The notes under the pieces: model-generated
Databases searched by the model: none
What the model saw: the letters and a program-made list of their open reading frames with translations, nothing else
Told to the model about the DNA's origin: nothing
Shown: positions 1 to 42,161 of the stretch, one piece after another
Numbering within the stretch: position 1 is the stretch's first letter
Layout of the letters: each line of letters opens with the position of its first letter
Made by a program: the position numbers and the translations under genes
IMG/VR virus record: IMGVR_UViG_3300028895_000298
Coordinates: 1-42,161 of that record
Direction: 5' to 3' (one strand)
Source: a virus
DNA length: 42,161 nt

Positions 1-144
1 GCCCTGATCATCAACCGCGAACTCACTAACACCGAGATGGCCCAGGTATGCGCCGCCCTCCAGTCCTACCGGCACCCCAAGATGACCTCGGCCCAGGCGC
101 AGGGGTCGTATGGGGTGGAGTTGGTGTCCAATGGGGATCTGGAG
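1..144. repeat. Exact terminal direct repeat, left copy
   Basis: These 144 bases are identical to 42018-42161. The repeat lies inside one open reading frame, and reading continues in frame from 42017 into base 1, so joining the ends restores a single gene. This shows a circular or circularly permuted molecule of about 42,017 bp. It could be an assembly overlap or real terminal redundancy, and the sequence alone cannot separate the two. Confidence 0.97.
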
Positions 145-1167
145 ATCGGGGCTACTACTGGGTGGATGGCGTATAGATCCGCAGTCCTCACAGCCGAGGC
201 AGGAAACGCCCTAGATGGTAACTACGTCTTGCGGGTTGCTATCGCGGCCGACTATGCATACGCACGCCAAAGCATCATGACAGCAGGCAAAACCTACCAC
301 GTTACAGGACACGCAAGGGGCGACGGGACGTCACCGCCTAGCATCCGGGACGACGGAGCGGCATTTTGGACGGGCACAACCTCGACAACCTGGCAAGTCG
401 TAGACGTGGTACATGCTGCGGCAAGTTCCCACCTCGATCTGTTCAAGACTGTAAACGGTGGGGCTTATACCGAGTACGACAACATCTCAGTCACCGAGAT
501 CGAATCCGACCACGTCCAGTTCAAGACCGACTGGGGCGTCACCGCAAGCAACACGAACATCACAGGCGGCAACATCGAGGGGACGCCGATCTGGGTGAGC
601 ACGGGAACCTGGAAGGTGAGCACCGACACTATCGACGGGCAGACGGTCAAGGTGCTGGAGAATGTTGCGGCCGGGATCGCCTACCTCGACGCCAGCGAGA
701 TCGAGGGGAGCCCGACCCTGGACGCCCGGGGGACTGTCGAGGTATGGGTCAGCAAGGCCGATGCGTCCTCGCCCTATATCGGAATCATCGCGGACACCGT
801 AGGCGCTTACAACGCAGCGGGCCAGGACGCCTACTGGCTCGGCATGGACAACGACGAGAAGGTACAGGTCGGGGAATCGACGAACGGTTCGTGGTCGCTC
901 AAGTTCAATACCGCCGCCTCGTATATCTCCCATTCGACTTGGAACCGATACACCGTAACCATTTCAGACGCGGGGATCTTTACCACCTACGTTGACGGGA
1001 CCGAGGTTGACGAATCGGGCGGGAGTGGAAGCAACCCTTTCACCGACACCACCACCACGACCAGCTATTACATCGTCCTCGACCTCGACGCCGGGGATAA
1101 GATCGCATTGAGCGGCCCGACCGGCGATCAGTGTCTTTGGAAAAAGCAAGGGGTGATCGCGCCATGA
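1..1167 (+). CDS. LamG / carbohydrate-binding exported protein, 3' part of a gene split by the window edge
   Basis: This is the C-terminal part of the protein that starts at 41421. Base 1 is a codon start in the same frame and no start codon is needed here. After circular joining the protein is about 587 residues: a signal peptide, an N-terminal LamG-like domain that ends near base 80 here, a jelly-roll carbohydrate-binding-like domain beginning at the NGDLEIGATTGW motif (about 130-500), and a second LamG-like beta-sandwich (about 500-1100) with the typical YTVTISDAG and YVDGTEVDES strands. The order LamG, carbohydrate-binding-like, LamG is the same as in 39538-41424. Such domains usually bind glycans. 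The stop overlaps the start of 1164. A role at the cell or virion surface is inferred from domain type only. Confidence 0.85.
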   Translation, partial: ALIINRELTNTEMAQVCAALQSYRHPKMTSAQAQGSYGVELVSNGDLEIGATTGWMAYRSAVLTAEAGNALDGNYVLRVAIAADYAYARQSIMTAGKTYHVTGHARGDGTSPPSIRDDGAAFWTGTTSTTWQVVDVVHAAASSHLDLFKTVNGGAYTEYDNISVTEIESDHVQFKTDWGVTASNTNITGGNIEGTPIWVSTGTWKVSTDTIDGQTVKVLENVAAGIAYLDASEIEGSPTLDARGTVEVWVSKADASSPYIGIIADTVGAYNAAGQDAYWLGMDNDEKVQVGESTNGSWSLKFNTAASYISHSTWNRYTVTISDAGIFTTYVDGTEVDESGGSGSNPFTDTTTTTSYYIVLDLDAGDKIALSGPTGDQCLWKKQGVIAP

Positions 1168-1598
1168 CCACAGCCGAAGCCGCCGCAGACGTTGGAACCG
1201 CGACCCTGATTTTCTCTCTGGTCGTCGCCGGGATTATCATCTTTATCCTCGGTTCCCTGGTGTGGTGGTTTCTTCGTGACCGAATCCAGCAGACCCACGC
1301 CAGGCTCAACGCTGGCAACCAGAAGTTCGAGAAGCAGGACCACGAGATCGAAGCGGTCAAGGAATCCATGCAGGCGAATGTGCAGGCCGTCCATCAAAAC
1401 TACATCCACCGGGACGTCTGCAAGGATCACCGGGACGCCTTCGGTAAAGCTTTCGAAAAGCAGGAGCAGTCCTTGGCGAAGATCGCCGAGTCGCAGGCGT
1501 GCAACGACAAGAAGCTGACGGCGGTGCAGTCTGAAGTATCCACGGGATTCAAGACCTTGACTCGGCTGGTTGCTCAGTCCAGGGAGGAGACCACATGA
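1164..1598 (+). CDS. Small membrane-anchored coiled-coil protein
   Basis: The start is ATG 1164, which overlaps the stop of the LamG gene (ATGA) and has AGGGGTGAT just upstream. The 144-residue product has one strong transmembrane helix at about residues 15-38 (LIFSLVVAGIIIFILGSLVW) and then a long charged helical region rich in Q, K and E that looks like a coiled coil (about 45-140). The topology resembles phage membrane proteins of the holin-accessory or i-spanin kind, but it lies far from the lysis genes and directly after four genes for exported proteins. I do not recognise a family. Membrane location is well supported; function is unknown. Confidence 0.75.
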   Translation: MTTAEAAADVGTATLIFSLVVAGIIIFILGSLVWWFLRDRIQQTHARLNAGNQKFEKQDHEIEAVKESMQANVQAVHQNYIHRDVCKDHRDAFGKAFEKQEQSLAKIAESQACNDKKLTAVQSEVSTGFKTLTRLVAQSREETT

Positions 1599-2839
1599 TC
1601 AAGGGCGCCCCGCAGGTTGTCGAGTTCGAGGCCGCCGCCTCGCCGTTGCGCTACATCACCACCGACGCCGACGGCCGGCAACGCAAGCCCGATGCCCTAC
1701 CGACCATCGAGATCCTTGACGCCGACGGGGAGCAACTCCTGGCCCCGGCCACGGTTGCGGCTGACTTCGACTTCGACGTTGACGGGGGCTTGACCAACCT
1801 CGACACCATCATTGAAGCCACGAGCCCGGGCACCTGGGCCAACGCCTGGACCGTGCAAGTTGCCGCCGCGGTCGCCGCAGGCATCACCATCGACCGGACC
1901 AATAAGACGATCCTGATCGAGTTCATCACCACGGTCACCACGGTCACCGACATTGAGACCCTGATCGGGGCCCTGGTCGGCGAGGAGGCTGTGATCGAGG
2001 TGGGCACCGCCGGCACCGGGGCAAACGTCCTGACCACCGCCGGGGACACCATGGCGGCAACCGCGCTGGCCGGCGGCGTAGGTCTGGCCATGGAGGCAAA
2101 GATCGCCAAGACAGAGGGCTTCCTGGACTACGACACTCAAACCGCCGAGTATGGCCTTGGCGAAGTGGCGACAGGTGCAGCCGGGGCAACCGGGCGCATC
2201 GTGGGCGACGACCGGGACGGCACATCCGGGACGCTTCGCTTGTCCAACGTGGATGGCACCTACGTTGACGGCGAGGCCCTGACCGACTCCGACAGCGGAT
2301 CCGGGAAGGTCAACGGCGTCCTCTGGTCGGCCGAGCACGTCTACTGGTTGGATGCCTCGGATGATGACACCTATCCGATTGCCCAAGGCTACCGGGCCGA
2401 GATCGTTTACGAGATCGACGGCATCCGATACGAACGCCAGATCTGGTTCGATGTCTCCTGGTATCCCATGGCCTACCCGCTGGTATCCACTCAGGACGTT
2501 GACGAGGAGCACCCGACCTGGATCGCCCGGCGGCCCTCCGAGTGGAAAGACTGGACCCCGGCCATCAAGTCAGGGCACGCCAACCTGGTCCGGCGGATTC
2601 ATGCCATGGAGGAGCAAGCAAGCGACTTCGTCAAGCGTGAGTCTGAGATGTGGCGCTTGACCATGGCATTTGTCGAGGAGCGGATCGCTATCAGTTGTGG
2701 ATTCCCGAAAGAGGAAAAGGACGAATGGAAGGCGAACCGCGAAGCCGTTTGGCGGACCAAGGGTTACTTGACCAAGAGTGCCGAGGACGACGGCGAGGAC
2801 GCCGAAGTAACCTCACTGGGCGCTGAGTTCGAGAGGTAG
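1595..2839 (+). CDS. Phage structural protein (neck or baseplate-like), unknown
   Basis: 414 residues; ATG 1595 overlaps the preceding stop and has GGGAGGAG upstream. The N-terminal third is rich in beta-prone A, T, D and V. A central segment (TGRIVGDD, then GTLRLSNVDGTYVDGEALT, about residues 208-240) resembles a short repeat seen in many tailed-phage virion proteins, where a Gly-rich turn is followed by 'GE.L.'. The C-terminal 130 residues are helical and charged and end in an acidic tail. It sits between the exported cassette and the tail terminator-like gene, so a head-tail connector, neck or appendage role fits. No catalytic motif is visible. Assignment as a virion protein rests on position and composition. 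Confidence 0.6.
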   Translation: MIKGAPQVVEFEAAASPLRYITTDADGRQRKPDALPTIEILDADGEQLLAPATVAADFDFDVDGGLTNLDTIIEATSPGTWANAWTVQVAAAVAAGITIDRTNKTILIEFITTVTTVTDIETLIGALVGEEAVIEVGTAGTGANVLTTAGDTMAATALAGGVGLAMEAKIAKTEGFLDYDTQTAEYGLGEVATGAAGATGRIVGDDRDGTSGTLRLSNVDGTYVDGEALTDSDSGSGKVNGVLWSAEHVYWLDASDDDTYPIAQGYRAEIVYEIDGIRYERQIWFDVSWYPMAYPLVSTQDVDEEHPTWIARRPSEWKDWTPAIKSGHANLVRRIHAMEEQASDFVKRESEMWRLTMAFVEERIAISCGFPKEEKDEWKANREAVWRTKGYLTKSAEDDGEDAEVTSLGAEFER

Positions 2840-2842
2840 AAC

Positions 2843-3307
2843 GTGGCCGCAACCACTATCAGCGCGATGTACACGAACCTCCGAAAGCTCATCAAGGGCT
2901 TGGAGCCGGACGGCGCGGCCCTGGGCGGTGAAGCCAAGTACAAGCGCGCCGCTGAAAAGCACTCATGGGACGAGCCCCCCCGGTCGGCGTCTGATTGGGA
3001 TCGACGGTTCACGGTTCACGACTTGGCCCGGGGCACCCCGCTCAACTTCGGATCGCCTGACGAGTACGATTACGATGGGACGTTCCGAGTCTCCATTGGG
3101 CACGTCATCACGGACAAGGAATCCGAGGGCCAGACACGACGGGACACCGACGCATTTCAGATCGCCGAGGAACTGGAGAAGTCGTCCAACTTCCCTTCGG
3201 GCGTCTCGTTGATCCGATACATGGACAAGACCATTCTGAAGTATTCGCCCGAGCACTGGTTGACAACTCTCGTTTTCGAGATTCATTTTTCCGCGGCTGC
3301 ACCATAA
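2843..3307 (+). CDS. Tail terminator / tail completion-like protein
   Basis: 154 residues with a GTG start at 2843 preceded by GAGAGG. It lies immediately upstream of the major tail protein, where siphoviruses normally carry the tail terminator that caps the tail tube and joins it to the head. The size (about 150) is right for that family. The sequence has alternating strands and helices (FRVSIGHVITDKES, then a helix, then WLTTLVFEIHF), a pattern typical of gpU/TrP1-like folds, but no diagnostic motif can be read by eye. The call is by synteny and length. Confidence 0.55.
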   Translation: MAATTISAMYTNLRKLIKGLEPDGAALGGEAKYKRAAEKHSWDEPPRSASDWDRRFTVHDLARGTPLNFGSPDEYDYDGTFRVSIGHVITDKESEGQTRRDTDAFQIAEELEKSSNFPSGVSLIRYMDKTILKYSPEHWLTTLVFEIHFSAAAP

Positions 3308-3319
3308 AGGAGCCATACA

Positions 3320-4519
3320 ATGGCCGAGCTAAATGTTGTTTTCGATGTCAAGACCGTCGAGTTCAAGGAACAGGTATCCTGGGCGGCCGGCGACCCGGGC
3401 GGGAACTACGAACAGATCCGTTGCTTTGACGCCCAATTCACCCCCGGGCGCAACATGATCACGCCGCCTTACCAAAAATCGGTTGGCATGCTCGGCGCTG
3501 TCCCGGCGATCCCCGCAGGCAAAACCGGCACCTTGACATTCAAGACCATCCTTCGAGGCGGCAATGCCATCGAGTCTTTGCTTTCGAAGCTCGGCAAAAA
3601 CTGCGGGCTTGCTCGGGCAGCCGGGGCAGCCGGGACCGACACCAAGGCCGGGGGCGATGTCGACACCCTGATCATGGAGACGACCCCGTCACCCTATGCC
3701 GTGGGCCAGGGGATCTTCATCTACACCGACTCGACCTCGTACGGGATCCGGTTCGTATCGCGCAACCAGCCCGACACACCGGCCGGTGATGCGACCTTGG
3801 ACATTCAACCCACGCTACTCACCGCCCCAGTGGTGTCCGATCCGTACTACGACCTGGACACCCTGTATCCGGCTTCGGCTTCGCTGGGCGAGCCAGAGGC
3901 GTACCTGGCGTTCAAGTTCGTGCACGGCTCGGGCACCGACGTGGTTCAATATCTGGCCACCGGATGCGCGGGAACGTTCAAGCTCGTGACCAGCACCGCC
4001 AACACCCTGCCGGTCATCGAGTGGACGTTCATGTGTGACACCTACACCCCGAGCGCGGACGCCCTTGCCCAGGACCCGGATCTCTACGACGACGGGCACC
4101 CGCTGCTGGGCGATCCCTGCTACATCAACGACATCGCCGCCAAGGTTCGGAGCATCGCGTTTGACCCGGCGCTCGAACTGGTGCCCGACGAATGCACCGA
4201 GGGGACCGACGGCCGACAAGGTTGGCTATATGTCAACGCCGGCCCGCCTGTCCTCGAGGTCGAACTCAAGCACGACCTGGACTGGTACACCAGGCGAGAC
4301 GCAGGAACCGAGGTGCAGTTCACCTTCGAGAGCATCAAGGACACGAATGAAGCGTGGGCGCTGCACATTCCCAAGCTCCAGATCCTCGACCCACAGCCGC
4401 AGGAAATCAACAAGCACCTCGGCCTCAAGCCGACGTTTCAGATCAACGACCCCGGGAAATCGACCGAAGGCGACCAAATCCCCATGTGGTCCTTGGCCGT
4501 CACCGGATCGGGAACGTAA
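3320..4519 (+). CDS. Major tail protein (tail tube)
   Basis: 399 residues; ATG 3320 with AAAGGAG upstream. It lies directly before the frameshifting chaperone gene and the tape measure, the classic position of the tail tube protein. The sequence is rich in beta strands with many Gly, Thr, Asp and Pro turns and has no membrane segment. At nearly 400 residues it is longer than a minimal tube subunit (about 200-250), so an added surface domain is likely, possibly the C-terminal third after about residue 280 (VPDECTEGTDG, VEVELKHDLDWY). Function is inferred from synteny. An alternative is a fused tube and decoration protein. Confidence 0.75.
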   Translation: MAELNVVFDVKTVEFKEQVSWAAGDPGGNYEQIRCFDAQFTPGRNMITPPYQKSVGMLGAVPAIPAGKTGTLTFKTILRGGNAIESLLSKLGKNCGLARAAGAAGTDTKAGGDVDTLIMETTPSPYAVGQGIFIYTDSTSYGIRFVSRNQPDTPAGDATLDIQPTLLTAPVVSDPYYDLDTLYPASASLGEPEAYLAFKFVHGSGTDVVQYLATGCAGTFKLVTSTANTLPVIEWTFMCDTYTPSADALAQDPDLYDDGHPLLGDPCYINDIAAKVRSIAFDPALELVPDECTEGTDGRQGWLYVNAGPPVLEVELKHDLDWYTRRDAGTEVQFTFESIKDTNEAWALHIPKLQILDPQPQEINKHLGLKPTFQINDPGKSTEGDQIPMWSLAVTGSGT

Positions 4520-4545
4520 ACCACTAATTGAGAAAGGGAGCCCGC

Positions 4546-5157
4546 ATGCTTACCTCTAACCCGCATGAAACAGAAGAACTGGATTTACTCGAACTGCGCC
4601 TGAAGACCACGGCGCTCAATGCTGAGTACGCGATCAAGCAGATGAACGAAAACCTTGAAGTTGTACCCGATCCCGAGGATATGAAGCTTGCCCACGAAGC
4701 CCTGGAGGCCGCCAAGGTCGCCATGGGCAACCACGTCAAGGACGAAGGCACGCCGATGGCCCTGGTTGGGTTCATTCCCACCCGGAAGCTAACCTATCTT
4801 CGCCACCGCTACGGCATTCTGCACCGTGAGGAGTTCGACCTCGCAACGGCCACGCTTGAGGAGCGCGAGGAGTTCGACGAGATCGCCAGGCTCTATCTGC
4901 GCTGGGGCATCAAGGGGCATTCCAACCTCGGTGTTGACTTCGAGCACGAAGAGGAGATGTGTGGCCCTCGCAAAGTGCGCGTTGCTTCCTGGGAGATGGT
5001 CGACGTCTACGAGGGCCTCGGCCTTTTGTATCTGATGTACTCCAGAGTCAGGGAGTACAACACGCTTGCCGAGGTAAAAAAAAAGGAATCTTTGCTCAAT
5101 GCTGGCATCATCCCAGCGAGTTCAACTGCGACATCTGCCGACAAAAGCCAGAGCTAA
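4546..5157 (+). CDS. Tail assembly chaperone, short (G-like) product
   Basis: The chosen start is ATG 4546 with GAAAGGGAG upstream; an upstream TTG at 4528 is in frame but lies in the ribosome-site region. The 203-residue product is helical and acidic. It lies between the major tail protein and the tape measure, like lambda gpG, whose translation slips into gpT to give gpG-T. The run A9 at 5076-5084 contains a -1 slippery heptamer and the downstream frame is open to 5459, so this is the unshifted product. Such chaperones bind the tape measure and recruit tail tube subunits; they are not in the finished virion. Confidence 0.85.
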   Translation: MLTSNPHETEELDLLELRLKTTALNAEYAIKQMNENLEVVPDPEDMKLAHEALEAAKVAMGNHVKDEGTPMALVGFIPTRKLTYLRHRYGILHREEFDLATATLEEREEFDEIARLYLRWGIKGHSNLGVDFEHEEEMCGPRKVRVASWEMVDVYEGLGLLYLMYSRVREYNTLAEVKKKESLLNAGIIPASSTATSADKSQS

Positions 5158-5459
5158 AAAAGGACAACGGATGCACCGGCCCCTCAGAATATCCTTACCT
5201 GTATCCACCGTCCGATGCGGTGGACGCGGCCGGTCATCCCTTGCAGGATGCGGAGCGGGTCGAGATCAATACCTGCCCCGTCAATCTCATCACGCCCGAC
5301 CTGGTCGAGTTCTTCCGGGCGGTCAACCTTGCAGAAGGGAAAATCAGCATCGCCGAACAAGACTGGTTGCCGTATCCATTCATTCAGGCCGTGTCAATTT
5401 ACCTGAGTCAAAGCCGGCTGGCGTCGGCTGATCAAATGAAGAGGAGTCGCAGTGGTTGA
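4546..5459 (+). CDS. Tail assembly chaperone, -1 frameshift (GT-like) fusion product
   Basis: Reading starts at 4546, proceeds to the AAG codon at 5083-5085, slips back one base and continues with GGA at 5085 to the stop ending at 5459. The fusion is about 304 residues (180 from the first frame, 124 from the second). The downstream frame has no good start of its own but reads as ordinary protein (CPVNLITPDLVEFFRAVNLA, WLPYPFIQAVSIYL), and its stop overlaps the GTG start of the tape measure by 8 bases. This is the arrangement of lambda-type tail chaperones, in which a small fraction of ribosomes makes the fusion that contacts the tail tube subunits. Confidence 0.85.
5079..5085 (+). promoter_or_regulatory. 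Programmed -1 ribosomal frameshift site A AAA AAG
   Basis: In the frame of 4546 the codons here are AAA (5080-5082) and AAG (5083-5085), preceded by A. This is the same heptamer as in Escherichia coli dnaX and fits the X XXY YYZ rule. After a one-base slip both tRNAs re-pair on AAA AAA and reading resumes at 5085. The A run is nine bases long (5076-5084), which could also permit other slips. GAGG at 5071-5074 is very close and may or may not act as a stimulatory anti-SD contact. Confidence 0.85.
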
Positions 5460-6993
5460 TTACGCGGGAAATCTAGGGCGGCAACTTCAGTTGATCGGCT
5501 CCTGGGACGGCAAGCAGCTTGAGCAGGGATACCAGTCAACAGCGGGCAAGATCACTAAGGCCGCTGGAACCATGGCCACAAAAACGTCGGGGCTCGTCAA
5601 TCAAAAGATGGGCCGGGCCATGAGTCAGTTCAATGAAAAAACCGAGAAGGGCAGACAGCTACTCACAACTTTTGGGGGCGCTGTCGGGGGCGCGGCCGGA
5701 AATATTGTATATTATACGGGGACTTTGAGCTATGTCATAGGTCGTTTTTCGGTTTGGGAGTTGGCTATCATGGGCGCCGTTGCCGCCATCGGTGGCCTAG
5801 TCTACGCCCTTACCAGAGAGTCCGAGGCTGAGAAAGAGTGGGCGGCACGGATGGATGCCAGCCGCGAGGCGCTGGACAAAATGACCACGTCGGTGAACGA
5901 CTTTGTCACCGCACAAAACCAGCAACTCGAAGGCTGGTCACAGGCCGAGGTAAGGCTGGCCAAGGTCGACGAGGAGATGGATCAGCAGCACCGCAACTAC
6001 ACCCGAGCGATTGCAGATATCAAGAAATGGAAAGACGAAGCGCCCGCCATCGACGTCCTTGAGGGGCAGTACCCCGCGCATCTAGTGACCGCCTATTATA
6101 AATCACTGCTCGGAATGGGGGCGGCCCTCAAGGCATCAACCAAACTTCATGCCATCGACGCCGCCGTCAAGGAAGCTGCGTTCAAAAAGGAGATGGAGCG
6201 ACAGAAAGACCGCGACAAGAAAGACAAAAAGCCCAAGGTCAAAAAGGACGTTTACGAGGAGTTGACCGGGGCCCCGGGGATCTACGGCATGGCGCCCGAT
6301 GCAATCCGACAAGCCATCGCATTCAACGCTGACGTGATTGCCGCCGAGACGGAATATCAAAGCATCAAACTACTCAAGGACCTCAAGAATAAAGAGGACA
6401 CCGAAAAGCAGGCGATACTTGAAGCTGAATTGGACTGGGAGAGGCGGCGAAGGAAAGCAATCCTCGACATCAGGGAGGAGGAGGCGGACAAAAAGCGCGA
6501 ACTCGACGAGGAGGAAAAGGAGCGCAAAACCGCCATGGGCAAGGTGATGATGGACGGTGTCGCCATCTTCGAGGAAATGGGCGCCTTGATGGCATCCTCG
6601 GAGGAAGCCAACACAGCGGTGCGAGTCGCCGCGATCATGGCCCGGGCTGGGTGGCGGATGTACGAGGAGATCGCCGAGGGCGTCGCAACCAGTGTTACTC
6701 AACCATGGGTTGCCGCTTCGCACTACGCGGCGGCCGGGTTGTTTGCTGCCATTGCAGCCGGCGACGTGGCGGCGGCGATGTCCAGCGGGGGTGGCGGGGG
6801 TGGCGGTGTAATCGCACCAAGCGACCGGGCAGGTATGCAGGGTGCCAGTCCGTGGGACACGGAGAAGCGGGAGACAACGATCATCATTCAACTCGGTGAC
6901 AGGGAGATCAGGCGCGTTGTCTATGACGCATACGAGGGGCACAAGGACGACCTGAACCCCAACCGCAAACGCAAGGTGGTGGGCTATGGCTAA
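5452..6993 (+). CDS. Tape measure protein (short)
   Basis: 513 residues from GTG 5452, with AAGAGGAG upstream. The protein is mostly helical. An N-terminal segment is followed by hydrophobic, Gly-rich stretches (GGAVGGAAGNIVYYTG and WELAIMGAVAAIGGLVYAL, about 80-125), then long charged coiled coils (about 125-370), then an Ala-rich hydrophobic region (about 390-445), a Gly run and a C-terminal tail. Hydrophobic segments in a coiled-coil rod directly after the frameshifting chaperone are the hallmark of tape measure proteins, which set tail length. With the usual 1.5 angstrom per residue the tail would be only about 75-80 nm, which is short for a siphovirus. No peptidoglycan hydrolase domain is seen. 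Confidence 0.85.
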   Translation: MVDYAGNLGRQLQLIGSWDGKQLEQGYQSTAGKITKAAGTMATKTSGLVNQKMGRAMSQFNEKTEKGRQLLTTFGGAVGGAAGNIVYYTGTLSYVIGRFSVWELAIMGAVAAIGGLVYALTRESEAEKEWAARMDASREALDKMTTSVNDFVTAQNQQLEGWSQAEVRLAKVDEEMDQQHRNYTRAIADIKKWKDEAPAIDVLEGQYPAHLVTAYYKSLLGMGAALKASTKLHAIDAAVKEAAFKKEMERQKDRDKKDKKPKVKKDVYEELTGAPGIYGMAPDAIRQAIAFNADVIAAETEYQSIKLLKDLKNKEDTEKQAILEAELDWERRRRKAILDIREEEADKKRELDEEEKERKTAMGKVMMDGVAIFEEMGALMASSEEANTAVRVAAIMARAGWRMYEEIAEGVATSVTQPWVAASHYAAAGLFAAIAAGDVAAAMSSGGGGGGGVIAPSDRAGMQGASPWDTEKRETTIIIQLGDREIRRVVYDAYEGHKDDLNPNRKRKVVGYG

Positions 6994-7759
6994 CGAAAAG
7001 CCGTGCTTGCAGGCGCAGATCACAATCGATTCAACAAACAAATGGCTTGACGTAGACTCAAGCGAGAACGGTGTGTTTGCCGTGGACGTCGCCGAGGGAA
7101 CTTACGACGACATACACGCTTTGCTGGTAGCCATTGACAATGCCCTTGAAAACGTGATCGAGGTGGAAGACTTCACGGTCACCGTTTCCGACGAGGGGAT
7201 CGTCACGATTACCTGCACGTCCGGGGATACGATCAAGATCCTTGGCGAGACCGGAACCCATGGACTGAACAACGACGACGACCATATCAACCACATAATC
7301 GGTCACGACGATGTTGACGACGTGTCCTACGCAGCATCACAAGCTGGCGGCTACCAGCACATGTACGGATGGTACCCGGACAAGTGGCCGGCGAGCTTTG
7401 GCCCCTGGAATCCAAAGGCGATAGGCGGCGAGCAACGCGATACGCTCTCGGGTTCGAACTCAAAGAAGCTTCACGCCGCCTTTCATCATTTCTATGACGT
7501 GGAGTATACCCGCCTGCCTCCGGAGTACGTCTACAGCGCAGAGGCCACCGGGTCTGATCTCAATAAGGATCTTGAGCATGTATGGGAGCAACTCGCGCAG
7601 AGCAAGGTGGGGCGCTGGTTTGAGGATGCTTCCGATTCCGGGACCTACACTGAAATTTACCTGAAGAGCCCATTTGACTGGACCGGCGTTGTCACCAGGC
7701 CACATCGAGACTACAAGGCCTACAACATCAAGATGCGATTCAGAGAAAAGGAACCTTGA
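6986..7759 (+). CDS. Minor tail protein, distal-tail-like
   Basis: 257 residues; ATG 6986 lies within the end of the tape measure gene (8-base overlap). The N-terminal half carries beta strands (FTVTVSDEGIVTITCTSGDT, about residues 63-82). A His/Asp-rich turn follows at about 95-112 (NNDDDHINHIIGHDDVDD), which could bind a divalent metal. Many aromatic residues lie in the second half. In siphoviruses the gene after the tape measure is the distal tail protein, which begins the tail tip. No motif proves this here, so the role is inferred from gene order. Confidence 0.55.
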   Translation: MANEKPCLQAQITIDSTNKWLDVDSSENGVFAVDVAEGTYDDIHALLVAIDNALENVIEVEDFTVTVSDEGIVTITCTSGDTIKILGETGTHGLNNDDDHINHIIGHDDVDDVSYAASQAGGYQHMYGWYPDKWPASFGPWNPKAIGGEQRDTLSGSNSKKLHAAFHHFYDVEYTRLPPEYVYSAEATGSDLNKDLEHVWEQLAQSKVGRWFEDASDSGTYTEIYLKSPFDWTGVVTRPHRDYKAYNIKMRFREKEP

Positions 7760-10212
7760 TGGCAACTGCGGACTTTCTTACAGCGACGAGCCGAGATGAT
7801 ATCCTTGCGCACCGCTACATTGAGATCGAAGGCATCCGGGTGCGCTATGGTGACCTTGCGCCGTCATGGAATCCAGCCGACTCGGGAACCAATCGACCGA
7901 TCAAGGAATACTTTACCGAGCATCCACGCATTACAGGGCAGGTAGCACAGCCGCTGAATGGTTCGACCACTCCCCATAAGTTCTCGGTATCAATCCTAGA
8001 TGTAGCCGAGGAGATCACGGCCCTGTTTTCCGTCGCCGATACAGACAACCCAACGACGACCGTAACCGATGCTGGCGGCATAGCGATCGGTGAGACGGCG
8101 GTTGATGTGGCCGACGCTTCAGAGATCGCTATCAACGATGATATCTACATCGACCGCGAGACTATGCGCGTTACCAACATCGTCGGGAATACCTTGACGG
8201 TTACCCGAGGCATGTACGGATCGGAAGAGGTCGAGCACCTCTTGGTTGACGACCAGGACAACGCGCGATCGCTCATCGTCTACACGGCCCCGCCATTTCT
8301 CTACACCAGAGAGGTTGTACTTTGCGAGGGCCGAACCGATCTGCTTGAGGCGGATGTGATCAAATTCCGGGGCTACCTGGAATCCGCCGACGAATCGAAC
8401 GGCGTCTATACCCTGAACTGCGCTGGGTATCTGCGTCGGTTGAATTGCATGATATGTGAATCACTGGCCCATCTGCCTCTGAATTTCCCATTATGGGACG
8501 AGGGCTTGGTTGTTTGGGAGCCTGACGAAGATGGTTTTTCAACTGGTATCACTGCGACCACATGGGCAATCCAGTTACCTGTGGGCGCGGACCACTTCCA
8601 GAGCAATGGGCATGTTCTTATTGACGAGGAGATTATTAAATACGAATCGGTTGACCTGGAGGGAGGGGGATTAGCCGGCTCCGATCAGCTTTACCTTTCT
8701 TCAGACACGACATTCAATCCAGGCAACATTGTTGCCGCTGCAGCCAACCGGGGATTGTTTGCAGAAGAAATCCTTGGCTCCCGGGGGGTGAGGACTCGGC
8801 GAACAAACCAAGGCTCGGCGACAAGTAACGATTGGTATGAATATCAAGTGTCCATATGGTGCGCCCGTCACGAGCAGGGGTCGATTGTTCAGGAGATCTT
8901 CCACTCGCAGCGAATCAAGGACGAGCTTTCCCTTTCCGACTCGGAGCCGCTCAAGGCGTCCGATATCATCTTGACGCTTCTGCTTTCGCAGGAGGGTGAT
9001 GATGTGAACGATGCAACCTATGATAAGCTACCCCCCGGATGGGGGGCAGGGATCCCGTCGGCCAAGGTAGACAAAACCGAGATCATCAACGTTTGTGCTC
9101 ACCCGTCTATTGACGAGGTTGACTTTCACCCGTTCGCGATCACCGAGGCTGTTGACTGCAAGGAGTGGCTTGAGGAAAACGTCTTGCGCCCGTGTCATCT
9201 GTTCTTTGTCGAGAACGATGAAGGCAAAATATCGGTCGCTCGTCTTTACAGCAAGAACGAGGCGATTGAACTGACAACGCCTACGGCGTTGACTGAAGAT
9301 GACTTGCTGGCAATCCCAAGATTCAAACCAGGGCAAGCCCCGCTGGGCGAGTTCTCCTTCGATGTCAACTGGCACCCGGGCCGAGACGAGTTCCTCGGCA
9401 AGGTCAACGTAATTTTGGCAGATGGTCGGGCGCATTACATGGGAACCGCTCGGAAGTTCGACCTTGAGTGTAAGACGGTTTACGACTCCCGGATCGGAAT
9501 GGGCCGTGGTAATTGGCTGTCTGGAGAGATTGGGGACGCGCCCAACCTGCTGGCCAACTACCTGGAGGTCATCTGGAAAAACTTTGCCCTCGTGCCGTGC
9601 CCGGTCGTCTCGTTCCCGGTGAGCTATGCCATGCATGCGAAGGTCCAGGTTGGAAAGGTTGTCACTTTGACATCGAGCCAAACCCCTGACGTGAAGAACA
9701 GTGACCGGGGGATCTCAGCGGAATACTTCCAGGTGGTTGAGTCCCACCCGGACCCCGAGCAGTCCTGTGTCAACTTGGTGTGCTGGATGATTGGAATCAA
9801 CGACGCGGATACCCGGCTACTTGCACCGGCAGCCAAAGTGAAAGCCTACGACGCGGGCCCGCCCGTGACGGTTACCCTGTACGACACCACGTTTACGGAC
9901 GGGGTCAAATACACCTACGATATTGACGCCTTTGCTACGGCCGATGATGTCATGTTTGTGGACTCTGCTTATGACGGGCTGGGCGGTGGAGCGCCAGAGC
10001 ACGCGGCAATCAGTGCGATCAATGCCAGCGGCGGGGCTGACGATGGATCGATTGAATTTGCAGCAGCGCCCCCGAATCCCCCGGGCGATGGTGACTATGT
10101 AGTGACCGGCAACTACGCCAACTCCCAAGCATCGCAAAAAGCCAAGTGGGCATACCTCGCCGATACAACCCCCGACCTGAACACCGACGCTCCCCACAAA
10201 TACGACAGGTGA
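7759..10212 (+). CDS. Large minor tail protein (tail hub / tip)
   Basis: 817 residues from ATG 7759, which overlaps the preceding stop (TGATG); an in-frame TTG at 7756 is less likely. Position after the distal-tail-like gene and size fit the tail hub or tail-associated protein at the tail tip. A compact beta module occurs at about residues 108-162 (GETAVDVADASEI, IYIDRETMRV, TLTVTRGMYGS), with a second related strand set near 280 (HVLIDEEIIKYESVD). The same module pattern is inserted in the major capsid protein of this phage (35624). C-terminal residues about 690-817 form another beta-rich domain. No lysozyme or peptidase motif was seen. Confidence 0.65.
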   Translation: MATADFLTATSRDDILAHRYIEIEGIRVRYGDLAPSWNPADSGTNRPIKEYFTEHPRITGQVAQPLNGSTTPHKFSVSILDVAEEITALFSVADTDNPTTTVTDAGGIAIGETAVDVADASEIAINDDIYIDRETMRVTNIVGNTLTVTRGMYGSEEVEHLLVDDQDNARSLIVYTAPPFLYTREVVLCEGRTDLLEADVIKFRGYLESADESNGVYTLNCAGYLRRLNCMICESLAHLPLNFPLWDEGLVVWEPDEDGFSTGITATTWAIQLPVGADHFQSNGHVLIDEEIIKYESVDLEGGGLAGSDQLYLSSDTTFNPGNIVAAAANRGLFAEEILGSRGVRTRRTNQGSATSNDWYEYQVSIWCARHEQGSIVQEIFHSQRIKDELSLSDSEPLKASDIILTLLLSQEGDDVNDATYDKLPPGWGAGIPSAKVDKTEIINVCAHPSIDEVDFHPFAITEAVDCKEWLEENVLRPCHLFFVENDEGKISVARLYSKNEAIELTTPTALTEDDLLAIPRFKPGQAPLGEFSFDVNWHPGRDEFLGKVNVILADGRAHYMGTARKFDLECKTVYDSRIGMGRGNWLSGEIGDAPNLLANYLEVIWKNFALVPCPVVSFPVSYAMHAKVQVGKVVTLTSSQTPDVKNSDRGISAEYFQVVESHPDPEQSCVNLVCWMIGINDADTRLLAPAAKVKAYDAGPPVTVTLYDTTFTDGVKYTYDIDAFATADDVMFVDSAYDGLGGGAPEHAAISAINASGGADDGSIEFAAAPPNPPGDGDYVVTGNYANSQASQKAKWAYLADTTPDLNTDAPHKYDR

Positions 10213-10216
10213 CGCG

Positions 10217-11947
10217 ATGGGTAACCGCAAGTGGAAATTCTACGCCGAGCCCGGACTCAATGCGATCAAGCTCGGTAAGTTCGCAAGCTCGGCATACGCA
10301 TCGAAGCTGGCGCGGGCGACCAATGCGAACTATGCTCAGTGTAGGCGGAACGTTTTGTGCTTTACCACCAACGTTGATAGCAACCTGATTGTACCAGCCC
10401 CCTACATTGCAGGGGAGTGGAGCCATTGGCTAAAGGTTCCCATCGGTCCCCGGATCTCGGTGCCCGGCACGCTGAAGGTCTGGATCTTTGCGTCTACCCC
10501 GGGCAGCGAAGCGGCCGGAAACAACATCCATTGCCAGGTCAAGATCGGGCAGGACTACGCACAGGGAACACTGACCCTCGACGCATCGGTTCCCGCTGAT
10601 CCCCAGTGGACCAGCTTTACGGTCAACCTGACCGGCTACGGTTACGATGGTGCTGCACGAGACATGGAGATCGGCTTTCGCACCATCGGGTCAAACACCC
10701 TGACGATCTATTCCGTCTCTGCGTACATGGTGGGCGACAGCAATGCCCCGGCCTTTGTTGATGTGTCGAGTGGTTGGCTCGGCACAAATTACGGCCCGGA
10801 TGATGTTTTTGCAATGAAGTTGCTACGGGACAATGTTGTGTCGGTGCGCGGGTGGAAGGTTCCCAAGGCCAACGTTTTCAATCACTGGTACTACAAGGGG
10901 TCAAAGGCATCCACCGCGTATTATTCGGACAGCGCAGGACTGACCAACCGGGAGTTGGGTTGCTACAAGTTCATCAAGCGCAAGGGGATCTCCGAACTGA
11001 AGATGCACTTCATGGCGGCAAGAGATGGAGCGGCCACATCGAAAATCAGGACGGAAATCTCTGGCCTGGACAACGCCCCAGCAGAGGGAGTGGACCAGGA
11101 GACGGCAATCACAACAGCGGCCAGCGGGGCGCCCGGTTGGTACACGGTCACCTGGACCATTGACGCGGATGACGTTGACGATGAGTTTGAATGCGAATTG
11201 TTAATTGACGGCAAGGACTCTGGCACCAACGCGATCTACATGGCCGGGTTTTCGCTGGTTGAGTCTGGGCCGTCTGCAAGCCACGCCCACACGTGCCCCG
11301 ATGTCAAAGACGTTGAACTAAACGACAGCATCGAGGCCACCCATCACGAGGAAATCTGGGACACCCTGCACCACCTGTATTACTACGGGGGGAGGCAGAT
11401 CCTTTGCGCCGACTGGTATCACCACGACTACACGAGCGGGGTGTATTCTTCCCAGATGGCATGTACCCAGTCATCCTTTGACAAGCGGAGTTGGTACGGG
11501 TGGGGCGTTGCTCCGTCTGTGATAGCCAGGGCGATCCTGTTTTCGTCGACTGCGAGCAAGCGGCTGTCCTGTCGCATGGGCTACCACACAACCGCCGAAC
11601 ACAGAAACGGTCCCTATACAAAGACAATCCACCTGTGCACCACTGAGACGATTGACAACGCGCACTGTACGCACATTGATGGTAACCCCCAGTTTGAAGG
11701 GGACGACGACAACGACTACGCGTTTACGCGCGCGGTTGACGGCGCGGATGGCAATCCGATCAATGCCATCATCGGTTGCTTTTTCGACATCCGGGCGGCA
11801 GATCAAGAGGAACATTACGATGGAGTCAACGAGCCCCCACAGGTATGCCTACAGGCGATTACCGCAGCAACCAGCAGTGAGGAGTATGTGATCCCCGACT
11901 GGATATCAGTCGAGGAATGGCCCTTGTCAGAAAGTGAATTCCCCTGA
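10217..11947 (+). CDS. Tail-tip or receptor-binding protein candidate
   Basis: 576 residues; ATG 10217 preceded by AGGTGA. The sequence suggests beta-sandwich domains (AGEWSHWLKVPIGPRISVPG; GTLKVWIFASTPGS; FTVNLTGYGYDG, about 60-150), a pattern common in carbohydrate-binding modules. A second beta-rich domain lies at about 230-350 and a Cys-, His- and Trp-rich C-terminal domain after about 370. It is the last gene before lysis, a usual place for the receptor-binding or tail-fibre gene. Its stop overlaps the region of the amidase start. Glycan binding is inferred from fold-like pattern only. Confidence 0.55.
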   Translation: MGNRKWKFYAEPGLNAIKLGKFASSAYASKLARATNANYAQCRRNVLCFTTNVDSNLIVPAPYIAGEWSHWLKVPIGPRISVPGTLKVWIFASTPGSEAAGNNIHCQVKIGQDYAQGTLTLDASVPADPQWTSFTVNLTGYGYDGAARDMEIGFRTIGSNTLTIYSVSAYMVGDSNAPAFVDVSSGWLGTNYGPDDVFAMKLLRDNVVSVRGWKVPKANVFNHWYYKGSKASTAYYSDSAGLTNRELGCYKFIKRKGISELKMHFMAARDGAATSKIRTEISGLDNAPAEGVDQETAITTAASGAPGWYTVTWTIDADDVDDEFECELLIDGKDSGTNAIYMAGFSLVESGPSASHAHTCPDVKDVELNDSIEATHHEEIWDTLHHLYYYGGRQILCADWYHHDYTSGVYSSQMACTQSSFDKRSWYGWGVAPSVIARAILFSSTASKRLSCRMGYHTTAEHRNGPYTKTIHLCTTETIDNAHCTHIDGNPQFEGDDDNDYAFTRAVDGADGNPINAIIGCFFDIRAADQEEHYDGVNEPPQVCLQAITAATSSEEYVIPDWISVEEWPLSESEFP

Positions 11948-11948
11948 T

Positions 11949-12545
11949 ATGCCCATCGTGATCCACAGATGCCACAACTCAGTTGACCAGGGCAACGCCA
12001 CGCCGGCGGGGCTCACTGAGCACGCGATCGCGGCCGCCGTCAACGTTGAAATGCTCATGTATCTCGAGGAGCGCGGCCACGCATGCCGGATGCTTGAGGG
12101 CGATCTGACCTGGCGGATTGATGAGGCCAACGCCCTGCACCAACGGGAGGGCGTACCGTGCACGGTCGAGGTGCACTGCAACGCGATGCCCGGCGAGGAC
12201 GGGCACCAGGCCGAGGGGTTCTTTGCGATGTGCTGGCACGGGTCCCGGCTGGCCGCCATGCTGGGCGAATGCATTGTGCGCGAGGTCGCCTTGATTCGCC
12301 CCGGCGCGCCCAACCGATATCTCAACTTTGTGAGTTCGCACCGGCGATGGATGTACACGCCGCGGATGTATGCCAACGCGCCCCGGCTGGCCATGCTTCA
12401 GGATACGTATATGCCCGCCGTGATTGTCGAGGCGTGCTACCTGAGCAACCCCGGCGAGGCGAAGTGGATCGCCGACCAAGAGAACCGCCAAGCCCTGGGC
12501 CGTGCTGTCGCCAAGGGCATAGTCAATTACCTGCAAGAAAGGTGA
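11949..12545 (+). CDS. N-acetylmuramoyl-L-alanine amidase (endolysin, Amidase_3-like)
   Basis: 198 residues from ATG 11949; the stop of the previous gene lies one base upstream. An in-frame GTG at 11934 is an alternative start. Amidase_3 enzymes use zinc held by His, Glu and His, plus a catalytic Glu. Here candidates are the HRCHN segment (His6/His9), Glu24 in LTEHAIAAAVN, His76 in VEVHCNAM (family form S.H.NA) and Glu161 in VIVEACYLSNPGEA (family form E.GF.SN..E). It cleaves the bond between MurNAc and L-alanine of peptidoglycan for host lysis. There is no signal peptide or separate wall-binding domain, so export would depend on the holin gene that follows five bases later. Confidence 0.88.
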   Translation: MPIVIHRCHNSVDQGNATPAGLTEHAIAAAVNVEMLMYLEERGHACRMLEGDLTWRIDEANALHQREGVPCTVEVHCNAMPGEDGHQAEGFFAMCWHGSRLAAMLGECIVREVALIRPGAPNRYLNFVSSHRRWMYTPRMYANAPRLAMLQDTYMPAVIVEACYLSNPGEAKWIADQENRQALGRAVAKGIVNYLQER

Positions 12546-12549
12546 CCCC

Positions 12550-12906
12550 ATGGATTACTTTCAAGTGATAGTTGAAAACCTGACCTACCTGATTGGTCTC
12601 ATCGCCTCGGGCATCATTACCGCTTTGTTGATTTGGTTTCGGGCCTACGCTAAGAAAAAATGGAATCTCAACTTGTCCGATCAACAGTTCACCGCGATTG
12701 CCGGCCTTGCCGAACAGGGCGTTGACTACGCCGAGGAAAAGGCCAACCAGTGGGCGGCCTCGGGCGAGCGAAGCGACGGCGCTAAAAAGATGGACGCCGC
12801 GCTGGAGTTCGTCAACGCCCAGGTGAAAGAATTGAAGCTGGACACGATGGCCCGGGACGCCCTGGTCAAACTCATTGAGGCCCAACTACCAAAAAAGCGG
12901 AAGTAA
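12550..12906 (+). CDS. Holin, LLH-type
   Basis: 118 residues; ATG 12550 with GAAAGGTGA upstream. One N-terminal transmembrane helix (about residues 8-30, LTYLIGLIASGIITALLIWF) is followed by a basic segment and a helical cytoplasmic domain (FTAIAGLAEQGVDYAEEKA, then a K-rich end). This layout matches the Holin_LLH family, in which the helical tail often has the 'A...AV..AE' pattern. It lies immediately after the amidase, as expected for a holin that opens the inner membrane to release the endolysin. A direct test of hole formation is not possible from sequence. Confidence 0.8.
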   Translation: MDYFQVIVENLTYLIGLIASGIITALLIWFRAYAKKKWNLNLSDQQFTAIAGLAEQGVDYAEEKANQWAASGERSDGAKKMDAALEFVNAQVKELKLDTMARDALVKLIEAQLPKKRK

Positions 12907-13107
12907 GTGATCGCCCACGGCCCCCATATGGTGATGTGTCCGAACTGCAAGACTATCCAGAAGGCCGGCGAGGTTTGCCCGAATTGCAAGTACCCGATCC
13001 CGGACGATCGCGACCCAAAACCAGCACCGCCGGCCATTGACTCGTGTTCCGTATGCGGGCGGGCCCGGGTTGAGGGGCGGCGGTGTACTCATTGCAAAGA
13101 GAAGTGA
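12907..13107 (+). CDS. Small double zinc-ribbon protein in the lysis cassette
   Basis: 66 residues from GTG 12907, directly after the holin stop. It has four CxxC knuckles (CPNC, CPNC, CSVC, CTHC), which can form two zinc ribbons, joined by a Pro- and Asp-rich linker. Such small zinc ribbons occur in many phages without known function. Its place between holin and spanin-like genes is unusual and could indicate a regulator or chaperone of lysis, but this is only context. The alternative in-frame ATG start (at MVMC) would make it slightly shorter. Confidence 0.7.
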   Translation: MIAHGPHMVMCPNCKTIQKAGEVCPNCKYPIPDDRDPKPAPPAIDSCSVCGRARVEGRRCTHCKEK

Positions 13108-13114
13108 CGTTATC

Positions 13115-13366
13115 ATGTGGACCCGAGTTCTCGACTTTCTGAAAAAGATTCCCGTCGTCGGTTGGATTATCACTGGGGCCTTGATCCTCCTTGGCCTACT
13201 CGGATCGCGTGGGCGTCGGGACCTTGGCCGCCCGGCGCCCACGCGGGATCCCGAGGAAATCAAGAAAGCAAAGGAGGCGATCGACGATGACCTCAAGGAA
13301 AAGGAAACAGACATTGACGACGAGTGGGACGACGAGGCGGACAAATGGAACGATCACTACTCCTGA
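13115..13366 (+). CDS. Small membrane protein with acidic C-terminal helix
   Basis: 83 residues from ATG 13115. One transmembrane segment (about residues 10-32, IPVVGWIITGALILLGLLG) is followed by a basic patch and then a highly charged helix (about 50-83, rich in D, E and K). Its 3' end overlaps the start of the spanin-like gene (13345) by 22 bases in another frame, recalling Rz/Rz1 nesting. It could be an antiholin, a second holin or an i-spanin-like partner. I cannot decide between these. Upstream spacing and the membrane segment support a real gene. Confidence 0.65.
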   Translation: MWTRVLDFLKKIPVVGWIITGALILLGLLGSRGRRDLGRPAPTRDPEEIKKAKEAIDDDLKEKETDIDDEWDDEADKWNDHYS

Positions 13367-13770
13367 TTCCGATCTTGCTGACGTGCCTGACTGCAACGGC
13401 GATCTCCTGTGGCGGGACGAAGTCGACGACACGAGCGCCGCGGCCCGAGATCGCGCAAGAGATCAAGACTGCTGCGGCCGAGACAATGAAGCGTTGCCCC
13501 CCGAGTCCTGATGGGATCGTCCGTTGTCCCGTTGACCAGTTCCGGAAGTTCGGCGCGGTGTGCCTCGGGTGTGGCCGGGCGCTCTCGAAAGAACGCGCGC
13601 GGACGGAAGCGCTCCGATCAACCGGGGCCCTGGACGTCGAGGCCGAACGCCACAAGACGAACGCAGCCGAAACGAAACTGGCAAGCCCCTGGCGCAACCC
13701 GTGGATCGTGATCCCGGTGACGCTCGCGATCGGGTTCGGGATCGGGTGGGGGCTCGGGTTCAGTCAGTAG
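13345..13770 (+). CDS. u-spanin-like lysis protein (lipoprotein signal plus C-terminal membrane helix)
   Basis: 141 residues from ATG 13345 (an in-frame ATG at 13324 lies inside the previous gene and would bury the signal). The N-terminus has a basic residue, a hydrophobic stretch (LLLIPILLTCLTATA) and Cys22 in an A-I-S-C context followed by GG, a loose lipobox. The C-terminus is a membrane helix (about 118-139, IVIPVTLAIGFGIGWGLGF). Outer-membrane lipid anchor at one end and inner-membrane helix at the other is the definition of a unimolecular spanin such as T1 gp11, which fuses the two membranes at lysis. A C-P-C-C cluster in the middle (about 56-83) includes a CLGC knuckle, which is unusual for spanins. 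It is the last gene of the lysis block. Confidence 0.7.
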   Translation: MERSLLLIPILLTCLTATAISCGGTKSTTRAPRPEIAQEIKTAAAETMKRCPPSPDGIVRCPVDQFRKFGAVCLGCGRALSKERARTEALRSTGALDVEAERHKTNAAETKLASPWRNPWIVIPVTLAIGFGIGWGLGFSQ

Positions 13771-13841
13771 ATTATGACCCTCGGCCGAGCAATTCCCCTG
13801 TTTGCTACGCAACATTATGTGCATACCTGCAATCATTACAT

Positions 13842-13876
13842 AGGCGATTCCCGCGTATAAACCAGGCGATTCCCGC
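13842..13876 (+). repeat. Pair of 13-bp direct repeats, candidate enhancer (UAS) sites
   Basis: AGGCGATTCCCGC occurs at 13842-13854 and again at 13864-13876. The start-to-start distance is 22 bp, about two helical turns, so both copies face the same side of the DNA. They lie about 80-105 bp upstream of the start predicted from the sigma-54 promoter, the distance typical for bacterial enhancer-binding protein sites. Confidence 0.7.
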
Positions 13877-13918
13877 CACCTCTCATCGTAACCCGTTGAT
13901 ATTACTGACCCGCGTGCT

Positions 13919-13935
13919 TTGGCACGGCGTTTGCA
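13919..13935 (+). promoter_or_regulatory. Sigma-54 (RpoN) promoter, -24/-12 type
   Basis: TTGGCACGGCGTTTGCA matches the sigma-54 consensus YTGGCACG-N4-TTGCW at every fixed position. GG of the -24 element is at 13921-13922 and GC of the -12 element at 13933-13934. Predicted start of transcription is about 13945, upstream of the gene at 14014. No well-spaced sigma-70 -10/-35 pair is seen at the same place. The candidate enhancer repeats upstream strengthen the call. Confidence 0.75.
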
Positions 13936-14013
13936 CACTATAAAGGCATGAACGCAAGGGAAACGGGTCTAGAAAAGTGACCGGTGGGTTTGCGCACACA
14001 GAAAGGAAAAACA

Positions 14014-14247
14014 ATGAAGATTCGAAGAGTTAGAGGCGAGGCGCGCTTCTCGTTTGTTGTTGAGATGCCGGCCGAAACAGCCAGAGAAAAGGTCGTTTGT
14101 GATGACCCAGCTGACGAGGCGGTTCTTGAAGGCATACCGCAATCGCTGGATGTGTACATCTGGGGCAAAAACAAACAACCAGCCAGCGTCTTCTTCGAAA
14201 TCCACGAGGAAGACATCGACATCGAAGAAGACGAGGACGTGGAATGA
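14014..14247 (+). CDS. Small acidic protein, unknown
   Basis: 77 residues; the start is ATG 14014 with AGAAAGGA upstream, the first gene after the sigma-54 promoter. It begins with a basic beta-like stretch (MKIRRVRGEARFSFVVEMPA), continues with an acidic middle and ends with about a dozen acidic residues (EEDIDIEEDEDVE). The strongly acidic end is like DNA-mimic or nucleic-acid-displacing phage proteins, but there is no family match that I recognise. It overlaps the next gene by four bases (ATGA). Confidence 0.6.
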   Translation: MKIRRVRGEARFSFVVEMPAETAREKVVCDDPADEAVLEGIPQSLDVYIWGKNKQPASVFFEIHEEDIDIEEDEDVE

Positions 14248-14486
14248 ACAAAAATGTGCGTCTCGGCAAGTACATGACCGCCTATCCAGTCTCGAATGGT
14301 GCTCGCGAGCCGTGGGCCATCAAGGACAGCGACGGGCGATACATTGCCTATCTGGAGTGGTACGCGCCGTGGAGGCAATATGTGATGAACGCTGAGTCAG
14401 CGGCGGTGTTGTCCCACGATTGTCTCACCGCGATAGCTGGTTTTTGCCAGAAATTGACGGGGCAAAAGTGCTCTCACCGCTGTTAA
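14244..14486 (+). CDS. Small unknown protein
   Basis: 80 residues from ATG 14244, coupled to the preceding gene by ATGA overlap. The first half has aromatic and polar residues (DSDGRYIAYLEWYAPWRQYV), suggesting a small beta fold, and the C-terminus has three Cys (FCQK, KCSHRC). Its stop lies inside the left arm of a large inverted repeat (14473-14515). Function unknown. Confidence 0.55.
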   Translation: MNKNVRLGKYMTAYPVSNGAREPWAIKDSDGRYIAYLEWYAPWRQYVMNAESAAVLSHDCLTAIAGFCQKLTGQKCSHRC

Positions 14487-14525
14487 CCCGGACGCAACCG
14501 TTTAACAGCCGTGAGACGGTTAACA
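14473..14525. repeat. Large inverted repeat with extra TTAAC elements
   Basis: CTCACCGCTGTTAA (14473-14486) pairs with TTAACAGCCGTGAG (14502-14515) with one mismatch and a 15-base loop. AACCGT in the loop (14496-14501) can also pair with ACGGTT just after the stem (14516-14521), and GTTAACC (14482-14488) with GGTTAAC (14518-14524). The region therefore holds three related TTAAC elements. There is no T run, so an intrinsic terminator is unlikely. An operator, an RNA switch or an origin element are possible. Confidence 0.6.
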
Positions 14526-14612
14526 CTGACATCAACAACGACGGCAACTTAGAGGACGGCTAGGGGATGAGTTGCGACCACGATTTTGGGAACGCAAACC
14601 ACGGAGGAAAAA

Positions 14613-14801
14613 ATGGAAATCTACCGCTACAACGAAGATGGTCAGAAGGTACACGCCAAGCACTATCGCATCACGACCAGCGCCGGGATCGTTTACGAGA
14701 TCTGGGCGTTCGACCGGGTCGAGGCCATGGAGATCGCGGACCACGAGGGCATCTTCGAGGACGTCCACGACTACAACGACTCGACCGTTGAGGTGGTGTA
14801 A
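14613..14801 (+). CDS. Small unknown protein
   Basis: 62 residues from ATG 14613, chosen because ACGGAGGAAAAA precedes it; upstream in-frame starts lack a ribosome site. The protein is compact with alternating strands and one helix (YRITTSAGIVYEIWAFDRVE, then AMEIADHEGIFEDV), acidic overall. It shares its final base with the start of the next gene (TAATG). No family recognised. Confidence 0.55.
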   Translation: MEIYRYNEDGQKVHAKHYRITTSAGIVYEIWAFDRVEAMEIADHEGIFEDVHDYNDSTVEVV

Positions 14802-15043
14802 TGGACTTCGATCAAGTTCGAGAGTTCGCAGCCAAGACCGTGCCGCTTGTCAACGTCGCCCGCGCCAGGATCGAAACGTCCGCCGAGGACGAGCCCGGCA
14901 AGTGGGCCGTTGATTTCATCAGGCGGATCGTCATAAGCGAGTTTGCGCTGTCACTCAAAGAGGCCCAGGCCGTCGCCGAGCATGCGGTCCAGCGGGCATT
15001 GCAGGATATCTACGAGGACACCCTAAAGGAGGAGAAATCATGA
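14801..15043 (+). CDS. Small helical protein, unknown
   Basis: 80 residues; ATG 14801 overlaps the previous stop and GAGGTGG lies upstream. It is almost entirely helical and acidic (FALSLKEAQAVAEHAVQRAL, about 48-67), without membrane segments or Cys motifs. It overlaps the next gene by four bases (ATGA), so the three genes 14613-15237 are translationally coupled. Function unknown. Confidence 0.55.
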   Translation: MDFDQVREFAAKTVPLVNVARARIETSAEDEPGKWAVDFIRRIVISEFALSLKEAQAVAEHAVQRALQDIYEDTLKEEKS

Positions 15044-15237
15044 GCGCCCAGAACTACACCTTCCGCTTGACCGATGAGATCCTAAAATGGCTAGAGCGCA
15101 ACGGCCAGCCCAAGTCGAAACAACTGCGCCGCGACCTGGAGGCACTCCAGATGATCCGGAAGCTGGCGAAGCGCGACAAACAAAAGCACCTCTTGTTGCG
15201 GGACGTGGCCGAGGATTTCGGGTTGCTTGACGCTTGA
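15040..15237 (+). CDS. Small basic helical protein, unknown
   Basis: 65 residues from ATG 15040 with AAGGAGGAG upstream. It is basic and helical, starting MSAQNYTFRLTDEILKWLER and containing many Lys and Arg (RKLAKRDKQKH), which may suit nucleic-acid binding. The opening resembles small ribbon-helix-helix-like proteins (F.L.DE..KWLE) but is too short on evidence for a call. The -35 box of a strong sigma-70 promoter overlaps its stop codon. Confidence 0.5.
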   Translation: MSAQNYTFRLTDEILKWLERNGQPKSKQLRRDLEALQMIRKLAKRDKQKHLLLRDVAEDFGLLDA

Positions 15238-15262
15238 CACATTGATCCGGCCGGGTGATAAT
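15234..15262 (+). promoter_or_regulatory. Strong sigma-70 promoter (TTGACA-N17-GATAAT)
   Basis: TTGACA at 15234-15239, a 17-base spacer and GATAAT at 15257-15262. This is close to the consensus. The predicted start is near 15269. Directly at that point lies a dyad ATGAG-GTCCT-CTCAT (15261-15275) that could be an operator or a 5' hairpin. The transcript reads into the exonuclease gene at 15537. Confidence 0.75.
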
Positions 15263-15299
15263 GAGGTCCTCTCATGCTTCTTTCTCGTAGTTCTCGTAG

Positions 15300-15324
15300 G
15301 GCCTCGGAGTGACTCACCGGGGCC
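15300..15324 (+). other. Leader hairpin downstream of the 15234 promoter
   Basis: GGCCTCGG (15300-15307) pairs with CCGGGGCC (15317-15324) with one G-U pair and a nine-base loop. It is preceded by a tandem repeat TTCTCGTAG x2 (about 15282-15299) and followed by TTAC and then CTTT, so it is not a strong terminator. It lies in the 5' leader between the two promoters. Confidence 0.5.
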
Positions 15325-15337
15325 TTACACTTTCCGG

Positions 15338-15366
15338 TTGACAGACTGACCGCTTTCTGCGATCTT
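15338..15366 (+). promoter_or_regulatory. Second sigma-70 promoter (TTGACA-N17-GATCTT, extended -10)
   Basis: TTGACA at 15338-15343, a 17-base spacer ending in TGC, and GATCTT at 15361-15366. The TG one base before the -10 gives an extended -10 element that can compensate for the weak hexamer. Predicted start is near 15373, which is the first base or two of the A element of the leader RNA. Confidence 0.5.
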
Positions 15367-15371
15367 GGAAT

Positions 15372-15486
15372 CGGACCCATGATCAAACGACTGCAAAAAC
15401 TCGAAGTGGAAAAAGCGTAAGCGCCCCCGTCCGGTTTCCAGTTGGCATCCTGCCTGCATGGGTCCGGCCGGGCGGGGGTTGCTTTT
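15372..15486 (+). ncRNA. Leader RNA with 5'-end/terminator-loop pairing (copy 1 of 3)
   Basis: Element A, CGGACCCATG (15372-15381), is at the predicted 5' end. Element B, CCCCCGTCCGG (15424-15434), pairs with B', CCGGGCGGGGG (15468-15478), followed by TTGCTTTT. The loop between B and B' contains A', CATGGGTCCG (15457-15466), the exact complement of A, ending one base before B'. A-A' and B-B' interlock and with so short a link can hardly form together, so they should be alternatives. A 13-codon ORF starts in A (ATG 15379) and stops just before B. The hairpin lies upstream of the ribosome site of 15537. Confidence 0.6.
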
Positions 15487-15536
15487 GCGTGAATGTCAGA
15501 GGGGCGTGCAATCCTGTAACCAAAAGGAGGGAACCA

Positions 15537-16508
15537 ATGGAACCAACGACGCTAACGGATGAGCAGATCGAACTCAGGCGGGGCCGCATCACCGGCTCAC
15601 GGATCGCGGGGGTGTGCGGGCTTAGCCCGTGGTCAACGCCGCTTGATGTCTATCTGGAAATGCGAGGCGAGGGCCCGCCCCGGACAGTCAACAAGAACAT
15701 GAAGCGGGGGATATTTCTTGAGCCAGGGATCCGGAAGTGGGCCGCCGATTACACGGGCTTGAGAATTGAGAAGGCCAAGAAACCCGGCACGGTGATCCAC
15801 CCTGACTTTGACTGGATCGCCGCGAGTCCGGACGGGGTTGCATACGATGAGGGCAAGCCCGGCCAGCCCGTTGCCGCCATCGAAATCAAAGCGCCCGATC
15901 CCTACTCGCCCAGGATCCACGACTGGGGCGACCCGCTTGAGCAGGAGGATTCGATCCCGTCCTACGTGATCCCTCAGTGTATCTGGGAGGCCGCCTGCCT
16001 CGGGGTCCAGGAGACGATCTGCACCGCCCTGATCGGCGGGGACATCCGGATTTACCGGGTCGAGTTCAGGCAGAAGCTTTTCGATGTCATGGTGGATAAG
16101 GCCGCCTCGTTCTTGACCCTGGTTAAGGCCGGTACCCCGCCCCCGCTCGACGGCTCGGACTCGGCGGCCAGGTGGCTTGCAGACCAGTACCCAAATCACG
16201 TGGGCGTGACCTATCTCCAGGCCGACGATCAGATCATGGAGCACGTCGAGGGGCTCAAGAAGGTGACCGGGCAGATCAAGGAACTCGAAGCGTCAAAGCA
16301 ACTGGCGCAGAACATGATCAAAAAGTGGCTCGGTGAGAACCCGGGGTTGACATCGGCGCACGGTAAGATAAGTTGGAAAACAGCGACCCGGCGATCTCTA
16401 CAACAGAAAAAACTAGTCGAGTGGATGACGGCCAATCATCCCGAGGAGTTGAAGAAATTCTATGAGGAGAAATCAAGCCGGACTTTTCGCGTCCCAAGAA
16501 AGTGGTAA
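15537..16508 (+). CDS. YqaJ-type viral recombinase / 5'-3' exonuclease
   Basis: 323 residues; ATG 15537 with AAAAGGAGGG upstream (an in-frame start at 15489 lies before the ribosome site). The YqaJ/lambda Exo nuclease fold shows RITGSRIAGVCGLSPW (about 17-32), GIFLEPGIRKWAA with Glu62, SPDG with Asp99, the catalytic EIK at 116-118 and VIPQCIWEA with Gln147. The C-terminal 100 residues are helical, ending in KISWKTATRR and a basic tail as in phage YqaJ proteins. It degrades one DNA strand to make single-stranded 3' ends for annealing. The next gene is a putative annealing protein, the usual partner. Expression is likely controlled by the structured leader upstream. Confidence 0.88.
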   Translation: MEPTTLTDEQIELRRGRITGSRIAGVCGLSPWSTPLDVYLEMRGEGPPRTVNKNMKRGIFLEPGIRKWAADYTGLRIEKAKKPGTVIHPDFDWIAASPDGVAYDEGKPGQPVAAIEIKAPDPYSPRIHDWGDPLEQEDSIPSYVIPQCIWEAACLGVQETICTALIGGDIRIYRVEFRQKLFDVMVDKAASFLTLVKAGTPPPLDGSDSAARWLADQYPNHVGVTYLQADDQIMEHVEGLKKVTGQIKELEASKQLAQNMIKKWLGENPGLTSAHGKISWKTATRRSLQQKKLVEWMTANHPEELKKFYEEKSSRTFRVPRKW

Positions 16509-16531
16509 ACCCGAACCCAAGGAGGAGAGAG

Positions 16532-17647
16532 ATGTCGAACGGAAACGGAAAAGAGACAACCGATTTACAGACAATCGAGGAGCCGACCGCGCTTGCGGCC
16601 ATAACTCAGGGGGAGGTTGATGTCCAGGTAGCGACCGCCAAGCGCTACCCGCGGACGATCAGCAAGTTCCTGAAAGACGCGGAAAGCCTTGCCACGATTG
16701 ATCGAGCGACCGCCGACTCCTGCATGTATGCGCTACCCCGTGGCGGCAAGCTGATCCCCGGGCCAAGCATCAGGCTTGCTGAGATCATCGCTGGCACGTG
16801 GGGCAACCTTCGGATCGATGTGCGAATCCTGGACGAGGGGCGGACGCATGTTGTAGCACAGGCAACAGCATGGGACATGGAGGCCAACGTTCTGGTGCGG
16901 CAAGAGTCGCGCCGGCGAATCACCGACAAGAGTGGCAACCGATACAAGAGTGATATGATTATCATGACCGGCAATGCGGCGATCAGCATCGCAATGCGAA
17001 ACGCGATCTTCCGGGTCGTCCCCCGCTCGTTGGTCAACCGGCTTTACAATGCGGCCCGGGTCGTGGCGGTCGGTGAGGCGCGAACCATGTTCGAGCGCCG
17101 GGACTCAATGCTCAAGACATTCACGAAATTGGGCGTGTCCGAGGAACGGATCCTGGCGTCAATCGATTGCGAGGCCGTCGAGGACATCGACGCAGACGCC
17201 CTGGTCAAACTGCTCGGGGTCTTCAACGCCATCCGAGACGGCGGACTCTCCCCGGACGTGGCATTTCCACCTGTTGCGAGCGATGCCCCAGCCAACCCCA
17301 AAAGGGGCACCGATGCCGTGCTTGACGCCCTCAATGCCCCGGACGCTGGTCCTCAAGCCACCCCTGCCACGCAACCAGCACCAGAGGACCAAGCACCCCC
17401 GGATCCCCCGTCGGAGGGCTTAGACGGCCCGCAAACCGGTGCCGCGTGCGGCGATACGCAAGAGCCCATGACGCCGCTCAAGGAACTGCGGGGGCTCGGG
17501 GAACTCCTGGGCCTGCCCGAGGATGTGGTCGAGGACATCTTGGCGACCGAGAAAGTAAGCCATCGCTCCAAGGTCGCGGGTCAGCCGTACATCAGGGCGC
17601 GGGCGGCGATTGAGGCCGAAGGGAAGCGGTTGCGGAAAAAGGGTTGA
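16532..17647 (+). CDS. Putative single-strand annealing protein (recombinase partner)
   Basis: 371 residues; ATG 16532 with CAAGGAGGAGAGAG upstream. The N-terminal 230 residues form a compact alpha/beta domain (YPRTISKFLKDAESLATID; GPSIRLAEIIAGTWGNL; SDMIIMTGNAAISIAMRNAI) found in phages next to YqaJ exonucleases. The following 80 residues are a Pro- and Ala-rich linker (about 255-310), then a short helical C-terminal domain. A domain plus disordered linker plus C-terminal domain is common for annealing proteins that bind SSB. I recognise the family as a frequent exonuclease neighbour but not from a defining motif, so RecT/Erf/Sak-like function is inferred from synteny. Confidence 0.65.
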   Translation: MSNGNGKETTDLQTIEEPTALAAITQGEVDVQVATAKRYPRTISKFLKDAESLATIDRATADSCMYALPRGGKLIPGPSIRLAEIIAGTWGNLRIDVRILDEGRTHVVAQATAWDMEANVLVRQESRRRITDKSGNRYKSDMIIMTGNAAISIAMRNAIFRVVPRSLVNRLYNAARVVAVGEARTMFERRDSMLKTFTKLGVSEERILASIDCEAVEDIDADALVKLLGVFNAIRDGGLSPDVAFPPVASDAPANPKRGTDAVLDALNAPDAGPQATPATQPAPEDQAPPDPPSEGLDGPQTGAACGDTQEPMTPLKELRGLGELLGLPEDVVEDILATEKVSHRSKVAGQPYIRARAAIEAEGKRLRKKG

Positions 17648-17670
17648 CATGTCTCGGGGGGTTTGATAGT
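17644..17670 (+). promoter_or_regulatory. Sigma-70-like promoter with perfect -35
   Basis: TTGACA at 17644-17649 overlaps the stop of the annealing protein gene. The best -10 is GATAGT at 17665-17670 with a short 15-base spacer; at 17 bases the hexamer is the poor TAGTGA. Predicted start is about 17677-17680, next to element A of the leader RNA. The weak -10 could mean that it needs an activator. Confidence 0.45.
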
Positions 17671-17681
17671 GAAATAGCAAT

Positions 17682-17777
17682 GCACACGGCGATCCAAGAC
17701 AGAACCATAACTTTCCCCGTCCGTGGCCAGCGCGCCTCTTAGCCGTGTGCCGCCTGGTTGCGGGCGGGGATCTTTCT
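17682..17777 (+). ncRNA. Leader RNA with 5'-end/terminator-loop pairing (copy 2 of 3)
   Basis: Element A, GCACACGGC (17682-17690), is within about five bases of the predicted 5' end. Element B, TCCCCGTCCGTGGCCAG (17714-17730), forms 17 continuous pairs, four of them G-U, with B', CTGGTTGCGGGCGGGGA (17754-17770), followed by TCTTTCTT. The loop contains A', GCCGTGTGC (17742-17750), the exact complement of A, ending three bases before B'. The end of B' (GCGGGGA, 17764-17770) can instead pair with TCCCCGC (17778-17784), a competing hairpin upstream of the ribosome site. A 20-codon ORF starts at ATG 17680 and stops at TAG 17740-17742, at the edge of A'. Confidence 0.6.
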
Positions 17778-17800
17778 TCCCCGCATAGGAAGGAACGCGC

Positions 17801-18565
17801 TTGAAATCTCGACGCCACCGAGAGATCGATCCTGCCATCTGGACATCCGACGAGGACTTCATCAACCTATCCGATCAGGCCAAGCTTTTGTTCATCTACC
17901 TCTTGACGTGCCCGGCGATTGTCTACACTCCGGCCATCTATCGGCTGGCTCCGAGCACGGTAGTTTCGGACCTGAATTGGTCACGAAGGAAGCTTTTCCG
18001 TGCCTACCGTGAGCTACATGGAGGGGGTTTTGCTGCCAACACGGAGGGGGGTTGGAGGCATTCCCAGGTCATAGCGATCCCCCGAAGTACCAGTTTCCGG
18101 GCACCTAAGAACCGTGATCAGGCAGTACTGTGGCTCAAGATGGCACGGGAAGTGCCTCCTTGTGACTCGCGTAATGAGTTTATTCAATGGGTTATGAAAC
18201 GTATAGAGGAATTTGAGCATAAGACAGAGACGGAGACGGAGACGGAGACGGATACGAAACAGAAACAGAAAGGGCAAAAGAAGGCAGAAAAGGGTGATCT
18301 GTTGTTCGAGGCTTTCTGGTCTGAATATCCGCCCGTAGGATCTCCCCCAAGGCGAGCGGGAAAAGAGCCGGCTCGAAAGGCGTGGAAGAAAATCAAGCCG
18401 GAAATCGCAACGGTCGATGATGTAATCATGCCAGCACTCAGGACGCAAAAACAGGTTTTATGGAAAGACAAGGATCCGAAATACATCCCGCATGCTTCGA
18501 AGTGGCTAAACCAAAAGCTTTTTCTGGATGAAATAGTCGAACCACGGAAAGGTGAATTCCTATGA
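17801..18565 (+). CDS. Phage replisome organiser / replication initiation protein (lambda O-like)
   Basis: 254 residues from TTG 17801, supported by AGGAAGG seven bases upstream. The N-terminal domain (about 1-85) looks like a winged helix (LSDQAKLLFIYLLTCPA, then VSDLNWSRRKLFRAYREL). A charged linker contains an ET repeat encoded by (GAGACG)4. The C-terminal domain (about 165-250) has the FEAFWSEYPP, ARKAWKKI, IPHASKWLNQKLFLDE pattern shared by phage replication proteins that load a helicase. It overlaps the DnaB-like helicase gene by four bases (ATGA), the common initiator-helicase pairing. It should bind the phage origin, which may lie inside or near the linker-coding repeat as in lambda O. 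Confidence 0.75.
   Translation: MKSRRHREIDPAIWTSDEDFINLSDQAKLLFIYLLTCPAIVYTPAIYRLAPSTVVSDLNWSRRKLFRAYRELHGGGFAANTEGGWRHSQVIAIPRSTSFRAPKNRDQAVLWLKMAREVPPCDSRNEFIQWVMKRIEEFEHKTETETETETDTKQKQKGQKKAEKGDLLFEAFWSEYPPVGSPPRRAGKEPARKAWKKIKPEIATVDDVIMPALRTQKQVLWKDKDPKYIPHASKWLNQKLFLDEIVEPRKGEFL
18227..18256 (+). repeat. Hexanucleotide tandem repeat (GAGACG)4 plus GATACG
   Basis: Four exact copies of GAGACG (18227-18250) and one variant (18251-18256) encode the Glu-Thr linker of the replisome organiser. Tandem repeats inside the initiator gene recall the iterons of lambda ori within gene O, though these units are short and lack dyad symmetry. Confidence 0.75.
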
Positions 18566-19824
18566 GCGAATCTTGTTCGCAACTCGAAAAAGAGATCCAG
18601 GATCGTGAGCGCACCATCATCGCTGAAGTCCTGGACGACACGGCCAACCTGTTCTTAGGGACTGACCTGTCTGCACACGACTTTGAGCACGGCCGCCACC
18701 GGGAGATATTTGAATGGATCCTGCAACGGGTCGAGGCCGATCGGTTCCACGGCATTGAGACCGCCGAGACGGATCTCAACCTAGGCAAGACGCTGGTCCA
18801 AAGCATTCACGATCACTGGGGAACACCAACCGCAATTCAATCCGTTATCGACGACATGCGCCAGAAGAAACGAGTCAAGAACTGGTTCAGGCGCATGAGT
18901 CAGTGCGCGGGTGAGATTCTAAAAACAAGGGACGTGGACGAATCTCTTTCGATGATTCACAACGCGATCGCCAACGAGGACCAGAGCGGCACGATGGAGA
19001 CAACCAGGCACGTCATGCGGAAGGCGTTTGCCGAAGTGCAGGAGGTACAGGAGGGGACGCGCCCTGGCTTTACTCCGACCGGCAACCATGCGCTTGATCG
19101 AGTCGCACCCGAACCCGGGGAGACGACCGTCATTGGCGCTCGGTCGTCCATGGGCAAGTCAATACTTGCTGCCGCGCTTGCGAATCACATGGCGGGCGTC
19201 GAGAAAATCCCCGTGCTGTTTGTGTCGCTTGAGATGGCGCACACCTCTATAGTCAAGCGGGACTTTGCGAAAGTGGCGGGCGTGCAGACCGGAGCGTTCC
19301 GGCGCAAGGGATCGTTGCAGGGCGAACACTACGACAGGATCGGTCGATACATAACCAAGCACCAGGACATGCCGCTTTACTGGCAACGAATAGATACACC
19401 AGACAGGCTCATTGCCACGGCGATCAAGTTCAGAATGCAATACGGGGTCAGGGTAATATTTCTAGACTACCTGCAAAACATGAGTCTTGGCATCGGTGAG
19501 CGCCAAGACTTGCGGGAGGCAGAGGCCATCCGACGCATGGATGCATGCGGCAAAAAGAACGACATCGCATTCTTTATCATGTCGCAGATAAGAAAGTCGC
19601 CACCGGGAGCGAAAGAAGGCACACCTCGCCTTGCTGCGCTGTCGGGGTCCGGGGCGATCAGGAACACTGCGGATCATATCTGGTTATTGTACCGCCCGGG
19701 ATATGGAACCGGCGCCCCAGACGATGTCTTACAGGTGACGGTTGCAAAGTTTCGCAACGGGCCGACCGGAGAGGTTATTGACCTGCAATTCAACCAAGGA
19801 GTATTACCAGAATGGAAACTCTAA
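18562..19824 (+). CDS. Replicative DNA helicase, DnaB-like
   Basis: 420 residues; ATG 18562 overlaps the initiator stop and follows CGGAAAGGTGA. The N-terminal domain (about 1-150) is helical, shorter than in bacterial DnaB. The RecA-like motor domain has Walker A GARSSMGKS (192-200), a FVSLEM segment (220-225), Walker B VIFLDYLQN (298-306) and the sensor-like SQIRK, followed by an LSGSGAIRNTADHIWLLYRP segment typical of DnaB. It unwinds DNA at the phage fork as a hexamer. The short N-terminal domain suggests that it is recruited by the phage initiator rather than by the host loader. Confidence 0.9.
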   Translation: MSESCSQLEKEIQDRERTIIAEVLDDTANLFLGTDLSAHDFEHGRHREIFEWILQRVEADRFHGIETAETDLNLGKTLVQSIHDHWGTPTAIQSVIDDMRQKKRVKNWFRRMSQCAGEILKTRDVDESLSMIHNAIANEDQSGTMETTRHVMRKAFAEVQEVQEGTRPGFTPTGNHALDRVAPEPGETTVIGARSSMGKSILAAALANHMAGVEKIPVLFVSLEMAHTSIVKRDFAKVAGVQTGAFRRKGSLQGEHYDRIGRYITKHQDMPLYWQRIDTPDRLIATAIKFRMQYGVRVIFLDYLQNMSLGIGERQDLREAEAIRRMDACGKKNDIAFFIMSQIRKSPPGAKEGTPRLAALSGSGAIRNTADHIWLLYRPGYGTGAPDDVLQVTVAKFRNGPTGEVIDLQFNQGVLPEWKL

Positions 19825-20036
19825 AAGAGATGATTGATGACATACGGGCAAGGATGGAGAAGTACCGGCGCAGGTCTGAGGAGTGGGAAAAGATAGCAAG
19901 GAACCGGGACGAGAGACTCAAGCGAATCATGAACGGCTGCCCGGTCTGCTGCGTGATGTGCGAAGCGGACCGACCGACAAGCCCGCCGCTGCTTGAGGCG
20001 CCGGATCCGAAGTTGCTGGGTGATGGTGAGGACTGA
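19812..20036 (+). CDS. Small coiled-coil protein with Cys cluster
   Basis: 74 residues from ATG 19812, overlapping the end of the helicase gene in another frame; AAGGAG lies about 12 bases upstream. The first 40 residues are a charged helix (MIDDIRARMEKYRRRSEEWE), and then comes a CPVCCVMC cluster at about 43-50 that could bind zinc. It is the first of a run of small Cys-containing genes. Function unknown. Confidence 0.55.
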   Translation: METLKEMIDDIRARMEKYRRRSEEWEKIARNRDERLKRIMNGCPVCCVMCEADRPTSPPLLEAPDPKLLGDGED

Positions 20037-20037
20037 A

Positions 20038-20721
20038 ATGAAAGAACGAGGGATTCTATTCAAGGGAGAGATGGTCAAGGCGATTCTAGACGGAACGAAG
20101 ACGCAGACACGGCGGATCGTGAAGCCGCAACCGTCAGAGAATATCTGGGACTGTTTGCGGGGATGCCAGCCCATGCGTCGGAGGAAGTATGAATACATGG
20201 GAGATGGGTCAATAGAAATCAGCATCAAGCCCTATGCGTTTGTCGGGGATCGGCTTTACTGCAAGGAAGCTTGGGCAACAGGCGACAAGCTCGACAAATA
20301 CAATGCAACCCAGATCGCGGAGATGGCAGAAGAGGCAGGGTTTGAAGGCATGAATCCCAAGTGCCCACTGCTTTACAAAGACGACAGTCGCATCCAATGG
20401 GGACATAACGATCTGGCAGACTTCGGCCCGTTCGGGAGATGGCGCTCCCCTCGCTTCATGCCCAAGTGGGCCTCCCGCATAACTCTAGAGATCACCGAGG
20501 TCCGGGTTGAGCGGGTGCAGGAGATCAGCGAGGGGGATGCCAGGGCGGAAGGGGTTTCGTGGCCTGAAGGGGCGCAAGAATCAAACATTCGCAAATGGGG
20601 TAGTGAGCAGACTGCTCGGATGCGATTTGCCGATCTCTGGGACTCAATCAACGCCAAGCGTGGTTACTCCTGGGAGAGCAACCCTTGGGTGTGGGTGATC
20701 ACATTCAGGAGGATGCAATGA
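20038..20721 (+). CDS. Phage ASCH-like conserved protein
   Basis: 227 residues; ATG 20038 chosen over upstream in-frame starts because the family begins here (ILFKGEMVKAILDGTKTQTR, residues 5-24). This opening, followed by VGDRLYCKEAW, ASRITLEITEVRVERVQEIS and EGDARAEGV, matches a common phage family related to ASCH domains, a beta-barrel fold proposed to bind RNA or modified nucleotides. The C-terminal part contains FADLWDSINAKRGYSWESNP, also typical. Its job in phages is unknown. It overlaps the next gene by four bases. Confidence 0.75.
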   Translation: MKERGILFKGEMVKAILDGTKTQTRRIVKPQPSENIWDCLRGCQPMRRRKYEYMGDGSIEISIKPYAFVGDRLYCKEAWATGDKLDKYNATQIAEMAEEAGFEGMNPKCPLLYKDDSRIQWGHNDLADFGPFGRWRSPRFMPKWASRITLEITEVRVERVQEISEGDARAEGVSWPEGAQESNIRKWGSEQTARMRFADLWDSINAKRGYSWESNPWVWVITFRRMQ

Positions 20722-20975
20722 CTGACTTGACACGCAAAGAGGTGGAAGAGTTGCGCACAAGGGCGGCCAGCGGTTGCTATTACGTGAGGTTGAATAACGA
20801 GGACGCAGAGCGGATTGCCCAAGCACTCTTAGCTGCATGGGATGCGCTGGAAGAGGTGGAATGGAATGTTCCGCTTGGCAGATATTCGTCGTGCCCGTCT
20901 TGCGGCGGAACGATTGAGAGCGGACATGTCGGGTACTGCAAGCTTGCAGCAGCATTACCCAAGGGAGGTGAGTGA
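20718..20975 (+). CDS. Small protein with zinc-knuckle
   Basis: 85 residues from ATG 20718, which follows AGGAGGATGCA. The N-terminal helix (LTRKEVEELRTRAASGCYYV) precedes an Ala-rich helix and then CPSCGG with C and H residues downstream (HVGYC), a potential zinc site at about 58-75. It overlaps both neighbours slightly. It belongs to the run of small Cys-containing genes between helicase and methyltransferase. Function unknown. Confidence 0.6.
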   Translation: MTDLTRKEVEELRTRAASGCYYVRLNNEDAERIAQALLAAWDALEEVEWNVPLGRYSSCPSCGGTIESGHVGYCKLAAALPKGGE

Positions 20976-21523
20976 TGGGTTACAAATGCACAGAATGCGG
21001 TGTCGGTTATTACCCGCCAAGACATTGCCCATCATGCGGCGGTCAAAGCTGCATGGTCAATACTGAGTACACAGCAACGAAGGCGCTGAAAGAAGAAATA
21101 GAATCCCTCAAGAAACAACTGGAAGAAGCAAGGGAAGAGATTGCGGCAAGCCCGTATCGAAAAGCAGAAGTGAAAGACGCAGAAGCCCGAGCCGAAACAG
21201 CAGAAGCCAAGCTGGCAGGCTGTCCGGAATGCCAGCGAGCAATCGATCTCAGTGGGAAGCTGGATGCTGGCTATGAGTTGATCAACGATCTCAAAGCAAA
21301 ACTCCAAGCCACAGAGAAAGAGCGGGATGAGGCGCGGGAATGGGCAGATAGATGTACGAAAGATCACCTATCGTTGCGCTTGCGGGGAAAAGAGAAAGAA
21401 GCCAACCTCCGGGCAGATCGTTACCGTAAGGCGTTAGAAGAAATAGCCGCACACCTGAAAGGCGGCTGCTGGGATTCGGCTGAGCAGCTAGCACGTAAGT
21501 CTCTAGACGGGCAGAGAGAATGA
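20975..21523 (+). CDS. Zinc-ribbon plus coiled-coil protein
   Basis: 182 residues; ATG 20975 is preferred to GTG 20972 because GGGAGGTGAG ends just upstream. An N-terminal zinc ribbon (CTEC and CPSC, residues 5-20) is followed by a long coiled coil (about 30-160, EEIESLKKQLEEAREEI) interrupted by CPEC near 75. Such proteins may be scaffolds or adaptors that use the ribbon to contact nucleic acid or protein. No family name recognised. It overlaps the next gene by four bases. Confidence 0.6.
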   Translation: MGYKCTECGVGYYPPRHCPSCGGQSCMVNTEYTATKALKEEIESLKKQLEEAREEIAASPYRKAEVKDAEARAETAEAKLAGCPECQRAIDLSGKLDAGYELINDLKAKLQATEKERDEAREWADRCTKDHLSLRLRGKEKEANLRADRYRKALEEIAAHLKGGCWDSAEQLARKSLDGQRE

Positions 21524-21927
21524 AGCATGACGCAAGGGGCTTTGAAGGACTGTTCGCAGCAGCAGAACTACAGAGGGGCTTTATGGTGATGCATTACACA
21601 AGCCAGATGGGCTGGGTTGAATACGAGTGCATGAAAGATGAAGTTGACCGATTGCAAGCACAACTCACCCAAGTAAAGGCAGAGGTGCCTTGTCCTGAGT
21701 GCCTTGGTGCGGGTGGCGATGGAATAAAATCCGAGCATCAACATCCATGCTATGAAGATCCCCAAAGTGGAGTGCCCCGCTGCGAAGACTTCGACAAGAA
21801 GGATTGCTTGCACAAAGATACGGGTGCCGGATGGGCAACCTGTGGTTCGGGTGGAGAGTCGGAATACATTTTTAGACCATGCAAAGCCTGCCAAGGTACA
21901 GGCAAGAAATACCCGGAGGAATCATGA
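21520..21927 (+). CDS. DnaJ-like zinc-finger protein, unknown
   Basis: 135 residues from ATG 21520 (ATGA overlap). After a 60-residue N-terminal part there are two DnaJ-type knuckles: CPECLGAGG (about 59-67) and CKACQGTGKK (about 121-130), each of the CxxCxGxG form, separated by a Cys- and His-rich segment (CEDFDKKDC and others). Two such repeats make half of a DnaJ zinc domain. There is no J domain. The protein may bind zinc and partner proteins. Coupled to 21924. Confidence 0.6.
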   Translation: MKHDARGFEGLFAAAELQRGFMVMHYTSQMGWVEYECMKDEVDRLQAQLTQVKAEVPCPECLGAGGDGIKSEHQHPCYEDPQSGVPRCEDFDKKDCLHKDTGAGWATCGSGGESEYIFRPCKACQGTGKKYPEES

Positions 21928-22184
21928 GCTATGGATATTGTCCCAAGTGCGGAGCGCCCGGAAAGAGCCGGGAGCGTAGGCCAAACGGATATGATCGGTG
22001 CGAGAACGGGTGCGTTTACCCGTCAAGGGATTCGCTGAACAAGCCACCGGAGCCTTGCAAGGAATGTGAAAGGCTAAGGGAGGTGCTGAAAGACGCAAGG
22101 GAACACGCCGCAAGGTTCGGCCTGAGCGCCCTTGTAAGAAAGCTAGACAAAGCCCTCCAACCCACCCCATGCATAGAGAACTAA
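21924..22184 (+). CDS. Small zinc-ribbon protein
   Basis: 86 residues from ATG 21924, preceded by CCGGAGGAATC; upstream in-frame starts lie before the ribosome site. It has CPKC with C...C (about 5-30) and CKEC near 48, then a helix (LREVLKDAREHAARFG) and a short tail. Another member of the local run of Cys-rich proteins. Function unknown. Confidence 0.6.
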   Translation: MSYGYCPKCGAPGKSRERRPNGYDRCENGCVYPSRDSLNKPPEPCKECERLREVLKDAREHAARFGLSALVRKLDKALQPTPCIEN

Positions 22185-22204
22185 CCAATACGGAGGTATA
22201 AGAC

Positions 22205-22480
22205 ATGGTCAAGCCGAAAAACAAAATTGAGGTGCGGCTAAAAACTTGCCCGGTGTGTGGGGCAACGCACAGCGGCTCACTTTTGGATCACTGCTACGGC
22301 TGCAGTGAGAAAAGAGACTACTTCGCAGCGGCAGCGTTGACTGGGATGGTGTCTGCCGCAAGCGAACTTGCAAAGAGCGCCCTGATGCTAGAAAGCGCGT
22401 GTGCCAAGTGGGCACCGGACATAACGGCAACCGCCTACAAAATCGCAGACGCTATGCTAAAAGCCAGGGAGGATAAGTGA
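22205..22480 (+). CDS. Conserved phage protein with N-terminal zinc ribbon
   Basis: 91 residues; ATG 22205 with GGAGGTATAAG upstream. CPVCG and CYGC (about 15-33) form a likely zinc ribbon. The C-terminal half is helical and ends AYKIADAMLKAREDK. This ending (A.AYKIADAML.AR) is frequent in small phage proteins of unknown function that I recall from early regions. It overlaps the next gene by four bases. No activity can be assigned. Confidence 0.6.
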   Translation: MVKPKNKIEVRLKTCPVCGATHSGSLLDHCYGCSEKRDYFAAAALTGMVSAASELAKSALMLESACAKWAPDITATAYKIADAMLKAREDK

Positions 22481-22818
22481 CCATCGGATTCATAATCACC
22501 GACATCGACAACCCGACGATCGAGGCAAGCAAGAAATCGATCGGCGATGTCGTCGTATACCTCACCGAGGAGCGCGCCGCGTCCTGGGCGAGCAAATCGC
22601 TAACCCCTGACCAGCAAGCGACTCACTGCATCGAGCCGGTCAGGATAACCACGATTCGAGAGGAGATGGAACGTGAACAAATCGAAAGAGCCAAGCGGCA
22701 TAAGCAAGAGCACCCCGAACAGTCCTGCGAAGGATGCGGCATCTGTCACGAAACGGAAACCAGAAGTGCGGAAGAAATCTGCCACCCTGAGTTTGCCGTG
22801 CAAACTGAGCAAGGCTGA
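22477..22818 (+). CDS. Small unknown protein overlapping its neighbour by 146 bases
   Basis: 113 residues; the start codon at 22477 overlaps the stop of the previous gene, with AGGGAGGATA upstream. The N-terminal half reads as a small alpha/beta domain (IGFIITDIDNPTIEASKKS). The C-terminal half is charged and ends with a CEGCGIC cluster (about 87-93). The last 146 bases also encode the start of the gene at 22673 in another frame, an unusually long overlap. One of the two ends may be disordered overprinted sequence. Confidence 0.55.
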   Translation: MTIGFIITDIDNPTIEASKKSIGDVVVYLTEERAASWASKSLTPDQQATHCIEPVRITTIREEMEREQIERAKRHKQEHPEQSCEGCGICHETETRSAEEICHPEFAVQTEQG

Positions 22819-23194
22819 GATCATCGAGCGTAAAGATCTACTATTGCAGTTGCTCGATAAACTGGACTCGGCCGAAGAGGACGCCAAGGCGGCGAGGGAT
22901 CGGCACAAGTCCATCATTCAGGGATTCGAGGCTGGTATAGTCTCGGCACGCGCCGCGCTACGTACCAACATGGAAAAGCGCCCGGTGCTCTGCGATCAGC
23001 ACTTTGACCACACCAAGCAAACGGTTGAGGTATTCCGAGCCGACACCGGGGCGCGGGTTCACGAGCGGGCGATGCTGCCGAGCGAAAAGCAAACGACCCT
23101 TGACGAAAAAGTCGCAGACGCCAAAAAGAAAGCCGGGGGAAAGACAGAGGCCAAGGGCAACGTGCTGCCGATGACGGCGCCGACGGGGAAGTGA
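22673..23194 (+). CDS. Conserved phage coiled-coil protein, unknown
   Basis: 173 residues from GTG 22673, preceded by GAGGAGATGGAAC. The first 45 residues, which overlap gene 22477, are low-complexity (S, K, P, T), then comes a coiled coil (about 48-100). It continues with a segment with CDQHFDHTKQTVEVFRADTG and ARVHERAMLPSEKQ (about 110-145), and a Lys-rich tail. The 'E..R.DTG....RAM...E' pattern is familiar from phage early proteins that lie near recombination genes. It overlaps the methyltransferase start (GTGA). Function unknown. Confidence 0.65.
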   Translation: MNKSKEPSGISKSTPNSPAKDAASVTKRKPEVRKKSATLSLPCKLSKAEIIERKDLLLQLLDKLDSAEEDAKAARDRHKSIIQGFEAGIVSARAALRTNMEKRPVLCDQHFDHTKQTVEVFRADTGARVHERAMLPSEKQTTLDEKVADAKKKAGGKTEAKGNVLPMTAPTGK

Positions 23195-24048
23195 AGCGCT
23201 TGAATGTCGGATCGCTATTCACGGGAATCGGGGGTTTCGATCTTGGATTCGAAGGAACAGGATTCAAGATCGCATGGCAGGTTGAGCATGACAAATTCTG
23301 CAACGAACTCCTGCAAGCCAAGTGGCCAGGCGTCAAGCGATATGGAGACATCCGCGAACTCGCCAAAGAAACACCGGAAGCAGTTGATCTTGTTTGTGGA
23401 GGTGACCCCTGTCCTTCGAGATCTAACGCCAAAGGAAACAGTCCGTCAGCCCATCCCGATCTTGCCGGATACTTCCTTGCCGTGGTCGGGCGATTACAAC
23501 CACGATGGGTGGTCCGCGAGAATGTACCTGCACCAGATGCTATCGACTTCGCGGCCGGACTGGAAACCCTCGGATACAGAGTCGTTGCTTTCGAACTCGA
23601 CGCTAGAGATTTCACGAGTCAGAGTAGACGGCGGCATATCTTTGTCGGAAGTTCTGGAGAAAGAGCCACCCGATTCAAGCGAGCATTACTTGACGCCCAA
23701 GATGGTGCTGGGATTGGCACATCGAGCCCTCAAGAGACAACGCCCATTGCAGCGTGTGTTACTGCGCACCCCGCAAGGATGGCGGCGGAGGACAGTTATT
23801 GTTGGGAGCCCTGTACAGACGCAGTCCTCCTCAAATGCCAGCCGCCATCCGGACAAGAAACCGGAAACTACCTTTACCAAGGCGGGAGATTACGTGTTCT
23901 CACTCCTGAAGAGTGTGAGGGTCTCCAGGGATTCCCCAGAGGCTGGACTACTGGATTTTCTCGCTCGCGCCGTCGAGCAATGCTTGGCAACGCAATCCCG
24001 GTCCCGTTCGCCGAATTCGTCGGAAGACTGATAAAGGAGATTGAATGA
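23191..24048 (+). CDS. DNA (cytosine-5-)-methyltransferase, phage Dcm type
   Basis: 285 residues from GTG 23191. C5-methyltransferase motifs in order: motif I SLFTGIGGFDLGFEGTG (8-24), motif IV GGDPCPSRSNAKG with catalytic Cys74, motif VI RENV (109-112), motif VIII QSRRRH (144-149), and a C-terminal LTPEECEGLQGFPRGW then LGNAIPVPFAEFVG (motifs IX-X). The target recognition region is short (about 155-230), as in small phage enzymes. Third-position GC is low: my hand count for 23401-23820 gives about 49%, against clearly higher in the next gene. The whole body of the gene is also open in the +1 frame (23204-24031). No cognate restriction gene is near, so protection against host restriction or regulation is likely. 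Confidence 0.88.
   Translation: MKRLNVGSLFTGIGGFDLGFEGTGFKIAWQVEHDKFCNELLQAKWPGVKRYGDIRELAKETPEAVDLVCGGDPCPSRSNAKGNSPSAHPDLAGYFLAVVGRLQPRWVVRENVPAPDAIDFAAGLETLGYRVVAFELDARDFTSQSRRRHIFVGSSGERATRFKRALLDAQDGAGIGTSSPQETTPIAACVTAHPARMAAEDSYCWEPCTDAVLLKCQPPSGQETGNYLYQGGRLRVLTPEECEGLQGFPRGWTTGFSRSRRRAMLGNAIPVPFAEFVGRLIKEIE
23204..24031 (+). CDS. Candidate overprinted gene nested in the cytosine methyltransferase (+1 frame)
   Basis: 275 codons without a stop, starting 13 bases after the methyltransferase start and ending 17 bases before its stop. It is the longest same-strand out-of-frame ORF in the genome. By hand count over 23401-23820 its third-position GC is about 63%, higher than the 49% of the methyltransferase frame, so codon choice looks better in this frame. 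The product has protein-like segments: SGDYNHDGWSARMYLHQMLS (about 93-112), ISLSEVLEK and HYLTPKMVLGLAHRALKR (about 160-178). The last resembles a helical 'SPKA..GILRRA.KR' motif that I recall in phage proteins linked to Dcm genes. No strong ribosome site is visible; coupling to the 23191 start is possible. Function unknown. Confidence 0.5.
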   Translation: MSDRYSRESGVSILDSKEQDSRSHGRLSMTNSATNSCKPSGQASSDMETSANSPKKHRKQLILFVEVTPVLRDLTPKETVRQPIPILPDTSLPWSGDYNHDGWSARMYLHQMLSTSRPDWKPSDTESLLSNSTLEISRVRVDGGISLSEVLEKEPPDSSEHYLTPKMVLGLAHRALKRQRPLQRVLLRTPQGWRRRTVIVGSPVQTQSSSNASRHPDKKPETTFTKAGDYVFSLLKSVRVSRDSPEAGLLDFLARAVEQCLATQSRSRSPNSSED

Positions 24049-24473
24049 TCATCCTCGCCATAGACCCCGGCGACCCCGCAGGCTGGGCCAAGTTCATCGG
24101 CGGCGAATACGACGGCTCGGGCACCATCAACGGCGACTCGCCCAGCGTTGCCCGGGATCTCCTCATCGCCCTGGGCCCGGATGTCCTGGTGCTCGAAGAC
24201 CAGCACCCGGGCAAAAGCGGCTGGAAATCCCTGCGGACCCTGATGCGCCGGCGGTTCATCTGGGAGGTCGTCGCGGAACTCGAAGGCGTCGAGGTGCACC
24301 CGATGGACCCGTCGACGTGGCAGGGGTTCTACCGGCTCAAGAAAGGCAAGCACGCGCCCAAGATGGTCGAGCAGTATTCGCCGTTGGCCAGCGCGTTGAT
24401 CGGGCGTGAGGTCTGGGGGGATGAGGCGGCGGCGATCCTGATGGGCATGTGGGGCGTCACGAATTGCACTTGA
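24045..24473 (+). CDS. RuvC-like Holliday junction resolvase (RNase H fold)
   Basis: 142 residues; ATG 24045 overlaps the methyltransferase stop (ATGA), with AAAGGAGATT upstream. The acidic residues of an RNase H fold are in place: Asp7 in ILAIDPGD, Glu51 in VLVLEDQ, and Asp126/Glu127 in WGDEAAAILMG. The length is typical for phage RuvC-like enzymes. It should cut four-way DNA junctions formed during recombination or before packaging and so complements the YqaJ and annealing proteins. Codon third positions are very GC-rich, unlike the preceding gene. Confidence 0.8.
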   Translation: MIILAIDPGDPAGWAKFIGGEYDGSGTINGDSPSVARDLLIALGPDVLVLEDQHPGKSGWKSLRTLMRRRFIWEVVAELEGVEVHPMDPSTWQGFYRLKKGKHAPKMVEQYSPLASALIGREVWGDEAAAILMGMWGVTNCT

Positions 24474-24498
24474 CACGGTCAACCCCGTGAGATAAAAT
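24470..24498 (+). promoter_or_regulatory. Strong sigma-70 promoter (TTGACA-N17-TAAAAT)
   Basis: TTGACA at 24470-24475 (overlapping the resolvase stop), a 17-base spacer and TAAAAT at 24493-24498. Predicted start of transcription is about 24505, three bases before element A of the leader RNA. It should drive 24622 and 25274 and perhaps the genes beyond. Confidence 0.75.
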
Positions 24499-24507
24499 TG
24501 CTTCAGA

Positions 24508-24610
24508 TGACAGTCTTGGCAAACCAGAAAAAACAAGTTCACCTCCCCCTCCCCCGATCGGGACTCTCTGCCAAGACTGTCACCCGATCGGGGCGAGGGG
24601 AAGGTGTTTT
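24508..24610 (+). ncRNA. Leader RNA with 5'-end/terminator-loop pairing (copy 3 of 3, best formed)
   Basis: Element A, TGACAGTCTTGGCA (24508-24521), begins about +4. Element B (24540-24562) pairs with B' (24583-24606) in a 22-bp helix with one bulge (24594) and one mismatch (24545/24601), followed by TTTT (24607-24610). Both arms contain the palindrome CCCGATCGGG. The 20-base loop carries A', TGCCAAGACTGTCA (24569-24582), a perfect 14-base complement of A ending exactly where B' begins. The 5' end of B (CACCTC, 24540-24545) is also the complement of GAGGTG (24611-24616), the ribosome site of 24622. An ORF of 36 codons starts at ATG 24507 and ends at 24617. Transcription and translation control are both possible. 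Confidence 0.7.
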
Positions 24611-24621
24611 GAGGTGAGGAC

Positions 24622-25287
24622 ATGGCGACGAAAAAAACCCAAGTACAGATCGCAAGACCGGTCAGGAAAACTATGATCGTGGAGATCGAGGGAATCACCC
24701 CCTTGATCCACGAAAGGTTCTCCGACAAGTCTAAAAAGCAGATGGCCGACAAGCACGCGCAGAAAGCCAAGGCGGGCAGGCCGAAGCGGGATCCAGAGCA
24801 AGACTTCCGTGATTCTCTGATCGTCTTCAAGCGAGACAAAAAGGGGCGGCCGACCAAGTACGGGGTCAAGGCTCAGTGGCTCAAACTGGCTATGGCATTT
24901 GTGGCCAAGGAAGACAAGGAAGGCACCCGGGTTTATCGCAACGTGCAGGTAGGAAAGACCCTTTTCCCCGATGAACTCCTGCCTCTCGTTATCAAGAACG
25001 GCGATCCCCACATGCGTATCGGAGAGGATGGAAACCCAGGCGACACGGTGCGGAATGCGAACGGCAGCGCAGATATTCGCTACCGGGGTGAGTTCTCCCC
25101 GGGTTGGCGGGTCAAGGTCCCCATCACTTTCAACTCCAACAGGATCTCCGAAGAGCAGATCCTTGCATGGCTTGACGAAGCTGGGACCGCCAGCGGGATC
25201 GGTGGATGGCGCCCACAAAAGGGCGGGCAGTGCGGAATGTTCAGAATCGTAGAGGGAAACGGAGGCAAGCACCGTGGCAAGAAGTAA
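24622..25287 (+). CDS. Conserved phage protein, unknown (Gly-rich C-terminus)
   Basis: 221 residues from ATG 24622 with GAGGTGAGG upstream. The N-terminal part has a beta strand and a HERFSDKSKKQMADKHAQKA segment (about 30-50). The middle has YGVKAQWLKLAMAFV. Then follow SADIRYRGEFSPGWRVKVPI (about 150-170) and a C-terminal GIGGWRPQKGGQCGMF (about 192-207). I recall this family from many phages next to genes like 25274, without known function. The glycine-rich G.GGWRP..GG..GMF end is reminiscent of Gly-rich loops in RAMP/Cas7-like folds, but this is only a resemblance. It is the gene controlled by the best-formed leader RNA. Confidence 0.65.
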   Translation: MATKKTQVQIARPVRKTMIVEIEGITPLIHERFSDKSKKQMADKHAQKAKAGRPKRDPEQDFRDSLIVFKRDKKGRPTKYGVKAQWLKLAMAFVAKEDKEGTRVYRNVQVGKTLFPDELLPLVIKNGDPHMRIGEDGNPGDTVRNANGSADIRYRGEFSPGWRVKVPITFNSNRISEEQILAWLDEAGTASGIGGWRPQKGGQCGMFRIVEGNGGKHRGKK

Positions 25288-25750
25288 ATACACAACTAGG
25301 GACGGGGGCCGGATCAATCCGAAAAGAATTCATATCTACGCCAACGCCCTGAAGAAAATAGAACGGAGCGGACCATTGACAGCCGAGCGGGTTGTCGAAA
25401 TCGCCAGTAATTCAATCCACCCGCTTCATGAGTGCTTTGAGTGGGACGACGACAAGGCCGCCAATGCTTATCGCCTTTGGCAAGCCCGCAATCTGATCGC
25501 GAGCGTCCTTATCGAAATCTCTGATACCGAAGACGAAGAACCACCCCGGGCATTTCTGAACGTGGTGACATCTCAGGGCAGGGAATATGTTTCAGTTGAG
25601 CGGGCGATGTCAGACGCCGAACTGCGAACGCAGGTAATCCAGGAAGCAGCGGGGCGCCTGGCATATTGGCGGAAAGCCTACAAGCAATTCAAAGAACTGG
25701 CTGAGATCTTCGGAGCAGCGGAGCGGAAGGCGCGGAAGATCGCCAAATAG
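25274..25750 (+). CDS. Conserved phage protein, unknown (partner of 24622)
   Basis: 158 residues from GTG 25274, with GGAGGCAAGCACC upstream, overlapping the previous gene by 14 bases. Motifs: a helical LTAERVVEIAS, then HPLHECFEWDDDKAANAYRL and WQARNLIASVL (about 52-82), then a helical C-terminus with WRKAYKQFKELAEIF. The LH..FEWDD..AA..YRL.QAR.LI pattern is a familiar phage family usually found close to the 24622 type. No catalytic motif seen. The acidic pair could suit DNA mimicry or a structural role. Confidence 0.65.
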   Translation: MARSKYTTRDGGRINPKRIHIYANALKKIERSGPLTAERVVEIASNSIHPLHECFEWDDDKAANAYRLWQARNLIASVLIEISDTEDEEPPRAFLNVVTSQGREYVSVERAMSDAELRTQVIQEAAGRLAYWRKAYKQFKELAEIFGAAERKARKIAK

Positions 25751-26020
25751 GCAGGAGTGGAACGAATTAGAGCGGAACAATTGGAGGCCACGGGACTGGA
25801 TTGGCAGGAGAGGAACGCAACGGAGAGAATGGGAGCGGAGCGGATGGGAAAGGCCGGAGAGGAGAGAGCGAAGCGAAGCGGAGCAGATTGAAATGGAGCG
25901 GATAGGATGGGAGGGCAGCGCAGTGGAAGGGCCGGATAGAAGAGGGGAGAGGATGGGCAAGGACAGGAGAGGCAGGACATGGCAAGGCAAGGCACGGCAA
26001 GGCAAGGCAAGGGATATCTT
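25751..26020 (+). repeat. Purine-rich degenerate repeat tract without a gene
   Basis: About 270 bases with strong purine excess on the + strand, made of degenerate GGAGCGGA, GGAGAGGA and finally GGCAAGGCAAGGCACGG units. The + strand carries no credible ORF and the minus-strand ORFs are Pro/Leu/Ser low-complexity shadows. The periodicity is about 5 bases at the 3' end (GGCAA). The last unit AAGGG sits at ribosome-site distance from ATG 26021. It may form triplex or G-rich structures, be a replication or packaging element, or be an untranslated RNA. Confidence 0.75.
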
Positions 26021-26119
26021 ATGAGACTTGATCGAGAATCCAAACTCCTGATTTTGGCCATCCTTCTCGAAGTGCTGGCGTTTATCTTGGTGAGCTACCT
26101 TCTGGAGTGGATGCCATGA
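26021..26119 (+). CDS. Very small single-pass membrane peptide
   Basis: 32 residues, starting directly after the purine tract with AAGGGAT upstream. After a charged start (MRLDRESK) it is a hydrophobic helix (LLILAILLEVLAFILVSYLL, residues 9-28) ending EWMP. The stop overlaps the methyltransferase start (ATGA). Small membrane peptides of this kind are common in phages but seldom annotated. It could act on host membranes or only couple translation to the next gene. Confidence 0.45.
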   Translation: MRLDRESKLLILAILLEVLAFILVSYLLEWMP

Positions 26120-27462
26120 CGCTACTCAATGGAGATTGTCGAGAGATCTTGCCCACCCTGGAAGACAACTCAGTTGACGCCATTGTCACGGATCCACCTG
26201 CGGGAATTTCATTCATGGGGAAAAAATGGGACAGCGACAAGGGAGGGCGGGACACCTGGATCGCTTGGCTGGGATCAATCATGGCGGAATGCATGCGGGT
26301 ACTCAAGCCCGGGGGTCATGCTTTTGTGTGGGCGCTACCACGGACAAGCCACTGGACAGGGACAGCGATTGAAAACGCAGGGTTTGAGATCCGTGATTCG
26401 TTTCACCACATATTCGGGAGTGGATTTCCTAAATCGCTGGATATAAGCAAAGCGATAGACGCAGCGGCGGGGGCGGAGAGGGAGGTGGTTCAGGAACGCA
26501 AAGGGCCAAAGCCCGGGGACCACGGGGGATCTGGACACTATGGTCACGGCGAAGATCGATCCATAACCACCCCCACCACCCCCCAAGCCAAGCAATGGAA
26601 CGGCTGGGGGACAGCCGCCAAGCCCAGTCATGAAGTCTGGTGGCTAGCCCGCAAGCCTTTCCCCGGGACCGTTGCAAGCAATGTACAAGAATGGGGAACG
26701 GGGGGAATCAATGTTGCAGCGTGTCGAGTGGGGACGGCAGAGAGGTACAACCAGCCAGCGACAGCGGCAAAAGACACATTCAACGCAAGTCCCGGAAGCG
26801 GGATTGATTACACGGGCCAAGAAGTTGCTGGCCGATGGCCCCCCAACCTACTCCTAACCCATTCCCAAACCTGCCATGCGATAACAGAGGGACCGAACAA
26901 GGGATGGAACTGCGCCCCTGATTGTCCAATAAGGGAAATGGATCGACAGAGTGGGGAGAGTGTGACACCTGCGTTTGTGACGCGAGGCGTAGGCAGAATG
27001 TGGAAAGAGGGGGGTGGCCTTTGTAATAAGGCAGAGAATCAACCATGTTCGGACACCGGCGGAGCTTCCCGTTTCTTTCCCTGTTTCAAATACTGCCCCA
27101 AGCCTAGCAGGGCTGAGAGGGAGCAAGGCTGTCAGGGGTTGCCCAAGAAATCAGCGGGGGAATGCACCGACAGGGAAGACGGATCGGCTGGGCTGGATTC
27201 TCCCCGGGCGGGAGCGGGCAGGACTTCAGGCGCAAGCAACAATCACCCAACGGTCAAGGCAAGCGAGTTGATGTGCTGGCTCATAAGGCTGATCACGCCC
27301 CCCGGGGGCACTGTCTTGGATCCTTTCATGGGTTCAGGCTCAACAGGAATTGCAGCGCACAAAGAAAGCTGCGGCTTCATAGGCATTGAGATGAATCCTG
27401 ATTATTTCCGAATTGCAGAAGCAAGGATCAAAGACGCCACCAAGCAAGGGAGGCTGTTTTGA
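26116..27462 (+). CDS. Site-specific DNA N6-adenine/N4-cytosine methyltransferase
   Basis: 448 residues; ATG 26116 is chosen over GTG 26107 because of the ATGA overlap and GGAG at the right distance. The catalytic motif IV is TDPPAGISFMGKKWD (25-39, DPPA in place of the more usual DPPY). MRVLKPGGHAFVWALPR follows (about 64-80). Near the C-terminus LDPFMGSGSTGIAA (about 401-414) is the SAM-binding motif I, so the order is IV before I (beta class). The middle has a Cys- and Gly-rich variable target recognition region (about 200-340). With the Dcm it makes two methyltransferases and no nuclease, typical of anti-restriction modification. The target site cannot be told. Confidence 0.88.
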   Translation: MTLLNGDCREILPTLEDNSVDAIVTDPPAGISFMGKKWDSDKGGRDTWIAWLGSIMAECMRVLKPGGHAFVWALPRTSHWTGTAIENAGFEIRDSFHHIFGSGFPKSLDISKAIDAAAGAEREVVQERKGPKPGDHGGSGHYGHGEDRSITTPTTPQAKQWNGWGTAAKPSHEVWWLARKPFPGTVASNVQEWGTGGINVAACRVGTAERYNQPATAAKDTFNASPGSGIDYTGQEVAGRWPPNLLLTHSQTCHAITEGPNKGWNCAPDCPIREMDRQSGESVTPAFVTRGVGRMWKEGGGLCNKAENQPCSDTGGASRFFPCFKYCPKPSRAEREQGCQGLPKKSAGECTDREDGSAGLDSPRAGAGRTSGASNNHPTVKASELMCWLIRLITPPGGTVLDPFMGSGSTGIAAHKESCGFIGIEMNPDYFRIAEARIKDATKQGRLF

Positions 27463-27659
27463 GCAAATGCGATTGCGGCCGCGACTTCAAAGGGTACCGG
27501 GGCCTGGTCCAGCACTGGAACCGGGGCTGCCCGACGGCGATCGTGAAACTGTTCATGGAAGGGCGATCAATGCGTGATCTCGCAACGAAGTTTGACAAGC
27601 CGCTGGCGAAAATCGAAGGCATCATCCGACGCGCGGTGATAGAAAGGAAAGGGAAATGA
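27459..27659 (+). CDS. Small zinc-finger / helix-turn-helix-like protein
   Basis: 66 residues from TTG 27459, overlapping the methyltransferase stop and preceded by GGGAGG. CDC and a later C with H (CDCGRDF, VQHWNRGC, residues 4-25) resemble a C2HC zinc finger. The rest has RSMRDLATKFDKPLAKIEGI (about 37-56), which looks like a helix-turn-helix. It may bind DNA as a small regulator. ATGA overlap links it to 27656. Confidence 0.6.
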   Translation: MSKCDCGRDFKGYRGLVQHWNRGCPTAIVKLFMEGRSMRDLATKFDKPLAKIEGIIRRAVIERKGK

Positions 27660-27988
27660 CAGACGAAATACTGGGACGCATCAGGGCGATTCTTGACGAG
27701 CGGGACGCATTACGGGAGGAGACTGAAAGGCTCAAGGCCCTCATCCACCGGCTCAAGGCCGAGAACGAGAGGTTGGACGAAAACCTAGATTACGCCGATA
27801 GGGTGTATCGTGGGAGTAAGGCAAAGACGGGAGCGGAGATCGAGCGACTCAAGGACGAGATCCAGAAGCAAGACAGGATCATCGAGGCGAAGACGGAACA
27901 GCACCAGAAACTCACCGCTGAAAAGGTCCTCAAGATGATCGTCAAGGTTCTCGGCATAGGGAATCCGCCCATCGTCGGGGGGCACTGA
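27656..27988 (+). CDS. Coiled-coil protein, unknown
   Basis: 110 residues from ATG 27656. Almost the entire protein is a charged coiled coil with heptad-like Leu/Ile spacing (RAILDERDALREETERLKAL, then LIHRLKAENERLDENLD), ending in a short Gly- and Pro-containing tail. Such small coiled coils are common phage accessory proteins. No functional clue is visible. The gene is coupled to 27459 by a four-base overlap. Confidence 0.6.
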   Translation: MTDEILGRIRAILDERDALREETERLKALIHRLKAENERLDENLDYADRVYRGSKAKTGAEIERLKDEIQKQDRIIEAKTEQHQKLTAEKVLKMIVKVLGIGNPPIVGGH

Positions 27989-28042
27989 CATGGCCGCAAT
28001 ATTCCGAAACGCAAAAGCCTCGGTCTGTCAAAACCAGGTGGC

Positions 28043-28294
28043 ATGTTCCGTCAACGCAGCGGATTCGGTCGCCCGGGTGTTGGCTGGTGGATGGTCGTCG
28101 CGATCGAGGACACGTATTATCGGGCAACCCGGATCACCGTGGAGACTGCAAACAAGCTTGGGTACCAGCGGACGTGCTTGTTTACCGACTGGCCGGGCCT
28201 GTGGTTGCTTAGACCGTTCAAAGGGACTCAGCACACCTTGTCAGTAAGAGAGCAGACAGAGGAGGATCAACGAGTGGCGGTAGGCGAATGGTAA
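28043..28294 (+). CDS. Possible small protein overlapping the tRNA
   Basis: 83 residues from ATG 28043 (AGGTGG just upstream, short spacing), or about 65 from an internal ATG. The sequence looks protein-like (WWMVVAIEDTYYRATRITVE; LFTDWPGLWLLRPFKG) and codon third positions are GC-rich. The competing ORF 27990-28247 has a Ser/Arg/Cys-rich shadow composition. The last 21 bases overlap the 5' part of the tRNA, which is unusual and lowers confidence. Function unknown. Confidence 0.4.
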   Translation: MFRQRSGFGRPGVGWWMVVAIEDTYYRATRITVETANKLGYQRTCLFTDWPGLWLLRPFKGTQHTLSVREQTEEDQRVAVGEW

Positions 28295-28345
28295 GCCGCC
28301 TGGTTGTGGACCAGGTACATGTGAGTTCAAATCTCATCCGTCACC
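28274..28345 (+). tRNA. tRNA-His (anticodon GTG)
   Basis: The cloverleaf can be drawn completely. The acceptor arm is GTGGCGG/CCGTCAC with one G-U pair. The D arm is GGC/GCC with loop GAATGGTAA. The anticodon arm is CCTGG/CCAGG with loop TTGTGGA (anticodon GTG). The variable loop is TACAT, and the T arm is GTGAG/CTCAT with loop TTCAAAT. The discriminator is C, the identity base of bacterial tRNA-His; G-1 is not encoded (A at 28273) and 3' CCA is not encoded. It is the only tRNA I found. Confidence 0.9.
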
Positions 28346-28401
28346 TTTCAATAGGCGAGTAACTCAAATGCAATTACCCAAACCGTGTTTCTTTCATTCT
28401 T

Positions 28402-28441
28402 CCCCGTGGCCCGTCGCTCGCCCGGTAGCCACGGGGGTTTT
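28402..28441 (+). terminator. Rho-independent terminator / leader hairpin
   Basis: CCCCGTGGC (28402-28410) pairs perfectly with GCCACGGGG (28428-28436) with a 17-base loop, followed by GTTTTT. It lies between the tRNA and the gene at 28457 and ends just before its ribosome site, so it may terminate the early transcripts or act as an attenuator. Loop bases CTCGCC could pair with GGCGAG at 28353-28358, but six bases may be chance. Confidence 0.75.
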
Positions 28442-28456
28442 TGAGGAGGTGAACGA

Positions 28457-28732
28457 ATGCCCCGATACTTCGGCAAGAGAAAGCGCGCACTCGAAAAGCG
28501 GATCATCCGCAAACGCAGGCCGCCCGAGGGGCCCCGGCAGCTCTGGTGCCTGGTCATCGAGAAGGCCACCGGCCGGAAGGTCACCCAAGCCCTGGGCACC
28601 GCCACCGGCAAATACTCGGCCCAGTCCCGAGCTCGGGTCAACGCACTGTCGAGGCTCAAGGAAATCCTTGGACGGCGCTACGACCTGAGCGAATACGAAT
28701 TGAAGTATCGAAGCGCAAAGGATAGGGAATGA
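28457..28732 (+). CDS. Small very basic protein, unknown
   Basis: 91 residues; ATG 28457 with GAGGAGGTGAACGA upstream. It is strongly basic (FGKRKRALEKRIIRKRRPPE, residues 5-24) with a short beta segment (LWCLVIEKATGRKVTQALG) and a helical C-terminus. The charge suggests nucleic-acid binding. It immediately precedes the packaging genes and is coupled to 28729 by ATGA overlap. No family recognised. Confidence 0.55.
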   Translation: MPRYFGKRKRALEKRIIRKRRPPEGPRQLWCLVIEKATGRKVTQALGTATGKYSAQSRARVNALSRLKEILGRRYDLSEYELKYRSAKDRE

Positions 28733-28932
28733 GCAACCTCTATAAATACAGAAGCGATCCCGATCCGATTGTCCAGGAGTTGATCGGCATGCTGGACAAG
28801 AGCACCAAGCTACTCAAGCACGTCGCCGATCAGTTGGATCGCTACAGCTACACGCCGCCCGAGTTGGAATTCTCATTGATCATTGAGCCGCTGGAGAACA
28901 TGATCCGGGAATACCTCGGCCGCCTCGCTTGA
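28729..28932 (+). CDS. Small helical protein, unknown
   Basis: 67 residues from ATG 28729. It is helical, with two amphipathic segments (VQELIGMLDKSTKLLKHVAD, about 15-34; LIIEPLENMIREYLG, about 50-64), no Cys and mild acidity. It lies between the basic protein 28457 and the terminase genes. Its stop overlaps the -35 box of the proposed packaging promoter. Function unknown. Confidence 0.5.
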   Translation: MSNLYKYRSDPDPIVQELIGMLDKSTKLLKHVADQLDRYSYTPPELEFSLIIEPLENMIREYLGRLA

Positions 28933-28958
28933 CACCCCCGCCCGCCCCGTGCTACCTC
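28929..28958 (+). promoter_or_regulatory. Possible promoter of the packaging/late operon
   Basis: TTGACA at 28929-28934 is perfect. With an 18-base spacer the -10 is TACCTC (28953-28958) preceded by TGC, a weak extended -10. This makes the TTG at 28929 more likely a -35 box than the start codon of the terminase ORF. A weak -10 would fit an activated late promoter. Confidence 0.35.
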
Positions 28959-28967
28959 TTAGATATA

Positions 28968-29000
28968 CCGCTGGACGGTAAAACCCTCCCGCTGGACGGG
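28968..29000 (+). other. Two small hairpins with CTGGA pentaloops upstream of terminase
   Basis: CCG-CTGGA-CGG (28968-28978) and CCCG-CTGGA-CGGG (28988-29000) lie in tandem, the second ending nine bases before ATG 29010. A third hairpin, CCCG-CAGGA-CGGG, lies before the scaffold gene at 34853-34865. GGA in a hairpin loop close to a start codon is the form of CsrA/RsmA sites, so translational control by a host Csr-type protein is possible. Confidence 0.4.
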
Positions 29001-29009
29001 AACAACTGC

Positions 29010-29477
29010 ATGACGGATTCAACCGATGGACCGAACCGGAGGCGCAAAAAGTCCAAGCACCCCCGCCCCATGGGCCGACCCACGAAGTACAACAAACAAC
29101 GACACAAAAAGATTTGCGAATACGTTGCCCGCGGCCTCAGTCGAGAAAAGGCGGCACGCCTTGCTGGGATCGGCACCGAAACGCTCTATGACTGGATGCG
29201 CCACAAGCCGGACTTTTCGGAGGATATAAAGAAATCTGATGTCGAATGGGAACTCAAAGCACTTGAGAATATCGACCAGGCCGCCGATGATGGGTATTGG
29301 CAAGCGGCGGCATGGAAGCTGGAACGCAAGTTCCCGGACGAGTACGGTCGCCGCCTTCGTGTTGATCGCACTGTCGATACTGACCCCCGCCGGTTCGTCC
29401 CACGCGAGGACGGAACCTTCGAGCTTGTCGACGGCCACAACGAAATGCTTGACGAAAAGCCCGCCGACGATGGCTGA
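29010..29477 (+). CDS. Terminase small subunit (HTH)
   Basis: 155 residues from ATG 29010, preferred over TTG 28929 because the latter is a -35 box and the first 27 codons look untranslated. A basic N-terminal stretch (RRRKKSKHPRPMGRPTKYN) precedes a helix-turn-helix (IC EYVARGLSREKAARLAG, then TLYDWM, about 38-65) as in small terminase subunits that bind the packaging site. The C-terminal part (FSEDIKKSDVEWELKAL, AAAWKLERKFPDEYG) matches small-terminase helices. It overlaps the large subunit gene by 8 bases. It should recognise phage DNA and hand it to the motor. The packaging signal is probably near. Confidence 0.75.
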   Translation: MTDSTDGPNRRRKKSKHPRPMGRPTKYNKQRHKKICEYVARGLSREKAARLAGIGTETLYDWMRHKPDFSEDIKKSDVEWELKALENIDQAADDGYWQAAAWKLERKFPDEYGRRLRVDRTVDTDPRRFVPREDGTFELVDGHNEMLDEKPADDG

Positions 29478-30807
29478 TTACTACCTGCGGAATCCCAAGA
29501 CCGGTGACCCGCTTGTGATGCGCGAGAACCAAAAGCCGTTTGTGATGTCGCCCTACTTCATGACTTTCGGCGCTGGCGGCTGGGGCTCCCGCAAGACCTG
29601 GGCCGGGCTCGGATTCATCGAGCAATCGATCTGGATGAATCCCGGATGCGACGGCATCTTCATGGCGCCGATCGCCCGGTTCGTCCGGGAGATTCTCTAC
29701 AACCTGATTAGGCCGGCGCTCGGTCCCCTGGTCACCGGCGAGACCCGGCAAGATAACATCCTGCACCTTGCGACCGGCGGGCGAATCATCGGGCTCTCGG
29801 CTCACGATCCGCAAATGCTCGAACACTACACGGCTGCCTGGGCCTACATTGACGAAGCCGCGGCGATGAAAGAGGAGATCTTCGCCAAGATGGCCGGCCG
29901 GGTTCGTGACGAGAGGGCCAAGCACCTACGGATCGGTTTGACCTCGGTACCATACTGGTGCTGGCTCCGTGACAAGTTCGAGGGTCAGACCGCGCTTGAC
30001 CGCACGATCATGCGCCTCCGGACGGACGACAACACCGACCTGCACCCGGACGCCGCCCGGCACATCCGAGAGAGTACCACCGCCCGGATGGCTCCGTGCC
30101 ACCTCGACGGGCAGTGGGTCACGCCCGGCGGGACGGTCCACCCGGGATTTGGGGAGCGGAATCTCATTGACTGGCCCGAACCGGTGCCCACGCTTTTGAC
30201 CGGCGTGGTTCTCGACTGGTCACCCCGGGCCCCGCATGCTACCTTTTTTCAGGTCATCCCCGCCGGCACCAAGGTCAAGCACCTCGGCCGAGTCAACAGG
30301 CTGTCGGTTGTTATCTTTGATGAGATCTACGACTTCCCAGAGGACCCGGTTACCACGCCGCGCCTTTGTTCCTACGTGAAGGCCAAGCGGTACCCACTCA
30401 AGCAGGCCATCGGCGACCCCGCAGGCAAGGCGGTTGAGGCAACCAGCGGACTGAGTTCCCGCAACCAGGCACAGGACGCGTTGAGACTTCCGATTGAGCA
30501 GCCGCCCAAGAACCTATCCGGCAAGGCCGCGCGCATTGAACACGTCAACCTCGCCCTTGAACCGCTGGCCGGGGCCCCGACGCTTTACGTTGCGCGGCAC
30601 ATGGCCAACGATCAACACCCCCGGGCGATGGTGCCAAGCTTCAGGGCGTACAGCTATCCGAAAGACAAAGAGGGCAAGCCCCTCTCCAATATCCCCAACG
30701 AGGACGGGATCACCGAGCACGGCATGGATACAGTTCAGTATCTAGTCTCGGTCGTCCTGCCGACTTATGATCGAATTGCTGGCCCGCAAACGAGGTCCTA
30801 TATCTAA
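29470..30807 (+). CDS. Terminase large subunit (packaging ATPase-nuclease)
   Basis: 445 residues from ATG 29470; a longer frame from 29239 only overlaps the small subunit gene and lacks family features. The ATPase domain has a variant Walker A GAGGWGSRKT (34-43, Arg in place of the common Gly) and Walker B AYIDEA (125-130). The RNase H-like nuclease half has LDWSPRAP (about 249), VVIFDEIYDFPED (about 280) and IGDPAGKAVE (about 315), giving the three acidic positions. It translocates DNA into the prohead and cuts it. Its shortness for the family (about 450-600) lies mostly in the N-terminus. Confidence 0.88.
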   Translation: MADYYLRNPKTGDPLVMRENQKPFVMSPYFMTFGAGGWGSRKTWAGLGFIEQSIWMNPGCDGIFMAPIARFVREILYNLIRPALGPLVTGETRQDNILHLATGGRIIGLSAHDPQMLEHYTAAWAYIDEAAAMKEEIFAKMAGRVRDERAKHLRIGLTSVPYWCWLRDKFEGQTALDRTIMRLRTDDNTDLHPDAARHIRESTTARMAPCHLDGQWVTPGGTVHPGFGERNLIDWPEPVPTLLTGVVLDWSPRAPHATFFQVIPAGTKVKHLGRVNRLSVVIFDEIYDFPEDPVTTPRLCSYVKAKRYPLKQAIGDPAGKAVEATSGLSSRNQAQDALRLPIEQPPKNLSGKAARIEHVNLALEPLAGAPTLYVARHMANDQHPRAMVPSFRAYSYPKDKEGKPLSNIPNEDGITEHGMDTVQYLVSVVLPTYDRIAGPQTRSYI

Positions 30808-32516
30808 TGCCAATCGAAAACGCCAGAACCCAGGCCGAGATGTACTGGGCAAACTACTTCGCCCACCTCTTGACCGAGGACCAGGAGATGAACGTCAACA
30901 TTCTCCTGGACATTGCGAAGCGCTACAAGCCCCGGTCAACGTTCTATTCCTATGACGACGAGATGCATAACCGGCACATGTACCTGCGCGCGGCCATGCA
31001 ATCGGACATGAAAGAGGTAATAAAGCGCCGGTTCAAAAAGACGTGGCCAAAGATAATCAAGGAGCAAGCCAACCTCCGGATCTACCAGGCCGAGATCGAC
31101 GAGAAGTCCAAGGTCTTTGTCAAGTCGGGTGAGTTCCATCTGATCAGGGACTCGGACGGCGAGCAGGTCGAGGATCCCAACTTCGATGATCTGATTCAGG
31201 ACGCCAACGTGCATGCCGCCCTCAAGCAGACCAACAAGTTCATCAAGTCCATGCACCGGGCCATGTTCAAGCCGTGGTGGAACAAGCGACACCAGCATGT
31301 ATCAATCGGGGTGTGGGCGCCGTACCTGGTCAACATCGTTCCGACCATGGACCCGGCGGCCGAATGGTGGGACGTCGACCAGGCACGGGCCGTGCTGTTC
31401 CGGCGGACGGCACCCGACGGCGTGATGTCAACCGATTATCGCCAAGAGGTTTGGGGAATCCTGCCCGAGGAGATCGCCACGGACGTCGGCAAGAGGTCAA
31501 CCCATTACATCACGGGCCCAGGCGGTGATCACAAGGTCAACGACGATGACGTGAATCCATACACCGACCCCCGACAGGACAACAAACCGATCTATCCGTT
31601 TACCTGGTTCAGGGACTCGGACGAAACGGAACTGTACTCCATCGGCGAAGAGGACGCGCTTACCACCAACCGGATGGTCAACAGCATGTTGACTGACATG
31701 GTCCACACCACACATATCAAGGCGTATCCCCCGGCCATCCATACCGCAGGCGTTGACAACAAGGACATGACCACCGAGGCGATCCACGCCGGCTCAATCC
31801 TGCAACTTGCACAAGGCGCCACCCTTACTTTCCCGACAAGCAACTTGCCGATCAGGGAGGTGTGGGAGTTCATCCAGGCATACCTGATGGCCTCGGCCAA
31901 GCTCGGCAAGCTGAGCGCCTCGGTGATTCAGGCCGTGGTCCAGGGCGAGGAGTCGGGCCGGGCCCTGAAGATCCGCGAGCGCCAGTTGATTGAGGACCGA
32001 GAGGACCTGATCGGAATCATCAAGCCGGACGTCGAGGAGGCGATCTACCGGGCGGCCCTGGTGCATAACGTCCACTGTAAACCCGCCAAGAAAATCAAGC
32101 TTGACGGTTGCTCGGTCAATTGGTTCCCGGGCGAGATGGAGTTCCCGGTTGACCCCGAGGCCGCGTTGCGTGAGGACGAGCAGCGGATCAGAATGCAACT
32201 CACCTCCCTGGTTGAAATCCGGATGCGTGACCACAAGGAGAGCAAAGAGGAGGCCGAGGCGGCGATCGTTGAGATTATCGGAACCAACAAGCGCCTGAAG
32301 GAACTCTCGGCGCCGCCGCCGATGCTGGAGATCGCCAACGCAAAGTTTGAGGCCGCCAAGCAGGCAGCCGCCAACGGCGACCCCGAGCCCGATGACAGCA
32401 AGGAACCCGACGAGGACGGCAAGCCAAAGGACCCCGAGGCCAACCCGGGCGACGACGGCGACAAGAACAAGCCCCCGGCCAAGGTTCTAGCCAAGAACAA
32501 GCAACCAAAGGTATAA
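30807..32516 (+). CDS. Portal protein
   Basis: 569 residues; ATG 30807 shares a base with the large terminase stop (TAATG). Position between terminase and the Mu F-like gene, size and helical content fit the portal, the dodecameric ring through which DNA enters. Recognisable parts: helical N-terminus, a central alpha/beta wing (WGILPEEIATDVG, YPFTWFRDSD about 265-275), a long helix region (VWEFIQAYLMASAKLG, about 350-365) and a highly charged, Pro- and Asp-rich tail after about 515. The tail may be a disordered interior crown segment. Confidence 0.8.
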   Translation: MPIENARTQAEMYWANYFAHLLTEDQEMNVNILLDIAKRYKPRSTFYSYDDEMHNRHMYLRAAMQSDMKEVIKRRFKKTWPKIIKEQANLRIYQAEIDEKSKVFVKSGEFHLIRDSDGEQVEDPNFDDLIQDANVHAALKQTNKFIKSMHRAMFKPWWNKRHQHVSIGVWAPYLVNIVPTMDPAAEWWDVDQARAVLFRRTAPDGVMSTDYRQEVWGILPEEIATDVGKRSTHYITGPGGDHKVNDDDVNPYTDPRQDNKPIYPFTWFRDSDETELYSIGEEDALTTNRMVNSMLTDMVHTTHIKAYPPAIHTAGVDNKDMTTEAIHAGSILQLAQGATLTFPTSNLPIREVWEFIQAYLMASAKLGKLSASVIQAVVQGEESGRALKIRERQLIEDREDLIGIIKPDVEEAIYRAALVHNVHCKPAKKIKLDGCSVNWFPGEMEFPVDPEAALREDEQRIRMQLTSLVEIRMRDHKESKEEAEAAIVEIIGTNKRLKELSAPPPMLEIANAKFEAAKQAAANGDPEPDDSKEPDEDGKPKDPEANPGDDGDKNKPPAKVLAKNKQPKV

Positions 32517-33311
32517 ATGCCTGACCCGTTCCAATACGAGGCCCGCGTTGACGCCGCCCTTATGGCGACGTTCAACAATATCGAGGCGTACCTACTCAAC
32601 GCCCTGGACGATCTGCACGAGGAGTCGGGCGGCCTCCTGGTCTCGGACGAATTCAACATCCGAACCATGGAGGATGTGTGGACCTCGCTCCGTCCACAAA
32701 TGGAAGCCCTGGGATTTCAGGATGCCCGATTCATCCAACTGGATGCCCTGCGGGAACTACACCGCCAGGTCTTGAGCGAGTCGAAAAAATGGAAGCATGG
32801 GCAGACCGTCGATCCTTCGTTTGACAACCGATCCCAGATACAAATCGGCCTCATCATGCAGGGCGCCGAACGCGAGTTGATACAAGTCGCCGACGTGGCC
32901 TCGAACGAAATCACGCAGGTATTGCAACGGGCCGTATTGGGTGGTTCCAGTAGCGCGGATCTCATCAAGCGCATCATGACCCAGCTTCAGATCAGGGAGG
33001 CAAACGCCCTGACCCTCGCCCGGTCGACGTTGCACAGCTTTAACTCGTTCACCACCACCAAGCTAGCCGACTCGGTGGGCGTTGAGGAGTTCGCGCTCGA
33101 AGGCCCCAACGACAGCAAGACCCGGGAATGGTGCGGGCATTGGGTAGGCCGCCGGGGCACCTGGGCTGAGATTGAAGCCACGGCAAACCAATGGGGCCGA
33201 GACAAACACCCGCCCGGCGTCAAGGTCTGGCGCGGTGGCTGGAATTGTCGACACCGTTGGCGGCCCGTGTTCACCTCCGAGCGCAAGCAATTTCCAAAGG
33301 GGCCACGATGA
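32517..33311 (+). CDS. Mu F-like head morphogenesis protein (minor capsid)
   Basis: 264 residues from ATG 32517, directly after the portal. The C-terminal third has the family signature: GPNDSKTREWCGHWVGRRG (about 198-216), and GGWNCRHRWRPV (about 239-250). These are the 'D..TR..C' and 'G..NCRH.W.P' blocks of phage Mu F / SPP1 gp7-like proteins, with Cys and His that may bind metal. These proteins associate with the portal and are packaged inside the head, sometimes ejected with the DNA. The stop overlaps the next start. Confidence 0.85.
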   Translation: MPDPFQYEARVDAALMATFNNIEAYLLNALDDLHEESGGLLVSDEFNIRTMEDVWTSLRPQMEALGFQDARFIQLDALRELHRQVLSESKKWKHGQTVDPSFDNRSQIQIGLIMQGAERELIQVADVASNEITQVLQRAVLGGSSSADLIKRIMTQLQIREANALTLARSTLHSFNSFTTTKLADSVGVEEFALEGPNDSKTREWCGHWVGRRGTWAEIEATANQWGRDKHPPGVKVWRGGWNCRHRWRPVFTSERKQFPKGPR

Positions 33312-33826
33312 AAGGCGGCGTCAAGATCAACGTCCGAGCCATCGGGTTGAAGCTACCGATCACGGGCCCAGGCGGCGAACTGTCGCCCGACAAGCGCAAG
33401 CAGATCATGACGATCATGGCGCTGATGGCCATCAACAAAGTGCTCGACCGAGTCAAGCGCGGTGAGAGCCTGGGCGGCGGCGCGTTCAAACCATACACCG
33501 ACGCTTACCGGAAATGGAAGGCCAGCAAGGGACGCGCCCCCGAAACCGCCGGGGATTGGCTGACCTTGTCCGGACAGATGCTCGCCTCGTTCCAGCCCCT
33601 CATGGTGACGCACGACCAGTGGGTCGCAGGCTTCGCCGGCAACCGCGCCGATGGTGTGAGCAACGCGCTGCTTGCATGGGTCAACCATGAGAAGTACGGG
33701 CGCCTGTTCGTCGGCTTGACCGAGGATGAGAAAACGGACATCGTCAATAAAACAATCGTTGAGGCTACGGCCAGGGGCTTGCTCGACAACTTCGCCAAGG
33801 GAGCGGGGCGAGCCCGCCGCAGATAA
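33308..33826 (+). CDS. Tail completion / virion morphogenesis-like protein
   Basis: 172 residues from ATG 33308 (ATGA overlap with the Mu F-like gene). The pattern of VLDRVKRGESLGGGAFKPYT, YRKWKASKG (residues about 42-78), LTLSGQMLASFQPL (about 92-105) and then a C-terminal helix with GLLDNFAKGAGRARRR is that of the phage virion morphogenesis (gpG of Mu / HK97 gp10-like) group, in which a Leu-rich turn after 'L..SG.ML' is common. The product should act at the head-tail joint. Family assignment by eye is moderate. Confidence 0.6.
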   Translation: MKGGVKINVRAIGLKLPITGPGGELSPDKRKQIMTIMALMAINKVLDRVKRGESLGGGAFKPYTDAYRKWKASKGRAPETAGDWLTLSGQMLASFQPLMVTHDQWVAGFAGNRADGVSNALLAWVNHEKYGRLFVGLTEDEKTDIVNKTIVEATARGLLDNFAKGAGRARRR

Positions 33827-33844
33827 CCAAGGAGGATATCCCGC

Positions 33845-34558
33845 ATGAACGACGACGAAAAGAAAGTTGGTGAGAACATCGACCTTGATCCGGAATGCCG
33901 CAAGCACCTGGAGCGAGTGTTCGATAACCCCAAGGAGGAGCAATGCCCGTTTACGAGTACAAGTGCAGCGCCGGACACCGAACCGAAATACTCGAAGGAT
34001 TCGACGCCCCCCGAGAGCGATCCTGTCCCGTCAAAGGATGCCGAGCCCGAGCTCGGCGAGCGATCCAAACAGGCGGGACATTCCGACTCCTCGGGTCCGG
34101 CTGGCCGTCTACCAACCGAGGTAAAACCGCTGGGGGAAACTACGGCCAATGATGAACCCGAGGAACGCCGGGGCAAGTTCAGGGCCCTAGTCGACCGGCT
34201 GCAATACGGCAAGCCGAACCCGCTGCTAGCCAAGGGCAAATACCGGGAGCTTGGGACGTTCAACGTTTGGCAAAACGGCCACATTGAGATCGGCCCGGCC
34301 GTCATGAGGGACAAGGGCGTCCGGCCGTTCAAGGTGATCGCGGTTCAGTTGGATCGGCGTGGAACCATGTTCCGAGCCACCGCCCAGCCCATCCTGAAGC
34401 GCAAGCCCCGATGGTGGAACGACGAGATCATGGGCGCGCTGATCAGGGATTACCTAGACGAAATGCAAGAGGTCCTCCAGCAACTCAACGAGCGCCAGTG
34501 GGACGCCGGCGTCTCGACGGTCACCACTCCCGGGGTGATGGAACTCAAACGGAACTGA
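33845..34558 (+). CDS. Unknown virion-region protein with overprinted linker
   Basis: 237 residues; ATG 33845 with a strong AAGGAGGATAT. The first 32 residues are charged, then about 75 residues are low complexity (Ser, Thr, Pro, Glu, Asp). From about 106 a structured domain follows (KFRALVDRLQYGKPNPLLAK, then YRELGTFNVWQNGHIEIGPA) to the end. The low-complexity linker coincides with the nested zinc-ribbon gene at 33943-34152, as expected when one frame is constrained by another. No in-frame start codon permits a separate gene for the C-terminal domain. Function unknown. Confidence 0.6.
   Translation: MNDDEKKVGENIDLDPECRKHLERVFDNPKEEQCPFTSTSAAPDTEPKYSKDSTPPESDPVPSKDAEPELGERSKQAGHSDSSGPAGRLPTEVKPLGETTANDEPEERRGKFRALVDRLQYGKPNPLLAKGKYRELGTFNVWQNGHIEIGPAVMRDKGVRPFKVIAVQLDRRGTMFRATAQPILKRKPRWWNDEIMGALIRDYLDEMQEVLQQLNERQWDAGVSTVTTPGVMELKRN
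33943..34152 (+). CDS. FmdB-like small zinc-ribbon protein, fully nested in 33845-34558
   Basis: 69 residues from ATG 33943 with CAAGGAGGAGC directly upstream. The sequence opens MPVYEYKCSAGHRTEIL and continues with CPVKGC and FRLLGSGWPST, a close match to FmdB-family zinc ribbons (MP.YEY.C..CGH..E, C..C, F...G.GW). The whole gene lies within 33845-34558 in a different frame. Having both its own ribosome site and a family signature makes it a likely real overlapping gene. The family role (regulator of amide-use operons) is not proven even in bacteria, and its use in phages is unknown. Confidence 0.75.
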   Translation: MPVYEYKCSAGHRTEILEGFDAPRERSCPVKGCRARARRAIQTGGTFRLLGSGWPSTNRGKTAGGNYGQ

Positions 34559-34571
34559 GGGACTTGACAAG

Positions 34572-34772
34572 ATGGCAAACGGTATGCCACATTCAAAGAG
34601 TCAAAGCAAAAAGCGTGAAGAGGAAAAGCGAGGCCGCCTTGAGAAAGTGTTCAACGATCTGCACAAGTGGTATAAGTCGGGCAGATATGGTGAATACCGG
34701 ATCGAATTCAAAGGTGGCGATCCCTGGATGGTCGATACTCATCTCAAAAGGAAATCCGATGACCTAGGATAA
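34572..34772 (+). CDS. Small basic protein, unknown
   Basis: 66 residues from ATG 34572. It starts MANGMPHSKSQSKKREEEKR and has a helical middle (LEKVFNDLHKWYKSGRYG, about 23-40) and a short C-terminal strand (YRIEFKGGDPWMV). Basic overall, no Cys. There is no strong ribosome site (weak AGGGACTTG before the start). It is the last gene before the terminator at 34808. Function unknown. Confidence 0.5.
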   Translation: MANGMPHSKSQSKKREEEKRGRLEKVFNDLHKWYKSGRYGEYRIEFKGGDPWMVDTHLKRKSDDLG

Positions 34773-34807
34773 GACACCCATATCAGCAGGGTGACGGAAG
34801 AACCGAG

Positions 34808-34844
34808 CCCCGAGCAGCGCTGGACGTTGCCCGGGGTTTTTTTT
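34808..34844 (+). terminator. Strong rho-independent terminator
   Basis: CCCCG-A-GCAGCG (34808-34819) pairs with CGTTGC-C-CGGGG (34825-34836) with one A-C mismatch and a G-U pair, around a CTGGA loop, followed by eight T. It is the best intrinsic terminator in the genome. It separates the head-morphogenesis genes from the scaffold and capsid genes, so the latter need read-through or their own promoter, which I do not see. Confidence 0.85.
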
Positions 34845-34851
34845 GTTTCCA

Positions 34852-34866
34852 GCCCGCAGGACGGGC
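34852..34866 (+). other. Small hairpin with CAGGA loop before the scaffold gene
   Basis: GCCCG-CAGGA-CGGGC (34852-34866), seven bases before the GGAGG ribosome site of 34886. It differs from the hairpin at 28988-29000 (CCCG-CTGGA-CGGG) by a single loop base. CAGGA in a loop is close to the CsrA core (ANGGA). Confidence 0.5.
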
Positions 34867-34885
34867 GCAACCTTGGAGGATCTAC

Positions 34886-35620
34886 ATGGCAGTTGACGGA
34901 ACACCGCCGCCGGACGGCGACACAACCCCGACCACGCCACCGCCGGACGGTGACACGGTAACCACCCCGACCCCAGCGCCGGACGCTGGCACGGGTGATG
35001 ACTACGTAGAAAACGCGGACGGGACGATCACGATGCAGAAGGCCAAGGCCGATGAGTGGAAAGCTCAACGGAAAGAGGCCAACCGTCAAGCCAAGGCAAA
35101 ATCCAAGGGTGAAAAAGAAGCGCTCGCGAGAGCGGAAGCCGCTGAGGCCAGAGTCAAGGAGTTCGAGGACAAGGACAAATCAGACGCGCAGAAGGCCCAA
35201 GAGGAAAGAGACGCCGCAAACGCACGCGCCGAGGCCGCTGAGAAAAAGGCCAAGGTGGCCGAGCTACGCGGCGACGTCGCAGCCGCCGGCGTCAAGCCGG
35301 GCCGTTGCGCGCGGGCCGTCCTCGATGACCTGGACGAAGCACTGGAATCCGATCCCAAGCTCGATAAGGCTGAATGGTTCAAGGAGTACAAGGAAACGAA
35401 CCCTGAGTTCTTTGGCGGCAATGGTAAGCCGCCCCCGGCACCGGACACCCTGGGAGGCAATCCTCCGACGCCTCCTAACGCCGAGGTGGCACGGCTCAAC
35501 CAGGACATCAAGGACTATGAGGAACTCAACAAGGTCGAACGGGATCGGAACAAACGTATCGAAAACGCGCGGGCCATCCGCATATTGAAAAAGAAGGTGG
35601 CTCAAGCAACAGGAGGCTAA
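34886..35620 (+). CDS. Scaffolding-like protein
   Basis: 244 residues; ATG 34886 with TTGGAGGATCTAC upstream. An N-terminal Pro-, Thr- and Asp-rich stretch (about 1-40), a YVENADGTITMQKAKADEW segment, a long Ala-, Lys- and Glu-rich coiled coil (about 50-130), a Pro- and Gly-rich linker (about 180-200) and a C-terminal basic helix (RIENARAIRILKKKVAQ). This architecture and the place just before the major capsid gene are typical of scaffolding proteins, which organise the prohead and then leave. No protease motif was found. The C-terminal basic helix probably binds the capsid protein. Confidence 0.75.
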   Translation: MAVDGTPPPDGDTTPTTPPPDGDTVTTPTPAPDAGTGDDYVENADGTITMQKAKADEWKAQRKEANRQAKAKSKGEKEALARAEAAEARVKEFEDKDKSDAQKAQEERDAANARAEAAEKKAKVAELRGDVAAAGVKPGRCARAVLDDLDEALESDPKLDKAEWFKEYKETNPEFFGGNGKPPPAPDTLGGNPPTPPNAEVARLNQDIKDYEELNKVERDRNKRIENARAIRILKKKVAQATGG

Positions 35621-35623
35621 GCT

Positions 35624-36757
35624 ATGGCAACCCCCGTCGAAGGAATGTATTATTCAGATCTCCCGGTCGACAAGGTAGAGTCAATCACCGACGACCTGAA
35701 GGAAACCGTCCCCAGTCAGGTACCCTTTCTGAACGCAACCGGTTTCTTTGGCAGCAGCGAAAAGCCGAAGAACACCATTCACTATTACTATGACGACGCG
35801 TACGTGCCCCTGCGTACCACCCTGTCAGCGCAGCTTACCGCCGCGGCCACCGCCGTCACCTTCACCGACGACATATTCAAGTCCGGTCAGCGCATCGAGA
35901 TCGGCGGCGAGGTCATCGTGCTGGGAGCGAAGACCGGCGCCGGCGCGTTCGACATTACCACCCGCAGCCTGGGAACCCCGGCCGCCGCGTTGCATGCCAA
36001 CCTGACCCCGGCCTTGCTGGTTGGTCGCCGAGAGGACGAAGGCGGCGCAGCCGGTGCCGCGGACGTCTCGATGGAGCCCCGGACTGTCACCACCTATCCG
36101 CAGGAATTCGAACGAGTGGTTGACGTCTCCGACGTGATGCAGGCCTTGCCCCGCCACGCTCGCCCGGGCGCCCCCTTCGACGAGAAGGCCGCCTTGATGC
36201 GCCGGGACATGATCATCGAGATCGAAAACGCCGGGATGTGGGGCGTTGCCATGGCCTTTGCACCGCCCGCCGGCGGCGCATTCGACGGCCTGATGGAACG
36301 CGTACTTGGCACCAACACCACCGCGATGGGCGGGGTCGATTTCAACATGGCCAGCCTCCGAGACGCGGTCGAGGACATCGCCGACTTCTACGATCCGGAC
36401 ATGGACGAGAACGCCGTCCTCCAATGCCCGGTTCGCCAGTCCTTCATCTTCAACGACTGGGAACAGGCCCACGTCGTCGTCGACCAGGGCGATCCCCTGG
36501 TCCAGACCTACGGCATCCGGGTCCGTCGGCTGCGCATCGGCCCCATGCTGATCGACGTGATCCCCATGACCCGGATGCACAACTACGCCGCCATGTACCA
36601 GCCGAAATACATTCGCTGGTTGCACCTGATCGCGCCGTACTTCAAAAAGCTGGCCGACGAGGGCCGGAACATGCGCGGCATCATGTCGTACTGCGGCCTT
36701 CCGGAAATCTACTGTCCGGAGGCTCATTACACGTTCAGCGGATTGCAGACCGCGTAG
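35624..36757 (+). CDS. Major capsid protein (DUF5309 / SU10-like)
   Basis: 377 residues from ATG 35624 with CAGGAGGCTAAGCT upstream. The opening with SDLPVDKVESITDDLKETVP and FLNATGFF is a start I recognise from DUF5309-type major capsid proteins, and the ending with IMSYCGLPEIYCPEAHYTFS fits too. The HK97-like core has helices around FDEKAALMRRDMIIEIENAG (about 186-205). An inserted beta module at about 68-132 (TAVTFTDDIF, IEIGGEVIVL, ITTRSLGTP) probably projects from the shell. The same module type appears in the tail protein 7759. The gene is enclosed by strong hairpins, fitting very high expression. Confidence 0.85.
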   Translation: MATPVEGMYYSDLPVDKVESITDDLKETVPSQVPFLNATGFFGSSEKPKNTIHYYYDDAYVPLRTTLSAQLTAAATAVTFTDDIFKSGQRIEIGGEVIVLGAKTGAGAFDITTRSLGTPAAALHANLTPALLVGRREDEGGAAGAADVSMEPRTVTTYPQEFERVVDVSDVMQALPRHARPGAPFDEKAALMRRDMIIEIENAGMWGVAMAFAPPAGGAFDGLMERVLGTNTTAMGGVDFNMASLRDAVEDIADFYDPDMDENAVLQCPVRQSFIFNDWEQAHVVVDQGDPLVQTYGIRVRRLRIGPMLIDVIPMTRMHNYAAMYQPKYIRWLHLIAPYFKKLADEGRNMRGIMSYCGLPEIYCPEAHYTFSGLQTA

Positions 36758-36771
36758 TAACCAATAACCCC

Positions 36772-36795
36772 GGGGGGCCGTAGCGGCCCCCCTTT
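36772..36795 (+). terminator. Hairpin after the capsid gene
   Basis: GGGGGGCCG (36772-36780), loop TAG, CGGCCCCCC (36784-36792), then TTT. The stem is very stable but the T run is short, so it may end only part of the transcripts or protect the 3' end of the capsid mRNA. Confidence 0.65.
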
Positions 36796-36830
36796 ACCAG
36801 AAAGTTATTTGCCCCGCATATTCAGTTGAC

Positions 36831-36848
36831 GGCCGGAAGCAACCGGCC
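36831..36848 (+). other. Leader hairpin before 36868
   Basis: GGCCGG, loop AAGCAA, CCGGCC (36831-36848), four bases upstream of the AGAGGAGAG ribosome site region. It may stabilise the 5' end of a processed mRNA or regulate translation. Confidence 0.5.
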
Positions 36849-36867
36849 AACAAGAGGAGAGAGCATC

Positions 36868-37470
36868 ATGCCAAACGTATTACCGACCAACGGATCTGGA
36901 AATCAGACCGCCGCACTGTTGCGGACCCACTCCTACACCGGAAAGGAATACATCGCCGACCGCGTCAAGCGGCCGTTGTTTTCATTTCCAAACCTCGTGG
37001 CCGCCGCCGACCTGGTCGGCATGGGCGTCGGTACTGCCGACCTTGACGAGATGGCCGCAACCGAAATGGGCGGGCTGGAATGCGCGACCACCGAGTCCTA
37101 CTCGGTCCTGTGGGTCCTGCCCGACGAGATCGATTTGTCCGAGGACATCGACTCCCGCGTGATGTGGGAAGACGCCGCCGCCGCGTCGGGCGCCGACCAG
37201 ACCATCACCGCGACCTACCAGGCCGTGACCGTCGGAACCGACACCCTGGTCGCCCCGGCCACCGCCGTCGATACCGCGATCGTTGCCCTGGCCGATGTCG
37301 CCGCCGAGATCCCCCAGTGGTCCAGCTATGCCACCATCGACGGTGGGACCATCGCCGACACCCCAGGAGAGGATCTGGTCAACTGGAAATTCACCTGGAC
37401 GCTGGTAACCCTGACCGCCGCCTGGTTCATGCTGGGCGAGATCATGTATTACCGGCGCTTCGTGGGCTAG
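36868..37470 (+). CDS. Capsid-associated protein candidate (decoration or minor head)
   Basis: 200 residues from ATG 36868 after AAGAGGAGAGAGC (an in-frame ATG at 36826 lies in the leader hairpin region). It has an N-terminal segment (MPNVLPTNGSGNQTAALLRT), a long Asp-, Ala- and Thr-rich middle with beta character and a C-terminal hydrophobic, aromatic stretch (WTLVTLTAAWFMLGEIMYY, about 175-193). Position next to the capsid gene and flanking hairpins suggest an abundant virion component. The hydrophobic C-terminus looks partly like a membrane segment, which would be unusual for a capsid protein. Function unproven. Confidence 0.5.
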   Translation: MPNVLPTNGSGNQTAALLRTHSYTGKEYIADRVKRPLFSFPNLVAAADLVGMGVGTADLDEMAATEMGGLECATTESYSVLWVLPDEIDLSEDIDSRVMWEDAAAASGADQTITATYQAVTVGTDTLVAPATAVDTAIVALADVAAEIPQWSSYATIDGGTIADTPGEDLVNWKFTWTLVTLTAAWFMLGEIMYYRRFVG

Positions 37471-37492
37471 GCGCGGCGAACACCACAAACCG

Positions 37493-37535
37493 ATCCCCTT
37501 GAGCGGGGGAATGTGCCCCCGCCCTTGGGGATTTT
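37493..37535 (+). terminator. Two-part hairpin with T4 after 36868
   Basis: An outer stem ATCCCC/GGGGAT (37493-37498 with 37527-37532) encloses a strong inner stem GCGGGGG/CCCCCGC (37503-37509 with 37516-37522, loop AATGTG). Four T (37532-37535) follow. It probably ends the capsid transcript partly and lies just before the ribosome site of 37551. Confidence 0.65.
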
Positions 37536-37550
37536 CTGGAGGCTTACCCC

Positions 37551-38036
37551 ATGACCGATAAGAAAGAGCCAGTTTTCGTAACCTGCCCGCCGTCCATGAA
37601 CAAGTACCGGATCCCGTCGTTCGGCGTGATTTTCGGCGCCGGCGAGAACCCGATCCGCAATCCGAACCTGATGAAATTCATGCTTCTGCACCCCATGAAG
37701 TCGGCAGCCCTCGACCCGATGGAGTGCATCGCTAAGGGTTACCTATCCCGCGAAGAGGTCGCCGAGCTTGGTTACGCAGTCCCGGCCGTCAACGCCGACG
37801 GGTCAGCGAAGCTTGACGAGGACGGCAAGCCGGTCAACGTCAACGTGCCCCTGAACACCGACATTGAGATTCCCGAGCACGTCCCGGACTTCGGCAAGAT
37901 GACAGTCCCCGAACTCAAGGACTGGGCCGATGACGATCGCCATCCGGTGAAGTACGGAAAGAAACCCAGCAAGGAATCCCTGGTCAGGGCATGCCAGGCC
38001 AAAGTCCGCCAGATGCAAAAGGCCGACGAGGAGTAA
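37551..38036 (+). CDS. Small head-region protein, unknown
   Basis: 161 residues; ATG 37551 with CTGGAGGCTTACC upstream. The N-terminal part has VFVTCPPSMNKYRIPSFGVI and then a helix-prone segment. The middle is acidic and the C-terminal 50 residues (MTVPELKDWADDDRHPVKYG, then KKPSKESLVRACQAKVRQMQ) look like a small SAP/HeH-type helix-extended-loop-helix, which often binds nucleic acids or head components. Such small proteins follow the capsid gene in many siphoviruses. It is the last gene before the exported cassette. Function unknown. Confidence 0.55.
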   Translation: MTDKKEPVFVTCPPSMNKYRIPSFGVIFGAGENPIRNPNLMKFMLLHPMKSAALDPMECIAKGYLSREEVAELGYAVPAVNADGSAKLDEDGKPVNVNVPLNTDIEIPEHVPDFGKMTVPELKDWADDDRHPVKYGKKPSKESLVRACQAKVRQMQKADEE

Positions 38037-38039
38037 GCC

Positions 38040-39170
38040 ATGAGAAAGCTCAAGCTCTTGGCTCTGGTGCTGTGCTTACTGGTGCCAGGGCTTTTGCTCG
38101 CCGCCGATACCATGTGGCAGGGCGCCGACAACACGCCAAACAACAAGCAAGGCAACGTCGGTTATGAGTTCGGCCACTGCTACGACGGCACCGCCTGGGA
38201 TATGGTCCGATGTGTCGCCGGCGTTCTGTCAATGGCCATCACAAGCCCGCTTGGATCTCAGGCCGAGGCTACCTCGGTGGCCACCGCGCCCCCGACCGAT
38301 GCTTACTACATGGTATCGAGGGACACGCTTGCCAATGCCGTGGACAACCCCATTGCGGTTCAACTATCCCAGGACGGGACAAACGCAGTTGACGCAACGC
38401 ATCCGATCCCGATCTCGGCCGACCTTGCGGCGAACGCAACCGGCAATCGGATCTGGGTCACCTCTGATATGGATATGGTTGCCAGCACTGCCACCAACGT
38501 CAACGGAGGGAACCGAGACGCGGGAACGCAGACGGTTACCCTTGCCGATGACGATCCGGCCGTGGCATCGCTCGGCATCATGGACGATTGGGACGCAACC
38601 CACGACAGCGCCGTGGTTGCCGATGGCCCGCAGATTATGGGCGAAGCTCACTCGGCCCAGCCGGCAGCCGTTGCCGATGGTGACGCGGCTCGACCGGCCC
38701 TGACCGTCTATGGCTACAGCATCACAGCGGGGTATGTGTGGGCGACGAACGCCAACCGCACGCAAGAGGTGGACCCCATCTCTTCCCATCATTCCGAGGT
38801 CACCCTGTGCAGCCTTACTAACGTAGCGGCGAACACCTCCGGGACCTGTGGATACTGGGACATGGACGGATACTCTACGTTTTCGGTTCATTGCATTGCA
38901 GACACGGCCCCGACCGACACCATGACCTACAACGTCGAGTGTTCCGGGGAAGACAACGGAACGGCCCCAGCATCTTGCACATACATAGACATCACAACCA
39001 GCTTGAACGAGATGAACGACAACGATCACAACGGTTCTTATGTGGACGAAGAAACCATCCTGATACCTGAGTTCGCCGTCCCGTTCAAATACTGCAAGGT
39101 AGATTACGTCACCTCGGACACGGGCGGTGGTGACGCCGATCTCGAATGCTTCGTCAAGAAGATGTACTAG
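38040..39170 (+). CDS. Exported (signal-peptide) protein, unknown
   Basis: 376 residues; ATG 38040 with GAGGAGTAAGCC upstream. A clear Sec signal peptide starts it (MRKLKLLALVLCLLVPGLLL), with cleavage likely after A21 or A22 (LLAAD). The mature part is Ala-, Thr- and Asp-rich with predicted beta strands and, near the end, several Cys (C at about 261, 270, 284) that could form disulfides in the periplasm or outside. There is no membrane helix after the signal. A signal peptide on a gene in the late structural region is unusual for a tailed phage. Function unknown. Confidence 0.8.
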   Translation: MRKLKLLALVLCLLVPGLLLAADTMWQGADNTPNNKQGNVGYEFGHCYDGTAWDMVRCVAGVLSMAITSPLGSQAEATSVATAPPTDAYYMVSRDTLANAVDNPIAVQLSQDGTNAVDATHPIPISADLAANATGNRIWVTSDMDMVASTATNVNGGNRDAGTQTVTLADDDPAVASLGIMDDWDATHDSAVVADGPQIMGEAHSAQPAAVADGDAARPALTVYGYSITAGYVWATNANRTQEVDPISSHHSEVTLCSLTNVAANTSGTCGYWDMDGYSTFSVHCIADTAPTDTMTYNVECSGEDNGTAPASCTYIDITTSLNEMNDNDHNGSYVDEETILIPEFAVPFKYCKVDYVTSDTGGGDADLECFVKKMY

Positions 39171-39178
39171 GAGACGCC

Positions 39179-39526
39179 ATGAAAAAGGTAATTGTCGGAG
39201 CACTGGCAGGGGTTGCCCTGGTGGGGATCGCAGTGGTTGCACAGGGAGCAAAGGACGACGCGTCCACTATTGCGAGTGTAGTAGACATCATGACCGCCGA
39301 AGAGTTGACGGGACCACCAAAGCCGAATCCGGTAAACGGACCCGCCGAACTGACCAAGGAACAGGTTGAGCGGATTGTTGAAGAACTGAAAGACCCGGCA
39401 GCGAACGGCGGGATCGTCAAGATCGCGTTCCGTAACGAAGCCAGCCCGGGTCAGGTGCGGTTGATACAGCGAAAGATCAAAAAGCGGCTTCAGGAGCTTG
39501 CACCCCCGGTTGACTTGAACCCATAG
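39179..39526 (+). CDS. Small exported protein, unknown
   Basis: 115 residues from ATG 39179 with TAGGAGACGCC upstream. The N-terminus is a signal peptide or membrane anchor (MKKVIVGALAGVALVGIAVV, with AQGA cleavage site near 24). The mature part is short and helical (ELTKEQVERIVEELKDPAAN, then RLIQRKIKKRLQELAP). It lies between two other exported proteins and may be their partner. Function unknown. Confidence 0.7.
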   Translation: MKKVIVGALAGVALVGIAVVAQGAKDDASTIASVVDIMTAEELTGPPKPNPVNGPAELTKEQVERIVEELKDPAANGGIVKIAFRNEASPGQVRLIQRKIKKRLQELAPPVDLNP

Positions 39527-39537
39527 GAGGCGGCGCA

Positions 39538-41424
39538 ATGCGTTTTCGCACTCTCATCACCACGATCCTGATCGCGCTGTTTGCGTCCAGCGCCCAGGCC
39601 GACAGGCTGGTCCAGAACACAACGCCGGCTGAGCGCGCGCGCGGGTGCGTCTTCTCGGAGGATTTCCGCAGTGAGGCCGAGGTTGAAGCGAATGGGTGCT
39701 CGGCGATCGCGGGAACCCCTGACTTCTCTCCGGTCACCGGGGTTACCATTCAGCCCTTGGTTGACGAGTTGGTTTACGACATCAACCCGAGCTTGTTCTT
39801 GGCCGATCCGATTTCGATCCGCATCGACTTCACGCCCGCCGAGAACTACGACACCGACGCGATCCGGTATCTCTTTGACACTCCAGGCACGACCGCCCAC
39901 GTCTTGAAAACCAACGACGCCGGCAATCATGGCCTAGAGATCCGGATCGGCGGAAGTATGAACGCTGTCATTGCCGAGGGGGTCTACGGTCCCTATTGGC
40001 TGGCCAATCAGCGCAACGTCCTGGTAATCAGCGCGACCGATGGTGCAAGTAAAGCCTGGCTCAACGGCACCGAAATCATGGATGACGCGACGGCATGGGA
40101 GGCGGATGTTGAAACGAGTCTCATGTTTGGAATCAACTTCTCGGATGCGTATTCCTACAACGGGGAGTTGAGCAAGTTTCAGATCTACCATTCGCTTCTG
40201 ACCGCCGAAGAGGCCCAGGACTTCTACGACCACTCGACCTATCAGTGGGAGAATCAGGCAACCGCTCACTATCAGATGCGTCTCGAAGACCACGACGCGA
40301 CCGACGTGGAGTTGACCACGCAGGGCAACGCCAACCCCCTGCTGGGCACTATTGGCACCATGGAATCCTGGCAAGGCACTGCCGTGGGATCCTGCACCGA
40401 CTGCCCGACCGGGTTGACCTGTGATTGTTCGCTTGGCGGCGACGTGAACCCCAGCGCGGTGCAGACATACAACGGGTCCACCTCGGCTGCGCTCGACCCG
40501 GGCGGTATTTTTTACTCGATATTCTACATGGTCCACACGCTGGAGGCCGGAAAGGCGTATCAAGTCAGCCTGTACTACTACGGGGCGGACGGGACCGAGG
40601 ACGCTACTTTGCTGGCAGGGAATACGACCCTGACCGAGACATACAACTTTGCAACGGACGCTTGGACCGCGCCGTCAACGGGCTTGACAATCACCGACGC
40701 ACCCGCCGCTTGGACTCGGCTGGACGCAACGATCATCACCGGGGCCACCACTAAAACAGGTTACGCCGTCGGGGTTGCGATGACCAGCGGCAACGGGTCG
40801 GCGCTCTATGTCGACGGGATGGAGATCCGGGAACTCACGAACCCGCTGGAGTTGGTACACGCGCCGGCCAAGCAAACGAGCCATGGTTACGACTTCGATG
40901 GGGCGAATGACTACCTGACCGGGGCCATCGAGACAAGCGTGTTCAATAATGTTCCGCTGTCGGCCGTTGTCGAGTTTACCCCACATTTTGAGTGCGATGA
41001 TCCCGGCGACCAGTGGATCTTCAACGCCTCGGACGGTTTCGGCTCGGCCAGTGCCGAGTTCAAGTTCTACCACTACGGAACCAGCAACCGCTTTGATGTA
41101 ACTTGGTCCGAGACATACATCGGAAACACAACGGAGGCAACAGTTTGTCCGCACTGGCGTACCAATCAGCGGAATGTGCTGATCATATCGTCAACGTCCG
41201 GCGACACGGACGTGTATCTCAACGGCGCGCTCATAATGGATTCAGACAACACCGCATGGTCGGCGGCGGCCGACACTGACAACCTTGTGCTTGCAGCGGA
41301 AAACGACGGCGGCAACAAGTTCGACGGTGTGATCCATTCGTTCGTGGTTGTGCCGCTTCTTTTCACCGAGCTTCAAGCCCTCGACATCGACCACACCATA
41401 CGGGCGAGAGGTAACGACCAATGA
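39538..41424 (+). CDS. Exported LamG - carbohydrate-binding - LamG protein
   Basis: 628 residues; ATG 39538 with CATAGGAGGCGGCGCA upstream. Signal peptide MRFRTLITTILIALFASSAQ, then A, with cleavage after AQA (21). A LamG-like domain spans about 75-235 (NQRNVLVISATDG, WLNGTEIMDD, GELSKFQIYHSLLTAEE). A jelly-roll domain spans about 270-430 (GKAYQVSLYYYGADG, YVDGMEIRELTNP). A second LamG-like domain spans about 445-628 (NQRNVLIISSTSG, YLNGALIMDS, GVIHSFVVVPLLFTE). The two LamG domains are clearly related copies. Cys pairs in the middle (CTDCPTGLTCDC) may be disulfides. Such domains bind sugars, so host-surface or virion-surface recognition is plausible. Confidence 0.85.
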   Translation: MRFRTLITTILIALFASSAQADRLVQNTTPAERARGCVFSEDFRSEAEVEANGCSAIAGTPDFSPVTGVTIQPLVDELVYDINPSLFLADPISIRIDFTPAENYDTDAIRYLFDTPGTTAHVLKTNDAGNHGLEIRIGGSMNAVIAEGVYGPYWLANQRNVLVISATDGASKAWLNGTEIMDDATAWEADVETSLMFGINFSDAYSYNGELSKFQIYHSLLTAEEAQDFYDHSTYQWENQATAHYQMRLEDHDATDVELTTQGNANPLLGTIGTMESWQGTAVGSCTDCPTGLTCDCSLGGDVNPSAVQTYNGSTSAALDPGGIFYSIFYMVHTLEAGKAYQVSLYYYGADGTEDATLLAGNTTLTETYNFATDAWTAPSTGLTITDAPAAWTRLDATIITGATTKTGYAVGVAMTSGNGSALYVDGMEIRELTNPLELVHAPAKQTSHGYDFDGANDYLTGAIETSVFNNVPLSAVVEFTPHFECDDPGDQWIFNASDGFGSASAEFKFYHYGTSNRFDVTWSETYIGNTTEATVCPHWRTNQRNVLIISSTSGDTDVYLNGALIMDSDNTAWSAAADTDNLVLAAENDGGNKFDGVIHSFVVVPLLFTELQALDIDHTIRARGNDQ

Positions 41425-42161
41425 AAAAGCTACTTGTTGCCCTGCTGGTTCTGTGGTCCTCGTTCGCCCATGCAGACGCGCTGGACGATCTGCTTTCAGA
41501 AAGTGTGGTCAAGTTGTATCACGACTACCGCGCGGGGCACCTCCAGGACCTCTCGGGGAATGCGAATCACGGGACGGGGACGGACATTGCTTGGACGGGG
41601 GACGGGGTTGGCTTCCCGGCGTCAACCAGCATGATCACGGTTGCGGATTCTGCAGAATTGCGGTTGACCGAGGGGTCCCTGGTTGTCTACAGCAAGTCAG
41701 GGTTCCAGTCTCAGACCGACGACGAAGGGCTGTTTTGCAAATACGACGCGGGCGGGACCAACTATTTTTCCTACCTGTACTCAACGCCACGGGTCTATTT
41801 CAACGACGGGGCAAACGGGCGGCGGGTAAACACAGACGTTACTGGCCACAACTGCATTGGGATCAACTTCAAAAGCGGTGAGGCGTGCGAGGGCTTCACA
41901 GACGGAGTTTCTGTTGGCGCTTTCAACGATACCAACACGGTCACCGCTGACGACGCTGACCTGATTATCGGCAACAACTACCTTGGGGCGATGCAGCTAA
42001 AATCCGCTCTCAGCGCCGCCCTGATCATCAACCGCGAACTCACTAACACCGAGATGGCCCAGGTATGCGCCGCCCTCCAGTCCTACCGGCACCCCAAGAT
42101 GACCTCGGCCCAGGCGCAGGGGTCGTATGGGGTGGAGTTGGTGTCCAATGGGGATCTGGAG
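41421..42161 (+). CDS. Exported LamG / carbohydrate-binding protein, 5' part of a gene split by the window edge
   Basis: The start is ATG 41421, overlapping the previous stop and preceded by AGAGGTAACGACC. Signal peptide MKKLLVALLVLWSSFAHA, with cleavage after AHA (18). A LamG-like domain follows (about 28-215: VVKLYHDYRAGHLQDLSGNA, VVYSKSGFQSQTDD, VSVGAFNDTNT). At the window end reading continues in frame into base 145 after circular joining (equivalent to 1-1167), giving about 587 residues in all. The domain order repeats that of the gene before it, suggesting duplication. Confidence 0.85.
   Translation, partial: MKKLLVALLVLWSSFAHADALDDLLSESVVKLYHDYRAGHLQDLSGNANHGTGTDIAWTGDGVGFPASTSMITVADSAELRLTEGSLVVYSKSGFQSQTDDEGLFCKYDAGGTNYFSYLYSTPRVYFNDGANGRRVNTDVTGHNCIGINFKSGEACEGFTDGVSVGAFNDTNTVTADDADLIIGNNYLGAMQLKSALSAALIINRELTNTEMAQVCAALQSYRHPKMTSAQAQGSYGVELVSNGDLE
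42018..42161. repeat. Exact terminal direct repeat, right copy
   Basis: Identical to bases 1-144. See the left copy. Removing one copy gives a unit genome of 42,017 bp and a continuous LamG gene. Confidence 0.97.

Follow-up and report, generated by a model that had tools for sequence, protein, structure and literature searches.

A predicted sigma-54 promoter with an IHF site and paired upstream repeats ahead of the early operon of an uncultured phage

Which transcription machinery would switch on the early genes of a phage that carries, directly ahead of them, the only full match to the sigma-54 consensus in its genome? The locus lies in a linear IMG/VR virus record of 42,161 bp (58% G+C), which was analyzed in its entirety and is referred to here as the window. 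The first-pass annotation had placed a canonical sigma-54 promoter at the junction of the lysis block and the early genes, and the gene order bears this out. The upstream side, ending at 13770, carries structural genes, an amidase (PF01520), a Holin_LLH protein (PF09682), and two small genes; the downstream side, from 14014, carries five small genes followed by those for a RecE-like exonuclease, a phrog_3657 protein, a replication-initiation-like protein, and a DnaB helicase. The five small genes, all on the plus strand and all without family matches, lie at 14014-14247 (77 aa, the first gene of the operon), 14244-14486 (80 aa), 14613-14801 (62 aa), 14801-15043 (80 aa), and 15040-15237 (65 aa). 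The small protein encoded after the holin at 13345-13770, also without a family match, has a lipoprotein-like signal together with a hydrophobic stretch at the C terminus, a combination that we take to resemble a one-piece spanin. We consider it very likely that positions 13842-13954 form the control region of the early operon and act as a sigma-54 promoter that depends on three host factors: sigma-54, IHF, and an activator.

The promoter core, TTGGCACGGCGTTTGCA, occupies positions 13919-13935 of the plus strand, within the intergenic region 13771-14013, in the same orientation as the first gene and 79 bp ahead of its ATG at 14014. Its -24 GG (13921-13922) and -12 GC (13933-13934) are separated by 10 bp, and it agrees with 14 of the 14 informative letters of YTGGCACGRNNNTTGCW, which, like the IHF pattern below, is the consensus of the literature. 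The full RpoN match claimed earlier thus stands: no full match arises in 300 dinucleotide shuffles of the window, matches with at most one mismatch average 0.16 per shuffle, and the runner-up sites in the window itself have two mismatches. Neither the core nor the upstream repeat described below is enriched in the window at up to three mismatches (for the repeat, 24 seen versus 21 expected), so inexact matches are given no weight. A scan for a sigma-70-type site (TTGACA/TATAAT, 16-18 bp apart) finds none at 13900-13960. The sole such site between 12500 and 16500, at 15234-15262 ahead of the exonuclease gene, is a strong one (TTGACA, 17 nt, GATAAT; 11 of 12 letters), and the operon may therefore have a second, ordinary promoter.

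Upstream of the core, two exact copies of the 13-bp direct repeat AGGCGATTCCCGC lie on the plus strand at 13842-13854 and 13864-13876, 22 bp apart from start to start. Apart from this pair and a low-complexity tandem at 25981, the window has no exact 13-mer direct repeat at 13-60 bp spacing, and shuffling yields a mean of 0.04 such repeats per window. The first-pass annotation had described the pair correctly and placed it 80-105 bp upstream of the predicted start; with +1 at about 13946, the distances become about -104/-92 and -82/-70. Both copies are candidate activator sites, a role suggested by their position. Between them and the promoter, positions 13889-13901 match the IHF consensus exactly on the minus strand (WATCAANNNNTTR; plus strand TAACCCGTTGATA); this element, overlooked in the first reading, is the sole exact match on either strand of the window. 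Within 94 bp, the window thus has its only full sigma-54 consensus, its only exact match to the IHF consensus, and its only closely spaced exact 13-mer repeat other than simple sequence, and the order of elements within 13771-14013 is AGGCGATTCCCGC twice, TAACCCGTTGATA, TTGGCACGGCGTTTGCA, and GGCATGAACG. The exact AGGCGATTCCCGC pair is found in no other IMG/VR contig. A further word, CTACGCAA at 13805-13812 of the plus strand, also precedes the promoter in L014, L019, L091, and L123 (5 of 23 upstream regions, with the window) and was considered as a shared activator site; we dropped it as too weak because 12 of 60 shuffle sets reached five for some 8-mer.

The last element in this order, GGCATGAACG at 13945-13954, was likewise overlooked in the first reading and marks the predicted start region, with +1 placed by convention at about 13946. 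Its ATG begins a 10-codon open frame (MNARETGLEK, 13948-13980) that ends before the first gene. In most other members of the promoter class described below the corresponding frame continues into the first gene, which the conserved ATG usually opens: 15 of 19 members keep the frame open over 60 codons or more, or as far as the contig end, and it stops early in the window, L076, L115, and L138. The gene entered in this way often has a second ATG with a ribosome site 30-40 bases further on.

Conservation could be assessed in one close relative, the 7,852-bp contig L002, the only one found, which was retrieved via the amidase and not via the promoter. Genes shared on both sides are 67-83% identical (89% for the 80-aa product of the fourth small gene; the fifth is conserved as well), and local alignment of the diverged intergenic regions gives as longest exact blocks AGGCATGAACG (11 bases, two overlapping 10-mers) and TTGGCACGG. 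The -24 element of L002 is identical to that of the window, and 11 bases formed by GGCATGAACG and the preceding A are identical too. Loss of the GG or GC in close relatives had been named as one observation that would speak against the promoter; both are kept in the L002 core, TTGGCACGGTACGTGCT, where the -12 element reads GTGC (GTGCT) versus TTGC in the window, one T being lost. The 13-bp repeats of the window are absent from L002, which has repeats of its own (ATGCATGCGC twice; 1 in 30 by shuffles) together with a near-IHF site, and farther upstream the two promoter regions align again (CTACGCA...CATAG). Two neighboring features were noted along the way. A conserved stretch ahead of the exonuclease gene, at 15425-15486 of the window and 3025-3088 of L002, has complementary C-rich and G-rich arms and looks like a hairpin or attenuator, and the same operon of L002 ends with a cysteine-rich lipoprotein-like gene (2501-2902) that the window lacks. 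Searches with the exonuclease, the phrog_3657-type protein, and the 80-aa protein returned L002 alone or matches of about 22-28% identity, too distant for comparing promoters; a portal search gave no match, and the terminase has only matches of about 25% identity, to Vibrio and E. coli phages, which do not point to a host. BLAST searches of 50,697 phage records with the 3-kb region, the 66-bp promoter, and a 63-nt consensus returned nothing convincing (best E value, 6).

Pattern scans of IMG/VR place the promoter in a wider class. A first scan, with TTGGCACG-N5-TGCW-N7-10-GGCATGAA, returned 10 contigs, among them L019, which matches the window at 89% over 45 bp and shares no convincing proteins with it. 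A second scan fixed GGCA, TGC, and GGCATGAACG (17 bases), and the remaining sigma-54 positions, which were free, served as an internal test. Of its 81 matching stretches, 80 were read, and these, with the window added and near-duplicates removed, gave 53 loci. Judged solely by the sequence downstream (a T-poor stretch leading to a ribosome site and a start codon, a rule drawn up after the hits had been seen), 14 of the 53 stand out, and 11 of these 14 match all four free sigma-54 positions, which a given locus would do by chance about once in 32; without L002, L014, and L019, 8 of the 11 remain. The other 39 loci include nine with such matches, one of them the window, which falls outside the 14 on account of two T in the stretch concerned. 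The three of the 14 that lack a full match are L077, which is one letter off, and L079 and L128, which look like chance coding hits.

The class comprises about 19 distinct phage loci in which YTGGCAY and TGCW are followed, 8-11 nt on, by GGCATGAACG. Because its 19 members were picked partly by eye after the hits had been seen, free-position counts on them are inflated; 11 of 14 is therefore the fairer figure, and we restrict use of the list to features that had no bearing on its selection. One of these is an IHF-like site (at most one mismatch, within 90 bp upstream), which occurs in 8 of 19 members and not in the other 11; shuffles average 2.5 and reach 8 in none of 400 trials, and the counts in control stretches taken farther upstream are 2 of 19, 3 of 19, and 2 of 18. 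Another is the presence of exact repeats, direct or inverted and 12 bp or longer, between -200 and -35, found in eight of the 19 (window, L014, L019, L077, L099, L114, L119, and L123) and equalled in none of 60 shuffles for each. These repeats differ from phage to phage, and each phage may thus listen to a different host regulator. Gene context also recurs: as in the window, the L114 element is followed by genes for exonuclease VIII and a Sak4-like protein, and that of L091 by a replication initiator. The L076 element lies between the terminase and portal genes, ahead of the latter, so early operons are common downstream of these promoters and are not the rule. The layout of sigma-54 core, IHF-like site, phage-specific repeats, and predicted transcript start GGCAUGAACG recurs in about 19 distinct uncultured phage loci.

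The phages of this class carry additional sigma-54 sites. In 26 records (the class records plus four contigs from the first scan), YTGGCAY-N5-TTGCW occurs 24 times versus once for the reversed pattern, although 15 of the 24 are the sites used to select the record. Four of the nine unselected sites lie in non-coding DNA just ahead of a gene (G309 6917, G307 8106, G006 144, and G003 5362); three, in open coding frames, look like chance (G306 10049 and two in G005), and the remaining two (G307 12031 and G305 50676) were assigned to neither group. In G003 (L153, 5000-6300), two divergent sigma-54 sites share the 16-mer TGGCACGTCGCTTGCA, each with GGCATG at its start, and in the phage of L010 the first site is preceded, 178 bp upstream, by another near-consensus site.

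The start motif is not confined to phages. We had considered GGCATGAACG as a phage-only mark and dropped the idea, as 41 chromosomal loci from many phyla carry a sigma-54 core and GGCATGAAC before a gene; since this layout precedes chromosomal genes in so many cases, bacteria evidently read it. Two metagenome-assembled genomes have it, nearly leaderless, ahead of RNA 3'-phosphate cyclase genes (L031 4962-5967 and L057 568-1572). The genome of L037 (G016; 7.1 Mb, "uncultured proteobacterium") has 60 strict sigma-54 sites versus one in the control, an unusually heavy use of RpoN, and strict sites are present in all 19 genomes searched of its kin group. A genome search returned no relative, and a prophage search of 282 genomes from the phylum of G016 gave one 42% protein match in a locus otherwise unrelated. 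The first-pass annotation saw no phage-encoded enhancer-binding ATPase, and we agree: the sigma-54 activator domain (PF00158) is absent above cut-off from the window and from 21 related records, several of them fragments (0 of 22), with one P-loop match below cut-off in G310. The activator therefore probably comes from the host. Together with the exact IHF site and the class in unrelated phages, the lack of a recognizable ATPase of this kind in the record further backs the sigma-54 reading.

The mechanism that we infer from these elements would begin with host RNA polymerase bearing RpoN, which would sit on the -24/-12 elements (13919-13935) as a silent closed complex. IHF would bend the DNA at 13889-13901, and a host activator ATPase, bound upstream with the 13-bp repeats as best candidate sites, would be looped onto the polymerase and open the complex. 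The transcript would begin at the GGC of 13945-13947, two or three bases ahead of the AUG, and the early genes from 14014 would be transcribed only when the host activator is present and active.

The part of this scheme most open to another reading is the role of the repeats. A genuine sigma-54 promoter might carry 13-bp repeats that bind a phage repressor or some other regulator, the activator acting from solution or from other sites. We regard this as rather unlikely but worth keeping in view, because the repeats change from one phage to the next and those of the window are missing in L002, the alignment of L002 with the window further upstream offers another place for an activator to bind, and some sigma-54 activators function without bound enhancers. 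Against it, the position of the repeats at about -104 to -70, their 22-bp phasing, and the IHF site between them and the promoter reproduce activator layouts known in general. A more distant departure would turn the -24/-12-like sequence itself into a protein-binding site, such as the operator of a phage repressor, overlapping an ordinary promoter. The GCA...TGC core is indeed partly palindromic, L002 has a perfect GCACG-GTA-CGTGC dyad, and TATAAA directly follows the core in the window. Yet the inner bases are unpaired in other members, the flanks follow the asymmetric sigma-54 consensus, and the site always points to a gene with 8-11 nt to GGCATG; TATAAA is not kept in L002, and the scan gives no sigma-70 site here. 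We consider the operator reading improbable.

It is more improbable still that the promoter match is a coincidence and the early operon uses another promoter. Hosts as rich in sigma-54 sites as G016 could pass one on by chance, but this would leave unexplained the conservation in L002, the IHF site, the class in unrelated phages, and the additional sites in phages of the class. Strong conservation of the start region might also be expected if the core and GGCATGAACG formed the promoter of a phage-encoded RNA polymerase. Promoters of such polymerases occur many times per genome, whereas the window has one copy and class records usually one and at most three, and the same core precedes chromosomal genes in many bacteria, those for RNA cyclases included; this last explanation is hardly credible. 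The sigma-54 promoter run by host factors remains our preferred reading.

Sigma-54 promoters often, though not always, have an IHF site between enhancer and promoter. Bacterial RpoN promoters of the nifH, glnA, and pspA type have IHF and enhancer sites, and the window resembles them in its -24/-12 elements, in the IHF site between promoter and repeats, and in having repeats at -70 to -104 that are spaced by about two turns of the helix. It differs in lying before the early operon of a lytic-type phage, in having no adjacent activator gene, and in the conserved near-leaderless GGCATGAACG. The usual picture is that phages rely on the housekeeping sigma factor for early transcription, so that the host is taken over at once, whereas a sigma-54 promoter gives no transcript before an ATP-driven activator has acted; phages with a sigma-54 early promoter would thus depend on the state of the host from the first minute, and infection may wait for a particular host-cell state. 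The nearest described idea is "lytic deferment", proposed for phages of Alphaproteobacteria with promoters controlled by the response regulator CtrA through TTAA-N7-TTAA sites (PMC9437464). There too, phage genes are placed under a host master regulator and sense host state; here, the sigma factor itself and a candidate ATPase activator would be recruited, and the main text of that paper does not mention RpoN or sigma-54. Phage Xp10 also meets the host sigma-54 polymerase, through its P7 protein, which inhibits the enzyme; the part of that report considered here describes no phage sigma-54 promoter (PMC5053324). Phage activity is likewise tied to sigma-54 transcription in the RtcR/RpoN RNA-repair operon, induced through prophage Gifsy-1, where the promoter is chromosomal and not the phage's own (PMC9879122). 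While sigma-54 promoters as such are well known, the full text of open-licence papers yielded no report of their use as phage promoters of this kind, with a standard near-leaderless start, in keeping with the earlier remark that a phage operon tied to RpoN is rarely reported, and the 50,697 phage records gave no clear BLAST match.

As a tentative generalization that we consider less likely than not, many uncultured lytic phages may independently have placed their early operon under host sigma-54, IHF, and a host-specific activator, with the near-leaderless start GGCAUGAACG, such that infection stalls at the closed complex until a host signal arrives. If true, this would be a sigma-54 form of lytic deferment, with the pili or flagella program, nitrogen, or envelope stress as signals. 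From the upstream repeats one could predict the host regulator that a phage senses, and the layout shared by many unrelated environmental phages makes the idea testable. Sigma-54 early promoters could also explain poor growth of such phages in rich medium, and the near-leaderless starts would offer a ready-made collection for work on how sigma-54 transcripts are translated without a leader.

Elsewhere in the window, two genes encode DNA methyltransferases (23191-24048 and 26107-27462), the match of the second being in a split arrangement, and a tRNA-His (gtg) at 28274-28345 is the sole tRNA of the phage.

What the first reader, a model, noticed from the sequence alone, without database searches (positions are those of the whole stretch)
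15338..17800. The same interlocked leader architecture occurs three times in front of early genes
The leaders before 15537 (A 15372-15381, A' 15457-15466, B 15424-15434, B' 15468-15478) and before 17801 (A 17682-17690, A' 17742-17750, B 17714-17730, B' 17754-17770) repeat the order of the leader before 24622. All three have a TTGACA promoter, element A within about five bases of the predicted start, A' ending 0-3 bases before B', and a T-rich end after B'. The A sequences differ completely, so structure rather than sequence is conserved. B of copies 1 and 2 share CCCCGTCCG. The units precede the exonuclease, the replication initiator and the 24622 gene, that is, the main early functions. This looks like an undescribed family of phage attenuators or small regulatory RNAs.
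Basis: partly seen in the sequence, partly recalled or inferred. Interest (0 to 1): 0.9.

Follow-up and report, generated by a model that had tools for sequence, protein, structure and literature searches.

The report
5'-terminal pseudoknot leaders of phage genes
Three early genes of this uncultivated phage start with an RNA whose very first bases fold back in an interlocked two-helix (pseudoknot) order; two other viruses carry the same design with different letters, so the shape is kept, probably as an on/off switch in which a tiny reading frame at the RNA's start and the fold compete.

Summary
Coordinates are right, and the three leaders are the three best A-B-A'-B' elements of the whole 42-kb window on either strand; none of 1,500 shuffles of any leader reaches its score. 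A relative contig (exonuclease 76% identical) has the same element before its exonuclease, with compensatory changes, and before its replication initiator, with unrelated RNA sequence but a related promoter. A sixth copy stands before a vipr-family gene in an unrelated virus. About 2.3 Mb of other viral DNA gave no further promoter-locked copy. Element A always begins within a few bases of the predicted transcript start. Rfam has no match. The T-rich end is missing in 2 of 6 copies, so 'attenuator' is not a defining trait, and the shared CCCCGTCCG is not conserved. New: in all six an ATG sits at the transcript's 5' end, overlaps A and opens a leader ORF. Best guess: translation of this leaderless ORF competes with A:A' and B:B' (a permuted 1:3/2:4 leader switch). 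The 24622 gene is a Vipr (CRISPR-RAMP ancestor) with its vap gene and a GGANN repeat array, an incidental find. Function is inferred, not shown.

The parts
15338..15366 (+). copy 1 promoter: TTGACA, 17-nt spacer ending TGC, -10 GATCTT (extended -10)
15371..15381 (+). copy 1 element A; its last three bases are the leader ATG
15379..15420 (+). copy 1 leader ORF MIKRLQKLEVEKA*, stops 2 nt before B
15423..15436 (+). copy 1 element B
15457..15467 (+). copy 1 element A'
15466..15479 (+). copy 1 element B', followed by TTGCTTTTG
15537..16508 (+). YqaJ/RecE-like exonuclease gene behind copy 1
17644..17672 (+). copy 2 promoter: TTGACA, 17-nt spacer ending TGA, -10 TAGTGA
17680..17742 (+). copy 2 leader ORF MHTAIQDRTITFPVRGQRAS*, ATG at predicted +1, stop at the start of A'
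17682..17690 (+). copy 2 element A
17714..17730 (+). copy 2 element B
17742..17750 (+). copy 2 element A'
17754..17770 (+). copy 2 element B', followed by TCTTTCTTCC
17801..18565 (+). replication initiation protein gene behind copy 2
   Evidence: phrog_270 E 3e-15
24470..24498 (+). copy 3 promoter: TTGACA, 17 nt, TAAAAT
24507..24617 (+). copy 3 leader ORF, 36 codons, spans the whole element and stops 4 nt before the 24622 ATG
24508..24521 (+). copy 3 element A
24540..24562 (+). copy 3 element B (11-bp core, then 6 bp and 5 bp); the stretch TTCACCTC 24538-24545 can also pair with the SD GAGGTGAG 24611-24618
   Evidence: outer 5 bp by eye and seen in the folds
24569..24582 (+). copy 3 element A'
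24583..24606 (+). copy 3 element B', followed by TTTTG
24622..25287 (+). vipr homologue (phrog_4652, RAMP fold) behind copy 3
25274..25750 (+). vap-candidate gene (phrog_15946); a relative is found in 72 of 80 vipr loci, in most about 0.6-0.8 kb after the vipr start
25750..26012 (+). period-5 GGANN/GGCNN array, vrRNA-like, with GGCAGGA boundaries

Best explanation
Each element is a cis-acting early-gene leader RNA. Transcription starts at or just before element A. The first bases carry an AUG that starts a very short, leaderless or near-leaderless leader ORF, and this AUG lies in or touches A. As RNA polymerase moves on, A' appears and pairs with A, which hides the AUG. B' then appears directly behind A' and pairs with B, giving a long hairpin and, with A:A', an interlocked pseudoknot that the free 5' end can thread. 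A ribosome that starts early on the 5' AUG occupies A and then runs through or up to B, so neither helix forms and the downstream gene is expressed; without it the fold closes, and the gene is held down by B:B' (as an intrinsic terminator where a U-tract follows; by loss of coupling or by covering the SD in the vipr leader). It is a leader-peptide switch with the pairing permuted to 1:3 and 2:4. Shown: the elements, their order, position, non-randomness and conservation across three viral lineages, and the presence of the ATG/ORF. Inferred: pairing in vivo, leaderless translation, and the direction and size of the effect.
For: Non-random elements. Same architecture in L002 before the exonuclease, with the A pair C-G changed to T-A and the B stem changed on both strands, and before the initiator, where the promoter aligns at 70% against 48% for shuffles but the RNA at 50% against 47%. 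Sixth copy before a vipr gene in L091. No other exact-TTGACA, -10-bearing hit of comparable score in 1.36 Mb, and only further contigs of the L091 virus in another 0.91 Mb. A begins 33-39 nt after the start of TTGACA in all six, that is at about +1. Nested ensembles: A:A' pairs at 0.84-1.0 when A' is out, then B:B' at 0.92-1.0, in all six. First ATG 7-14 nt after the -10 in 6 of 6; joint chance by shuffles 1.6e-5, and 23% of comparable promoters have it. In both vipr leaders the leader ORF spans the element and stops at the vipr start (4-nt gap; ATGA overlap). Structure near the start codon is reported to lower leaderless translation strongly in some species (PMC9031893).
Against: No transcript, ribosome or structure data. 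The ATG pattern was noticed after the fact; c1 and L002a are homologous, so there are about five independent cases. Leader peptides are not conserved. Stops fall at different places (before B, after B, at A', at the gene). c1, L002a and the 15234 promoter would leave about 5-7 nt before the AUG, at the edge of 'leaderless'. U-tract absent in L002a and L091. A:A' and B:B' do not overlap, so they are not exclusive on paper. Only three lineages are known.
Confidence: 0.4

Rival explanations
1. 5'-end seal: the pseudoknot ties up the 5' terminus so that RppH/RNase E or RNase J cannot start decay, making early mRNAs long-lived. The leader ATG would be incidental.
For: A begins within a few bases of the predicted start in all six, which is what a 5' seal needs; sequence is free as long as it pairs; BsRppH needs at least two unpaired 5' nucleotides (PMC3997798). 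Independent of U-tracts.
Against: A simple 5' hairpin would do, so the second interlocked helix is unexplained; does not predict the 5' ATG or the ORF stops at the vipr start.
Confidence: 0.22
2. Protein operator: a phage protein (for example Vipr itself or a DNA-metabolism protein) binds the pseudoknot and represses exonuclease, initiator and vipr, as T4 gp32 does on its own mRNA.
For: T4 gp32 recognises a 5'-terminal pseudoknot (PMC535899); the vipr gene has a structured leader in the window, in L091 and in 12 other viral loci.
Against: No unpaired sequence is shared between the copies by eye; most vipr loci have no such leader (8 of 80 have one); vipr is not visible in the short L002 contig.
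Confidence: 0.15
3. Plain transcription attenuator or terminated small RNA, without a role for translation.
For: L002b ends in a strong terminator (stem then TTTTTT); tails of c1, c2 and c3 are T-rich; one search lists 17750-17767 and 15465-15481 as terminator-like.
Against: No U-tract in L002a and L091; in the consensus scan terminator-like sites are no more frequent than in shuffles (16 against 22.0).
Confidence: 0.12
4. Cotranscriptional topological timer: A:A' closing first bars the long B:B' helix from winding because the 3' end is held by RNA polymerase, so the order of folding alone sets read-through.
For: Both helices approach or exceed a turn; A' lies 0-5 nt before B'; predicted order A:A' then B:B' in all six.
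Against: Purely physical argument, no precedent tested here; needs B:B' to matter in copies without U-tract.
Confidence: 0.06
5. Chance inverted repeats or DNA-level repeats.
For: Inverted repeats are common in phage intergenes; unrelated contigs also hold GGACCCATG inverted repeats.
Against: sequence-unrelated recurrence in L002b and L091.
Confidence: 0.03

Closest known systems
Leader-peptide transcription attenuators (trp/ilv type, including leaderless leader peptides; from own knowledge, with PMC7298713 and PMC11857589 listed only as leads, not read)
   Same: Short leader ORF at the transcript start, four paired segments, terminator-like last hairpin in some copies
   Different: Pairing is 1:3 and 2:4, not 1:2, 2:3, 3:4; no run of control codons; U-tract not constant
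IncI-alpha ColIb-P9 repYZ pseudoknot and leader peptide (Asano and Mizobuchi 1998, seen only as a reference in PMC10286972)
   Same: Pseudoknot and leader ORF upstream of a replication initiator; in I-complex plasmids translation of the leader peptide is needed for initiator expression
   Different: No antisense RNA seen here; pseudoknot at the 5' terminus with long helices; also before an exonuclease and vipr
T4 gene 32 mRNA operator pseudoknot (PMC535899)
   Same: 5'-terminal pseudoknot on a phage mRNA for a DNA-metabolism protein
   Different: The T4 fold is about 28 nt with an adjacent UUAAA-rich region; here 9-22 bp stems and no shared unpaired motif
HK022 put RNA (own knowledge; one search found no paper)
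   Same: Cis RNA right behind early promoters
   Different: put is two hairpins in a row, not interlocked
VIPR vrRNA tail (PMC13142463)
   Same: Pseudoknot RNA near vipr
   Different: No YNNGG repeats in the leaders; the array of this phage lies downstream at 25750-26012

Membership tests
Intrinsic-terminator attenuator | GC stem followed at once by a U-tract | tested here: inconclusive
   Strong in L002b, moderate or weak in c1, c2 and c3, absent in L002a and L091
Intrinsic-terminator attenuator | Mutually exclusive antiterminator sharing bases with the terminator | tested here: not met
   A:A' and B:B' share no bases apart from 1-2 nt in copy 1
Leader-peptide switch | Short translatable ORF at the 5' end overlapping the alternative structures | tested here: met
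   6 of 6, (presence only, translation untested)
Leader-peptide switch | Ribosome position decides the fold | not testable with these tools
   Needs ribosome profiling or mutants
T4 gp32-type operator | Bound by the gene's own protein, cooperative spread into an unstructured RBS | not testable with these tools
   Needs binding or footprinting assays
HDV-like ribozyme | Nested double pseudoknot with P4/J4-2 between P1' and P2' | tested here: not met
   A'-B' gap only 0-5 nt; no Rfam hit
VIPR vrRNA | 9-16 YNNGG (GGY/NN) repeats | tested here: not met
   Repeat scan finds none in the leaders; only 25971-26008 in the window
Any Rfam family | Gathering-score match | tested here: not met
   (gathering; window, L070, L024, L065, L069, L091); by E-value gave nothing near gathering
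Vipr protein (24622 gene) | Homology to Vipr and RAMP fold | tested here: met
   36pp_D E 1.9e-11 by profile, 1.2e-5 by single sequence; Foldseek top hits Cas7/Csm3-type RAMP chains E 7e-6

The most novel reading that the evidence does not exclude
A new class of phage leader switch: a leaderless leader-ORF start codon is the 5' arm of a long, end-threaded pseudoknot (1:3/2:4 pairing), reused with free sequence in front of exonuclease, replication initiator and the RNA-guided Vipr gene, so that early genes are gated by whether a ribosome loads on the nascent 5' end.
Probability: 0.3. Interest if true: 0.8.

Novelty: new variant of a known kind. Interest (0 to 1): 0.6.

Why it matters
Structure-only conserved leaders escape sequence- and Rfam-based searches. 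If the switch model holds it adds a pairing scheme (1:3/2:4) to transcription/translation coupling, ties it to leaderless initiation in phages, and links it to a gene of the newly described VIPR RNA-guided systems. If the 5'-seal model holds, it would be a phage pseudoknot counterpart of protective 5' RNA structures. Either way simple reporters can decide.

Tried and rejected
Exact pattern search for copy 1's A/A' in all viral contigs returned L002 plus three contigs with unrelated inverted repeats. Searches for relatives with the 24622 protein, helicase, annealing protein and initiator mostly failed, or reached only L002 as a carrier of the element; the exonuclease alignment was too diverse to search with. 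No nucleotide relative in the phage collection. The leaders as vrRNAs: rejected, no repeats. The window itself as a target of the phage's own array: no match better than shuffled guides. HDV-like ribozyme: rejected on topology. L027, L008 and L065 hits of the detector: no usable -10; L008 is not in an early-gene leader by its annotation and L027 lies in a region of longer minus-strand ORFs, so treated as chance. CCCCGTCCG as a motif: not kept in L002.

Full report
Check. The three leaders were re-read and their helices recomputed. A search of both strands of the window for A-B-A'-B' pairs with an A'-B' gap of at most 4 ranks exactly these three first (sums 66, 64, 59.5; next 48.5). In 340 local dinucleotide-preserving shuffles the mean number of hits with sum >= 59 is 0.006 per strand. 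Each leader shuffled on its own 1,500 times never reached its score.

Relatives. The IMG/VR contig L002 (7.9 kb, exonuclease 76% identical) has the element twice. Before its exonuclease region A is TGGACCCATG (2985-2994/3057-3066) and B is 3025-3037/3067-3079: the second pair of A changes from C-G to T-A and the B stem differs on both strands and still pairs. Before its initiator A is 5699-5713/5761-5776 with one bulge and B is 5730-5748/5782-5800 followed by TTTTTT. Compared with window copy 2 the promoter aligns at 70% identity against 48% for shuffles, the RNA at 50% against 47%: similarity stops at the transcript start while the architecture stays. A sixth copy lies before a vipr-family gene in L091 (A 3453-3464/3510-3521, B 3474-3492/3525-3543, TTGACA-17-TATATT). 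Scanning 1.36 Mb of viral loci for TTGACA-type promoters with such an element at the start returned these six at the top, together with one exact-TTGACA hit without a usable -10 (L027) and 5-of-6 hits without a usable -10 (L008, L065); a further 0.91 Mb returned only other contigs of the L091 virus. Apart from L002 these loci were chosen mostly for vipr or initiator homology, so they serve as a background set.

Anatomy. Distance from TTGACA to A is 33-39 nt in all six, which places A at about +1. A is 9-15 bp, B 11-22 bp, A'-B' gap 0-5 nt, the A-B spacer 9-41 nt (A-rich in several copies by eye), the B-A' spacer 6-20 nt, and B' to the start codon 18-72 nt. In copy 3 the outer arm of B (TTCACCTC) can also pair with the SD of the 24622 gene. 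In nested-structure ensembles A:A' dominates (0.84-1.0) once A' is transcribed and B:B' (0.92-1.0) once B' is complete, in all six. Pseudoknot energies were not computed. MFE z-scores range from -2.0 to -6.8.

Leader ORFs. In every copy the first ATG after the promoter lies 7-14 nt after the -10 and overlaps A: in A's last three bases in c1 and L002a, and starting 1-2 nt before A in the others. The joint chance from shuffles is 1.6e-5; among 207 comparable promoters in the fetched loci 23% have an ATG there. The ORFs have 13, 20, 36, 7, 17 and 37 codons. In both vipr leaders (copy 3 and L091) the ORF runs through the whole element and stops at the vipr start (4-nt gap; ATGA overlap). This pattern was found after the fact, c1 and L002a are homologous, and the peptides are not conserved, so it is suggestive, not proof.

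Mechanism. The reading that covers most facts is a leader switch in which ribosome loading at a 5'-terminal AUG competes with A:A' and B:B'. Structure around the start codon has been observed to lower leaderless translation strongly in some species (PMC9031893). Termination cannot be the general output, because the U-tract is missing in L002a and L091. The 5'-seal rival explains why A sits at +1 (PMC3997798) but not the second interlocked helix or the ATG. A protein operator like that of T4 gene 32 (PMC535899) remains open. None of these mechanisms was tested experimentally.

The 24622 gene. It belongs to phrog_4652, matches the solved SUSP1 Vipr protein (profile E 1.9e-11; single sequence 1.2e-5), and its predicted model (pLDDT 85.6) matches Cas7/Csm3-type RAMP chains. 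VIPR systems are described in PMC13142463. The window also has a vap-like gene (25274-25750, phrog_15946; a relative occurs in 72 of 80 vipr loci) and a period-5 array of GGANN/GGCNN units (25750-26012), so it appears to hold a VIPR locus whose third base is mostly A instead of the published Y; whether that variant is already covered by the paper's 'related consensus' could not be checked. Most vipr genes do not have the A-B-A'-B' leader (8 of 80 have one at relaxed thresholds, most of them a different, more elaborate RNA), so the leaders are not a general VIPR part.

A second RNA. Twelve vipr loci (L024, L065, L067, L069, L070, L071, L075, L077, L078, L088, L093, L104) share a leader of roughly 120 nt with GAGCTTC, two interlocked helices, and the SD in B'. 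On a sequence-only alignment of 11 of them 92% of cells pair and 14 of 30 pairs show two-sided changes; no shuffle reaches the two-sided change counts or the covariation score, and slid controls fall to 33-45% paired. It has no Rfam match in the four members scanned. It has the same A-B-A'-B' order but extra helices; whether it is homologous or convergent is open.

Limits. Host unknown; no transcript data; three lineages; the function assignment is inference.

Noticed in passing
window 24622-26012: Apparently complete VIPR locus: vipr homologue, vap-like gene, and a period-5 repeat array whose consensus is mainly GGANN rather than GGYNN, with GGCAGGA boundaries.
   Followed up: partly
L024, L065, L067, L069, L070, L071, L075, L077, L078, L088, L093 (about 120 nt before the vipr match), L104 2409: Conserved covarying double-pseudoknot RNA (GAGCTTC) with the Shine-Dalgarno of vipr in its last helix; no Rfam match in the members scanned; a candidate translational switch of vipr.
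   Followed up: partly
window 15234-15328: Another strong promoter (TTGACA-17-GATAAT) with a near-leaderless ORF MLLSRSSRRASE* ending inside a 12-bp hairpin (15296-15328), just upstream of copy 1.
   Followed up: no
window 17773-17795: Separate 8-bp hairpin TTTCTTCC/GGAAGGAA that would cover the Shine-Dalgarno of the initiator gene.
   Followed up: no
L091 3391-3422 (approximate): Inverted repeat TTGTCAAC...GTTGACA over the -35 region of the vipr promoter, operator-like.
   Followed up: no
window 24508-24521 and L091 3453-3521: A of copy 3 resembles A' of L091 and vice versa (GTCTTG/CAAGAC core), as if the stem arms were swapped; may be chance.
   Followed up: no
window 23191-24048 and 26116-27462: Two DNA methyltransferase genes (C5 and N4/N6 type), on either side of the VIPR locus.
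   Followed up: no
window 28274-28345: A tRNA gene (Rfam RF00005, 59.9 bits) shortly upstream of the terminase genes.
   Followed up: no

Follow-up and report, generated by a model that had tools for sequence, protein, structure and literature searches.

The small polypeptide of M.EcoHK31I is encoded in another frame of the gene for the large one. M.EcoHK31I is a two-polypeptide C5-methyltransferase (YGGCCR) whose small polypeptide holds only motif IX (PMC3404938). M.AquI is likewise divided between subunits, the smaller of which holds motifs IX and X (PMC3404938). M.AquI and the YdiO/YdiP-like split methyltransferases resemble the system proposed here in that one enzyme comes from two polypeptides; M.AquI differs in that the enzyme is split between subunits, whereas here a long stretch inside the catalytic core would be double-coding. 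A phage methylase gene has also been reported to conceal a second gene in a different frame, the HNH endonuclease of the ShiLan domain (PMC11855218). That case involves a mobile insertion bearing HNH and zinc-finger motifs, whereas here the methyltransferase core itself would encode both products; the nested products of our locus and its relatives gave no Pfam match to an HNH domain, and the overlap lies on the core, not on an insertion. Two-polypeptide C5-methyltransferases and HNH genes hidden in phage methylases (PMC11855218) are, then, already known.

The stretch analysed here (the window) is the viral IMG/VR record IMGVR_UViG_3300028895_000298, positions 1 to 42,161, with a length of 42,161 bases. 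It contains a gene for a C5-cytosine DNA methyltransferase (MTase) whose +1 frame is open from an ATG at 23204 to a TGA at 24031 (275 codons), the codon just upstream of 23204 being itself a TGA. The limits of both frames agree exactly with the original prediction, which had also called the nested frame the longest same-strand shadow; this holds among the 19 long forward-strand ORFs surveyed, where the next longest shadows have 219 and 217 codons. The main frame has a second possible start, a TTG at 23200, which aligns with the likely GTG start of the relative L002. The PC, ENV and QSRRR motifs, motif IX and the GNAI motif X were all found in the main frame, as expected of a C5-MTase. In this the window is unlike M.EcoHK31I: the main frame holds motif IX itself, and the +1 product is not the supplier.

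We propose, with good confidence in the explanation as a whole, that a second gene overlaps the MTase gene in the +1 frame, with its own internal ATG and a product that would be a beta-type partner. The parts of this proposal differ in strength. Across the family, the +1 frame of the core (MTase residues ~51-190) is almost certainly a coding gene under selection, as judged from sequence comparison; that the coding gene is real in this particular window is highly probable on the same kind of evidence. The identity of the product as a beta-like MTase partner is argued by analogy, and we regard it as evenly balanced. The features of the locus are collected in Table 1.

Table 1. Features of the MTase gene and its nested +1 frame, with one segment from a P1-like phage.
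Feature	Positions	Strand	Remarks
C5-cytosine DNA methyltransferase (MTase), main frame	23191..24048	+	GTG start, 285 aa; PF00145 E=7e-36, PHROG 116 E=1e-54
MTase motif IX, PEECEGLQGFP	23905..23937	+	main frame; sets the window apart from class B
Nested +1 gene, likeliest form	23342..24031	+	229 codons, ATG at MTase residue 51 to TGA; start position common to the family, profile E=3.9e-8
N-terminal extension of +1 ORF	23204..23341	+	46 codons; open in the window and L002, stops in most other relatives
Nested QLILFV	23381..23398	+	from alignment; matches the family QLTLFAEDSPAKT block near the nested N-terminus
Nested SLSEVLE	23639..23659	+	from alignment; best conserved of the family's short +1 blocks
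Nested HYLTPKMVLGLAHRALKR	23684..23737	+	matches YYLSPKACAGILRRAEKR of the family; helix predicted with pLDDT about 90; conservation in the family above the synonymous null, z up to 28
C-terminal extension of +1 ORF	23765..24031	+	past the usual end of the class A nested ORF; open in L002 too
ACLLSQVLEQTSIPQRYFLSSKACAGILRR			sequence segment of the +1 product, P1-like phage

The simplest rival is a chance shadow, in which the +1 frame is open only through the amino acids and codon usage of the MTase. When the MTase protein was held fixed and its codons shuffled synonymously, 4.1 +1 stops were expected where none is seen (P(none)=0.0014, or 0.0016 with the phage's own codon usage), and the 275-codon run was matched by 0 of 500 shuffles, whose longest runs averaged 124 codons. 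Within this result, the core of the window taken alone is marginal (P=0.047) and neither extension is unusual, which favours chance. The N-terminal extension would be free of +1 stops by chance with P=0.47, and the first 60 MTase residues show no depletion of +1 stops in the family; these 46 codons probably lie outside the conserved gene. The C-terminal extension would be stop-free with P=0.26 and its third-position differences (0.39) are not below the level of non-overlapping sequence, so that the sequence evidence for selection on it is weak. Direct searches also leave room for chance. The window nested product matched nothing among phage proteins, nothing above noise in Pfam, PHROGs and NCBIfam, and no relative in viral contigs; a 102-aa middle piece found no more than the MTase of a Caulobacter phage (E=0.5). 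PADLOC reported nothing credible, and an initial scan of genome contigs with an MTase profile gave no confirmed match.

Base composition had been offered as a further argument for nested coding. The hand-counted third-position GC over 23401-23820 was reproduced on recomputation (0.626 in the nested frame, 0.486 in the MTase frame), but only half of the reasoning survives. Third positions of nested codons are first positions of MTase codons, and third positions of MTase codons are second positions of nested ones. The nested value of 0.63 is therefore merely the ordinary GC1 of an MTase and proves nothing; the contrast between the frames is forced by their geometry and was rejected as proof. The low GC3 of the MTase itself is real, at 0.50 overall and 0.43 in the core; the other window genes surveyed range over 0.58-0.82.

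Stronger evidence comes from the family, which was reached only by collecting relatives of the MTase and reading their +1 frames. Eighty relatives were taken from viral contigs, and 55 of them together with the window form a non-redundant set of 56 MTase genes. A long +1 ORF is present in most relatives, even at 35-45% GC. In the longest-run test against synonymous shuffles, 77% of the 56 genes reach p<0.05 in the +1 frame; the figure for the +2 frame is 5%, the chance level. Between MTase residues 60 and 190 the 56 genes together hold 32 +1 stops against 238 expected, and between residues 140 and 160 none against 28. The flanks mostly have +1 stops at or above expectation and the +2 frame lacks any such depletion, so the effect is limited to one stretch and one frame, as a chance shadow would not predict. 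Plasmid genes served as controls: in 11 C5-MTases the core holds 76 +1 stops where 79 are expected, and 10 of the 11 have no open +1 core. The exception, on a Levilactobacillus brevis plasmid (L253, 300-1254), has a +1 ORF with SLSDILEDEVPEKYFLSSKA and is itself a member of the family.

The family also shares a start. An ATG-led +1 ORF that begins at residues 38-66 (around 51) and stays open past 185 was found in 36 of the 56 genes, for a null mean of 1.1. Shine-Dalgarno-like cores are moderately enriched upstream of such ATGs (38 against 22 expected, among 83 sampled); in the window, none was found upstream of either ATG (23204 or 23342). The conserved blocks lie in the +1 frame as well. The original prediction pointed to a phage motif associated with Dcm genes, and that motif is real: dozens of phage MTase genes have SLSxVLE...YYLSPKACAGILRRAEKRGK in their +1 frame (about 26 of the 80 relatives in a motif scan). 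In the SLSEVLE block of the alignment, L147 (nested numbering) is invariant, and L151 and E152 nearly so. Further downstream, over MTase residues 165-190, the signature YLSPKAAxGILRRAxxRG is more conserved as +1 protein than the same stretch in the MTase frame. Pairwise similarity of the +1 products exceeds the shuffle null with z=28 (residues 165-175) and z=26 (175-190), and the majority residue is found in 50-70% of genes in many +1 columns, compared with 20-40% in many MTase columns. Over residues 165-190, then, conservation is driven by the hidden frame.

The window fits this family. Its nested product matches a profile built without the window and L002 at E=3.9e-8 (28.7 bits), whereas the best of 300 shuffles scored 17.2 bits. 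The proposed search with the nested product failed in its direct form and succeeded as this profile match, above 300 of 300 shuffles. The +1 frame over residues ~51-190 is open, the product matches the profile and the ATG stands at 23342, which together are all the features by which the +1 family was recognised. In view of the +1 conservation above the synonymous null, the shared start, the plasmid controls and the profile match, we consider a chance shadow very improbable; for the family, comparison of the sequences has already refuted it.

Programmed frameshifting would account for an open and conserved +1 frame in another way, with ribosomes shifting from the MTase into +1 to give a truncated MTase with a different C-terminus. 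The best-conserved +1 part, YLSPKA, does lie after MTase motif VIII, where such a shifted tail would fall. Stops, however, are already depleted from around residue 60, a long way upstream of such a tail, and most genes have an ATG-led ORF whose start lies at about residue 51; this combination makes programmed frameshifting less likely. Residues of the +1 frame are moreover conserved already at positions 64-68, 99 and 124-128. We judge frameshifting to be quite unlikely, and the evidence supports reading of the +1 product from its own internal ATG.

The only close relative found, the viral contig locus L002 (MTase 78% identical to that of the window), allows a more direct comparison. Its +1 frame has no stop over the same stretch, and the two nested products are 65-67% identical. 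Differences at MTase third positions between window and L002 are 0.40 in the N-terminal part, 0.24 in the core and 0.39 in the C-terminal part (Fisher p=0.007, core against flanks), and first-position differences in the core are not below the N-terminal value. Overprinting, as suggested in the original prediction, is thus upheld on both points that had been named as decisive, the absence of a +1 stop in L002 and the excess third-position constraint in the core. The L002 nested product scores 22.3 bits against the family profile, with 1 of 300 shuffles scoring higher. L002 has no ATG at the family start position and would need another start, so that its start is uncertain.

The same lowering is seen across 105 independent pairs of family members, where third-position differences exceed first-position ones by a ratio of 1.53 in the core and of 2.57 and 1.92 in the flanks; the core value is diluted, as in some pairs the core includes downstream sequence. 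GC3 of the core is drawn towards intermediate values: it lies below that of the flanks in 21 of the 22 GC-rich genes and above it in 16 of the 18 AT-rich ones. Reduced third-position divergence in the core could likewise arise if an RNA or DNA structure, such as a regulatory element, were constrained in place of a second protein. We give this a negligible probability, since the signal lies in amino-acid space and in one frame, with stops avoided in +1 and not in +2, a start codon at one end and +1 residues that stay conserved in genes of 32 to 69% GC.

Several other features of these two loci were noted. An antisense ORF of 233 codons (window 22914-23615, minus strand) lies opposite the 5' half of the MTase, and a shorter one of similar sequence is open in L002 (2928-3413). 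The L002 contig has a second C5-MTase match within a 1298-codon open frame (G001:C1 52268-53197, minus strand). In the window, a second DNA methyltransferase, of the N6/N4 type, is found at 26107-27462, 2 kb downstream of the Dcm gene (PF01555, E=5e-29), and the gap before it holds short imperfect purine-rich tandem repeats with 5- and 15-base units (25956-26012).

Motif IX divides the family into two classes. In class A (24 of the 56 genes) the MTase frame contains it, and the YLSPKA signature forms the end of the +1 ORF. In class B (21 of the 56) it is absent from the MTase frame and present in the +1 ORF (LNPxWVEWLMGFPxGWT). As the class B main frame lacks motif IX, the +1 product must supply it and would so complete the enzyme. 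Class B and M.EcoHK31I are alike, with motifs I-VIII and X in the main frame and IX in the smaller product (PMC3404938), a likeness drawn from the published description. The N-terminal modules of the class A and class B +1 products are homologous (hhalign 99%, E=3.7e-18). With motif IX in its main frame, the window is not of the M.EcoHK31I type that defines class B. The MTase tree nevertheless places it together with class B genes (support 99/97), at the end of a long branch (1.48). Grouped with class B in spite of the motif IX in its MTase, it may represent an intermediate or a derived form, a placement that the long branches make uncertain.

Other arrangements occur among the relatives. In L107, the N-terminus of the MTase, the YLSPKA signature and motif IX all occur in a single +1-type ORF, as would be expected of an intermediate. 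The MTase frame is interrupted in both L107 (by a stop) and L078, with the +1 ORF open in each; sequencing errors are possible. Mycobacterium phage Shygu2 (L265, 629-1724) has two overlapping annotated DNA methyltransferase genes in a split arrangement, the second of them in the frame of the +1 product.

We propose that the +1 product is a beta-type partner subunit that would bind the MTase translated from the same mRNA. In class A and in the window it would keep the shared N-terminal module and have a different C-terminus (in class A a two-helix hairpin), and it could tune the stability, the regulation or activity, or the specificity of the MTase. A functional link to the MTase is plausible by analogy, as the class B arrangement matches that of M.EcoHK31I. 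Alternatively, the nested gene is real and its function has nothing to do with the MTase, for example as an anti-defence or regulatory protein lodged there. The MTase of class A and of the window has all its motifs and by sequence needs no partner, and databases give the product no function. Against this, with the nested protein as query, at least 160 loci were found in viral contigs and bacterial genomes; all of the 160 best matches listed overlap an MTase ORF in +1, and no stand-alone copy was present among them. The homology of the N-terminal module to class B products that carry motif IX points the same way. We hold an unrelated function to be possible, if doubtful.

AlphaFold modelled the window nested product mostly at low confidence (pLDDT 56); the canonical class A product reached pLDDT 63 overall, with a C-terminal two-helix hairpin at 96-98. 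A Foldseek search against the PDB gave no significant fold match and a PDB sequence search no match. From the lack of a confident predicted fold and of any PDB match, the models suggest that the +1 product may fold only on a partner.

The gene is widespread in phages. A tblastn search with one nested product returned 161 phage records, and the P1-like phage RCS47 carries the +1 gene within dmt; in the RCS47 record and the others inspected, only one gene is annotated over the overlap. The RCS47 dmt ORF (L244, 901-4188) also has a seemingly intein-like insertion just 3' of the catalytic PC motif (GGTPC/FTAGHM...HN/CQAFSIAG, slashes marking its ends), which breaks the +1 frame too; the +1 signature lies downstream of it. 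Family +1 products match PHROG 1008 and PHROG 16143 ('DNA methyltransferase') with E down to 9e-29, which implies that in some phage records the gene already listed is the +1 frame. The label belongs to the overlapping enzyme and not to the +1 product, and the window product itself has no match there. To our knowledge, standard gene callers do not output both frames; as they give one, the +1 gene is missed or filed as 'DNA methyltransferase'.

As far as we know, documented cases of long same-strand overlaps that are conserved in phages of many hosts are rare. The open-access literature yielded no account of a conserved +1 gene within the Dcm genes of phages, least of all where these are complete, which is weak evidence of novelty. 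We think it rather more probable than not that phage and prophage Dcm-type genes, including those for complete MTases (class A and the window), harbour a large unrecognised +1 family whose product always accompanies the enzyme as an obligate companion and is a homologue of the motif IX product of M.EcoHK31I-like genes, and that conservation over residues 155-190 is driven by the hidden frame. The copy in dmt of the P1-like RCS47 places the gene in a well-studied phage group that could be used for a direct test. With motif IX in one frame or the other, the family is a natural setting in which to study how split enzymes arise. If the +1 gene is translated, many phage Dcm enzymes would have an unrecognised partner, with a bearing on their specificity, their behaviour in cloning and their role against host restriction.

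Follow-up and report, generated by a model that had tools for sequence, protein, structure and literature searches.

A co-linear late gene cassette of tailed phages with predicted Sec signal peptides in one lineage and none in another

Introduction

Single exported phage proteins are already known. The virus record IMGVR_UViG_3300028895_000298, whose 42,161 bases were analysed over their full length (the window), raises the question why a whole set of adjacent late genes should begin with signal peptides. Four consecutive genes, starting at 38040, 39179, 39538 and 41421 and called SP1 to SP4 here, lie between the capsid and the tail genes. The initial annotation proposed that their products, together with a membrane-anchored fifth one encoded at 1164, are sent through the inner membrane of the host as glycan-binding proteins. 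Is this passage likely, and does it belong to the gene set as such or to the lineage of this phage?

Materials and methods

Signal peptides were scored with a cleavage-site matrix combined with rules for charge and hydrophobicity. The matrix is our own, not that of SignalP, with the signal peptides of 30 E. coli proteins as its basis. In the leave-one-out test of the matrix a few true signal peptides scored down to -1.4; the score is therefore conservative. The phages lambda, T1, N15 and M6 (172 genes) served as control genomes, with the same score and a hydrophobicity cut. Relatives were searched by tblastn in 50,697 phage records and by scans of viral and genome contigs. The close relative L002 ends within the homologue of 39538, so that the comparison covers the homologues of SP1, SP2 and SP3. 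The distant relative L004, on a source contig of 27.8 kb, was found with a profile of 39538.

Results

Bases 1-144 of the window are repeated exactly at 42018-42161. Thus, the genome has 42,017 unique bases and is either circular or circularly permuted. It is the genome of a siphovirus with the terminase at 29404. The major capsid protein (35624..36757, + strand), which matches the Pfam family SU10_MCP at 3.2e-11, is encoded 5' of the block. Two late genes without signal peptides (36868-37470 and 37551-38036) occupy the interval 36868..38036 (+ strand) between capsid gene and cassette. On the 3' side follows the tail block (1595..11947, + strand), whose genes at 1595, 2843, 3320, 4546, 5452 (tape measure), 6986, 7762 and 10217 are without signal peptides as well. 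Furthermore, an amidase gene at 11946 and a gene for a holin-like protein at 12550 were found. The product of 13348 combines a lipoprotein-like start (TATAISC) with a C-terminal membrane helix, as one-protein spanins do; this spanin-like gene points to a Gram-negative host.

Signal scores of 14.8 (SP1), 8.8 (SP2), 10.1 (SP3) and 8.9 (SP4) were obtained for the block, compared to at most 3.2 for the 43 other genes scored in the window; this maximum belongs to a product resembling a spanin lipoprotein. The signal peptides noticed in the initial annotation are borne out by these scores. The matrix also predicts the same cleavage sites, LLA/AD, AQG/A, AQA/D and AHA/D, after A21 of SP1, G23 of SP2, A21 of SP3 and A18 of SP4, with A, A, D and D as the following residues in gene order. 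A basic n-region, a hydrophobic core and small residues at -3 and -1, the features of Sec-dependent signal peptidase I substrates, are present in all four. Their charge is +2 to +3 and their h-region reaches 2.8-3.5 on the Kyte-Doolittle scale. Each of the four reading frames is preceded, at its given start, by a purine run resembling a ribosome-binding site. No cysteine, and hence no lipobox with Cys at +1, was found at the four cleavage sites. From these sequence features, the four proteins are predicted to be substrates of Sec and signal peptidase I.

Chance clustering was ruled out as an explanation, the probability of four adjacent positives among 48 genes on a circle being 2.5e-4. In the control phages only lambda lom, the Rz spanin of M6 and the endolysin of M6 passed the score and the hydrophobicity cut. 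The positives there are isolated genes or lysis genes, and a run of four was never seen among the 172 genes. A need for disulphide bonds was considered as the reason for export; with 9, 0, 8 and 5 cysteines in mature SP1 to SP4 it is not supported for every member.

SP1 (38040..39170, + strand; 376 aa) starts with the signal peptide MRKLKLLALVLCLLVPGLLLA, followed by AD. No Pfam or PHROG family was matched by this protein, and its AlphaFold model has a pLDDT of 31. It is 60% identical to L002:4644-5882, and its C-terminal 84 aa share 35% identity with L004:4902-5966 (E 1.5e-7). SP2 (39179..39526, + strand; 115 aa) consists of the signal peptide MKKVIVGALAGVALVGIAVVAQG, cleaved before AKDD, and a small charged domain. 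It shows 42% identity to the L002 homologue. In L004 the gene 6508-6807 has the same position, with a short match LT[KR]EQ[VI]ER[IV]V only (E 0.04).

SP3 (39538..41424, + strand; 628 aa) carries the signal peptide MRFRTLITTILIALFASSAQA, cleaved before D, and two LamG (concanavalin-like) domains with a Cys-rich insert CTDCPTGLTCDC. The match to Laminin_G_3 (1.9e-11) reaches 44.8 bits at a curated cut-off of 27.6, and the identity to L004:6804-8102 is 34-36%. The AlphaFold model, with a pLDDT of 46, is confident in patches only. With this low-confidence model Foldseek retrieved laminin LG domains, CBM40 lectins and a large number of concanavalin-like proteins from phages. The matches also included jelly rolls of sialidase and of clostridial binding domains; a kinship with toxins was rejected in favour of the common concanavalin-like fold. 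SP4 starts with the signal peptide MKKLLVALLVLWSSFAHA, cleaved before D, and a LamG-like domain (41421..42161, + strand), and ends with a C-terminal domain encoded at 1..1167 (+ strand), which includes the end repeat. The reading frame crosses the join via the 144-bp overlap into 145-1167 and gives a single protein of 587 aa. This join is supported by homology to L004 on either side of it: the first part of SP4 is 31% identical to L004:8077-10083 (E 1.5e-21), and its C-terminal domain is 39% identical to the end of that protein. Its own match to Laminin_G_3 has 18.2 bits only, below the curated cut-off of 27.6. The LamG domains assigned to the block in the initial annotation belong to 39538 and 41421 and not to 38040 and 39179. 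SP3 and SP4 are putative glycan binders of the lectin type.

The gene 1164 (1164..1598, + strand), which overlaps the SP4 stop by 4 bases, encodes a membrane protein of 144 aa with a signal score of -0.9 and no cleavage site. One N-terminal transmembrane helix with an acidic N-terminal end and a basic flank behind it is followed by a coiled-coil-like remainder. By the positive-inside rule the protein is predicted to be N-out, and the long part would face the cytosol. The PHROG matches to Rz-spanin-like and holin-like families are weak (4e-4 to 1e-3). No counterpart of 1164 was found in the L004 cassette, and the gene is therefore probably not a member of the cassette. Of the membrane-anchored fifth component proposed before, the topology stands and the membership of the set probably does not.

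The contig L002 (7.6 kb) has the gene order of the window, including the two genes between capsid and cassette, and its capsid protein is 84% identical. Signal peptides are kept on the homologues of 38040, 39179 and 39538; the SP3 homologue starts with MRRALALVLVLLCGGAQA, cleaved before D. An additional gene at L002 5886-6914, between the homologues of 38040 and 39179, also carries a signal peptide (MTRIITIILALLLALPVGA, cleaved before AQ; score 10.5). Between window and L002, 14 of 21 signal residues and 49 of 60 residues of the mature N-terminus are identical in SP1, and 8 of 18 and 25 of 39, respectively, in SP3. The diverged signal segments are of equal hydrophobicity. A lower identity in the signals than in the mature N-termini, at equal hydrophobicity, is the pattern of functional signal peptide evolution. 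Judged by these alignments, selection would act on the signal feature rather than on its sequence, with drift as expected.

The L004 phage encodes a terminase of the gpA type, a portal of the lambda type, an S49 protease and capsid protein E. Judged by its sequence and the order of its genes, it probably has a contractile tail (myovirus). Here the cassette is located between portal and head protease, within the head module. It comprises five genes: L004:4902-5966, with a C-terminal domain resembling that of 38040; L004:5966-6502; L004:6508-6807 in the place of 39179; L004:6804-8102, the LamG homologue of 39538 (Laminin_G_3, 67.6 bits); and L004:8077-10083, the 31-39% identical homologue of 41421 (Laminin_G_3, 90.3 bits). 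When all 48 window proteins were compared by tblastn with the whole contig, only 38040, 39538 and 41421 were matched. The cassette has evidently moved between siphovirus and contractile-tailed phage backbones.

No signal peptides were found on the L004 cassette genes. A missed upstream start as the reason was rejected, because in-frame stop codons are located shortly upstream. The SP3 homologue starts with M-SRLPLNTTAAERARGCVF (GTG start), compared to ...SSAQA/DRLVQNTTPAERARGCVF in the window. The likely start of the SP4 homologue, MIDLLNE with the ATG at 8095, is situated two residues past AHA/D. Thus, two L004 starts are found within three residues of the cleavage points predicted for the window, which marks these points independently of any predictor. 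The N-terminal half of SP1 is unrelated to that of its L004 counterpart. Hence, the SP1 gene was not merely given or robbed of a signal.

By tblastn in the 50,697 phage records, SP1, SP3, SP4, the capsid protein and the portal protein were without a relative, and so were L002:5886, L002:4644 and L004:4902. TerL gave matches of about 25% only, and the search with L004:8077 gave weak LamG matches only. Neither TerL nor the tail protein 3320 found anything when viral contigs were scanned, and two scans of genome contigs yielded no relative.

Discussion

The passage of the set through the inner membrane is likely in the window lineage, judging by Sec-type signals that are conserved in L002. In the initial annotation, homologues without the hydrophobic N-terminus in relatives were to count against it. 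L002 keeps the signals on three homologues; L004 has the same gene order and does carry such signal-less homologues. The passage is therefore a property of the window lineage and not of the cassette. For the same reason surface masking before lysis is not a function common to both versions; it may be one in the window lineage.

We favour, with a probability of somewhat less than one half (about 0.45), a mobile late cassette of adhesin- or lectin-like proteins that is Sec-signalled in the window lineage, an adhesive appendage rerouted through Sec. In a Gram-negative host, the proteins would be made late, threaded through SecYEG, cleaved and gathered in the periplasm. If they form one complex, export would be gained or lost jointly for all members. 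Their shared job would be the binding of extracellular glycans, as an appendage on the virion or released with it, and the gene position is compatible with a neck or head fibre. The L004 complex could be assembled in the cytosol and either stay there up to lysis or become part of the virion; that of the window would be assembled in the oxidising periplasm and meet virions or envelope at lysis. It is an unlikely extension of this scheme that capsid and tail are built in the cytosol and the lectin complex in the periplasm, joined only at lysis, with a wholly cytosolic version in L004. The export switch is seen in two lineages only, and its polarity, gain here or loss in L004, is not given by them. 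The route by which periplasmic proteins join cytosolic virions is left unexplained by an appendage.

Alternatively, in the manner of Cor and Llp, the exported lectins could coat surface glycans or the receptor of the host and so prevent superinfection or keep progeny from being lost to debris. In that case the version in L004 would be a derivative or have another use. In FhuA phages that are unrelated to one another, Cor recurs with two membrane-protein neighbours beside tail genes (PMC13164509), and the window block likewise recurs in unrelated phages and adjoins tail genes. However, Cor and Llp are small lipoproteins, whereas the block proteins are large, soluble LamG proteins with neither lipobox nor outer-membrane anchor. 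Moreover, the block encodes no means of crossing the outer membrane, and the signal-less homologues of L004 could act after lysis only. We regard such a coating role, although it is the strongest competitor of the appendage, as somewhat unlikely.

The absence of signals in L004 also raises the question whether the block proteins are ordinary virion appendages made in the cytosol in both phages, with hydrophobic N-termini serving as membrane tethers or assembly tags. The location of the genes between head and tail modules, and of the L004 homologues in the head module, would fit this. In addition, the lambda record bears the label 'leader' on the portal, so annotated leaders need not imply export. 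Yet all four proteins show n-, h- and c-regions and have small residues at -3 and -1, SP1, SP3 and the L002 signals keep these features despite sequence divergence, and a tether does not predict L004 starts that coincide with the cleavage points. Such tethers or tags are thus quite improbable. About as improbable is the reverse polarity, in which an ancestral secreted surface set was adopted as virion parts in L004-like phages by loss of the signals. The bare Met of L004 at the former cleavage point looks as if the start arose after deletion of a signal; however, the addition of signals in front would give the same picture, and the unrelated N-terminal halves of SP1 also speak against it.

A co-linear cassette with signals on all members in one phage family and on none in an unrelated one amounts to a natural experiment in which a whole protein set changes its compartment. 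It makes testable whether periplasmic parts take part in the assembly or decoration of tailed-phage virions, or whether the host is coated before lysis. Furthermore, it singles out LamG cassettes as elements that move between the backbones of siphoviruses and myoviruses.

No account of a comparable signal-peptide cassette was found in the literature searched. As a precedent for such an appendage, lactococcal 936 phages carry optional appendage genes (neck passage structure, tail extension) in a capsid-tail hot spot, and a carbohydrate-binding domain is predicted for the tail extension protein (PMC4759559). Their products are virion parts by immunogold or western blot; the hosts are Gram-positive, and the part of the text consulted mentions no signal peptide (PMC4759559). 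Another precedent is given by Porphyromonas gingivalis phages (Nixviridae), for which several genes without assigned function and with host-adapted Sec signals are described (PMC10367356). The signals reported there follow the Q rule of Bacteroidetes, in contrast to A, A, D and D after cleavage in the block, and a signal-less counterpart cassette is not described in the part of the text consulted (PMC10367356).

The morons Lom and Bor of lambda resemble the block in having a signal peptide on a protein encoded near late genes. In contrast to the multi-gene block they are single genes, Lom for an outer-membrane beta-barrel and Bor for a lipoprotein. Mobile exported sets next to tail genes have a precedent in the Cor cassette: like the block, Cor and Llp (T1, N15, phi80, HK022, T5) are exported, encoded beside tail genes and common to unrelated phages (PMC13164509). 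Cor is an outer-membrane lipoprotein of about 75 aa that binds FhuA, whereas the block comprises four proteins of the signal peptidase I type with 115-628 aa, two with LamG and none with a lipobox, of which a signal-less version exists.

An exact repeat of 144 bp was found at both ends of the record (positions 1-144 are identical to 42018-42161). This makes the record either circular or circularly permuted. Gene 41421, the last of the four late genes for proteins with predicted Sec signal peptides, is cut in two by the record edge. In the third protein of this cassette (39538-41424) the two LamG domains are separated by a Cys-rich insert, CTDCPTGLTCDC (residues 286-297). The homologue from L004, a contig of an otherwise unrelated, probably contractile-tailed phage, is without this insert.

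The cassette on L002, a contig of a close relative, includes an additional signal-peptide protein of 342 amino acids (gene 5886-6914), which has no counterpart in the window. For this product no relative was detected by tblastn in 50,697 phage records. L002 and a further contig, L003, originate from one metagenome, and the gene order suggests that they are neighbouring pieces of a single relative of the window phage.

Elsewhere in the window, a candidate one-protein spanin (13348-13770) is encoded after the amidase and holin-like genes. Its N-terminus resembles that of a lipoprotein (..TATAISC), and a membrane helix lies at its C-terminus. By sequence inspection two DNA-methyltransferase-like genes were recognized, one of the cytosine type (23191-24048) and one with a DPPAG-type motif (26116-27462). 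A single tRNA-His gene (28274-28345) is located upstream of the terminase genes.

At the tail end of the L004 record (~25196-26936, L004 orientation; L006) three similar consecutive genes encode products of 190-207 amino acids. These are probably duplicated fibre or adhesin genes.
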